From positions 1 to 43,739 of the forward strand of contig CAMWNI010000016.1 in the NCBI GenBank assembly GCA_947175545.1: a DNA stretch of 43,739 bases, given 5' to 3'. Below are positions 1 to 43,739 of this stretch, piece by piece. This DNA is from an uncultured Porphyromonadaceae bacterium (GTDB lineage: Bacteria; Bacteroidota; Bacteroidia; Bacteroidales; Muribaculaceae). A program made the position numbers and the translations under genes. Numbering within the stretch: the stretch's first letter is position 1; each line of letters opens with the position of its first letter. The notes under the pieces are model-generated. The model saw nothing but the letters and a program-made list of their open reading frames with translations, had not been told where the DNA came from and did not search any database.

Positions 1-53
1 TAGCACGTCGGATTCTGGTTCCGCCTGTGAGGGTTCGAATCCTTCCAAGGCAA
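1..53 (+). tRNA. tRNA-Gln(CTG), 3' part
   Basis: The window opens inside a tRNA gene. The anticodon stem-loop has loop TTCTGGT, giving anticodon CTG for codon CAG. The T arm (GAGGG, loop TTCGAAT, CCTTC) is at 29-45, the 3' acceptor strand CAAGGCA at 46-52 and discriminator A at 53. No CCA is encoded, as is common in Bacteroidetes. The acceptor 5' strand and most of the D arm lie outside the window. A terminator follows directly, then a truncated integrase, so this tRNA is a plausible former attachment site. Confidence 0.85.
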
Positions 54-55
54 CA

Positions 56-93
56 AAAGAGAATTGAGGTATTCAACCCTCGATTCTCTTTTT
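56..93 (+). terminator. Rho-independent terminator after tRNA-Gln
   Basis: A 14-bp stem (56-69 with 78-91, one G-U pair) with an 8-nt loop runs into five T at 89-93. It starts 3 nt after the tRNA end. Confidence 0.85.
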
Positions 94-248
94 CTATAAT
101 TGAGTGAAGTATAACTACTTAATGCAATTTCGACCCTCGAAAAAGTTTGTAGGATAAACCCACTTCACACGGTGATTTCAGAGCATGTGCAGAGAAAATG
201 TGCATAGAAATCATAATCGAAAAGTTTGGACCGTAAATCTCATCAAAG

Positions 249-794
249 ATGTCCAGAATTTCGTTAAAATTTGCTAACAAAGACGGTCGGTTTTGTCTTT
301 GCGCCCATGTCAAAGGAACAGGGGTTCGACACTACAAGACGGTGGAAGGGTTAAAAAATCCTAATTTCGCCAAATGGAATCCAGATGCTCAGATGTTCAT
401 ATCAAGAGTACAGACTGACCTTGAAAACAACATCATTCTCCAAGACCTTCTCAGCCAAATCGAGCAACTGCTTGATGAATATGACTTTAACTCTGGCAAA
501 GAGTTATTCGCCATGTTTGACAGTCTTCGTAAAGAGAAAGCTGAAGCTGCAATCCTGAAGGAAAAACAAGAGATTACACTTGGAGAATTCATTAAAGAAG
601 TTATCGAGGAACTTCGGCATCCGGTGAAAAGAAAGCCATCATCAAATTTCCAGCCCTACACCACACTCTTACACAAGCTGGAGAGGGAAGGAACAATCAT
701 CAAAACTACAATTTCCAAGGTCAACCGCCACTCTTTTGTGCAGTTCTCAGAATGGATTCTCAGGCAGAAAGGTTTGAAAGGATCCGGAAATTAG
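249..794 (+). pseudogene. Truncated tyrosine recombinase (integrase N-terminus only)
   Basis: 181 residues. Residues 1 to about 95 resemble the arm-type DNA-binding domain of Bacteroidetes phage or conjugative-element integrases, and about 107-175 resemble the start of the SAM-like core-binding domain. The frame ends at a TAG with no catalytic domain, so the R-K-HxxR-H-Y residues are absent; family integrases are usually about 400 residues. The gene lies just downstream of tRNA-Gln and reads away from it, the usual arrangement for a tRNA-targeting integrase. Its stop overlaps the stop of the converging acyltransferase gene, so the break is abrupt. It is most likely a dead remnant of an integrated element. 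Domain assignment is by pattern, not by search. Confidence 0.7.
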
Positions 795-1932
795 TCCTCC
801 GCTTTGGCTATTTTGTCAGTGTTGGTTTGACGTTTTGAAAATAAATTTTCGATTAATTTCATGATATGTGGTTCGATAAACTTTCCGCGAAACCAGTCAA
901 TCCCCGAGCAGACAATAAATATGATTAAGACGGATACGATGGCGTATCCTACTGTAAACAACAATGAATCACCAAAGTTCCCCATGCAATCTACCGTTTC
1001 TTTCCATAGCCATTGGCGCATAGTGTCGGAGTTGGCATGGATAAGGAGTACCCCGAAAGTTGTGGCGCCTACCGCATTGATAAAGCGTGAATGCGGAATT
1101 TTTAAATCTTTGAAGTACATGAATGAACTTATAGCGATAGCCAATGCAAGTATTTTATTGGAATCCGATATGAAAAAATAAGGATTAAAGGCATGAATAT
1201 AATTTAACTTATACCCATAAGTCATAGCGATTACAGTAAGACTGCCTGCCAGTACCAGTAAAATGGTCGCATATCCCCACATTTTATGTGTTATCCCGGA
1301 AAATCCGTTGTAATACCTTATGTAAGCAGCTATTAAGTATATTAAGGAGAACCATGTTACATAATTGAATTGTAAATGGTATGCCGGGAATGTCGGCAAT
1401 ACTGTATAGATTAAAAGTAGAACTATAAGCAGTGTCGCATGTTGTCTCTTGTCGAGATGTTGTATCAGGATATTAATGAATGGAATCAAAAGGTAGAATA
1501 TCAGAAAACAGCTTGTAAAGCCTGATGCGATACTTTTAATCGGGAATAATTTCAGTATTGCCGTTATCGGATGAAATTGCTCATGTCCTGTTATGCAGAA
1601 TATTCCGTAGATAATTATTGCATAAAATATAATTTGGGCATATAATTTCAGGAATTTTTGCCATGTGAAACTCGACTTACACATAAACCACCCGGTAATC
1701 ATAATAAAGCAGTTGATACCGGTCTTTCCCCAGGCTCCGAATAACACCATACCGACTGTCGTTGCGGTTAGTGGTGCATCCGTCAGAATGCCGAGTAATC
1801 CGGAATTGACAACGTAATGATGCGCCACAATAAGCAGCATTACAATAATTCTGTAAAGTTCAAGATTAGAGTTTCGGTCCTTTTTGATATATTGCTGAGA
1901 TACAGCGTTTTGTAAATGGGGGGGGTAGGCAT
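791..1932 (-). CDS. Acyltransferase-3 family membrane protein, start frameshifted at a C8 tract
   Basis: A multi-spanning integral membrane protein of the acyltransferase-3 (OafA/WecH-like) family, which O-acylates cell-surface glycans. About ten hydrophobic helices are visible. The frame is open from 791, but its first in-frame ATG is at 1840, inside helix 1 (MLLIVAHHYVVNSG). The same frame continues upstream without any start and encodes RNSNLELYRIIV, the usual family N-terminus. A good ATG at 1932-1930 is in another frame; between them lies a run of eight C (plus-strand G8, 1918-1925). Nine C would join that ATG to the family frame. It is therefore switched off by slippage, mutated, or affected by a sequencing error. 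A promoter lies at 2098-2128. Confidence 0.7.
1918..1925. repeat. G8/C8 homopolymer at acyltransferase start
   Basis: Eight consecutive G on the plus strand fall five codons into the reading frame that starts at 1932 (minus). Reading from the ATG, 11 nt separate it from the first codon of the acyltransferase frame; one more C makes 12 and restores the frame. Such tracts are known slippage sites in other bacteria; slippage here is inference. Confidence 0.6.
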
Positions 1933-2498
1933 AATGTATTTATATTATAATGTTTTGTATATGGGAAAATTGAAAATCATGTAATGAAACATTTGATTTT
2001 TTTTATCAATTATATATGCGAATGTGTCTAAAAGTCAGCGAAATTAAGAAGCCAACTTTTTCTCTTAAAGGAAATAATAATTCCAAAAAGATTGGGACAA
2101 AGTTAACCAAATCCGCCCTATCCTGCAAGCGCATTTTATAAAATTGATTCCACAATAGCCGAGATCACTGATAAAATATTATAATGGGATTTATGGTCAG
2201 AGTATTACTGTTGCCTTATTAGTATTTAAGCAATGGCTCAGATTTTGGTTTGGTTCGGGCTTTATATATGCCCGGATAAACCTAAACCTATATACCTGGA
2301 GGCTGGGCAAAAGAAAATGAGACGAGGATAGTTGAAGTTGAAGTTCGGAGATGGCGAGGCGGATGCAACGCTGGAATGTTAATGTCGTTTCTCTTTTTCC
2401 CGGCTCTCGGCGTTAAGAATATATAAAAACACCCAACTTCGACCGTTTTGGGCGGAATTGAGGCAGGCTAACCTCAACATGATCAATCTTATAAAGAG
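1933..2498. other. Long intergenic region with one promoter, no gene recognised
   Basis: About 565 bp between the acyltransferase start and the tRNA-Ser terminator. I see the minus-strand promoter at 2098-2128 and a small hairpin (CGGGC 2256-2260 with GCCCG 2270-2274). No convincing reading frame or RNA was recognised in 2280-2498. Confidence 0.5.
2098..2128 (-). promoter_or_regulatory. Bacteroidetes promoter for the acyltransferase
   Basis: On the minus strand TTG (2128-2126) is followed by exactly 20 nt and TAACTTTG (2105-2098), matching the Bacteroidetes -33/-7 consensus. Transcription would start near 2091, giving a leader of roughly 160 nt before the ATG at 1932. Confidence 0.65.
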
Positions 2499-2538
2499 AA
2501 AAGCAGTCTTGCCCGGTGTACAGGGTAAAACTGCTTTT
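2499..2538 (-). terminator. Terminator downstream of tRNA-Ser
   Basis: AAAAGCAG (2499-2506) pairs with CTGCTTTT (2531-2538), with further pairing inside (GCCC with GGGT). On the minus strand the stem ends in TTTT about 10 nt after the tRNA 3' end. Confidence 0.7.
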
Positions 2539-2547
2539 CATCAGAGG

Positions 2548-2636
2548 CGGAGAGGACGAGATTCGAACTCGTGGAAAGGATTGCTCCCTTCGTCGGTTTA
2601 GCAAACCGGTGGTTTCAGCCACTCACCCACCTCTCC
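2548..2636 (-). tRNA. tRNA-Ser(GCT)
   Basis: An 89-nt class II tRNA. The acceptor stem is GGAGAGG paired with CCTCTCC, followed by discriminator G. The anticodon stem-loop reads CGGTTTGCTAAACCG, giving anticodon GCT for AGC/AGU codons. A long variable arm typical of tRNA-Ser is present, then T arm ACGAG-TTCGAAT-CTCGT. No CCA is encoded. It has its own promoter (2661-2692) and a terminator (2499-2538). Confidence 0.95.
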
Positions 2637-2660
2637 GTGGTTTTTGGTTGATTTCGGGTG

Positions 2661-2692
2661 CAAAGTTAGCAGGAATTTTTGAAGTATGCAAA
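2661..2692 (-). promoter_or_regulatory. Promoter of tRNA-Ser
   Basis: On the minus strand TTTG (2692-2689), a 20-nt spacer and TAACTTTG (2668-2661) form a full Bacteroidetes promoter about 25 nt before the tRNA. Confidence 0.75.
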
Positions 2693-2762
2693 TTTTTTGT
2701 TACAAATTTGCTGAAAAAATCTTGAAAAGGAATCTTGAGACTGCGTGAGTTGACGAAAGGGG

Positions 2763-2793
2763 TTGCGGGTTAGGGATTTTTTTTGTAATTTTG
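2763..2793 (+). promoter_or_regulatory. Promoter of the rsmI-like operon
   Basis: TTG (2763-2765), a 20-nt spacer and TAATTTTG (2786-2793). Transcription would begin close to 2799, a few nt before the ATG at 2805. This rules out the longer reading from 2763 as the start. Confidence 0.7.
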
Positions 2794-2804
2794 TAGGCAT
2801 AATT

Positions 2805-3521
2805 ATGGATAAAATTCAACCGGCGTTATATCTTTTTCCGGTCGGGCTGAGTGAAGTCAGCCTGTCGGAGGTTCTTCCGCAGCATAATCTGGATTTGCTG
2901 CGGGGCATCAGGCATTTCGTGGTTGAGAACCTGCGCTCAGCCCGTCGGTTTCTGCGTGGGGCCATACATGACTTTCCAATTGACGAGTGCGAGTTTACGG
3001 AGTTGAACGAGCATACGTCGCCGGAATTGGTCGGCCCGATGCTGGAGCCACTCCGTTGCGGAATGCCGATGGGGGTGATTTCCGAGGCCGGTTGTCCGGC
3101 TGTTGCCGATCCGGGCGCCGATTTGGTTGCTGTGGCTCAGCGGGAATCCCTGGCGGTTGTTCCGCTTGTCGGGCCGTCAAGCATCTTGTTGGCGTTGATG
3201 GCGAGCGGATTCAACGGCCAGCGTTTTGCTTTTGAGGGTTATCTGCCGATTGACGAGGGCGAGCGCCGCAAACGCCTTCGTGAAATGACGCGCCGAATCG
3301 AGTCTGAACGTCAGACCCAGATTTTTATTGAGACGCCATATCGTAACAACCGCCTGATTAAAGAGCTTGCTGATGCGCTGCCGTCGAGGCTTTCGCTCTG
3401 TGTCGCGTCTGACATTACGGGGCCGCGACAGTCAATCAGGACACTTCCGCTTGAAAAGTGGCGTCGCGAGAAGTATGACTACAACAAAGTGCCGACAATT
3501 TTTCTGCTGTATTCGCTATGA
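2805..3521 (+). CDS. RsmI-like SAM-dependent methyltransferase
   Basis: 238 residues from the ATG at 2805, chosen because the promoter overlaps the longer frame. It belongs to the tetrapyrrole-methylase (TP_methylase) fold, closest to RsmI, which 2'-O-methylates C1402 of 16S rRNA. Visible motifs are GVISEAGCPAVADPG (90-104), the RsmI-type SAM-binding loop, and VVPLVGPSS followed by a GYLP segment. It lacks the C-terminal extension of long RsmI proteins, so it is the shorter form seen in Bacteroidetes, and its exact substrate is less certain. It heads an operon; its stop overlaps the next start (ATGA). Confidence 0.8.
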   Translation: MDKIQPALYLFPVGLSEVSLSEVLPQHNLDLLRGIRHFVVENLRSARRFLRGAIHDFPIDECEFTELNEHTSPELVGPMLEPLRCGMPMGVISEAGCPAVADPGADLVAVAQRESLAVVPLVGPSSILLALMASGFNGQRFAFEGYLPIDEGERRKRLREMTRRIESERQTQIFIETPYRNNRLIKELADALPSRLSLCVASDITGPRQSIRTLPLEKWRREKYDYNKVPTIFLLYSL

Positions 3522-4495
3522 CAACCTGCGGCAAAAATCAATTGACCCATCCGGATTCGGGCCATCCCGAATTGTTCTCGCCTGAAGAATTGGGCGAGCG
3601 TCCGGTCGTTGCCGCAACCAAGTGCGGCATGACCGAGCTTTCCGGACGCGACGAGGCAATCCGCTTTATGAGCTTCGGAAGTGGCAGCAGCGGGAACTGT
3701 TCCTATGTCGGCGACGTCCGGAGCGGCTTTTTGATTGATGCCGGAGTCGAGGGCGCAGTTGTTGAAAACAGCCTGCGGGCCGTCGGGATTCCGATGACGG
3801 CAGTCAAGGGCATACTCCTGACGCACGACCACGGAGATCATGTGCGCTATGTTTACTCCCTGCTGCGTAACCATCGCCATCTGCTTGTCTATTGCACGCC
3901 ACGGGTGCTGAACGGCATGTTGCGCCGCCATTCACTCAGTCGGCGCGTCAAGGACTATCATCGGGCCATTTACAAGGAGTTTGAGTTTACAATCGGTAAT
4001 TTCACGATTACACCGTTTGAAGTCATTCATGACGGTTCGGACAATTGTGGCTTCCACATTCGTCACGGACAGACAACCATGGCTGTGGCCACTGACCTCG
4101 GTTGTGTTTCCGAACGCGTTGACCATTACTTTACCGGAGTCAATTTCATGATGCTCGAGAGCAACTATGACCGCGAGATGCTGCTGACGGGAGGCTATCC
4201 TGACTATCTGAAGGCGCGTATTGAAAAAGAAAGCGGACATCTTGACAATGCGGCCAGCGCCCGGTTGGTCGCTGATAAGTGGCATTCCGGACTGACGTAT
4301 GTCTTTCTCTGCCACTTGAGCAATGATAACAACACGCCGCAGCAGGCGTTGAAGACCCATGCGGAGATTATCCGCGAGGCACATCCGGAGCTGACAATTG
4401 GCGACGGTTCGCAGGAAAACCTGACCGACCTGCAAATGATTGCCCTTCCGCGATTCGCCCCGACTCCGCTTTATATTTTAAGAAGAAAACCATAA
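3518..4495 (+). CDS. YycJ/WalJ-like metallo-beta-lactamase-fold hydrolase
   Basis: 325 residues. The metal-binding signature THDHGDH (H103, H105, D107, H108) and the FGSGSSGNC segment at about 53-61 are typical of the YycJ group of MBL-fold hydrolases, which are probably nucleases or phosphodiesterases. Later histidines (HDGSDNCGFH, CHLSNDNN) fit the remaining metal ligands. The start at 3518 overlaps the previous stop by ATGA coupling. The first 50 residues precede the conserved core, so ATG 3668 (M51) is a possible alternative. Presumably cytoplasmic; the precise substrate cannot be read from sequence. Confidence 0.85.
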   Translation: MTTCGKNQLTHPDSGHPELFSPEELGERPVVAATKCGMTELSGRDEAIRFMSFGSGSSGNCSYVGDVRSGFLIDAGVEGAVVENSLRAVGIPMTAVKGILLTHDHGDHVRYVYSLLRNHRHLLVYCTPRVLNGMLRRHSLSRRVKDYHRAIYKEFEFTIGNFTITPFEVIHDGSDNCGFHIRHGQTTMAVATDLGCVSERVDHYFTGVNFMMLESNYDREMLLTGGYPDYLKARIEKESGHLDNAASARLVADKWHSGLTYVFLCHLSNDNNTPQQALKTHAEIIREAHPELTIGDGSQENLTDLQMIALPRFAPTPLYILRRKP

Positions 4496-4510
4496 CAGAC
4501 CTGAGCTTTT

Positions 4511-5377
4511 ATGAAGATACTTGTCACCGGCGCTAACGGCCAACTCGGCATTGCGTTGAGAAAAATCATTCAGGAAAGCAAGATTGCTGACTCAACAATT
4601 TTCGCCTCGCGAGAGGTCCTGGACATTACTGACGCCGACACCCTCGCCCGGTTTATTGCTGACAATGATATAACCCATATTGTCAACTGCGCGGCCTTTA
4701 CTGCCGTAGACCGAGCCGAAGAAGATAAGGCGGCATGCACTGCAATTAACTCTGACGGCGTCAAGAAACTGGCTATGGCTGCCGACAATTACGGAGCCAA
4801 GATAATCCACATTTCAACCGATTTCGTTTTCGACGGGCTGACACATCGCGCCTACTCCGAGAGCGACAAGGTTAACCCTATCAGCCATTACGGCACGTCG
4901 AAACGTGCCGGCGAGACCGCACTGCTCGCCCTTGCGCCGGACAGTATAATTATTCGTACCTCATGGCTCTACTCTCCGGACTCCAACAAGAATTTCCCCG
5001 CAAAGATTCTGGAAGCCGCCCGCACTGAAAAGCATCTGAAGATTGTCGACGACCAGATTGGCTCGCCGACTAACGCCGATGACCTTGCAAGGGCAATTGT
5101 CCGTATTCTGACAACCCCTCAGTGGTTTCCCGGAATCTACCACTATTGCAACTCCGGAGTCTGCTCTCGGTTTGATTACGCAAAAGTGATTCTCCGCCTT
5201 GCCGGACTTGACTCGACGGTCAATGTTGAGCCAATCAGCACCGCCGGTAACTTTTCCGTGACTCCCGGAGCCGCCCGTCCTCCGTTTTCCGCCCTCAATA
5301 CATCAAAAATTAGACTTACATATGGAGTCGAGACTCCTCACTGGATTGACTCCCTGAGCAAAGCACTGAAGAAATAA
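4511..5377 (+). CDS. rfbD: dTDP-4-dehydrorhamnose reductase family (RmlD/RfbD)
   Basis: 288 residues. RmlD reduces dTDP-4-dehydrorhamnose with NAD(P)H, the last step of dTDP-L-rhamnose synthesis for surface glycans. The Rossmann motif TGANGQLG is at 6-13, STDFVFDG at 102-109, and the catalytic Y127-x3-K131 lies in YGTSKRAGE. Length and layout are normal. It starts 15 nt after the MBL gene and ends directly against the release-factor gene. No rmlA, rmlB or rmlC is in the window, so the rhamnose role relies on family membership. Confidence 0.85.
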   Translation: MKILVTGANGQLGIALRKIIQESKIADSTIFASREVLDITDADTLARFIADNDITHIVNCAAFTAVDRAEEDKAACTAINSDGVKKLAMAADNYGAKIIHISTDFVFDGLTHRAYSESDKVNPISHYGTSKRAGETALLALAPDSIIIRTSWLYSPDSNKNFPAKILEAARTEKHLKIVDDQIGSPTNADDLARAIVRILTTPQWFPGIYHYCNSGVCSRFDYAKVILRLAGLDSTVNVEPISTAGNFSVTPGAARPPFSALNTSKIRLTYGVETPHWIDSLSKALKK

Positions 5378-6958
5378 ATGTCTACTCTTACCGACGAAAT
5401 CTCCCGCCGGCGAACTTTCGCCATTATTTCTCACCCTGACGCGGGTAAGACAACACTGACCGAGAAACTGCTCCTTTATGGCGGTGCAATTCATATTGCC
5501 GGCGCCGTCAAGAGCAATAAAATCAAGAAAACCGCCACTTCCGACTGGATGGAAATTGAGAAACAGCGCGGCATTTCTGTTGCAACCTCGGTTATGGGTT
5601 TCAATTATGGTGACTATAAAATCAACATTCTTGACACTCCGGGTCACCAGGATTTTGCTGAAGACACATACCGCACGTTGACGGCTGTCGATTCCGTAAT
5701 CATCGTTGTCGATGTCGCCAAGGGCGTAGAGCAGCAGACACGCCGCCTGATGGAGGTTTGCCGCATGCGCAACACTCCGGTTATTATTTTTGTCAACAAA
5801 CTTGACCGCGAGGGCCGTGACCCGTTCGAGATCCTCGACGAACTGGAGGCTGAACTGAAGATTTCGGTCCGCCCCCTGTCCTGGCCAATCAATATCGGCG
5901 CCAAGTTCAAGGGAGTATATAATATCTATGAACATTCCCTTGATTTGTTCACCCCGAACAAGCAGAAGGTTTCCGAACGTGTCGAAATTGATGACGTTAA
6001 CGATCCTGCAATTGATGCGGCGGTCGGCGAGGCTGATGCTGCAAAACTGCGCGATGACCTTGAACTGATTGAAGGAGTCTATCCGGAATTCAATGTCGAG
6101 GAGTATCGTGAGGGACTTGTAGCCCCCGTGTTTTTCGGCTCTGCATTAAACACTTTTGGCGTCAAAGAGCTGCTTGACTGTTTCGTAAAAATCGCGCCGT
6201 CGCCCAAACCGACTCAGGCCGAAGAGCGCACGGTTAATCCCGAGGACGAGGGTTTCAGCGGTTTTGTGTTCAAGATTCATGCGAATATGGACCCGAACCA
6301 TCGGTCTTGCATCGCTTTCGTGAAAATCTGTTCCGGAAAATTTGAGCGCAACGCCCCTTATAAGCATGTACGCTCGGGAAAGACCCTGCGCTTTGCCGCG
6401 CCGACAGCGTTCATGGCCCAGAAAAAAAGTATTGTCGACGAGGCATATCCCGGTGACATTGTCGGCATTCCCGACACCGGCACATTTAAAATTGGTGATA
6501 CGCTGACGTCCGGGGAGGAGCTTCACTTCAAGGGGCTGCCCTCGTTCTCGCCCGAGCTGTTTAAATATATTGAAAACGAGGACCCGATGAAGTCCAAACA
6601 ACTTGAAAAGGGGATTCAGCAACTCATGGACGAGGGTGTCGCGCAGTTGTTTGTCAATCAGTTCAACGGCCGCAAAATCATTGGAACCGTCGGCCAGCTC
6701 CAGTTTGAGGTCATTCAGTATCGTCTGTTGCACGAGTATGGCGCACAGTGTCGTTGGGAACCGATTTCGCTCCATAAGGCTTGCTGGATTGAAAGCGACA
6801 ACCCCGAAGCGCTTGCTGCGTTCAAGAAGCGCAAACATCAGTTCATGGCAGTTGACCGCCAGGGACGTGACGTGTTCCTGGCTGACTCCGGCTATGTCCT
6901 TACAATGGCGCGCCAGGATTTCCCCGAAATTAACTTCCACTTCTCAAGCGAATTTTAA
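5378..6958 (+). CDS. prfC: Peptide chain release factor 3
   Basis: 526 residues, full length for RF3, the GTPase that recycles RF1/RF2 from the ribosome after termination. G motifs are clear: SHPDAGKTT (18-26), DTPGHQDF (86-93) and [10 protein letters not shown] (from 140). Domains 2 and 3 follow, including the conserved [10 protein letters not shown] stretch. The ATG follows the previous TAA with no gap, and its own stop shares bases with the next ATG (TAATG), so translation along the operon is probably coupled. Confidence 0.95.
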
Positions 6959-8391
6959 TGGCAAAAAAACGAGTTTGCGTTACCGGCGCGACCGGAACCA
7001 TGGGACTTGCGACCCTTCGCGAGTTCATGAACCGCACCGATCGGTTCGATATCACGGTGTTTGCCCGTCCGGGCAAGGTTAATGAGCGCAAGCTCGCTCC
7101 ATTTTTGTCCAATCCGGGCTTCTCGGTTGTCTGGGGTGATCTGACGCGGCTTGACGATGTCAGGCAAGCGGTCAGGGGAGCGGATTTCGTTCTTCATATC
7201 GGAGGAATGGTATCGCCTTCGGCGGACTATTATCCGGAAAAAACACTGCTGGTCAACGTAGCTGCCGCTGAAAACGTTGCCCGCGCCGTTCTTGAGGGAG
7301 ATAAGGCCGACAGTTGCGGCGTTGTTTACATCGGCTCTGTGGCTCAAAGCGGCGACCGCCGTCCGCCTCATCATTGGGGCCGCACCGGCGATCCCCTGGC
7401 GGCATCCGAGGGTGATGCTTACGCGCTTTCGAAGATTCGTGCAGAAATTGCAATTGTTGACTCCGGACTGAAAAAGTGGGCATGTCTGCGCCAAACGGGA
7501 ATTCTTTATCCCGGACTGCTGTTCAAGGGTTCGGATCCCATTACGTTCCATGTTCCGCTGCGAGGAATGCTTGAATGGGCCACGGATGAGGATTCCGGAC
7601 GTCTTATGGCCAACATTTGTGAAGACTCCACTCCTGATGAGTTCTGGAATGGATTCTATAATATCGGGTCAGGAAAGTCTTATCGACTGACAAACTATGA
7701 GTTTGAAAAACTTCTGCTGAAGGCGCTCGGATGTCCGCCGCCCCATAAGTCGTTTCGCGTCGACTGGTTTGCAATTCATAATTTCCATGGACAATGGTGG
7801 CAGGATTCAGACCGCCTTGAAGAACTCGTCCCGTTCCGCAGCGGCGAAAGCTGTGACGATTATTTCCGTCGGCTTGCCGCGATGGTTCCCTGGTATTTCA
7901 AACTTGCACCGCTCGCGCCGGCCGCTCTTGTACGCATGGGCATGAAGTGGGTTGCAGGACGCAACGACCTCGGTCCGCTCCATTGGCGCAAGAATCATAA
8001 TGAGCGACGAATCCGGATTCATTTCGGTTCGCTTGACGAATGGGATGCAATCCCTTCGTGGGAAAATCAGCTTCCTGAACTGGAACAATATCCGGCCGGA
8101 GAGCCTCGTGAACGTCGCGATCCGCCAGTTGATCATGCGTTTGACCATGGCTATGACGAATCGAAGTCACGCTCAGAGTGGAATCTGGATGACATGCGCA
8201 GCAAGGCGGCGCATGAGGGTGGCGAATGTCTGTCCGAGTCAATGACTGCTGGCGATTTACACACTCCGTTGCGTTGGCGCTGTGTCTGCCGCCATGAGTT
8301 CAAGGCATCGCCGGCTGCCGTGTTGCTCGGTGGCCACTGGTGTCCCGACTGTCTTACCGCCCGGATTATGGGTTCGCAAACTCAAAATTAA
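6958..8391 (+). CDS. NAD(P)-dependent epimerase/reductase with C-terminal zinc ribbon
   Basis: 477 residues. The N-terminal extended-SDR domain has TGATGTMG (9-16) for NAD(P), S127 and the catalytic Y155-x3-K159 (YALSK). Residues to about 330 follow the NAD-dependent epimerase/dehydratase pattern. The C-terminus adds about 140 residues ending in a four-cysteine cluster, C442-x-C444 and C462-x2-C465, likely a zinc ribbon. The substrate is unknown. It is the last gene of the operon, and its final 26 bp overlap the end of the converging KAP NTPase gene. Confidence 0.75.
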   Translation: MAKKRVCVTGATGTMGLATLREFMNRTDRFDITVFARPGKVNERKLAPFLSNPGFSVVWGDLTRLDDVRQAVRGADFVLHIGGMVSPSADYYPEKTLLVNVAAAENVARAVLEGDKADSCGVVYIGSVAQSGDRRPPHHWGRTGDPLAASEGDAYALSKIRAEIAIVDSGLKKWACLRQTGILYPGLLFKGSDPITFHVPLRGMLEWATDEDSGRLMANICEDSTPDEFWNGFYNIGSGKSYRLTNYEFEKLLLKALGCPPPHKSFRVDWFAIHNFHGQWWQDSDRLEELVPFRSGESCDDYFRRLAAMVPWYFKLAPLAPAALVRMGMKWVAGRNDLGPLHWRKNHNERRIRIHFGSLDEWDAIPSWENQLPELEQYPAGEPRERRDPPVDHAFDHGYDESKSRSEWNLDDMRSKAAHEGGECLSESMTAGDLHTPLRWRCVCRHEFKASPAAVLLGGHWCPDCLTARIMGSQTQN

Positions 8392-10921
8392 TCGCCTTGG
8401 TCCGATCCTCGGCGGCAAGAACCGTTCCGATGAACCGGATTGTCTCTTTTACGTCCGGATCAGAGTCAAGGTCATGCAGCTTCTCAATCAACCCATTCAG
8501 GTTGTCGCCCCATAGAGTAAACGCAATATCATTTAACTGATAGTAGTTTTCGTCGGCGTCTACTCCATGAGGTTTATAGTAAAGACGCTTATGCAGACAG
8601 GCAATATTCTTTTCCCAATATTGGCGATATAGTCGTTTGGAATGTTCGCTGTGAATTGAAATCTCCCGGCGTTTTCCGTTCGACCAATCATTTTGATGTT
8701 TGACAGTCGCCCAATAGTAGTGAGAAATCGTTTCGAATGTCAAATTATCCTCAAGTGCATAGCCAAATAGCTGTTCAGCAACCGTGTATTCCATTTCTTC
8801 ATCGAAAAACGGCGTGTAATATTTAGAGGGCGTTCCATGTAGAATCACTTGGAATATTCTCAGAGAGAATTCCGAAACCCGATTCTCGATGACTGCTTCG
8901 TGCAGCCATCGGTTGATTTCATCTTTATGTCTACGGAAGTCATAGAGTTCCTTTATGAAATCCATTCCGTTGATCATGAAGCCCGGCAGTAGCCGTCCGG
9001 CAGCAAAAACCGTGCGGATGTATTTTTGAACATTCTCAAGGCCGGTAACTTTGTAGTTTTCAATGTGAATTGCGAAACTTATGGCTTTAATCGCGAATTT
9101 CGGTGATGAAATTGTCGTAATAATCTGCTCTGTTGGCAGACTCATGATTTCGTTGAAATCAATGTCACTGATTTCAGAGTCTTGGAGCGCGTTGAAGAAA
9201 TATCGCTCGATATAGATCCGGTTACTGAACGCCTTATCCGTTCCGCCTCCGTAGTCCGGAATGAGCCGCGACAAGATATTCTTTATCTGTGTCTGTTGTA
9301 GCTCGGACAGAGATTTGAAGTTTTCAGTTTCAAACAGATCTTTTTTGTGTTGATCGAATAGGGAGGCGATGAAGTCGTCCTTGCCCGTTTTGTTCTCTTC
9401 CTTCGGATTGTAAAGTTTTATATGATTACGGTCCGATTCGGTAAATGTCTGCCAGTTATTTCTGAAGAACTCAAAGAATGACGGTGAAGTCAGCTTAATC
9501 AGTTCCAAATCAGCCAGGTTGGTAATCAGAACCTCGTTGCGCAGACGGCGATAGCTGATTTCAATAGCGCTGACCCATCGGCGCACCATGCGTATGTTGC
9601 TGATGCCATTTGACAATGGGTCCATGTTTCGGCCGAAAATGCTGGCTCTTTCACTGAAAAGGTAGTCACGCATCTGTTTGTTTTCCTCCGGTGACAGGAA
9701 CGATGCATACTCGAGAACCAGATTGCGCAGTTCATCTTTGTCATAAGCCGGCAACCAGTATTCAATCTGGAAAAATTTCTCCAGATAACGGTCTGTAATG
9801 GCCGATGACTCATGTGCAAGAACTTTCGTGATATATTCTTTGTCGAAAGCGCAGATAAACTTAATATTCGGGAATCCGGCGCTCCCTCTGACAATTTTCA
9901 GCACTTCTAAAATCTCCGCGCGTTCAAGACGGTCAATGTCGTCAATGACAACTACATAGGTCTTTCCGGATTTCGACAACTCTTCATGGACTTGGCGATA
10001 AAGCTGTTGCATATCCCTTTCATTTTCCTGCCGCCATGTGTTGATTAACGAGTCGTAGGCCGACTGATTTACGGTTGTCAGGACAGCAATATATTGTCTG
10101 AGATATTTAGACAGCGTGACGTCGAACGGATTTGTTGCTATAATCAGCTGTTCGAAAAATACCCTTGTGATATCCGCTCCCCGCGCATAGCTCCAGGGTG
10201 AAAAATCAAGCAAGACATGTCTGGAATCCCCTTGAAGAGCAAATTGTTCTTTGATAAGGTTGATAAACGAACTTTTTCCGTTGCCCCACGGGCTTACAAC
10301 GGCTATGGCAACAGACCCGTCGCTGACATCGACGTTGCGAATCTGTTTAGCCAATTGTTCGGCAAATACCGTTCGTTTAAGCCTGTCTGCTTTCCATGTT
10401 GAAATCGGCAGGTCAAGGAGTGATGGTTCCTCGTTGGTTTCCGTCGGCCGCTTTCTATGAATCCGAAACAGGGACAGCGGACGCAGCAGCAGAGCGCACG
10501 CGCAGCATAGTGCCGCCAGATTGAAATATGCGATGTTTATGCCAAACAGGGTGCAATGCAGAAAAATCCACTCGTCGTTTGTCAGACAGTCAGCCCAGAT
10601 ATAAAGTACTGACAGGACCAACGTCAATGAGAATGCAGAAAAATGTCCCTTTCGAATGACAAAATAACGAACTTCGCTCCAAATGATGATTCCGCATAAC
10701 AATAGACACGAAATTCCTATAGTCCGTGAGTCGGTAGGCTTAAAGGATTGGACGAACGCATTGCCGGCAATCAAATCGTACACATACCTTCCCCATCCGG
10801 TGTATAAAATCACGATACAGAGGAATGAAATTAACAGATTTACCGCTGAAGGCAGCCATGAAGGTTTTCGATTACTGAAAATGGAAATCACTTGATCGCG
10901 TTTAATTAAGTTGTCAGTCAT
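8366..10921 (-). CDS. KAP-family P-loop NTPase, membrane-anchored
   Basis: 851 residues from the ATG at 10921, preferred over a longer frame from 11056 because a promoter (10948-10955) sits between them. Four hydrophobic segments lie near 24-42, 66-82, 96-112 and 125-147. The KAP domain follows, with Walker A VVSPWGNGKSS (208-218) and Walker B YVVVIDDIDR (322-331), then the FICAFDKEYI strand. The roughly 500-residue C-terminal part is alpha-rich with no motif I recognise. KAP NTPases include animal Kidins220 and plasmid PifA, which excludes phage T7, so membrane-associated signalling or phage defence is possible. It stands alone between unrelated genes. Confidence 0.8.
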   Translation of the reverse strand: MTDNLIKRDQVISIFSNRKPSWLPSAVNLLISFLCIVILYTGWGRYVYDLIAGNAFVQSFKPTDSRTIGISCLLLCGIIIWSEVRYFVIRKGHFSAFSLTLVLSVLYIWADCLTNDEWIFLHCTLFGINIAYFNLAALCCACALLLRPLSLFRIHRKRPTETNEEPSLLDLPISTWKADRLKRTVFAEQLAKQIRNVDVSDGSVAIAVVSPWGNGKSSFINLIKEQFALQGDSRHVLLDFSPWSYARGADITRVFFEQLIIATNPFDVTLSKYLRQYIAVLTTVNQSAYDSLINTWRQENERDMQQLYRQVHEELSKSGKTYVVVIDDIDRLERAEILEVLKIVRGSAGFPNIKFICAFDKEYITKVLAHESSAITDRYLEKFFQIEYWLPAYDKDELRNLVLEYASFLSPEENKQMRDYLFSERASIFGRNMDPLSNGISNIRMVRRWVSAIEISYRRLRNEVLITNLADLELIKLTSPSFFEFFRNNWQTFTESDRNHIKLYNPKEENKTGKDDFIASLFDQHKKDLFETENFKSLSELQQTQIKNILSRLIPDYGGGTDKAFSNRIYIERYFFNALQDSEISDIDFNEIMSLPTEQIITTISSPKFAIKAISFAIHIENYKVTGLENVQKYIRTVFAAGRLLPGFMINGMDFIKELYDFRRHKDEINRWLHEAVIENRVSEFSLRIFQVILHGTPSKYYTPFFDEEMEYTVAEQLFGYALEDNLTFETISHYYWATVKHQNDWSNGKRREISIHSEHSKRLYRQYWEKNIACLHKRLYYKPHGVDADENYYQLNDIAFTLWGDNLNGLIEKLHDLDSDPDVKETIRFIGTVLAAEDRTKAINFEFANP

Positions 10922-10947
10922 AAAGCAAAACACAAAAAACAAGAACA

Positions 10948-10955
10948 CAAATTTA
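10948..10955 (-). promoter_or_regulatory. -7 element for the KAP NTPase
   Basis: TAAATTTG on the minus strand, 27 nt upstream of the ATG at 10921. No convincing TTG at -33. It supports the shorter start. Confidence 0.45.
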
Positions 10956-11107
10956 AACAAATTTCGAGAATAATCGCTAAATATGCTGACTGGAATAACG
11001 TAAATGTCGAATTTACACTGAGTAGACCATGAAAAGATGTGTGAATGGTGTGGCAACTGGGACCGAAAGCGTTGCAGAAGAGGCTTAAGGCGCTAAGATC
11101 AAGGGGC

Positions 11108-12472
11108 TTAAACTCGGGCTGTGCGAGTCAGACTCATGATTCCGGCTGTGATTGCGGCGACACACGCGCAGTAAAGACAGATGCGTTCCGAAGCCCCGTC
11201 ATCGGTTATGGCAAAAATCAGCGTCACAAGCGTTGCCCCGAGCGTCTGGCCAACAAGTCGCGCGGTGCTTTGCATACCTCCTGCTCCTCCGGTGCGTTTG
11301 ATTGGAGTCGCGTTGACCATGACAACGTTGTTAGGGGTCTGGAAAAGGCCGAAGCCGATGCCGCAAACAGTCATGCGCCATGCAATTGCGCTTGCGGAAG
11401 CCTCGGCCGGAGTCAACGTCACAAGCAGAACAATGCCGAGAGTATAGATTGCCATACCTGTCGCGGCAGTGATGCTTGGATTATGTCGCTCGACAAAACG
11501 TGCCGCAAGCGGCGAAACAATCATCGTTGCAAGCGGCATCGGTGTCATCAACATTCCGGCCATGATTTCTGACAGTCCAAAACGGTTAAGAAAGAGGAAT
11601 GGCAAAGTAATCATGGTCAGATTCTGTGCGATAAACGAACAGACGGAGGTGCAGATGCTCAGCGAAAAAAGCCTGATTCTGAGAAGGTCTACCGGCAGAA
11701 GAGGCACATCGCGTCCAAGCTGACGGCGGATATAAAATACTCCGATTGTCACTCCGATTGCAAGCAGAATGAGATTCAGCGTCAGGGCGCCCTTGCGATT
11801 GAAGTTGCCCAATGCTAAAAAGATAAGACCAAAAACGATAATGTTTTCAATTGCGCTGACGAAGTCGAAGCGCGGGTGAACCTCCCCGGGCGGATTATGT
11901 GGCAGCAGTTTTTTCCCGACAAAAAACGCGACGATTCCAAATGGAATGTTGATCATGAACAGCCAATGCCAGGACGCAACCGAAAGGATAATGCCGGCAA
12001 TAGTCGGCCCGGTAGCTGTTGCGATTGCAATGATCATTGCGTTTAAAGCCAGTCCGCGGCCAATAACCTCTTTCGGATAAATCAAGCGCGTAAGAGCGAT
12101 GTTCACGCTCATGACGCACGCCGCACCAACTCCCTGAAGTGCGCGCGACAGCAAAATCATCAAGAATGAGCCTGACAGAGCGCAAAGCCCTGACGAAACA
12201 GTGAAAAGCACCACTCCGACAAGGAAAATACGCCGATAGCTGTAAAGATCACCAATGGAAGATAACGGCAGGAGTAACATCGTGATTACAAGCTGATAAA
12301 CCGTAACAATCCAGATTGTCATCGAATCGGAAATATTCATTTCCGTTGCCATGACCGGAAGTGATACGTTCACCAGCGTCACATCCAGCACCGTCATAAT
12401 CAGCACCATCAGCACTGCACTAACCGCCGCATACTTTCTGATTGATAAACCGCCTTCAGATCGTTGACTCAT
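11108..12472 (-). CDS. MFS drug exporter, DHA2 (EmrB/QacA-like) family
   Basis: 454 residues from the ATG at 12472. A -7 box lies at 12511-12518, inside the longer frame, so I reject the upstream ATG at 12532. About 14 hydrophobic helices are visible, as in DHA2 proton-drug antiporters. The loop after helix 2 carries a motif-A variant (GDLYSYRRIF), helix 1 has LDVTLVNVSLP, and helix 5 has the motif-C-like GPTIAGIIL. It probably exports hydrophobic toxic compounds; the substrate cannot be predicted. No adaptor or outer-membrane gene is adjacent. Confidence 0.85.
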   Translation of the reverse strand: MSQRSEGGLSIRKYAAVSAVLMVLIMTVLDVTLVNVSLPVMATEMNISDSMTIWIVTVYQLVITMLLLPLSSIGDLYSYRRIFLVGVVLFTVSSGLCALSGSFLMILLSRALQGVGAACVMSVNIALTRLIYPKEVIGRGLALNAMIIAIATATGPTIAGIILSVASWHWLFMINIPFGIVAFFVGKKLLPHNPPGEVHPRFDFVSAIENIIVFGLIFLALGNFNRKGALTLNLILLAIGVTIGVFYIRRQLGRDVPLLPVDLLRIRLFSLSICTSVCSFIAQNLTMITLPFLFLNRFGLSEIMAGMLMTPMPLATMIVSPLAARFVERHNPSITAATGMAIYTLGIVLLVTLTPAEASASAIAWRMTVCGIGFGLFQTPNNVVMVNATPIKRTGGAGGMQSTARLVGQTLGATLVTLIFAITDDGASERICLYCACVAAITAGIMSLTRTARV

Positions 12473-12510
12473 ATCTGTTTGATAAACTAAAAAAACGTGC
12501 AAAAGTTTCG

Positions 12511-12518
12511 CAAAGTTA
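12511..12518 (-). promoter_or_regulatory. -7 element for the MFS exporter
   Basis: TAACTTTG on the minus strand, 39 nt upstream of the ATG at 12472; the -33 element is weak. Confidence 0.5.
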
Positions 12519-12643
12519 CGAAAAAAATTCATATCTGAGTTTATTCCGCATCGCTACATAAATTGATGTTTCGTCACGTTCTGTAAGCGCCAAAGTATTG
12601 ACAGTAAGGTTATGGCCTGTGTGATGTATGCGAAAGGACGCGA

Positions 12644-14113
12644 TTATAAATCCGGGAAGGTTGGAGCGTTCACATTGAACACTCCGTTGGCTATTGACAT
12701 GGCCACAATCCCTGCCGATTGCATAAAAGATGTTTTTCCTTGGGTAAACCTAAATGTTGGAATGCTACGCTTTGGTGCAACAATAGCCGACAATTCCGCC
12801 GGATATGTTGTCAGGGTAAAATCAATCATATTGAAGTGGATTTTCCCGAACCGCAATAGTGATTTTAACCCAAGGTTACATTCGTAATCGCTTGCAAGAG
12901 GGTTTAATTCGGTATTAACGGTGATGTGTGGGATAACGACTTCGTTCCCCCCAATGCCAACCCGCACATTCGGCAGGCGGTAACATTCCAAAATCCTGAC
13001 TCCCCCGATACCGGCCATACGGACCGTATCCGGCTGCGCGTTCGCAAGAACATAATCCTTGTTGTCATTAAAAAAATCGCCGTTCAATGACCCGAACGAT
13101 GCATCACCTGTATCTATGCAAATCTGCATTCGCTGATTGTGTATTTTCCCATTTGTTATCAGATTCATTTGAGGCGAAAAATACATATTGGCGGTGGCTC
13201 CACTTCTTGACGGAGCAATGGAAGGTACGGTTATCTGACGTTTAGCGAAATCAATAGTAAGGTCATTCAGGCGAAGCATAAGGTCGCTGCCTAACACAAT
13301 GCTGAAACAATCAATGTACTGGTTTGCTTCTTCATTATCCAGAGTGAGGTCAACAATAAGAAACGGAACATCCCGGATTACAATATTTCCGACTTTTAAT
13401 TCTTTCGCTATTGCTAATTGCCCGTTGCGGCGACCGATACCTAACACTGAATTTCCGGCGTTAATCGGAATGAGGTCATACTGGCGGGCCAACGAATCAG
13501 AAATTATATTGACCCCTGCGCCGGTGTCGAAAGATATTGTGGCACTTTTGCCATTGATGCTGCTACCGTCAAGTTGCATTAAAAATGCTTCTTTTTCTGG
13601 ATTCCCAACTTGAACAATGTCGAAAGGGATGCAGCCTTCAGAATCAGAGAATGAAATATCATAGGGATTATATGCCGACAATGCAGTATACTGGTCGATA
13701 TAGCGTTGCATACCCGATATTGCCGCACTGTCAAGATATTGCTTTGTGGCATCAAGAACAGATGTGACCACCTCTGCCGCTTTTGCATTGTTTCCCACCT
13801 TGCTCAAGTCCATTGACAGCATGACGGAAGAGTTGAGCAGATTGCCTAAATCGAGATTCGCAGAGTGATTATTCAGTAATTCGCCGAATGCCGGGATTGA
13901 AATATCAGGTCGGTTCAGGCGATTACCGATAAGCGCACGCGAATAGACTTCAAGAAAAGGCATTATGGAGTCCTTGGGCGCTGCATTGTAAATGGAATCC
14001 AATGCAATCCAATCGCCGGTATTCATGGCCTTGGCAAGACGTTCGTCTATTGATTGTGCGCCACAGTTCAAACCAAAGATAGCGATTATTACGGAGAGAA
14101 ATATATTTCGCAT
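12644..14113 (-). CDS. Secreted retropepsin-like aspartyl protease, two lobes
   Basis: 489 residues with a signal peptide (about 1-19). Residues 25-140 are helical. Two retropepsin-like lobes follow. Lobe 1 has SFDTGAG (DTG 196-198), a GIG flap-like turn and the late IVLGSDLM strand. Lobe 2 has CIDTGDA (DTG 334-336), GIGG and NLGLKSLL. Most bacterial retropepsin-like proteins carry one DTG and dimerise; this one carries two in tandem, as in pepsin. Likely periplasmic or surface-exposed peptidase. It has its own -7 box, and a stem-loop region separates it from the surface-protein operon upstream. Confidence 0.75.
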   Translation of the reverse strand: MRNIFLSVIIAIFGLNCGAQSIDERLAKAMNTGDWIALDSIYNAAPKDSIMPFLEVYSRALIGNRLNRPDISIPAFGELLNNHSANLDLGNLLNSSVMLSMDLSKVGNNAKAAEVVTSVLDATKQYLDSAAISGMQRYIDQYTALSAYNPYDISFSDSEGCIPFDIVQVGNPEKEAFLMQLDGSSINGKSATISFDTGAGVNIISDSLARQYDLIPINAGNSVLGIGRRNGQLAIAKELKVGNIVIRDVPFLIVDLTLDNEEANQYIDCFSIVLGSDLMLRLNDLTIDFAKRQITVPSIAPSRSGATANMYFSPQMNLITNGKIHNQRMQICIDTGDASFGSLNGDFFNDNKDYVLANAQPDTVRMAGIGGVRILECYRLPNVRVGIGGNEVVIPHITVNTELNPLASDYECNLGLKSLLRFGKIHFNMIDFTLTTYPAELSAIVAPKRSIPTFRFTQGKTSFMQSAGIVAMSIANGVFNVNAPTFPDL

Positions 14114-14133
14114 AGCAGTTACAAGTTTTAGCG

Positions 14134-14141
14134 CAAAATTA
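14134..14141 (-). promoter_or_regulatory. -7 element for the aspartyl protease
   Basis: TAATTTTG on the minus strand, 20 nt before the ATG at 14113; no clear -33 element. Confidence 0.5.
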
Positions 14142-14250
14142 ACGATAAATCTCGAATATTCCTAATTTTAGACAATAACTATAAATCTGTAATCTTCACA
14201 AAAGTTTTTACTGGCAATTTAGTTTCCCTGGCCTGGGGTTTGACTTCTCA

Positions 14251-14269
14251 GAGACGGCAAATCCGTCTC
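14251..14269. other. Small perfect hairpin
   Basis: GAGACGG (14251-14257), loop CAAAT, CCGTCTC (14263-14269). It lies between the main stem-loop at 14301 and the protease promoter. No T-run follows on either strand, so its role is unclear. Confidence 0.4.
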
Positions 14270-14300
14270 AATCACAACATCAAAACCACTCCAATGTAGT

Positions 14301-14335
14301 GGAGGCTGTCTAACATCCAGCGTTAGACAGCCTCC
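14301..14335 (-). terminator. Strong stem-loop ending the surface-protein operon
   Basis: GGAGGCTGTCTAAC (14301-14314) and its perfect complement (14322-14335) enclose a 7-nt loop. It begins about 20 nt after the stop of the B-repeat protein gene. The T-run (ATTTTTT) lies on the plus-strand side, so on the minus strand it is a hairpin without a U-tract. I still read it as the operon end. Confidence 0.6.
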
Positions 14336-14356
14336 TACTTATTTTTTAAGGATTAT

Positions 14357-16612
14357 TCAATTAGAATATTTTCGAATCAAGACTTTGTTTCCGTTAATAA
14401 TGTAAAGATTGTTATCGAGTTTGTGTTCGATGTCGCCCCAACGCACATTATTATATATGGGATAACCGCTAAGACTGCATACTGTTACTATAGAGTCTAT
14501 ATCAATATGTGTTGACGTAATGGAACTCATTGTAGAATATGTTCCATGAATGTCAACATCGTGAGCCGGCATCAATTCCGGGATATCATCACGCCAACCA
14601 TCAAACTTCATCCCTTCAGGGACTTCAGGATCCTCTACTATGACCAAGGCTCCGAATTCAATTAATTCAGAGTGATAGATTTCGTTATTAAGATATAGAG
14701 TAAGCCAATATGAGTTGATTGAGAACGAGCCGCTGACGGTCACATCATGTGCCGGCATCGTTTCGGGAAGTCCTTCCCAGCCTGAAAAGGAGTGACCCTC
14801 TTTTTCGGGGATTTCAGCGACAATAGTTGCACCGTACTCGACAGCCACTTCATTCCAGTTTTCACCGTCCAATACATAAGTGAGTTTATATGAATTGACG
14901 TTATAGGATCCAAGAATCTCAATGTCATGAGCGGGCATTGTTTCGGGGACGTTCTGCCAACCGGCAAAAGTATGACCCTCCTTGGCCGGAGCCTCGGGAG
15001 AGACAACCGGCTGACCGAATACCACGATTTTGGTTTCAATCACATCTTCACCGATTTTGAATACGGCATTGTAGGAGTTGATTGAGAATGTGCCGCTGAC
15101 GGTCACATCGTGTGCCGGCATCGTCTCGGGAAGTCCTTCCCAGCCTGAGAAGGAGTGACCCTCTTTTTCGGGGATTTCAGCGACAATAGTTGCACCGTAC
15201 TCGACAGCCACTTCATTCCAGTTTTCACCGTCCAATACATAAGTGAGTTTATATGAATTGACGTTATAGGATCCAAGAATCTCAATGTCATGAGCGGGCA
15301 TTGTTTCGGGGACGTTCTGCCAACCGGCAAAAGTATGACCCTCCTTGGCCGGAGCCTCAGGAGAGACAACAGGCTGACCGAATACCACAGACTTTGTCTC
15401 AATCACATCTTCACCGATTTTGAATACGGCATTGTAGGAGTTGATTGAGAACGAGCCGCTGACGGTCACATCGTGTGCCGGCATCGTTTCGGGAAGTCCT
15501 TCCCAGCCTGAGAAGGAGTGACCCTCTTTTTCGGGGATTTCAGCGACAATAGTTGCACCGTACTCGACAGCCACTTCATTCCAGTTTTCACCGTCCAATA
15601 CATAAGTGAGTTTATATGAATTGACGTTATAGGATCCAAGAATCTCAATGTCATGAGCGGGCATTGTTTCGGGGACGTTCTGCCAACCGGCAAAAGTATG
15701 ACCCTCCTTGGCCGGAGCCTCAGGAGAGACAACAGGCTGACCGAATACCACAGACTTTGTCTCAATCACATCTTCACCGATTTTGAATACGGCATTGTAG
15801 GAGTTGATTGAGAACGAGCCGCTGACGGTCACATCGTGTGCCGGCATCGTTTCGGGAAGTCCTTCCCAGCCTGAGAAGGAGTGACCCTCCTTTTCGGGGA
15901 TTGATTCTGCAAGAATCGCAGTACCGTAATTTATCTCATACTCCTTGTACAGGTTGCCATCAACATTATATATCAGTTTATAAGTGTTGACGCCAAACTC
16001 CGCTGCAAGAATGATATCTGCATCAACGGTTATCGTACGAGGATTATCGGTATTACCATCTGACCACCGGTCAAAATGATAGCCTTCGGACGGAGTTGCC
16101 GTAATTGTCAACTCTGTCCCCTCAGCTACTCGTCCGCTTTCTTGGTTAATTGAGCCTCCGGAGCCGGCAGAAAAAGTGACATCAAAGTGACGTATGATTT
16201 TTACAATATATGGGTCAGATGGATAACCCAAACGTCCATTCGATTCAAAAGAGAAAGAAACTCCGTCAATGGGTTGAATTTCCTCGGTCACCTTATTGTA
16301 GTATTTGAACGTCATATTCTCTCCTGATTCCTGATTGCTACGAGTGCGGAGATAGAGACATTCTTCACCATTGCCTAACGGCAATACTTCGGCTATTCCA
16401 CGACATTGATCGCCACAGAATACGGCTACGTCATATTGCGAATAGTCCATCCTGACGGTCGCAAAACTGACGTCCAGATAAAGACTCATGTCATATCGGT
16501 AATCGCTCGGATTGACCGTCCACGGGGTCGAGGCCCAAGCCCCGACTCCGTTTAGGACAATCATTAAGAGAGCAATTATCGAATGTCTGAATTTGATAAT
16601 TGAATTCTTCAT
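14357..16612 (-). CDS. Secreted InlB B-repeat (Listeria-Bacteroides repeat) surface protein
   Basis: 751 residues. A signal peptide (1 to about 27) is followed by a module with the FCGDQCRGI signature (32-145), then a divergent B-repeat (about 145-205) and a run of Listeria-Bacteroides B-repeats. The core is a 121-residue double unit (GWEGLPETMPAHD half and GWQNVPETMPAHD half) present three times almost without change. The C-terminal 70 residues (SLSGYPIYNN, then LYIINGNKVLIRK) look like a T9SS sorting domain. B-repeats are adhesive beta-grasp folds in other bacteria. Third gene of the operon, 21 nt after the giant protein gene, so it should share the invertible promoter. Confidence 0.8.
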   Translation of the reverse strand: MKNSIIKFRHSIIALLMIVLNGVGAWASTPWTVNPSDYRYDMSLYLDVSFATVRMDYSQYDVAVFCGDQCRGIAEVLPLGNGEECLYLRTRSNQESGENMTFKYYNKVTEEIQPIDGVSFSFESNGRLGYPSDPYIVKIIRHFDVTFSAGSGGSINQESGRVAEGTELTITATPSEGYHFDRWSDGNTDNPRTITVDADIILAAEFGVNTYKLIYNVDGNLYKEYEINYGTAILAESIPEKEGHSFSGWEGLPETMPAHDVTVSGSFSINSYNAVFKIGEDVIETKSVVFGQPVVSPEAPAKEGHTFAGWQNVPETMPAHDIEILGSYNVNSYKLTYVLDGENWNEVAVEYGATIVAEIPEKEGHSFSGWEGLPETMPAHDVTVSGSFSINSYNAVFKIGEDVIETKSVVFGQPVVSPEAPAKEGHTFAGWQNVPETMPAHDIEILGSYNVNSYKLTYVLDGENWNEVAVEYGATIVAEIPEKEGHSFSGWEGLPETMPAHDVTVSGTFSINSYNAVFKIGEDVIETKIVVFGQPVVSPEAPAKEGHTFAGWQNVPETMPAHDIEILGSYNVNSYKLTYVLDGENWNEVAVEYGATIVAEIPEKEGHSFSGWEGLPETMPAHDVTVSGSFSINSYWLTLYLNNEIYHSELIEFGALVIVEDPEVPEGMKFDGWRDDIPELMPAHDVDIHGTYSTMSSITSTHIDIDSIVTVCSLSGYPIYNNVRWGDIEHKLDNNLYIINGNKVLIRKYSN
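14722..15810 (-). repeat. Three tandem 363-bp near-identical coding repeats
   Basis: Identical stretches recur at exact 363-bp spacing (for example GGATCCAAGAATCTC near 14907, 15270 and 15633). Each unit codes 121 residues. Only scattered differences exist, for example TKSVVFG against TKIVVFG. Unit boundaries are approximate. Confidence 0.9.
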
Positions 16613-16633
16613 TTACTTGTTTGAGTTTTATTC

Positions 16634-19600
16634 TTAACGTACTGCGATTTTGTGATATGTATATTCACCGTTGCTGTTGACTATAACCACATAAACGCCG
16701 TTTGTCAAGGTTGAAATTCTGATTCCTGATTCCGAAACGTGGGTTTCGTGAATGAGCTTCTGACCATTAGTATCGTAGATTTCAACAAGGCGGATTTGGT
16801 CGGATGAAACACCCTTGATGCGAAGCATATCACCGTCAACAGAAACCTTTATGTTGCCGTTATACTTCACATCAGCAATGCCACTCCGGTTGTTGATTGT
16901 AATTGCGTACGGATTGAAGATGTCGCCGACAATAGTCTCGCTGAATTTCAACGAAGCATTGTTATCGAAGCGTGTTTTACCGTCCGCATCGGTCACATGG
17001 AATGTAATCCGGTCATTGACGTTACCATAAACGTTCATCATGACAAGACCTTTGACCACACGACCGATACCGCGACATTCACTTCCGCAGAATGCTGCCA
17101 CCTGATAATCCTCATTGTCCAGAGTAGAGCCATCGGCATTGTTGATGATCGCAACCACAGGCATAATCGTTCCGTACTTGTGAATATCAAGTACAAGCGG
17201 AGAATTAGCCGAGATTCCCGGAGCATACTTGGCATAAGCAGTCGATACGATTGAGGTGTTATAAACAACCTTCTTAGCCGACTGGCTCTGATACATATAG
17301 CCCATACCGGGAGACATGGTTTCGAGCGAACCAATCCAATTCTCGCCATCGAACTGTGCGAAACCATTCTGACCAACTACGACATCGAGTGTCTCAGCGT
17401 TGGTGGTTGCGAACGCTTCGTCAACCGACATTGTCTGACTCACTGGATAGCCGAGCCAGTTCCAACCGGAATTGAGAGCAATCGGAGTGGCGGGGTTCCA
17501 TGCAATGTCGCTCAGGCGCTGACGGGCAGTGGCCGCTGTTGTCTCGACCTTGTAGCTCTCAGATGCCACGAGTTCGGTGAGAGTTCCAATCATACCAAGT
17601 TGCGGGTCTCGGATTACTTCCTGAGTCTGGCTCATCATACGGGAGATTCCCTCATCAGCGGCGAGGTCGGCAGGGGCAATTGCACTTTCGAAATTGTGCG
17701 ACATCCAAGTCCAGCCTTCGGGCATCTGGAAGTCCATATCCGAACGTTTCAATGTGTAGTTGAACTCTACTGTTTCTGAAATGTCGTCATCACCGTTTCC
17801 GACACTTGTCATCGCAAGAATCCTTGTGTCATCGTTGATAACGATAGGCACGGTGTACTTACGGCGGGTTCCGTTTTCATCGCAGGGACACGATCCGTCA
17901 GTGGTGAAATAGATAGTGGCGTTCTTCGATTCAGAAGTCAGTTCCACCTTGGTACCACGATAAACGGCAGTGCCGCTTGCACGTGACGACTTCGGAGCTT
18001 CAGCAGTAATAATCTCAGTTACTACATCAACAGCACATTCGCCGGTAGCGGTTACGTCATCAATCGTGAATGTCAGCTGAGCGCGTCCGGGAAGGTCGCC
18101 CTTCACGGTTACTACAGCCTTACCATCCTCATCAAGAGTTGCCTCGGTTATATCAATCGAAGCAATGAGGTCAGAGGAATTAGCGATATGGAGTGTGCGA
18201 CCTACCGCAGCTTCATAAGGCATTGCATATACAGTCACTTCCTTTTCTCCACCGTACAGCACTTTCACGTCGTCGGCATACACAATCTGAACCTCTTTCT
18301 CTACGTCAAGAACCTGACTGAAAGTCTCGGTCATAGGTATTCCGGCGTAAGAAAGTACATTGCGGCTTACGGTTACACGGATTTCACCGGTTGTCGCACT
18401 CAGTTTCTCTTCCGGCACAAAACGTACACGTGAAGCATAGCGTGTGGCATCCGCATCATCTTCGCTTGCGTATTCATCTGCGAGAGCAGAGTCAATAAGG
18501 CGGATTTCGCCGTTGAGTTTCTCGCCATTGGCAGTTACATAGATATTGTCGGTTGTGAGAGTTGACAAATCCATGAACTTGTCGAACTGGACCTCGACAC
18601 CTTCCTCATATGCGCGAGCCTCGGTTACCTCGGGCTGCTTGTTCTGAACAATGCCGATGTTGACTTCAAGTTGAGGCGGAGGCACAGGCAACCATTCGCT
18701 ATAGGCGGTAACATATCCATCCTTCTCGAATTTCACCTGCCACAGACCTTGGGGAACGTCCCATTGATACATACCATGTTCATCTGTAAAGAGTGGGTTC
18801 TTCTGGGCATATTCTTCGGCATCCCAAAGAACGATTTCCTCGTACGGGTCACCATACATATCCTCTTTAGTCTCCTTATAATAGATAGAGGCCTGAACAC
18901 CCTCTATACGATTAGTCGGAACTGCTTCATATACATAGCCTGAAGGGTCAATTGACACCTCAGAATCTTTATTGGGGAATTCCTTTTTAGGTTTGTCTGT
19001 TTTCTCTTTCTCCTTTTCTTTCTTCTTGCAATCAGAATAAGATTTTTTTATTTTATTATTGAGATCGATATATTTCTGCGAAATTTCTGAATTTTTTGAT
19101 GGCCCCCAAGTGTTAAATTTATCTCCTATACTTGTGAAATCAGTAAACTCTGGGTTTACAATTGTCTCAACTGTGTTTGAAAGAGCCGTAAACCAACTTT
19201 CGGCGCAGAATCTAAGAGCATTACCTAATGCTTCACGCCTTTGTGTATTACTATTCTTAATGGGAATATGATATTTCCAATAAGTGGCATTTTTAGAATT
19301 TTTCATAAATTTACCAGCCGTGGAAAGTCCCTCAAACGCTTTACCAATTCCTTTGGTTGCTAATCCAATGGTAAGATCATAACCTAAAGACCACAACACT
19401 CTTTCTTTGTATAAATTGAGATATGAGAAATAATCGTTTTGAAAATTATCAGCTTCGGATTCGATCTGCTCCCTTAGTTTTATAAAATTCAACATTTGCT
19501 CAGATGTCAATCTATAATCTCCATTTGAACACTTAACATATAACGACTTTGAAATGACATCTCGCCATTGCAAATCCGCATCAATGTAATTATCTAACAT

Positions 19601-22600
19601 ATCACACCATGTAGAAAATACAGGAACTTGACAATACTTGCTTATTCCGGCTAAATCGAGGATAAAGCCTCCAACGTCACCTACTAAGCCATAATTATTC
19701 ATTGCCGCCTTAAATCCTTGCTTAAACTCTGAACGAAGTAATTTCAATGCAGCATGGAGGGTTTTCCCATTTACGCTAGGAGCGCGCATTGCTTTTGTCT
19801 GAGAAGAAATCTCTGTATTTACGGTTAATTCCATTGCATATTCCTCGCCAGTATCAATTATGCTTACAAAGATACCTTCTTCAGTCAAAGATTCATGATA
19901 ACAATAATACCCGTTATCAGTCTTACAAAATGTATACTGTGTTTCAGAAAGTTTCTGCTTTGCATCTTGATAATCAACTACACGGATATCAACAAATAGA
20001 CTTTCTTCTTCATCAATTGGATTGATAATAAACGATAATCTGTTATCTTCATCAATGATGAAATTTGGCTCCGTAGTTACAGTTTCTATTTTATCACGTA
20101 GCATTTCGGCTCCACAAGCCAAATCGTCAAGTTGAACCATTTCCGCTTTAGAAATGTCAATTGTTTCATCCGGTAACGTTATGTAGTCTACCAGAACATT
20201 GACAGGAACATCGCTTGAACTTCCTTCATCTCCAAAGTGAGCTGTAGAAATCCATATATCTGCATTTCTATCATATATAGCAGGCAAAGTATAGTAATTA
20301 TTTTCTAATGTTTTAACTACCAGATTAACGTCCATTACTTTATCTATGGATTCAGGAGAAAACTTCGTGACAAATGTAAATTGGTTATTGCTTGGCTCAA
20401 AAGTATAGTAACCGGGATCTGTTGGATTCTCAAAATCAAATTTAATTGATGTTGGAGAAACCATAGAGACACTTAAAACCTTTGTATTATTAGGATTATA
20501 TGTGACAGTAGCATATGAACTACTTATTGAGACATTCTCTTGAGTCGTTATATTGGCACAGATAGGATATGCAATATAAGGAAGCGGGTCATTGAGTTCA
20601 CATTGCACTTTATATTCACCTTTTCCATTTGCGACCCCGCTTCCAATACTGGTATCACCATTGTAAATTGAAACTTTAGCGAATGCAGGAGCGTCTCCTC
20701 TTACCACAAAATTGTATTGGGAAACAGTCACTGGAGCTATAATGGCTAAATCAGAAACAGACGCAATTGCAGAACCTATCGGTTGATAAATGACATTACC
20801 AGCATATTCAAAAGAAACAGCAGCTGTAATATTATGTATACCTCCATACTTAGGTATAACGCAGAAGCGGGTTTGGCTCTGGTAATTGTTGCCAAGTTGG
20901 ACTGTCAAACGGTTGTTGTCGAGAGTATATGGCAACAAATTTGGACCTTGGATTACCGACTGTTCTACAAAGTCACAGGCTTCAGGGAGGTCAACGATAA
21001 GGGCGACATTGCTGATGTCGTTCTTGTATACACCCTTGAAGTCGATGGCTGAGCGAAGTGTCAGATAATTGCCGGTGGTGATGCTGCTCTTGTTTGATGA
21101 GAAACTTGTTGAGGAATTTGTGTAGTAGAACAAGCTTTCATCAAACGCGGGTACTTCCGAGATTTTAACCTCAGCGAGTTTGCCGGTCTCGACCTTAACA
21201 GTATTCTTTACATAGTCCTTGCCTTCGGTTAGACCGATTTCGGCAAAGTTTGTCAGGCGAAGTATTGAATTCATCAGGTCTGACTGACCCATTGAAACGA
21301 GGGTATAGTCGCCGTCTTCCAACTCGGTGAATGTTGCTTTGGCCTCGGAATAGGTCATCTTTTTGAGCAATTCGCCCTTGCCGGAATAGAGCATAGCTAT
21401 AACCGCAGGGTTGTCTGTCATCTCAAACGACGCATAGATTCCACCTTTGCCGACAATATCGAAGGTAACTTCGGCACGTTGATTGTCACCAACGGTTATG
21501 GTTTCAACAATTGGGTTGAATGCGCCGGTCTTGGATGTTGCTGTCAGTTGAAGTTCATCGCCCACGTTGATATTCTCATCAAGCACGGCGAGAATCGGGT
21601 ACTGGAGCGAAACCTCTTTATGCGCGCGGTTTTGAGTGACGTTAAAGACACTGATGGCCACATTCTGATAGTCGGAGTAGTAATCCTGCACTTCTGCAGA
21701 ACCGGCGGCATGATATGTGAACCCGTATGAAACACGTGCGCCAACAATAGATTTCATCGTAGTCTTGCCCAAGTCAAGTGTATTGACATCTGCTGCAAAC
21801 GCACCGATTGTATCGTTTACGTTTACACACTCAGTCGCAGCGTAAGTCAGACGGGTTTCAGGTGCGTCAAGGACAGATAAATTCCACTGACCTTTGCGGT
21901 CGGTCTTTGCAGTGTAGGTCTTGGAATATTTGCCATTAAGTGTTTGGTTAACAGAAACTGATGCGCCCGACAAAGCCGAGCCATCTCCATCAACAACAGA
22001 ACCTGAAAGTTCTACATGGCGGAATGGTACGAGGCTGATTGTGCAAGTATTATTGTCAGTTCCGACGGTAAACTCTACATCATCAGGATTCGCATAAACC
22101 ACGCCGAGTTTATTGTCAAGAGTAACACGGCATATGAGTTGCTGTCCGTCAGGAATCTCGCCAAGCGAAACTGCCTTGCGGAGATAAGTTGTAGTTCCGT
22201 CGGCAAGCGGTTTAAGCCATTCAACGGCTACCTGAGAGGTAACGTCTGAGCCATCAGATGCTAAGACCTTTGCAAAGACAGTGTGCAGCGATTTGAGATT
22301 ATCGAAAGTAACCTCGATGTCTTGATCCGGGATAACAACATTCTCGATGCGACCGATTTCAAGACCTGCCTGAGAGAACAGATATATGTTATACTGCTCA
22401 TCTTTTTGCAAGCCATTGAACGTATAGAGCATACGGTCGGAGATCACATACTTCTGACGAACACCGGAATTGATGTTTACAATTTCAAGTGAATTATGCT
22501 TATAGCGACCGTCAGAGGCATCTGCCGGCAGATTAACTTGAAGCACATGGGCGTCATTTGTAATAGGCAAGATAGTGAAGTCTTTCCAGTAATCTGCATT

Positions 22601-24556
22601 TGAGTAAAGTTCAATCGCAGAAGCCGGCACATACACCGTACAGTTTGCCTTGTTGGTAAATCCGCTGAATGTATATGAATTACAAGTTGGTGGTTCTTGT
22701 GCATAAACAGTAAGTGAAGCCAGATTTTCACAATAACGGAATACATAGTTGCCAAAACTTGAAATTGTCGATGGCAGAACTATACTTGATGCACCAACCG
22801 AGGCGAATGTATATCCGGGTAAGACGGATACACCGCCGGTTCTGGATATATCAATTGTTCCGGCATTACTGAGGTTGCTAAGATTGCCTAAATCATTTGA
22901 GGTAAGCTCACCCTTAACAATCAGACTGCTGATGTTCGGGAAATTATCATATCCGACTAAGTTACGTAACGCATCATATAGATATCCGGGAGTAAAGTCA
23001 TCTATGATTACTTGACCGGTTGTCGGATTATAGTAATTTGCACCGGGATTTGACGGAGAAGATGGATTATAACTAAAATAAGCGACAATGTCGAGTGCTT
23101 TTTCGCCCATTGTTACACTAATGGGCGATGTTGTCGACTGCAGGTTTTCGCCATTTATTGCCCATCCGGTCAAATGCCATCCGGTATTTGGATAAGCATA
23201 AATCTGACGTGAAGCATTTTCCTCCATGTCAAATGCCCCTGAAGGACTCAATGATGCTACCCCTGAGGGGATGGCGCGAACAACGACAGGATGCTTGACT
23301 TTCTGTTCCTCCGGACTTGGATTGCCGGGAGATGCAGGATTGTATGAATAATTTGCTACAATTGTAACATCATATTCAGGCATCACATAATAGAAAGACG
23401 TTGATCTGGATACTTCCTCGCCTTCTATTGTCCAATTCAGGAATTCAAACCCTGTATTATTATATGTGTAAACACGGGTTTGAACACCTGCTTTCAGTTC
23501 ATACGAATTTGCATATGCTTCACCTGCGCCTGAGGGATTTGTAACAACAGTAAGTTTATACGTCTTTTCTTGAGTTTCGCCTGTTCCGGTCCCCGGATTA
23601 CCGGGAGACTCTGGATCGTAGCCTTCTCCGATTCCATGACGGGTACAAGTATATGTTGATGTTACAATCCGGCTCGTATTGCCGTTAGCATCAGCGGCAA
23701 CAGCTTTGAATGTTGTGGTGGCGGATATAACTATGGGACCATTGTATTTATACTGTTCATCTACGGTCGGTGCATATCCGTCCGTACGGTAGTACACGTC
23801 ACAGCCATCTTCAGCAAGAATCTCAACCGAAATAGGAGTCGTGAATGAACAACTCTCAGGCCGAAAAACAGGAGATGCGACTACATTTACATTAGAATTA
23901 GACAGGAAATCAGATGGAGTATTGCCTTCACTATAAATATCGAACCCGATTATATTTAGTTCTCCGGATTCAATATAAAAGACAATATTGTCTTGGTCGT
24001 ACTTGGAATCAGGCTTCCAATAAATGATATTGTTGGCATAGTCAGCCACAATTTGTGTATCACTATAATATAAGGAACCGGTTTCAAAGTCGGCAAAAAC
24101 TGCACGAACCGATGCATTGTTAGTTTTTGTCGGATCCAAGTGAATCTTGATTGCTTCCAATACCGGAGAATCATTGTAGCTTCTAAAGTAGAAGTATGTA
24201 TTAGTGGAATAATTTAATACAGTTTGATTCTCTTCGTAAATTATATTATCCGGTGATTGCCATGACCATACATAATTATCATCTATGTAGATGCCGTAAT
24301 ACTCTGAGTAGGAATCTTCGCTTACAGCATTGCACATCACAGTCCCGGCGATGCCGCTGCCTGAACGGGCAGCGGCCTTTCGGACTGTTGATTTCTTTAA
24401 GGGCGTAATCTTATTGGAACTTACGTCCAGGCGCCCTATCTGCTTACCCAGAGATGAAACCGCTCCGGCCTCGAATTGGCTCATCCCCGCAAGGAGGATG
24501 GCCAATACAAGACAACAAAGAGATCTCGGGAAGCCCGATTTTATTATATTATTCAT
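16634..24556 (-). CDS. Giant (2,640-residue) multidomain T9SS surface protein
   Basis: Signal peptide 1 to about 32. In order: a chitobiase/beta-hexosaminidase C-terminal-like domain (about 228-302), two divergent InlB-type repeats (333-405 and 421-497, linked by PGNP-rich spacers), a short BspA-like LRR block (about 540-670), a carboxypeptidase-regulatory-like Ig fold (near 850), further beta domains, a lysine-rich alpha-helical section (about 1590-1850), an IDPSGYVYEAV module (near 1868), an SbsA-type Ig domain (near 1975), another chitobiase-like domain with STDG-type motif, the FCGSECRGI module (near 2490) and a type-A T9SS sorting tail (about 2560-2640, GVYVVIVNSNGEYTYHKIAV). It should be exported through the outer membrane and displayed. 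Middle gene of the operon, 15 nt after the LRR gene. Confidence 0.8.
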   Translation of the reverse strand: MNNIIKSGFPRSLCCLVLAILLAGMSQFEAGAVSSLGKQIGRLDVSSNKITPLKKSTVRKAAARSGSGIAGTVMCNAVSEDSYSEYYGIYIDDNYVWSWQSPDNIIYEENQTVLNYSTNTYFYFRSYNDSPVLEAIKIHLDPTKTNNASVRAVFADFETGSLYYSDTQIVADYANNIIYWKPDSKYDQDNIVFYIESGELNIIGFDIYSEGNTPSDFLSNSNVNVVASPVFRPESCSFTTPISVEILAEDGCDVYYRTDGYAPTVDEQYKYNGPIVISATTTFKAVAADANGNTSRIVTSTYTCTRHGIGEGYDPESPGNPGTGTGETQEKTYKLTVVTNPSGAGEAYANSYELKAGVQTRVYTYNNTGFEFLNWTIEGEEVSRSTSFYYVMPEYDVTIVANYSYNPASPGNPSPEEQKVKHPVVVRAIPSGVASLSPSGAFDMEENASRQIYAYPNTGWHLTGWAINGENLQSTTSPISVTMGEKALDIVAYFSYNPSSPSNPGANYYNPTTGQVIIDDFTPGYLYDALRNLVGYDNFPNISSLIVKGELTSNDLGNLSNLSNAGTIDISRTGGVSVLPGYTFASVGASSIVLPSTISSFGNYVFRYCENLASLTVYAQEPPTCNSYTFSGFTNKANCTVYVPASAIELYSNADYWKDFTILPITNDAHVLQVNLPADASDGRYKHNSLEIVNINSGVRQKYVISDRMLYTFNGLQKDEQYNIYLFSQAGLEIGRIENVVIPDQDIEVTFDNLKSLHTVFAKVLASDGSDVTSQVAVEWLKPLADGTTTYLRKAVSLGEIPDGQQLICRVTLDNKLGVVYANPDDVEFTVGTDNNTCTISLVPFRHVELSGSVVDGDGSALSGASVSVNQTLNGKYSKTYTAKTDRKGQWNLSVLDAPETRLTYAATECVNVNDTIGAFAADVNTLDLGKTTMKSIVGARVSYGFTYHAAGSAEVQDYYSDYQNVAISVFNVTQNRAHKEVSLQYPILAVLDENINVGDELQLTATSKTGAFNPIVETITVGDNQRAEVTFDIVGKGGIYASFEMTDNPAVIAMLYSGKGELLKKMTYSEAKATFTELEDGDYTLVSMGQSDLMNSILRLTNFAEIGLTEGKDYVKNTVKVETGKLAEVKISEVPAFDESLFYYTNSSTSFSSNKSSITTGNYLTLRSAIDFKGVYKNDISNVALIVDLPEACDFVEQSVIQGPNLLPYTLDNNRLTVQLGNNYQSQTRFCVIPKYGGIHNITAAVSFEYAGNVIYQPIGSAIASVSDLAIIAPVTVSQYNFVVRGDAPAFAKVSIYNGDTSIGSGVANGKGEYKVQCELNDPLPYIAYPICANITTQENVSISSSYATVTYNPNNTKVLSVSMVSPTSIKFDFENPTDPGYYTFEPSNNQFTFVTKFSPESIDKVMDVNLVVKTLENNYYTLPAIYDRNADIWISTAHFGDEGSSSDVPVNVLVDYITLPDETIDISKAEMVQLDDLACGAEMLRDKIETVTTEPNFIIDEDNRLSFIINPIDEEESLFVDIRVVDYQDAKQKLSETQYTFCKTDNGYYCYHESLTEEGIFVSIIDTGEEYAMELTVNTEISSQTKAMRAPSVNGKTLHAALKLLRSEFKQGFKAAMNNYGLVGDVGGFILDLAGISKYCQVPVFSTWCDMLDNYIDADLQWRDVISKSLYVKCSNGDYRLTSEQMLNFIKLREQIESEADNFQNDYFSYLNLYKERVLWSLGYDLTIGLATKGIGKAFEGLSTAGKFMKNSKNATYWKYHIPIKNSNTQRREALGNALRFCAESWFTALSNTVETIVNPEFTDFTSIGDKFNTWGPSKNSEISQKYIDLNNKIKKSYSDCKKKEKEKEKTDKPKKEFPNKDSEVSIDPSGYVYEAVPTNRIEGVQASIYYKETKEDMYGDPYEEIVLWDAEEYAQKNPLFTDEHGMYQWDVPQGLWQVKFEKDGYVTAYSEWLPVPPPQLEVNIGIVQNKQPEVTEARAYEEGVEVQFDKFMDLSTLTTDNIYVTANGEKLNGEIRLIDSALADEYASEDDADATRYASRVRFVPEEKLSATTGEIRVTVSRNVLSYAGIPMTETFSQVLDVEKEVQIVYADDVKVLYGGEKEVTVYAMPYEAAVGRTLHIANSSDLIASIDITEATLDEDGKAVVTVKGDLPGRAQLTFTIDDVTATGECAVDVVTEIITAEAPKSSRASGTAVYRGTKVELTSESKNATIYFTTDGSCPCDENGTRRKYTVPIVINDDTRILAMTSVGNGDDDISETVEFNYTLKRSDMDFQMPEGWTWMSHNFESAIAPADLAADEGISRMMSQTQEVIRDPQLGMIGTLTELVASESYKVETTAATARQRLSDIAWNPATPIALNSGWNWLGYPVSQTMSVDEAFATTNAETLDVVVGQNGFAQFDGENWIGSLETMSPGMGYMYQSQSAKKVVYNTSIVSTAYAKYAPGISANSPLVLDIHKYGTIMPVVAIINNADGSTLDNEDYQVAAFCGSECRGIGRVVKGLVMMNVYGNVNDRITFHVTDADGKTRFDNNASLKFSETIVGDIFNPYAITINNRSGIADVKYNGNIKVSVDGDMLRIKGVSSDQIRLVEIYDTNGQKLIHETHVSESGIRISTLTNGVYVVIVNSNGEYTYHKIAVR

Positions 24557-24571
24557 TTGTCGTATTCAATT

Positions 24572-27500
24572 TTATTTCAGAATTGCTTTGCGAGTTTCCT
24601 TACCATTTGAAATAAGGTAAAGTCCTGCGTTCGGTACATTGATGTCAGAAAGACGACCATTGTAAACCACAACGCCATTGATAGCTGTTACCGTCACATT
24701 TGTATCTTCGCCAAAATCTGCCACAATTGAGTCGATACCCGACTGACCATTGCGTGCAAGCATGAATTGAACTGTAAAGCGAGTGCTATTTTCAGTAGTT
24801 GACGAAGTGAAGCGGTAGGATTCTTTTGTTAGATCAATAGTGATGCCGGTTTCGTTATCGGTAAGCATAACGCTCCATTCATTGCTAAATTTGCCATTTA
24901 GAGCCAATGTATATACGGTTTCTTTTGCAGAACGAATACCGAGGGTTGCAATACCATCATTTACCGGACGCTCGTTAATGCTGTATGTTACATCAGCATT
25001 AACATATATTTGTGCGTGTTCATCACTGCTGGCAAAGAATTTTGATGCGTCGCGGCCAATTTCGTATTCTGTCTTCGCATCAGCATTAAGAACAATACGT
25101 GCGCGGTCTTCATAGTTTTCTCCTGAAAGGACAAAGTTAAAAACATTGCGGTCTTCAGCCGACACTGATTCGCGAGAACGTGCAGCCGCTTTATATAAAG
25201 CCTTGCCCTCATTTGAATGCAGACGTCCGGTTTCTTTAAAGGTCATTTCGGCGGCATCGAGAGGACACTGCACAAAGAAGGCCTCATAGGGAGAAAGCAC
25301 CAGATCATCATCAACCGGAGAATATGCAACATATGAACTTCCATTCCATACTGTAATCGGAGCTGTAAACTCTTCATTCAGATAATGCATGTCAAAATAG
25401 CAAGGATAAGGATTGCCAATCAGATTCCAAGAACGATTATGGGCAAACTCAGCAGGGTATTCTGTCAAGGGTACAATAATGTCGGTCGGTCGGAATAGAT
25501 TGTTTTTGGTAAGAGAGTTGCCGGAAGTAAATGACAATGTCGGGTTGATACTATATCCATTACTGTCATAGCCAACTGAATAAGCGGAAACAATGTATCC
25601 CTTGCCGGCTTCAAGTGTATCATCATTAGTTAAGTTAACCCAGGTTGAGGACGTTTCTCCAGCGGCGCGAGCGGAAGAGTCATATCTACGAATTACCCAA
25701 TAGGTATTGTCGCTTGGTATAATATCCGACACTTTCACATCGTATGGCAACGAAATAAAATGCCACTCTCCGCTGCCATTGTAATTATAGAAAGTAAGGT
25801 TATGTGTAACATTGTCTGCGCGCATCTTATCTGCATAGTTTATCAATGTTGGCATGTATTGATAACTATTGCGTGATCTTCTTGAAAGTTGCCCGGAAAC
25901 TGTCAACTGCCCGGCAGAAAGAGTTCCTTCGCCGGTTGCTGTGAGTTGTCCAATGTAATATTGTGTATTATAATTCCGGTCGCGAGATGTACCTCCATAT
26001 TGTAAATCAATAGTTGGATTATTAGCTACAACTGCATTATCTTCCTCTTCAAGATTTATGGTCAATGGACGATCCACAAGTATATAATCAATCTGGTCGT
26101 CAATCGAACGCATCAAATAGAAATTGCTCCAATATTCAGTATTACGATAGAAATCCTTGGAGAACGGAGGCACATATAGATATGTGCGGGACATATCCAT
26201 ATCGTTTCCAATGAATGATGATTCAGCGGTTGGGGGTACAACTGCGTAGCATTTGAAAGTCTTGATGCCGGAATTATCAAAGGCTCTTGAACCAATATAT
26301 TTTACAGTGGGAGGGATTGTCACTTCCTCTAATGAAGTACATCCGTTAAATGCGTCTGAGTCAATAGTAGAAAGTCCTGTTTCCATTGATACAGAGCGTA
26401 ATGAAGAGCATCCGGAGAAAGCACCAGAACCAATAGCCGTAATTGACGAAGGGATTTCAACGCTTATAAGATTATTGCAGTTTGCAAATACCGAATAATC
26501 AATAGACGTTAGGCTGCCGGGAAGGGAAATACTCTCAATTGCAGTGTTTTCGAAACTCTCGGAATTAAGGGTTAGGAGATCATTTCCAAAGGTTACTTCT
26601 TTGAGGGAGATGCAATTGGCAAAAGAGGATCCTTCCACAGTAACTGCTGATGTAAGGTCAATTGATTCCAGCAAAGAACAACCGCGAAAAGCACCACTGC
26701 CAATAAAAACGACAGTAGATAGATCTATGTTATTCAACTTTGAGCAGTTGCTGAAAGCATTATTGCCAATGGATTGTACACCGGTCAGATTTATATATGA
26801 CAATGAGCGGCATCCATAGAATACGGATGAACCGATTGTAGTAATTCCGTTAAGGTCAAAAGATTGAAGTGCTGAACATTCATAGAATGCAGAGTTACCG
26901 ATGCTTTTCAAGGTTGACGGGAGTTTGACCTCAACTAAAGAAGATCGATTATACAAAAACTGGTCCGGAAGGCTTGATATAGTAGTTTCACTGAGATCAA
27001 GTTTCATCAAAGTGGTGAGATTCTTGATTGCACTTAGGTCAATATCATTGATGTTGCCAACGACCTTTACATACTGGGCAGCTCCCCAATTGTAGTCGTT
27101 TTGAGTAAGATAAGTTTCGGCGAACTCTCCATTCTTTTCTACGTTCACAGTTATCCATTCATAGTCCCAGCCATAAGGTAGAATTGTAGAATCCGAGAAC
27201 CCGTAATTGTTCACATAACTTGCAAGATCTGTTCGGCCGCACACGTATATCTGAGATACTTGAAAACGTCCGGAAACTTCAGGTGCTGTTCCGAGCATAT
27301 ATATTGCATCAAGATAGCGATCGAAGTTATAATTCATGTAAACATAGTTTACAGTAGAGGGTATTGTCAGTGTTTTGATATTTGAGTTAAACCCGTTTCT
27401 TAAGTTGGAATACCCATTTATGCGTGTTACGGGGTATGTATTGTCTCCAACTTTGATGTAGTCTGGTATAGTTACGGCATTTTCAGAAGAATTGATTGCT

Positions 27501-27835
27501 ACAAGGGTTATATAGTCAACTCTATTCTCTTCGCCGGACTCTTCATCATACACCCATTCATAAGCCAGTTCAAACCCCATGTAGGTTCCTTCAGATGTTT
27601 GAGCGACATAGTCCGCATTGCTGAAATAGCTGAAACTTAACCCGGATTCCGAGTAAAGTTGAGCGTCAACCGTTCCGATTGAAACGCCGTAGTTGGGGAC
27701 TTCCTCGTCAGAGGATGTGGCAGATGGTGTTGCTACAGCAGCACTCATCAAACGGCCTTCGCTGTTAGCGGCAAAGGCGAGCGTGCAGCAGACCACTGTC
27801 AAGAACACGCTAAACGTAAGTAACGTTTTTTTCAT
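24572..27835 (-). CDS. BspA-like leucine-rich repeat surface protein
   Basis: 1,087 residues. The signal peptide (1 to about 22) is followed by BspA/TpLRR-type LRR_5 repeats from about 260 to 540 with the recurrent pattern IGSxAFxGCSSLxSVxL. Beta-rich domains follow, and a C-terminal T9SS sorting tail (GLYLISNGKETRKAILK). Such LRR proteins bind host matrix proteins or other bacteria in oral Bacteroidetes; binding here is inference. First gene of the minus-strand operon. Between its ATG and the inverted site at 27885 I see no promoter on the minus strand, so in this orientation it appears silent. Confidence 0.85.
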   Translation of the reverse strand: MKKTLLTFSVFLTVVCCTLAFAANSEGRLMSAAVATPSATSSDEEVPNYGVSIGTVDAQLYSESGLSFSYFSNADYVAQTSEGTYMGFELAYEWVYDEESGEENRVDYITLVAINSSENAVTIPDYIKVGDNTYPVTRINGYSNLRNGFNSNIKTLTIPSTVNYVYMNYNFDRYLDAIYMLGTAPEVSGRFQVSQIYVCGRTDLASYVNNYGFSDSTILPYGWDYEWITVNVEKNGEFAETYLTQNDYNWGAAQYVKVVGNINDIDLSAIKNLTTLMKLDLSETTISSLPDQFLYNRSSLVEVKLPSTLKSIGNSAFYECSALQSFDLNGITTIGSSVFYGCRSLSYINLTGVQSIGNNAFSNCSKLNNIDLSTVVFIGSGAFRGCSLLESIDLTSAVTVEGSSFANCISLKEVTFGNDLLTLNSESFENTAIESISLPGSLTSIDYSVFANCNNLISVEIPSSITAIGSGAFSGCSSLRSVSMETGLSTIDSDAFNGCTSLEEVTIPPTVKYIGSRAFDNSGIKTFKCYAVVPPTAESSFIGNDMDMSRTYLYVPPFSKDFYRNTEYWSNFYLMRSIDDQIDYILVDRPLTINLEEEDNAVVANNPTIDLQYGGTSRDRNYNTQYYIGQLTATGEGTLSAGQLTVSGQLSRRSRNSYQYMPTLINYADKMRADNVTHNLTFYNYNGSGEWHFISLPYDVKVSDIIPSDNTYWVIRRYDSSARAAGETSSTWVNLTNDDTLEAGKGYIVSAYSVGYDSNGYSINPTLSFTSGNSLTKNNLFRPTDIIVPLTEYPAEFAHNRSWNLIGNPYPCYFDMHYLNEEFTAPITVWNGSSYVAYSPVDDDLVLSPYEAFFVQCPLDAAEMTFKETGRLHSNEGKALYKAAARSRESVSAEDRNVFNFVLSGENYEDRARIVLNADAKTEYEIGRDASKFFASSDEHAQIYVNADVTYSINERPVNDGIATLGIRSAKETVYTLALNGKFSNEWSVMLTDNETGITIDLTKESYRFTSSTTENSTRFTVQFMLARNGQSGIDSIVADFGEDTNVTVTAINGVVVYNGRLSDINVPNAGLYLISNGKETRKAILK

Positions 27836-27884
27836 TGTGATGATTTTGATTAGTTTATTATTGTTGATTATTTTGTGCTACATT

Positions 27885-27901
27885 ATCTCTTTGAAAGAGA
27901 T
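27885..27901. repeat. Left inverted site of the putative invertible segment
   Basis: ATCTCTTTGAAAGAGAT, itself a palindrome around G27893. Its reverse complement matches the right site at 16 of 17 positions, including the central base. Confidence 0.7.
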
Positions 27902-28037
27902 TTGGATTTAATCTATTTGATTGATTACCTGATGCTTATTCAACAGTAAATTCGTTTTCCCTAAACAAGTGTAACAGTCACACTTCGTCAGAGGCATTTT
28001 TCAACGTCGTTTTTTATTAAGTTTATAAACTGAAATG

Positions 28038-28068
28038 TCTGATATTAAGAATTATTTTTGTATCTTTG
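28038..28068 (+). promoter_or_regulatory. Promoter inside the invertible segment
   Basis: TATCTTTG at 28061-28068, with TCTG (one mismatch to TTTG) at 28038-28041 and a 19-nt spacer. No CAAAnnTA (a minus-strand -7 box) exists between 27836 and 28081, so this is the only candidate promoter for the operon. Confidence 0.65.
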
Positions 28069-28081
28069 CGCTGTCATAAGC

Positions 28082-28098
28082 CTCTCTTTCAAAGAGAT
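28082..28098. repeat. Right inverted site of the putative invertible segment
   Basis: CTCTCTTTCAAAGAGAT, centred on C28090. In direct orientation it also shares the following TTGGAT with the left site, with only the central base differing across 22 bp. Confidence 0.7.
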
Positions 28099-28126
28099 TT
28101 GGATAATTGTTAAACAAAAAGGCATA

Positions 28127-28195
28127 ATGGATCGGCTCCAACTTTATAGGAGAAGAAATTATATAAGAATTTATACACTTTTGTTGTCATTTTAG
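28127..28195 (+). CDS. Possible 22-codon peptide on the OFF-orientation transcript
   Basis: ATG to TAG (MDRLQLYRRRN...), about 50 nt after the predicted start of the rightward promoter. Basic N-terminus and hydrophobic end. Too short to judge; listed because it would be transcribed only when the promoter points right. Confidence 0.15.
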   Translation: MDRLQLYRRRNYIRIYTLLLSF

Positions 28196-28251
28196 CCTCT
28201 CATTTGTCAAGTTTTTATTATTTAGGGAGTTGGATGGGTTATAAACAATTG

Positions 28252-28285
28252 AAGCCTCAATCTCCAATGGCGGAAACTGAGGCTT
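28252..28285 (-). terminator. Terminator-like hairpin after the recombinase gene
   Basis: AAGCCTCA (28252-28259) pairs with TGAGGCTT (28278-28285). A second hairpin, CTTTGC-ATTAG-GCAAAG, sits at 28301-28317, next to the recombinase stop. Together they may also stop the rightward promoter before it enters the recombinase gene antisense. Confidence 0.5.
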
Positions 28286-28319
28286 ATGCTAAAGGCTTTT
28301 CTTTGCATTAGGCAAAGCG

Positions 28320-29522
28320 CTAAAGCGATGAGAGAATTAGGGAGTTGGCACGGTCAACGACGGAGGTGTCGAGACTGGCGAGGTAGATTTGAGTGGTGGC
28401 TTCCGAATCGTGGCCCATGCCCTCGCTGATAACGCTTAGGGGGATGCCCTTGGCTTTGGCGGCTGAGGCCCAACTGTGGCGGGCAACGTAGAGGGTCAGC
28501 GGGATTGTAACGCCTACTTTCCCTGCTATCTTTTTCAGGTTGTGGTTGATGTTGTAGCCTGCGTTTCGGTAGGTGCATCGTTCGTTGGTACCGGGATTTT
28601 TGATTATTGGCAGCAGGTAATCAGTGCTGTTTTCGGGGTACTTGTCAAGAATCATCTGCATTTCCTTGGTCCATTCTATGATTAGCTGCTGACCTGTCTT
28701 GCGACGGCGATAAGAGACATAGCCGTTTTTGAGGTCTGATTTTCTTAGAAATGCCATATCAATGAAACTCATTCCTCTGAGATAGAAGCTCATCAGAAAC
28801 ATATCGCGGGCAAAGTCCAGCGATGGAGTCAGGAACAGGTCCAACGCCTTGATTTTCTTTATCAATACCAGAGGCAATGCACGCTTCACAGTCTTGTCAA
28901 CACCGGTATAGACGTGACGAAACGGATTGCGGTTCTCGATGACGTCATCTTCGACCGCCCGGTTATAGACCGCCCGGAGTATTCGTGTATAGAATGATAT
29001 GGTGTTGGGTGCGACTCCCCGCGTATGAAGCCATGCCTCATACGCCTCCATTATCTCCGAGGTGAGACTGTCAAGCATTATATCTTCACTCATTCTGAAC
29101 TTTTTGAAACTGTTGAGTGTGGACTTGTAGGTCTCGGAAGTCCTGACCTTGCCGTTCTGTTTTAGCTTGGCAATTATACTCTCCATAAAGTTGAACAGGG
29201 AGTATTCATGAGCATAGCGGTTGAACTCGTCGATTACATCATCGGCAGTATAAATCAGACCGTTTGCATGCAGTTTGCGAATAATCTTCGTTAACCGCTC
29301 CACATCCCAGCGGATGCGCTCGCGGATTGAGAGAATGAACGATTTGCGTTCACTTTTATGGGTGGTGGTCACCATTGAACGCGACTCGTCCCACTCCGAT
29401 GGGAACACTTTGTAATCGGAAAGGAGCTGTCGCACCTTCCTTTCGTGGATAATCTGATAATAGATTGTCCCCTCAATGTCAGCTACAGTCGAGGGTCGGA
29501 ACTTTACTTTTATCGAAGCCAT
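28320..29522 (-). CDS. Tyrosine site-specific recombinase (Bacteroidetes invertase type)
   Basis: 400 residues from the ATG at 29522; the frame extends 13 codons upstream to a weaker TTG start. Arm-binding domain about 1-95, SAM-like core-binding domain about 105-200, catalytic domain 210-400. Catalytic residues: R249 (YLRG), K275 (RRKTGQ), Y345-x2-R348 (LYVARHSW, tyrosine in place of the usual HxxR histidine), H371 (GMGHDS) and nucleophile Y380. Length and motifs match Tsr-type enzymes that invert nearby promoters in Bacteroides. Lying next to a segment bounded by inverted sites, it is the likely invertase. No phage or transfer genes are nearby. Confidence 0.85.
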   Translation of the reverse strand: MASIKVKFRPSTVADIEGTIYYQIIHERKVRQLLSDYKVFPSEWDESRSMVTTTHKSERKSFILSIRERIRWDVERLTKIIRKLHANGLIYTADDVIDEFNRYAHEYSLFNFMESIIAKLKQNGKVRTSETYKSTLNSFKKFRMSEDIMLDSLTSEIMEAYEAWLHTRGVAPNTISFYTRILRAVYNRAVEDDVIENRNPFRHVYTGVDKTVKRALPLVLIKKIKALDLFLTPSLDFARDMFLMSFYLRGMSFIDMAFLRKSDLKNGYVSYRRRKTGQQLIIEWTKEMQMILDKYPENSTDYLLPIIKNPGTNERCTYRNAGYNINHNLKKIAGKVGVTIPLTLYVARHSWASAAKAKGIPLSVISEGMGHDSEATTQIYLASLDTSVVDRANSLILSSL

Positions 29523-29560
29523 TTGTTTTTTGGATGTTTTGATGTGTCTATATCTCATCA

Positions 29561-29779
29561 ATGTCGCAACCCTCCGAACAGACCGGCATATATGATTTCG
29601 CTTTGGCCGTTCAGGAGCATAACAATGCTGAAATCTCGCTACTTGCAGGAAAGCGGGATTCTGACAAAATCGCGCAAAAAGTTGACGAAAACATATTTAC
29701 TGTACCTTTGCCATACACGTCGGTTGAAGAAGGCCTCAGGCGTGTTTTTCAACACATCGACGATAGCACGGCGCAGTAA
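29561..29779 (+). CDS. Small hypothetical protein
   Basis: 72 residues, soluble and mildly acidic (MSQPSEQTGIYDF...). It lies between the divergent recombinase gene and the converging pabA gene, filling a gap that otherwise holds nothing. No family recognised and no clear promoter seen, so it may be spurious or a remnant. Confidence 0.3.
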   Translation: MSQPSEQTGIYDFALAVQEHNNAEISLLAGKRDSDKIAQKVDENIFTVPLPYTSVEEGLRRVFQHIDDSTAQ

Positions 29780-29814
29780 GATAACACGACATGCGGATGG
29801 CCTCAATATTTTAT

Positions 29815-29860
29815 AAGGCCCCGTTCTATGGCATTAACAAATATTGGGGAACGGGGTCTT
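29815..29860. repeat. Palindromic repeat, copy A, and pabA terminator
   Basis: A 12-bp stem (29815-29826 with 29849-29860, one G-U pair) encloses TTAACAAATATTGGG. The core TTAACAAATATYGGGGAAC recurs at 34836. The pabA stop codon (29834-29836) falls inside the loop. On the minus strand the hairpin is followed by CCTTATAAAATATT, so it may also terminate pabA. Confidence 0.55.
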
Positions 29861-30478
29861 GGTCACACGTAAGTGTCGTAGTCTGACCACTTCTGTAAGA
29901 AAATTATGAAGCATGCGATCTCCACTCTCTGTCATGATACTTTCAGGATGAAACTGGAATCCGAAGAGTGGCAGCTCGCGGTGACGCAGTGCCATGACCA
30001 GACCCTCCTCGTCACGTGCCGTTATGAAAAGGGTGGCGGGAAAATTGTCGTCTGACACCACCCAGGAGTGATAGCGCCCTACATGGGTGGGCAGTCCGGC
30101 GCAGAAGCCTGTCAACGGATCGGAGGAATCAATATCAACGAGGCGTGTCACATGGCCGTGCTTCGGATTCTCCATATGTAGCAGCGTGCCGCCGAAATGT
30201 AGCGCGATTGCCTGACATCCGAGACATATTCCAAGCACCGGCATGCGGAGACATTCCGAGTGGCGGATAACTTCCATCAGCTGTCCTGCTTCGTGCGGGA
30301 GTCCGGGGCCGGGAGATAGAATCACGGCGTCAAATGCCTTGAGGTCTCCGCAGTCTATTTCGTCGTTTCTGACGATATGCCAGCGGATTTCCCAGCCGTA
30401 TTTAAGCATGCTCTTCTCAAGCAGGCCGATAATATTGTAGACGAAAGAGTCGTGATTATCTATTATCAGAAGATTCAT
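29834..30478 (-). CDS. pabA: Aminodeoxychorismate synthase glutaminase subunit (PabA/TrpG family)
   Basis: 214 residues, class I glutamine amidotransferase. Nucleophile C85 in GICLGCQA, H177 and E179 in FHPES, and the SPGPG oxyanion region at 55-59 are all present. It supplies ammonia to the chorismate-using partner. It is divergent from a pabB-pabC pair, and the partner carries the PabB-type lysine, so I favour p-aminobenzoate (folate) over tryptophan synthesis; PabA and TrpG cannot be separated on sequence alone, and some are shared. The last codons lie within a palindromic repeat. Confidence 0.85.
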   Translation of the reverse strand: MNLLIIDNHDSFVYNIIGLLEKSMLKYGWEIRWHIVRNDEIDCGDLKAFDAVILSPGPGLPHEAGQLMEVIRHSECLRMPVLGICLGCQAIALHFGGTLLHMENPKHGHVTRLVDIDSSDPLTGFCAGLPTHVGRYHSWVVSDDNFPATLFITARDEEGLVMALRHRELPLFGFQFHPESIMTESGDRMLHNFLTEVVRLRHLRVTKTPFPNIC

Positions 30479-30556
30479 AAAAACATTTTAAACAAGAACT
30501 GTTGTTTTATGGATTGTAAAATTAATGAAGAATTTTCGGACATGCAATCTTATTTG

Positions 30557-30564
30557 TAATTTTG
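30557..30564 (+). promoter_or_regulatory. -7 element for pabB
   Basis: TAATTTTG just 5 nt before the ATG at 30569, so the transcript would be almost leaderless; the -33 element is weak. Confidence 0.45.
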
Positions 30565-30568
30565 CGTC

Positions 30569-31567
30569 ATGAAATGTCAATTGTCTATCATTTCTTTTAC
30601 AGAATTAAAGAAGCGGATGAATGATCTGGGGCGTAGCCGCACCCCTTTCGTATGGGGTGTGGACTATGATCTCCGACGTGGATTTGTTGTTGACAATCCG
30701 CATTCTCCGGACTGCGGGATATTATGGGAGGTGCGTGGCCGTGGTAACTGCCCTGGCAGTCCGCAGCATGCTGAGGAGATTCCGCATATGCGTGTGGTTG
30801 CGTACCCGGAGAGATTTGTCTACGGCAGGATGTTTGACACTGTGATGGCCGGCCTGCGACGCGGTGATTCTTTTCTTGCCAACCTTACGGCCCGCACAGA
30901 GGTTGAGTGTCAGTGTGGCCTGGATACGATATTCCGGAATGCCCATGCTCCTTACAAGCTGCTACTGCCCGATGAGTTTGTCTGTTTCTCTCCAGAGCCG
31001 TTTGTTCGGATTTCAGCGAACAGGATATCCACATACCCGATGAAGGGGACTGCCGATGCGTCATTGCCGGATGCCGAATCTTCTCTAATGGAGAATTACA
31101 AGGAAAAGTGCGAGCATTATACAATTGTAGACCTTATGCGTAACGATTTGAATTCTGTATCGCGAAATGTGACAGTCGAGCGGTTCAGATATCTGGAGCG
31201 AATTGCGACATCGAGGGGAGTGATTTTTCAGACAAGTTCGGAGGTGACCGGCGTGCTTCCGGAGAGCAAAGAGTATGATTTCGGCGATATCATCCTGCCG
31301 ATGTTACCTGCCGGGAGCATCACCGGAGCGCCAAAGGAGGCTACCGTCACTCTGATTGGCCGCGCGGAATGCTCTCCTCGCGGATGGTATACGGGTGTGT
31401 TCGGTTATTTTGATGGCAAAGAGATGGAAAGCGCCGTCATGATTCGTTGCATTCAGCGCGGAGATGACGGGCGGATCTACTTCCACAGCGGAGGCGGCAT
31501 TACAGTCAACAGTAATTGTGAAGAGGAATATGAAGAACTGATTGCCAAAGTATATCTGACAAGATGA
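30569..31567 (+). CDS. pabB: Aminodeoxychorismate synthase component I
   Basis: 332 residues, chorismate-binding enzyme. PMKGT at 157-161 has the lysine (K159) typical of PabB, where TrpE has PIAGT; this assigns it to 4-amino-4-deoxychorismate synthesis. The signature LPAGSITGAPK is at 246-256. It is shorter than E. coli PabB (about 450), consistent with the reduced N-terminal half of many Bacteroidetes proteins. Its stop overlaps the next start (ATGA), so translation with pabC is coupled. Confidence 0.9.
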   Translation: MKCQLSIISFTELKKRMNDLGRSRTPFVWGVDYDLRRGFVVDNPHSPDCGILWEVRGRGNCPGSPQHAEEIPHMRVVAYPERFVYGRMFDTVMAGLRRGDSFLANLTARTEVECQCGLDTIFRNAHAPYKLLLPDEFVCFSPEPFVRISANRISTYPMKGTADASLPDAESSLMENYKEKCEHYTIVDLMRNDLNSVSRNVTVERFRYLERIATSRGVIFQTSSEVTGVLPESKEYDFGDIILPMLPAGSITGAPKEATVTLIGRAECSPRGWYTGVFGYFDGKEMESAVMIRCIQRGDDGRIYFHSGGGITVNSNCEEEYEELIAKVYLTR

Positions 31568-32202
31568 ACGATACAAGACCGGGTTTTATAGAAACGATAA
31601 GATGGAGCGAGGGAAGATATCATCTTCTTGACCTGCATTCGCGCCGTGTGGCAGAGACGCTTGAGGAAATGGGCTGGCCGCAGGTAGGAAATATACGGGA
31701 CTGGCTGCCCGACGTGCCGGATTGGCTGCGGAATATGACAGTCAAATGTCGTGTGCTGTATGGTTGCGGAGGTCCGGAGAGAGTGGAATTCGAGCCGTAC
31801 ACTGTCAGACGAGTCTGTTCCCTGCGCATGGTGGAGGGCGACAACCTGGACTATCATCTGAAATTTGCCGACCGCAGTCATCTGATGGCTCTGCGGAATC
31901 GTAGCATGGGGGCCGACGAGGTAATTGTCGTAAAGAACGGTTTTGTAACTGACACATCATATTCCAATCTCATTTTTCGAACAACCGATAGCTTTCTGAC
32001 GCCTGCGCAGCCTTTGTTGCGGGGTGTCATGCTCCGGCATCTTCTGGATCAAGGAAAAGTATCGTCGGTCGCTCTCAGGCCGGAAGATATATTGCCGGAA
32101 AATCGTTACGGAATAACCGAGGCATTTCTGATAAACGCCATGCTGCCTCCAGGTTCTGCCAATGGTGTGTCTGTCACTGACATAAAACCGATCCAATCTT
32201 GA
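31564..32202 (+). CDS. pabC: Class IV aminotransferase, 4-amino-4-deoxychorismate lyase-like
   Basis: 212 residues, PLP-dependent fold type IV. K100 in HLKFADR is the expected PLP lysine; VTDTSYSNLIF and GVMLRHLL are further family motifs. Next to pabB, the likely role is cleavage of aminodeoxychorismate to p-aminobenzoate and pyruvate. It is shorter than E. coli PabC (269), lacking part of the N-terminal domain, so a different class IV activity cannot be excluded. A palindromic hairpin follows 12 nt after the stop. Confidence 0.75.
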   Translation: MNDTRPGFIETIRWSEGRYHLLDLHSRRVAETLEEMGWPQVGNIRDWLPDVPDWLRNMTVKCRVLYGCGGPERVEFEPYTVRRVCSLRMVEGDNLDYHLKFADRSHLMALRNRSMGADEVIVVKNGFVTDTSYSNLIFRTTDSFLTPAQPLLRGVMLRHLLDQGKVSSVALRPEDILPENRYGITEAFLINAMLPPGSANGVSVTDIKPIQS

Positions 32203-32214
32203 CCATTAGCTAAT

Positions 32215-32237
32215 TTTTGCAAGTGCCACTTGCAAAA
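32215..32237 (+). terminator. Perfect palindrome after pabC
   Basis: TTTTGCAAGTG (32215-32225), one C, CACTTGCAAAA (32227-32237): 11-bp arms. It is 12 nt after the pabC stop. A T-run precedes and an A-run follows, so it could act on either strand. Confidence 0.45.
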
Positions 32238-32257
32238 TGGGAGGTCGGGATAAGTGA

Positions 32258-33826
32258 AGGCAAATCTGCATTGACCTCTACTCTAATATCAGATTAAGTG
32301 CCATTGGGGAAACACCCATGGCCCTGACTTTGAGAGGACATGCAAAATTCTTTGACAATCGGGAAGACATCTTTAACCGTTACATCATCAAGACCGGGCA
32401 GGAAATCTCTCCGAGCTACAACGCAAACCGTTATTTCCGCAACTATCCTACTCACAATGAAACATATCTCGCCTCAGCTGACTTTTCAAGGCACATGAAT
32501 CCCGGCATCATACATCTCATTTATGAATACAGCCGCTATGACGAGATAAAAACTTCCGAGGCATTCATGCTCCATCAAATTCCCGGATATACTGATTTCG
32601 GCACTTTGCCGTCGGTTTCGGAATATATGCCTACGTTCTCGCCGGAGGATAGTTACAGGAGCGACATTGATAATAATACCCACAAGATTACAGCTTCCTA
32701 CCGCGCTCAGCATCGCATCGGCGGGCGCTTCTTCAACATCACGGCCGCCGTGCCGTTGTTTATATACGCCCGACGTCTGCACTACGTCGGCCGGGGAGTG
32801 GACTGCATACGCCGACAGACCGACATTTTACCTGACGCAAGTCTGAGTCTGAAATACCATGCCGGCGATTCAAAGTCTTTCCAATGGTCCGTCGAGCCAA
32901 AAGTCAGATTCAACCAGAGGCCGGTGAACATGATGTATCTGATAGAGGCGACCAATAATACGGATCCACTCAATGTCTATCTCGGCAATCCCGACCTCAA
33001 AAATTTCAGCGAACTTAGCTCGTCGCTGACGTTCTCTGCTTCAAAACGTCAGATCAAGCATCAGATTGACGCTTCATTCACCAAGCAGTATAATTCGCTG
33101 GGACAGAGCTATACCTTCAATGCTGACAGCGGCGTCAGGACTTACCGCATGCAGAATGTCAACGGCAATTATAGCCTGAGCGGACACTATTTTTTCTTTA
33201 CGACTTTCGGGCCTATGAGCCGATTCCACATCACCAACAGAACCTCTGCCGGCTATAGCCGCAGCGTGGACTTTTCCGGTGTGAGAATTATCAATCGCGG
33301 GCCGGACGGCAATCCGCCATCAGGTTCTGCGACAGCCCCTCCGACACTGTCTCCGCCGTTAAGATCGGTCTACACTAATGCTCTGACCGAAGAGCTTAAA
33401 TTGGACTGGCTGATTGGCAAACAGCGTATATCGGCTCATGTCAATACCAGATATGACAAGTACACTTCAACCGACAGATTCTTCACGGCGCTTGACACAT
33501 GGACATGCACGGCCGGAGCGTCAGCAATCATCAATCTCCCATACGGATGGGGATTATCAACGGATTTCAACATGTTTATGCGCAGAGGATATGCCGATTC
33601 GCGTCTGAACACAACAGACCTCGTCTGGAACGCGCGCGTGACGAAATCAATATTAAGCGGATCCGTCATGTTTATTCTTGACGCTTACGACCTTCTGCGT
33701 CAGCTAAGCAACATCAGCTATACGGTTAACGCTCAGGCCCGCACCGAAACCGTCACAAATGTTATCCCATCATACCTACTGCTGCATCTCCGTTGGAACT
33801 TCAATAAACAGCCCAAACGAAACTAA
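32258..33826 (+). pseudogene. 5'-truncated outer-membrane beta-barrel (TonB-receptor-like) gene
   Basis: The frame is open from 32258 (first ATG 32318, 502 residues) to 33826. The sequence alternates as amphipathic beta strands and ends LLLHLRWNFNK, as in the OMP_b-brl_3 group of TonB-dependent-receptor-like proteins. Full-length members have about 800 residues with a signal peptide, a carboxypeptidase-like domain and a plug; all are missing, and no signal peptide is present. It is therefore most likely the C-terminal half of a broken gene that cannot be exported. No promoter or SusD-like partner seen. Confidence 0.65.
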
Positions 33827-33828
33827 TC

Positions 33829-34029
33829 TTATTTAGTCCAGTTCCATGTGTGCATATATTCTTTCAGTTCAGTTGAGGTCATGCTTAGTACTTTATAATA
33901 TTCCTTTTTTGTAGATAGCACCATTTCAGGAACAGTGTCTCCACTATTGATATATGTTCCGGTGAATATAACGACCCTTGAAACGGAACAGGCTGCTGAT
34001 CCCAATAAACCGTATGGGCCTTGGATTTG
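33829..34029 (-). pseudogene. C-terminal remnant of an unidentified gene
   Basis: An open frame of about 66 codons without a proper start, preceded by an in-frame TAA at 34032-34030 and ending ...TWNWTK-stop at 33829. Its composition (IFTGTYINSGDTVPEMV..., KEYYKVLSM) is that of a real protein C-terminus, but I do not recognise the family. It overlaps nothing else and lies tail to tail with the truncated beta-barrel gene, suggesting shared damage. Confidence 0.35.
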
Positions 34030-34041
34030 TTATCAAGTCAT

Positions 34042-34821
34042 ATGAACGGACTTGCATTAGGAATAATATTGCCCTTTCTGGGTACTACCCTCGGAGCTGC
34101 ATGCGTCTTTCTGATGAAAAAAGAAATTCCGCATCTCCTTCAGAAACTGCTGAACGGATTCGCCGCCGGCGTAATGGTCGCTGCAGCAGTCTGGTCACTG
34201 CTGATTCCCTCAATCGAAATGACCGGCCAGGAGGGCTTTCCAAGCGTCATGCCGGCAATTGTCGGCTTCCCCGCCGGCATCGGCTTTGTGTTATTGCTTG
34301 ACATCATCATTCCCCACCAGCACATTGACAGCCCGCTGAGCGAAGGTCCGCGCGTTCGCCTTTCGCGCACAACAAAGCTGGTATTCGCCGTCACACTTCA
34401 TAACGTCCCTGAAGGGATGGCCGTCGGCGTGGCCCTTGCCGCCGCCCTCGAACACAACGCCTACATGTCAATGGCCGGCGCCGTAGCTCTCTCCATTGGA
34501 ATCGCAATTCAGAACTTCCCGGAAGGAGCAATCGTTTCAATGCCTCTGCGCAACGCCGGCAACTCACGCCGCCGAGCCTTTGTCATGGGTTCTCTGAGCG
34601 GCATAGTCGAACCGCTCGGCACCGTCGTCACCATCCTGCTGGCCTCAATTATCCTGCCGGTCCTCCCTTACCTGCTTGCCTTTGCCGCCGGAGCCATGCT
34701 CTACGTAGTTGTAGAAGAACTAATACCCGAAACCCAGGAAGGCCGACACTCCAACATGGGAACCGTCGGCTTTGCCCTCGGGTTTGCCCTAATGATGGCT
34801 CTTGATGTCATACTTGGCTGA
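34042..34821 (+). CDS. ZIP-family divalent metal transporter
   Basis: 259 residues from the ATG at 34042; a TTG at 34021 would add seven residues. About eight membrane helices are visible. Helix 4 carries HNVPEGMAVG and helix 5 carries IQNFPEGAIVS, the paired metal-binding motifs of ZIP proteins (ZupT-like), which import zinc or other divalent cations into the cytoplasm. Length is normal. No promoter recognised. A palindromic repeat (copy B) follows the stop within 10 nt. Confidence 0.9.
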   Translation: MNGLALGIILPFLGTTLGAACVFLMKKEIPHLLQKLLNGFAAGVMVAAAVWSLLIPSIEMTGQEGFPSVMPAIVGFPAGIGFVLLLDIIIPHQHIDSPLSEGPRVRLSRTTKLVFAVTLHNVPEGMAVGVALAAALEHNAYMSMAGAVALSIGIAIQNFPEGAIVSMPLRNAGNSRRRAFVMGSLSGIVEPLGTVVTILLASIILPVLPYLLAFAAGAMLYVVVEELIPETQEGRHSNMGTVGFALGFALMMALDVILG

Positions 34822-34827
34822 CATCCG

Positions 34828-34859
34828 CCCCTGCGTTAACAAATATCGGGGAACAGGGG
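34828..34859. repeat. Palindromic repeat, copy B
   Basis: CCCCTG (34828-34833) pairs with CAGGGG (34854-34859). The interior repeats the 29834 element (TTAACAAATATCGGGGAAC, one base different). It lies just after the ZIP gene stop, as copy A lies at the end of pabA. Confidence 0.55.
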
Positions 34860-34876
34860 GGCTAACATTTTCGCAT

Positions 34877-35458
34877 TTACTTCTGGTTGCCTTCTAATAA
34901 AGTTTTAATTATCTGATTAATTTTCTCCAAGTCTTGTGGTAAGTACGTTGGCCTACAATATTGTGCATTAATCGTACGATCACGTTCCTCATTCTGATTT
35001 TCTGTCAAATTATCGTTTGGCCGGACAACGACATTACGAGACGAATGGCTTATTGTTCTGCAAATTGAATCTACTACAGATTCAATGGTTTTACATAGAG
35101 TAGGATCAACATTTAAACAATTACGATTTTCTTCCGATACCGGAGTTGCAGTGTCTTTGTCTGATTTAGGTTTAGCTTCTCCATTATTCGTACTTTCAAT
35201 ATTTGTATCACAAAATTTCTTTTTGCAATAGCATTTTATGCCCTTGCAAATGAGGATGATGACTGTAACTAATGAAACATTGGTCAGTATCCAGATAGAA
35301 ACCAAACATTCATTTAAAAGGATGTTGTTTTTAACCAAATGTATCAATAAATACATCCCTGAACATGTTAGATAGCCTAACACAAGAACAATCGCAAATA
35401 CTATACATGCTATGATGAAGTTACGATTAAAACCATGGTTGTTCGTCTTTTTTTCCAT
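34877..35458 (-). CDS. Small two-helix membrane protein (third gene of AT-rich operon)
   Basis: 193 residues, family not recognised. Two hydrophobic helices (about 13-36 and 54-72) are followed by a short Cys/Lys-rich stretch (CKGIKCYCKKKFC) and a polar tail likely in the cytoplasm, ending in a short helix. It begins 15 nt after the TPR-like gene and ends the operon. It may be the membrane-bound output or anchor of the two larger proteins; that is inference. Confidence 0.65.
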   Translation of the reverse strand: MEKKTNNHGFNRNFIIACIVFAIVLVLGYLTCSGMYLLIHLVKNNILLNECLVSIWILTNVSLVTVIILICKGIKCYCKKKFCDTNIESTNNGEAKPKSDKDTATPVSEENRNCLNVDPTLCKTIESVVDSICRTISHSSRNVVVRPNDNLTENQNEERDRTINAQYCRPTYLPQDLEKINQIIKTLLEGNQK

Positions 35459-35473
35459 ATTCGTTATATTCTG

Positions 35474-38122
35474 TTATTTTGTTTCTACATAATTAAAAAT
35501 CTCCAGCAAATGACTTTGTGACAGCGAGTAGCTGTTCACACTCTCAATTCTCTTAGTGATGTAATCTGCATTTATCAAAAACATCTCACAGGCAAAATTC
35601 ATATAGTTGGAGTCATTGTGCAAATCGTCTTCCAGAAAGAACAACGTAGTCATCATTTCCTTGTAACTTTTACCGGCATAATGCATTTCTAATGAACGAT
35701 TATAGAAATCGATTGCATTACTGGTAAGATATGTACTCGTGAGATAATAGTTAGTGTTTGGACAGACTTTCTCGTAAATTGTACTTACTCTTGAGTCTTC
35801 TTTTTGTGTATAATTTTGCCAGGCTTTGAGGTGTTTCAAAAAATCGCCACATGCTTTTAACGGACTTGCAATATCTGCCTTGTAGATATAATTTCTCTCT
35901 TTCATGTTGCTAATGAACCACTCCTTATCGTCGGATTCGGTAAATTCGAACATTTCTCGCCAACAAATCAATATATGGTTCCAATAAAATGTTTTTTCAT
36001 ATATTTCACCAATGAACGCATTATTATACAGGGTAGTACTATATAAGGGCGAGATTAATTCAGTAATCCTATGTAAACAAAACAAACTATCCTTTAAGAG
36101 ATAATCCAATATACAGAATTTTTTCTCGGATTCAGAGTCAACATCATCTACAATATGCCATTTTAAGGACTCTAACACTGAATCAATTTTTGAGTTATTA
36201 AAATACGTGCTAATATATTCCAAAGATTTAACCAGATTATGTTTCTCCGTGACTAATGACTGATATAATTCAGGCATGATGATTGATAAGATAGCCTCAT
36301 TGACCAATACTTTAAAATAGAGGTTCTGAATGTTTTGAGTTAACGTTGCAACCAGTTTATCTCGACATAACTGTCGGGAATTGAGTACTTGCTTTAAAAC
36401 TTGGGTTCGAATTGAGTTGTCAGCCTTCAGGCATAGTCCAAAATATTTATAAATGACTACTTCGATTTCGGGATATGAACTTAAATATTGAAGAGAGATT
36501 TGATCTATATGTTTTTTAGATAACTCATGCTTAATAGTATCAATTTCTGCACAGTTTATACTGTCATAATGCCAGTATGTACAATAAATCGCTTTTTTCG
36601 TAAGTCTCTCGCAAAAATCAATCGCATCATTAGACAAACTCTTATTATTAGTTAAATAATATGCTGATATCGCATCGAGAATTTGGATATAGATATTATA
36701 AGCCGATTTATGGTCAGTCAACAGATCATAAGTCCTTGCAGCAGATAAATAGTACAACAACGATTTTTCAAACGTATTCAAATGACTTACATCTAACCGC
36801 TTTTTTATACGGGTCTCACTATCATCTGTAAAGAATGAATAATGTGTTACTTGTCTGAAAAAAGAATCCAATGACTCAGCATTATTGACTCCGGAACATC
36901 CGTAATAAGTATTGCCAATCCCAACTAACGCATTAGCCATGGTCATCATAAAAACATTCCCTTTCCCCATAATAGCGGGGTGTTTCTTCTCATCATAGAG
37001 AATGTTAAAGAATTCTACGGTTCGATCACTATCAGGTAACTCATCAGGAAATAGCGATTTTAGTTCTTGCCAGCATTTTTCAATGCTAATTTTGTATTGT
37101 TTACAAGCAAAACATGGTAAGACATTCGCATTCTTGGTTAAAGCTATATTCTTACATCTTGTTGAATTAATATCGTTTAGCTTAATATATGAAAGATTCT
37201 TGGCAATATTACCTAAATCACTATTAATAACATGTCCTTTAAAATATAATATATCTCCAAGCTTAGTAAAAAAATCAATAATTGTAACAGACCGAATTTC
37301 ATTCTCTGTTACAGTATTATAAATTTGTTCGAATTCCTTATATATCAATATCAAATCGTTTTCTCGGATTCCTCCCAAATCCATTTTTTCAAGAACAGAT
37401 AGTTTTGCTAACAAAGCCAAGTAAACTATTCGGATATTGACAAAAAACGAAGATTTGCTTCTAAGTATTGATAATACACTTACTCCATTGCCCAAGAATT
37501 CAGCCCTATTTACTTCGGTTAATATTTGTTCTACCAAATGTTCATAAGTAACATAAGCGGTATCAAATGTCTTCCTTTTCTCATAGGCTAATCCTAACTT
37601 TAGAGATACTCGAACCAAAAACAGAAGATTGTCTGCTGAATGATTGACCTGATCCTTTCCAACCTGCCTGAAGATCGCGTTTCTTGCTTCATTAAATTCA
37701 AAAATTGCCTGTTCATAATTCTCCTCCAGCATGTATATATCTCCAAGCATATGACGCAAACTGGCAACTGCAAGAGATTCATAGTTTTTGCCTGTATAAT
37801 GCTTTAATTGCTGATTGTAGAGTTTTTTGATTGACAATAGTTCATCATGCGAAAAATTAAAAAGATAAGAGGTCTCTTCCGCAGTTTTGGAGAAAAACGT
37901 AATCTCTTCTGACAGTCTGAGAGGGAACTTAAACTTATATAAATTAGCAACTGCCTCATCAATGTGTGTCTGATTCAAAAATTGCAAAATGCCACCAATA
38001 AAATCCCTGAGTTCCGGCGTTTTATTAATGTCGAGTAGTTCGGGTAAATACTCCAAGTTTCTTAACGAGAATCCTGATTTATGGAATTTATATAGGTTTG
38101 AAATCATGAAAGATGTAGACAC
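35474..38122 (-). CDS. Large alpha-helical TPR-like protein
   Basis: 882 residues, almost entirely helical, no signal peptide or membrane helix. Residues about 140-215 show TPR-like pairs (LGDIYMLEENYEQAIFEFNEA; LGLAYEKRKTFDTAYVTYEHL), and similar helix pairs recur later. A CFAC motif lies near the middle. No catalytic motif recognised. It starts 6 nt after the NTPase stop, so the two are translated together. By analogy with other NTPase-plus-repeat pairs, it may be the sensor or scaffold partner of the NTPase; this is inference. Strongly AT-rich compared with flanking genes. Confidence 0.7.
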   Translation of the reverse strand: MSTSFMISNLYKFHKSGFSLRNLEYLPELLDINKTPELRDFIGGILQFLNQTHIDEAVANLYKFKFPLRLSEEITFFSKTAEETSYLFNFSHDELLSIKKLYNQQLKHYTGKNYESLAVASLRHMLGDIYMLEENYEQAIFEFNEARNAIFRQVGKDQVNHSADNLLFLVRVSLKLGLAYEKRKTFDTAYVTYEHLVEQILTEVNRAEFLGNGVSVLSILRSKSSFFVNIRIVYLALLAKLSVLEKMDLGGIRENDLILIYKEFEQIYNTVTENEIRSVTIIDFFTKLGDILYFKGHVINSDLGNIAKNLSYIKLNDINSTRCKNIALTKNANVLPCFACKQYKISIEKCWQELKSLFPDELPDSDRTVEFFNILYDEKKHPAIMGKGNVFMMTMANALVGIGNTYYGCSGVNNAESLDSFFRQVTHYSFFTDDSETRIKKRLDVSHLNTFEKSLLYYLSAARTYDLLTDHKSAYNIYIQILDAISAYYLTNNKSLSNDAIDFCERLTKKAIYCTYWHYDSINCAEIDTIKHELSKKHIDQISLQYLSSYPEIEVVIYKYFGLCLKADNSIRTQVLKQVLNSRQLCRDKLVATLTQNIQNLYFKVLVNEAILSIIMPELYQSLVTEKHNLVKSLEYISTYFNNSKIDSVLESLKWHIVDDVDSESEKKFCILDYLLKDSLFCLHRITELISPLYSTTLYNNAFIGEIYEKTFYWNHILICWREMFEFTESDDKEWFISNMKERNYIYKADIASPLKACGDFLKHLKAWQNYTQKEDSRVSTIYEKVCPNTNYYLTSTYLTSNAIDFYNRSLEMHYAGKSYKEMMTTLFFLEDDLHNDSNYMNFACEMFLINADYITKRIESVNSYSLSQSHLLEIFNYVETK

Positions 38123-38128
38123 CAGTAA

Positions 38129-39868
38129 TTAGTCATTATAAATACTGGACTTCGCTATGAGGTTCTTGATCATAGGATAGATTATATAATTTATAAACTC
38201 TATCTTCTGAATATTCCGCACATCAAAATATAAGAACCATTCGCAATTCTTCCAGTCATCAGAAATGCCCAAGGTAATATCTTCAAGGTCCTGACTTCTC
38301 TCAGGCTCACTTTTTTTATTGATCTTTTCTTCTACTCGCGCCTTGCTCCTTATATATTTCTCTAAATATATGGCAAGCTTTTTCGGTGAACCATTACTCA
38401 TATAGAATAAATATGTGAGAAAATGTCGCAAAAAAATAATCCTCCGTTCTAACACATGTTTATATCTCAATTTTTGAACATTATCCCATCTTTTGATATA
38501 ATAATTTGATAAATCAAGTAAGTCTTTTCGATTATCAGATTGTTGCTCTTTGTTTAATAGTGCGTGACAAAGATATTCTTCAATCATAGAGTCCGCCCCC
38601 TTGCTATTTCCTGCAGTGCGAAAGAAACTGCTTACATTGATCTGTCCATTAAATATACTATGAAGATTAAACTCTCGATTGGAAATGTCAGCAAGATATG
38701 CTTCATACATATCATAACCGGTAATAAATATGAATTTTGCCTCAGAACTTGAAATAAAATATTTCATATTGGCAAGTAGAGTTGCCAAAGCCTTTTGTCG
38801 GCTTCGATAAGTTGAATTGCCATTTACAACATTTGTGGAATTATACTCTGGAACTACTTGCTTCTCGTTATCTTCAGGTGAAACTTTGTCTAATTCATCT
38901 ATAACAAAGATAAATCGTAATTTTGCGCCGGGCAACCGTTTTATTAATCCTAAAATATATACCAATTTATCTTGAATCTCTGGAGTATTCGCTATCGGAT
39001 AAACATTCTTTTTCCCAAAGAAACTTCTAAATCCAATTCCTGGAGTTCTGTTATCACCTTTAGCTATAACATTAAATTCATTATCGTTGCTTAGTGTAGT
39101 TTCACATCCAATTCGTTCTTCAAGATGTTGCAATTCTCGTTTAATCTGCCACACTGTAATAAACCATCGGCTGTTCGTAAGTCTCCATAGTTTATAACAA
39201 ATTCTATTTGCGTTGGCCAGCATCAGCAGAAAGACACCACATAGCACTCCGACTCCGATACACAGGAGTTTATTTCCCGCAACAGACGTTGACATCTTAT
39301 GAAAAAACGGCAATAAACCGGTGGTTATTATATTAGAAAAAATTACACACAGACAAATGGCCAAAACAACAAAAAAAACAATCAATAGCAAAACATTAAG
39401 CCGGCTCCTGAAACTTTCTTTAATGCATGTTTTCTTCTCAAACTCTGCGGAGAGTAATTTACATATTATATAAAGAAGCTCCTTACTTGTTAATAAATCA
39501 TTACCAACATTAATTGAGAGAGGAACATAGTCATACTTATCTTTATCTTTCTTTGATTGTTTAATGATATTTTGGATGGCCTTATGAACAAATGAACTCT
39601 TGCCCATTCCCCGAAATCCAGTAATTAGATAAGCCCCGGAATACTTTTTCCCTTTTACATTATCATCCTTAAGATCATCCTTAAGCCAGGATTGAAGTTT
39701 ATCTAAAATACTTTTTCTTCCAATAAATTCATCCAAACCATCATATTCTTTATACGAGCTATCGTACTCTATACTGTCATTGTTCGTATGATGGAATTCT
39801 TTAAAGCCCAACAGCGGAATTACGATTTCATGCATTTTGGAATCGTATCTGCAATCATACTTGTGCAT
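38129..39868 (-). CDS. P-loop NTPase with membrane insert (KAP-like)
   Basis: 579 residues. Walker A GFRGMGKSS is at 84-92 and Walker B FIFVIDELDK at 319-328, with a following strand FIFITGYDMYEAY. Two membrane helices (about 159-177 and 201-219) lie between Walker A and Walker B. Such an insertion is the hallmark of the KAP family (Kidins220 and PifA), here in a protein otherwise reminiscent of STAND/AAA regulators. The helical C-terminal third may be a winged-helix or lid region. First gene of the AT-rich operon. KAP-type NTPases include the F-plasmid phage-exclusion protein PifA, so defence is a reasonable but unproven reading. Confidence 0.75.
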   Translation of the reverse strand: MHKYDCRYDSKMHEIVIPLLGFKEFHHTNNDSIEYDSSYKEYDGLDEFIGRKSILDKLQSWLKDDLKDDNVKGKKYSGAYLITGFRGMGKSSFVHKAIQNIIKQSKKDKDKYDYVPLSINVGNDLLTSKELLYIICKLLSAEFEKKTCIKESFRSRLNVLLLIVFFVVLAICLCVIFSNIITTGLLPFFHKMSTSVAGNKLLCIGVGVLCGVFLLMLANANRICYKLWRLTNSRWFITVWQIKRELQHLEERIGCETTLSNDNEFNVIAKGDNRTPGIGFRSFFGKKNVYPIANTPEIQDKLVYILGLIKRLPGAKLRFIFVIDELDKVSPEDNEKQVVPEYNSTNVVNGNSTYRSRQKALATLLANMKYFISSSEAKFIFITGYDMYEAYLADISNREFNLHSIFNGQINVSSFFRTAGNSKGADSMIEEYLCHALLNKEQQSDNRKDLLDLSNYYIKRWDNVQKLRYKHVLERRIIFLRHFLTYLFYMSNGSPKKLAIYLEKYIRSKARVEEKINKKSEPERSQDLEDITLGISDDWKNCEWFLYFDVRNIQKIEFINYIIYPMIKNLIAKSSIYND

Positions 39869-40104
39869 ATCAGTAATATAATCTAAGGTTTAAATAATCA
39901 ATTTAGCAGACAATAAAAACAAAGGCTTGTTGTGTTGTAATTAACGCCCTCTGATATTTTTGCGAATTTAGTAATTATTTTTTGAATTTTGCAAGTCTCT
40001 TTAACAGAAGAATGGGAAGTTTGCAAACATTTCCAGAAATATATACAATATTACGCACACGTCCATAAGTAATCCAAGTGAATATACCACTGATGAAGAT
40101 ATAT
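39869..40104. other. AT-rich intergenic region
   Basis: About 235 bp between the NTPase start and a winged-helix remnant. I found no confident minus-strand promoter for the NTPase operon. A plus-strand TATTTTTG (39955-39962) is present but leads to no plus-strand gene. Nothing else was recognised. Confidence 0.4.
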
Positions 40105-40251
40105 TTATTGCGTTAGGAACACTCGCCAGCTTCCTTCTTTCTCGCCGCGCTCAACATATTTTTTTGAGATGAGTTTGTCAAGCAATTTTTGGATGGCGGT
40201 AATGCTGATGCCTGTTTCGCCTTTCATGTCTGCAAGTGTCTTTGTTTCAGT
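40105..40251 (-). pseudogene. Winged-helix C-terminal remnant overlapping the RND gene end
   Basis: A frame of about 48 codons (TETKTLADMKGETGISITA..., then KKYVERGEKEGSWRVFLTQ-stop) reads as a complete winged-helix C-terminus like those at the ends of Fic or AlbA-type regulators. It has no N-terminal partner: upstream it enters the RND transporter gene in another frame. The RND stop (40224-40226) lies inside it. It looks like the tail of a lost gene joined to the RND gene by a deletion. Confidence 0.5.
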
Positions 40252-43200
40252 TGAGTGAATAGAATAGGGGTGATGTATAATAATGCAACTGTGCCGAAAA
40301 TCATGCCGCCGATTACGCCGATAGCGAGTGATTTGGAACCGTTGGAGCCTACGCCGGTTGCGAAAATCATTGGTAGCAGTCCGAGTATCATTGTGGCTGA
40401 TGTCATTATGATCGGTCGCAGACGGTGGCGGGCGGCCAATAGTGCCGATGTTTTTATGTCGTTGCCTTGACGATGTGCCTCGACTGCGTATTCGGTAATA
40501 AGGATTGCAGTCTTGGCAAGCAGGCCTATCAGCATGATTACGCCGGTCTGCATGTAGATGTTGTTCTCAAGTCCGAACGTCCACGCTAACAGAAAACTTC
40601 CGGCAAGACCGAATGGTACGGACAATATGACGGCGAACGGTATCAGCAGACTCTCGTAAAGAGCCGCGAGGATAAGATATATGAACGCCACGCAGATTAC
40701 GAATATCCATGTCGAGCTGTTACCCGCTTCGGCTTCCTCTCGTGTCATAGCACCGAACTCATATCCGTAGCCCGACGGCAGTGTCTCGCTTGCCACTTCC
40801 TCAATCGCCTTTATCGCTTGACCGGAACTGTAACCATCGGCAGGTGCGCCGTTGATTGCGATAGACTGGAACAGGTTGAAATGCGTCAGCGATTCCGCTC
40901 CATATACCCTTGAAAGTGTTATGTAATTGGATATCGGTGACATTTCACCGGACGAATTGCGTACAAAGATATTACGAAGTGATTCTTCGTTGATTCTACC
41001 CTCGGCAGGAGCCTGAAGCATGACGCGGTACAACTTCGAGAAGCGGTTGATATTTGAAGAATACGACCCTCCGACGTATGCCCCCAAAGTGCGTAGTAGC
41101 TCGACGGGCGACACTCCGTTTCGCTTGCACATGGCGGCATCGACCTCAACCCGATACTGCGGATAGTTGGAATTGAACGATGTCTGCGCCCTCGCTATCT
41201 CCGGTCGCTTCGTAAGCTCGGATATGAAATTCTGAGCAATGTTTTCCAACTCCTTGACGGATTTGTCGGAATAATCCTGTATGTGTACCTCGAAGCCGTT
41301 GGTCACGCCGTAACCGGCAATGATAGGCTGTGCGAACGACATTATTCGTGCATCTTTTATATCGGCGAGGCGTCGATATATTTCCGCAATGACCGATTTG
41401 TTGTCGTCATGCCTCCCTTTTCGTTGTTCCCAAGGTTTCAGGCGAATTATGAATGTGCCGTTTGACGCGCCCTGACCTCCGAGCATTCCCATTCCGATGG
41501 ATTTTGAATATATCTGAAACTGCGGTATGTCGGCTATCTTTGATTCCACTTCAGCCATTATCTGCTCCGTCCGCGCTCGCGATGTGCCGGGAGCAGCCTG
41601 AATATCCACCACTACTGTGCCTGTGTCTTCGTCAGGCACAAGCCCTGTCTTTGTAGTGTGAAGCAACAGGACGAATGCGGCAATTGAAGTTACAATAAGA
41701 CCTGCCACAATCCATTTATGCCGAAAAAATATAGAAAGCGAAGAAGTATATTTATCTCCCATCACATTAAATGCGGCATTGAATGCTTTTGTGAAACGTG
41801 CGGTCTTGTCGACAGGTTTCATGATCAGGACACACAGTGCAGGGCTGAGGGTAAGTGCGTTAAATGTAGAAATCAATACCGCCACAGCCATTGTCAGTCC
41901 GAACTGACGGTAAAATATGCCTGTCGCGCCCTCTATGAAGCATACAGGAATAAACACCGCCATGAATACCAGCGAAGTTGTGACAAGCGGCCGTGTGATA
42001 CCTTTCATTCCTTTTACTGTTGCCTGATACGGTGACCGTTCTCCTCCGTCAAACTGCGACTCCACGGCCTCGACAATCACGATGGCATCATCAACCACCG
42101 TGCCGATTACGAGTACCAGAGCAAACAATGTCAGCATATTCAACGAAAACCCTGCAAAATAAAGAAATGCCAGAGTGCCGACAAGAGAAACTATGATAGC
42201 TATTCCCGGAATCAGCGATGACTTGAAATTCTGAAGGAAAAGCATTACCACAAGTATCACAAGCACAATGGCTTCAATCAGCGTATGCAATACATTGGAG
42301 ATTGACGCGTCCATAAAACTTTTGACACTCATCAGGTCGACCAGTACAAGACCGTCAGGCAAATCCTCCGAGGCGGCTTTGATTACCTCGTCAATCTTTT
42401 CGACAAGTTCATTGGCATTGCTGCCCGGCATCTGGGCTATCATGCAGTTTGTGCCGGGATGGCCGGACAGTTCATTTTTCACGGAATAACTCAGTTGTCC
42501 GAGTTCTATGTCGGCAAGCTCTCCAAGACGCAATATCCCTCCGTCGGGAGTGGATTTCACGACCAATTGCCGGAACTCATCCTCAGTCTCATATCTGCCA
42601 CGGTATTTCAGCGCATATTGGAAAGTGTTTTCACCATCCGCTCCGAGTGTGCCTGTCGGTATCTCTATATTCTGCTCGGCAAGCACCGCTTCTATATCGG
42701 CAGGCACAAGTCCATGCACCGCCATTTTGTCGGGATTCAGCCATATCCGCAAAGAATAGTCCGATCCGAAAAGAGTAATATCACCCACTCCCGGCACTCG
42801 CGCCAGCCGAGGCTCGATATTTATCTTGAAGTAGTTGAATATGAACTTCTGGTCATATCGGTCATCAGGACTATATAGTGCCACGATTTTGGCGGTGCTG
42901 TTCTGGCTTTTGCGGACATTGATCCCTGATTGCACTACTTCGGCAGGCAATAATCCCTGAGCCTGTGCGATGCGGTTCTGCACGTTCACGGCTGCCATAT
43001 CAGGATCTGTACCCTGTCGGAAATATATGGTTACTGTTGCCTGACCATTGTTATTTGCCGAGGATGTCATGTAGTTGATACCTTCCACTCCGTTTATCGC
43101 CTCTTCAAGCGGAGCGATGACAGAGCGTTGGAGAGTCTCGGCATTTGCTCCTGTATATGTTGCGGAAACCCGCACGGTAGGTGGTGCGATTTCCGGGAAC

Positions 43201-43304
43201 TGTTCCATAGGAAGGCGTGAAAGTCCTATTACGCCAAGTAACACTATAAACACCGACAGGACACAGGACAACACCGGTCGGTCGATAAAAGTCTTGATAT
43301 TCAT
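40224..43304 (-). CDS. RND efflux transporter, AcrB/HAE1 family
   Basis: 1,026 residues, full length for inner-membrane proton-driven pump subunits that export drugs, bile acids or dyes through a tripartite complex. Start MNIKTFIDRPVL is typical; the proton-relay aspartates are in GTVVDDAIVIVE, and two large periplasmic loops and about 12 helices are present. The C-terminus ends in LKQRHLQT, whose last codons coincide with a winged-helix remnant in another frame, so the native end may have been replaced. The adaptor and TolC-like genes are not in the window. A palindrome over the predicted transcription start suggests repressor control. Confidence 0.95.
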   Translation of the reverse strand: MNIKTFIDRPVLSCVLSVFIVLLGVIGLSRLPMEQFPEIAPPTVRVSATYTGANAETLQRSVIAPLEEAINGVEGINYMTSSANNNGQATVTIYFRQGTDPDMAAVNVQNRIAQAQGLLPAEVVQSGINVRKSQNSTAKIVALYSPDDRYDQKFIFNYFKINIEPRLARVPGVGDITLFGSDYSLRIWLNPDKMAVHGLVPADIEAVLAEQNIEIPTGTLGADGENTFQYALKYRGRYETEDEFRQLVVKSTPDGGILRLGELADIELGQLSYSVKNELSGHPGTNCMIAQMPGSNANELVEKIDEVIKAASEDLPDGLVLVDLMSVKSFMDASISNVLHTLIEAIVLVILVVMLFLQNFKSSLIPGIAIIVSLVGTLAFLYFAGFSLNMLTLFALVLVIGTVVDDAIVIVEAVESQFDGGERSPYQATVKGMKGITRPLVTTSLVFMAVFIPVCFIEGATGIFYRQFGLTMAVAVLISTFNALTLSPALCVLIMKPVDKTARFTKAFNAAFNVMGDKYTSSLSIFFRHKWIVAGLIVTSIAAFVLLLHTTKTGLVPDEDTGTVVVDIQAAPGTSRARTEQIMAEVESKIADIPQFQIYSKSIGMGMLGGQGASNGTFIIRLKPWEQRKGRHDDNKSVIAEIYRRLADIKDARIMSFAQPIIAGYGVTNGFEVHIQDYSDKSVKELENIAQNFISELTKRPEIARAQTSFNSNYPQYRVEVDAAMCKRNGVSPVELLRTLGAYVGGSYSSNINRFSKLYRVMLQAPAEGRINEESLRNIFVRNSSGEMSPISNYITLSRVYGAESLTHFNLFQSIAINGAPADGYSSGQAIKAIEEVASETLPSGYGYEFGAMTREEAEAGNSSTWIFVICVAFIYLILAALYESLLIPFAVILSVPFGLAGSFLLAWTFGLENNIYMQTGVIMLIGLLAKTAILITEYAVEAHRQGNDIKTSALLAARHRLRPIIMTSATMILGLLPMIFATGVGSNGSKSLAIGVIGGMIFGTVALLYITPILFTQLKQRHLQT

Positions 43305-43305
43305 T

Positions 43306-43334
43306 GCTGTAAAAGAGTTTTTACAGCAAAATTA
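43306..43334 (-). promoter_or_regulatory. Promoter with overlapping palindrome (operator) of the RND gene
   Basis: On the minus strand, -7 box TAATTTTG (43334-43327) is followed at once by GCTGTAAAA-ACTC-TTTTACAGC (43327-43306), a perfect 9-bp inverted repeat ending one base before the ATG at 43304. Transcription would start inside the palindrome. It may be a repressor operator or, in RNA, a hairpin abutting the start codon. No clear -33 element. Confidence 0.55.
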
Positions 43335-43404
43335 TATCTTAATAGTCTTCCTTACGCCTGTAATCGGCTTATCACGAAAAATGGTTGTGCGAAAGCGAAA
43401 TCTG

Positions 43405-43739
43405 TCATTCAGTCAGCCATGACTTGAACTCACTTACACGGTTTTTGGCAACATAAATTTCTTCGGGTGTGGCAACAGAGAGTCTGACGCGTAGGCGATT
43501 GTCAAACCATACAGTAATGTCAGCTACCGCATCACGCGATATTATGAACTGCTTGTTGGCCCTGATAAATTTCGCAGGATTCAGGTCAGCCATTATAGCA
43601 TCAAGCGGTCGGTTATAGCGTATTGACTTACCATCATTTGTTATAATGTCAGTCTTGCGCTCAGTGCAATATACACAGGCGATGCTGTCAACTGAAATGG
43701 GGATAATCTTGTCTCTTTCGCTGACAAGAAGCCGTGACA
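43405..43739 (-). CDS. LytTR-domain transcriptional regulator (C-terminal part, runs off window)
   Basis: 111 codons visible, open to the window edge. The sequence (SERDKIIPISVDSIACVY, then NRPLDAIMADLN and KFIRANKQFII) is a LytTR DNA-binding domain, the output domain of LytR/AlgR-type response regulators. The N-terminal receiver or membrane part is outside. A shorter reading from ATG 43593 would cut the domain and is wrong. It lies 100 bp upstream of the RND gene on the same strand and is a candidate regulator of it. Confidence 0.85.
   Translation of the reverse strand, partial: SRLLVSERDKIIPISVDSIACVYCTERKTDIITNDGKSIRYNRPLDAIMADLNPAKFIRANKQFIISRDAVADITVWFDNRLRVRLSVATPEEIYVAKNRVSEFKSWLTE

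Follow-up and report, generated by a model that had tools for sequence, protein, structure and literature searches.

A probable phase-variable promoter switch ahead of a putative surface-protein operon in a Muribaculaceae bacterium, and the site class to which it belongs

The window, a stretch of 43,739 nucleotides from an uncultured Porphyromonadaceae bacterium (family Muribaculaceae in GTDB; assembly GCA_947175545.1, contig CAMWNI010000016.1), contains at positions 27885–28098 what is, with a probability of roughly 0.9 given the comparative sequence evidence, a recombinase-worked phase switch in which a promoter is flipped between two inverted sites. The flipping would be carried out by the recombinase encoded next to the segment, and the products of the genes behind the switch are presumably displayed on the cell surface. 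The invertible promoter had been proposed in an earlier sequence-only reading, and related genomes bear it out: a matched site pair lies beside 41 of 82 orthologous recombinase genes, the cores of paired sites agree in 91 of 92 cases, an exact promoter box is present at one end only in 84 of 91 switches, paralogous loci occur in inverted form and orthologous loci occur in both ON and OFF states. The element belongs to a known kind, the tyrosine-recombinase invertible promoter; the rules found at the level of the family, including a ladder of segment lengths, are apparently new.

The probable switch and the adjacent recombinase

The distal (operon-side) site, ATCTCT-TTGAA-AGAGAT (ATCTCTTTGAAAGAGAT), occupies positions 27885–27901, and the proximal (recombinase-side) site (CTCTCTTTCAAAGAGAT), whose core TTCAA is the distal core inverted, occupies positions 28082–28098; both were located by direct reading and a repeat search. 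Read directly, these 17-bp sequences are identical at 16 of 17 positions once one is inverted, just as the sequence-only reading had it, with the N5 core equal in both (TTGAA/TTCAA), and the repeat search returns a perfect 16-nt inverted repeat (27885–27900 and 28083–28098, spacing 182 nt). The sequence TCTCTTTNAAAGAGA has exactly two copies in the 2.23-Mb genome, both in this switch; when one mismatch is allowed, a single extra place is found (G000:C4:127548), and the reversed-pattern control gives none. The proximal site deviates from its class at the first base, with C instead of A, a type of single-base departure that is common among relatives. The proposed invertible segment, 197 bp from site to site, contains no ORF of at least 80 amino acids, and a SusC/SusD shufflon is thereby ruled out.

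A point absent from the sequence-only reading is that the two sites also match as near-perfect direct repeats (TCTCTTTNAAAGAGATTTGGAT, 21 of 22 positions), because the site core is a near-palindrome, and the polarity of such sites is set by the central core base only. Read in this way, the direct match would have the recombinase cut the 197-bp piece out as a circle instead of inverting it. However, the lone mismatch is precisely the central core base, the cores of relatives match when inverted in 91 of 92 pairs and directly in 1 of 92 (a pairing with a third site), and inverted paralogues exist, all of which makes excision exceedingly improbable.

The promoter of the segment is marked by a −7 box, TATCTTTG (28061–28068, plus strand), which lies 22 bp inside the proximal site and faces the recombinase end, so that the assembled locus is correctly described as OFF for the operon. 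The claim of a single promoter stands as far as place and direction, away from the operon, are concerned, but there are two abutting exact boxes, a second TAnnTTTG (TATTTTTG) adjoining the first on its upstream side. Likewise, the segment contains no exact TAnnTTTG on the minus strand, where no promoter had been seen, although there is one weak box with one mismatch (TACTGTTG) and a TTG 20 nt upstream. A TTG sought 17–24 nt upstream of the box at 28061–28068 was not found. As in Tsr-type systems, then, a promoter lies between the inverted repeats at 27885–28098. Next to the distal site is a TTGGAT extension (27902–27907, plus strand) that matches the non-promoter end of relatives' switches, with a second TTGGAT copy outside the proximal site (28099–28104). 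A leader (27836–27884, minus strand) separates the distal site from the first operon gene, which starts 50 bp from that site, reads outward and would be driven in one orientation. On the other side, a 15-pair stem-loop (28252–28285, minus strand), terminator-like on the recombinase strand, lies between the switch and the recombinase gene; it may also end the transcript of the OFF orientation.

The recombinase gene (28320–29522, minus strand) encodes a tyrosine recombinase of about 400 amino acids, counted from the ATG at 29522, with the domains Arm-DNA-bind_5, Phage_int_SAM_5 and Phage_integrase. The ORF spans 28320–29561 on the minus strand if a TTG start is taken; aligned orthologues suggest that the ATG is the true start. 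The distance from the ORF end to the right site is 221 bp, in agreement with the estimate of about 220 bp made earlier. The ORF is intact, and R262, K288, R361, H384 and Y393, which we take to be the catalytic residues, are invariant in an alignment of six recombinases; a second feature of Tsr-type systems, a tyrosine recombinase encoded beside the segment with its catalytic residues kept, is thus present if these residues have the roles ascribed to them. The domains are those of a Bacteroidales-type tyrosine recombinase, whereas matches to NCBIfam are to general Xer- or integron-like models, far under their cut-offs. Only tyrosine recombinase domains were found, which rules out an Mpi-type serine invertase switch.

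A second recombinase fragment in the same genome, 92% identical and cut at the start of contig C27 (L046:1-404), might also act on the switch at 27885–28098. The genome has a further site, 130 bp from the end of contig C4 (L003:1501-1515), with a TAACTTTG box facing a gene for an EcoRI-type methyltransferase whose reading frame is interrupted in the assembly; this contig end and the C27 fragment may be one broken locus. In IMG/VR, eleven contigs (L307–L317) encode relatives of the recombinase, the closest with 72% identity.

In the proposed mechanism, the adjacent recombinase would bind the ATCTCT half-sites of both inverted sites, and the 197-bp segment would be bent into a short loop that brings the sites together. 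Strand exchange across the 5-nt core, for which a match is required, would then flip the segment together with its promoter. As assembled, the promoter would fire toward the end of the recombinase gene and probably be halted by the stem-loop, leaving the operon OFF; in the inverted state, the −7 box would come to lie about 87 bp before the start codon of the first gene, and three surface genes would be transcribed. A former switch that is now fixed, with the operon permanently OFF or served by an undetected promoter, would account for the C-for-A change in the proximal site, for the lack of a TTG at −33, for the lack of a flipped copy of this locus in the one genome of its species and for the excess of sigma-70-type promoter hits in 14000–30600 (56 compared with 36.3 in shuffled sequence, sd 5.5), a consensus that is not that of Bacteroidetes. 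This is very unlikely, given that the recombinase ORF is intact with invariant catalytic residues, both sites have kept exactly matching cores, the single-base departures recur in relatives and the length of 197 bp falls on a rung of the ladder described below.

Site pairs and inverted loci in related genomes

The comparison covered 11 genomes of the genus and 397 of the family (193 matching at E 1e-90), one genome per species, together with the 80 best named loci, among which L052, L053 and L061 repeat the family-genome loci L131, L132 and L141. A DNA search of the genus with 27700–28320 finds, besides the window itself, five matches of 32–38 bp, which are spread over four genomes and include one at the switch of G003. 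A matched site pair is present within 1.5 kb downstream of 41 of the 82 orthologous recombinase loci and no such pair is found in that range at the other 41; by identity, a pair accompanies 35 of the 58 orthologues that reach 70% and 6 of the 24 that do not. Controls give 0 of 73 upstream and 0 of 82 in shuffled sequence. This count requires equal cores and excludes loci with less than 420 bp of downstream DNA, a cut C-terminus or a near-duplicate. Genome G005 (L044) carries a 21-bp inverted repeat of other sequence beside the orthologue; therefore, not every orthologue uses the ATCTCT-N5-AGAGAT class. For many site pairs, the flanks contain no close orthologue (the larger flanks were mostly chosen away from known orthologues), and these solitary pairs suggest that a recombinase may act on them from a distance.

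In separate searches, the site-pair pattern occurs in 76 of the 397 family genomes, in 5 of 11 genomes, in 63 of 111 (one genus) and in 21 of 49 (a second genus), with none in the reversed control, and in 9 of 393 genomes of a set that includes other families of the order, against 1 of 393 in the reversed control. Three genomes of family f28, outside Muribaculaceae, have several switches of this site class each (G451, six; G658, five; G797, two). Chance origin of the site pairs is rejected by the reversed-pattern, shuffle and upstream controls.

For a tyrosine recombinase to exchange strands, the DNA between its points of cleavage has to match. In pairs of the form TCTCT-N5-AGAGA located 150–260 bp apart, with N5 left free and equal cores not required, 91 of the 92 distinct pairs from bacteria have the same N5 core when one is inverted, compared with 165 of 8372 comparisons between loci (2%). 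The single exception, L233, pairs with a third site and was removed after this test, leaving 91 switches for the later counts. Given the need for matching DNA, matched but otherwise free cores are what active strand exchange would leave behind. In phage contigs, 25 stretches carry the bare pattern; they comprise 17 distinct pairs with matching cores in 6, and the bare motif pair there is mostly due to chance.

A comparison of related genomes for the flipped state, named in the sequence-only reading as a check, finds orthologous loci in the ON and OFF orientations and one inverted paralogue pair. The paralogues are L245 and L246 of genome G203, whose outer flanks align on the same strand (96.5% identity over 1780 bp and 87.5% over 48 bp), whereas the inner 204 bp, which take in both sites, align at 90% only in reverse orientation; judged from this alignment, the two loci are literally inverted. 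For one orthologous locus, L040 and L084 show the ON state and L070 and L089 the OFF state, both flanks being homologous at about 67–80%; the inner segments are too diverged for alignment, and the box of L070 has one mismatch. The first gene in L040 carries sigma-70 region 4 (Pfam; the targets of L084 and L089 are cut by contig ends). Another locus, with a first gene that appears NusG/UpxY-like by eye, has the ON state in L045 and the OFF state in L051 and L097, and its flanks are related on both sides. In G409, two duplicated segments show no flip relative to each other.

Segment lengths and promoter orientation

The lengths of the segments appear to step by about 11.6 bp (174, 186, 197...), the exact period not being settled. 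In 52 homology-reduced switches shorter than 205 bp, many of them from a search limited to 170–200 bp, a period of 11.7 bp fits best (R 0.50, 5e-5 against a uniform null); the reduction removes detectable homology only, so that deeper common ancestry of equal-length switches is possible. In one genus searched at 156–216 bp, the 74 spans among the pairs listed give 11.65 bp (bootstrap 11.1–12.25, R 0.64), and 61 spans, after removal by eye of 13 near-duplicates, give 11.5 bp (R 0.61); the 74 come from 75 listed pairs, with G409:C14:17591, which has a non-matching core and shares a site with its neighbour, left out. With this period and phase held fixed, two further sets land on the same rungs: the second genus, with V 0.61 (p 5e-6) for 28 spans (without the one-strand hit G265:C74), and other families of the order, with V 0.64 (p 5e-6) for 16 spans. 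These 16 are the matching-core distances among those listed, including five of the six places in G451 and excluding the second pair of G776 (non-matching core, shared site) and three in-family pairs. Freely fitted, the periods are 11.35 bp for the second genus and 10.3 bp for the other families. The empty gaps of the ladder were picked after seeing the data, and the set of 91 switches has lengths of 179, 190, 191 and 192 once each. The switch of the window, at 197 bp, is on the 197.3-bp rung.

The ladder would reflect the need for the two sites to be turned toward one another when the segment forms a short loop. Loops in the Hin system were reportedly the subject of work by Haykinson and Johnson in 1993. 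The internal eliminated sequences (IES) of Paramecium are alike in that their lengths step by about one helical turn, which the available text of PMC3464196 reads as end-to-end looping, and unlike in that they represent eukaryotic excision with a period of 10.2 bp, compared with bacterial inversion and about 11.6 bp here. A length ladder in invertible promoters was not evident in the literature searched, most subscription papers lying outside that search.

The position of the promoter is nearly fixed. An exact TAnnTTTG is located 16–29 bp inside a site, mostly at 21–24 bp, in 85 of the 91 switches, and the exact −7 box is at one end only in 84, compared with 2.5% of shuffled segments. ON and OFF were assigned to recombinase-adjacent switches, the solitary ones being left out. 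Among the 40 of these with a clear call, the promoter faces the recombinase in 33, including the switch of the window, and points away in 7; this set keeps near-duplicates (such as L103/L145, which agree at 99%), two tandem pairs contribute both of their switches, and L148, whose orientation was unclear, is uncounted. Tandem switches with different cores lie between the recombinase and the target at L049:2029-2560 and L057:7294-7800. In four of the 33 (L052, L088, L092 and L137), an ORF of 167–168 amino acids starts 18 bp from the recombinase-side site; therefore, 'OFF' at these four applies to the distal gene alone.

The predominance of recombinase-facing promoters, together with the four ORFs for which the present orientation may be ON, would also fit a different arrangement, in which the promoter is functional as it now lies, antisense RNA against the end of the recombinase gene provides feedback on recombinase level and the operon has its own promoter. 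For the window this is very unlikely: the stem-loop stands between the promoter and the recombinase gene, the segment has no exact −7 box directed at the operon, and an OFF bias alone is known in other Bacteroidales switches, of which 4 of 96 are predominantly ON (PMC8748976). An antisense function and switching of the operon could coexist.

A further sequence, TTTGCTAAA, is found with at most one mismatch 31 times at offsets of 70–76 from the non-promoter site in 82 segments, which contain 48 hits in total on that strand and 11 on the other; it might, at a guess, be the site of an accessory protein. The segment in the window has a weak match with two mismatches, identified by eye (27957–27965, plus strand).

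Cargo, fusion proteins and known systems

The first gene behind the switch (24572–27835, minus strand) encodes a 1087-aa BspA-type leucine-rich-repeat (LRR) protein with a signal-peptide-like start, as judged by eye. It is followed by genes for a 2640-aa multidomain protein with a type IX secretion system (T9SS) type A sorting tail (16634–24556, minus strand) and a 751-aa protein with Listeria-Bacteroides (InlB B-) repeats (14357–16612, minus strand). The intergenic gaps are 15 and 21 bp, with only weak terminator-like stems in a terminator scan, and the three genes are probably cotranscribed as one operon. A 14-pair hairpin 21 bp past the last stop codon (14301–14335), listed as terminator-like on the plus strand, is likely to be the operon terminator. 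The description of the locus as a T9SS operon holds for the 2640-aa protein, which scores above the tail model TIGR04183 (29.4 bits, cut-off 23) and slightly under the Pfam cut-off for PF18962 (26.8, cut-off 27), but not for the LRR and B-repeat proteins, which have no hits to T9SS sorting-tail models and have tails that resemble one by eye only. The LRR protein has only distant relatives, with 2 hits in 1 of the 10 other genus genomes; a search of these ten with the protein found no instance of the same operon beside a switch, and a 1086-aa target in L237 is unrelated to it.

The targets of 30 recombinase-adjacent switches are diverse. Pfam detects DUF3575 (3), SrfB (2), DUF4007 (2) and NusG (2), and TerD, kinase, FHA, restriction, radical SAM, autotransporter and sigma domains once each; PADLOC detects SspB (2) and, once each, the type IIG, type I, viperin, PD-T4-6, PbeA and mad6 models. 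Defence-like genes are therefore switched besides surface genes, and anti-phage defence may, on these domain matches, be phase-variable in relatives. Two SrfB genes (L049:2585-5644 and L093:7575-10664) are nearly identical (96%) and lie behind different recombinases and switches, suggesting that cargo may move independently of the switch.

Beside some switches there is a family of fusion proteins of 470–530 amino acids (L242:4818-6410, L241:4869-6314, L231:2961-4376 and loci L342–L431). The N-terminal part is related to recombinases (hhalign 98.2%, E 2.9e-14, 228 columns), and the C-terminal part to NusG/UpxY (NF033644, E 6.6e-8 or better in 3 of 3, under the cut-off). The predicted structure (mean pLDDT 81) has RfaH/NusG as its best match, with a weak match to the Tn1549 integrase (E 0.009). 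In the first fusion sequence, R262 is replaced by N, R361 by T and H384 by K, the stretch with K288 is missing and Y393 lies beyond the alignment; the recombinase-like half appears to be catalytically degenerate. Matches at E 1e-20 occur in 77 of the 397 family genomes, some to one half only. An equal-core site pair is present within 700 bp upstream of 23 of 78 fusion genes, compared with 0 of 26 downstream and 0 of 78 in shuffles; the 78 are those, out of 90 taken from the matches listed, in which the ORF reaches 400 aa and the upstream DNA is long enough, the query's own gene excluded. UpxY genes behind invertible promoters are already described in the accessible part of PMC12632263, so that the recombinase-like half is the distinctive part of the fusion; no literature on a recombinase-like/NusG fusion was evident. 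A tentative and rather doubtful extension of these observations is that the switches form an address-coded family, with a shared half-site, a 5-nt core for each locus that prevents cross-recombination and a length in helical turns fixed by looping, and that the dead-recombinase/NusG-UpxY fusion, driven by some of these switches, perhaps binds the same sites and thereby ties operon read-through to the orientation of the switch.

Among known systems, Tsr19 is alike in having a tyrosine recombinase adjoining a promoter between inverted repeats, a TAnnTTTG box and surface products, and acts both locally and at a distance (PMC4747536, in the text available); the differences lie in the host family, the target operon and, possibly, the site class with a core of its own at each locus. 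Excerpts of PMC8748976 describe invertase genes beside invertible promoters, mostly OFF, and adjacent double switches, and those of PMC11892184 an invertase gene that cannot be transcribed by its invertible promoter; the cargo differs in both, and ATCTCT-N5-AGAGAT may coincide with one of the motifs reported there. The term Muribacul- is absent from the main text of PMC11892184. In the E. coli fimS/FimB system, a tyrosine integrase likewise inverts a promoter for surface structures, within a 314-bp switch (PMC9993118, as far as its consulted portion goes), but that is one switch of one length, in contrast to a family of address-coded sites. No literature on such switches in Muribaculaceae was found in a search that most subscription papers lay outside.

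If the segment is worked as proposed, an operon of giant adhesin-like genes joins those that Bacteroidales can switch at random. Comparative genomics alone reveals rules for these switches: a free core that needs a match, a nearly fixed place for the promoter and steps of about 11.6 bp. The site pattern combined with the demand for equal cores offers a simple way of listing such switches in these genomes. For DNA looping in living gut bacteria, the length ladder would amount to a helical-twist experiment performed by nature, from which one could predict the insertions and deletions that should lock a switch.
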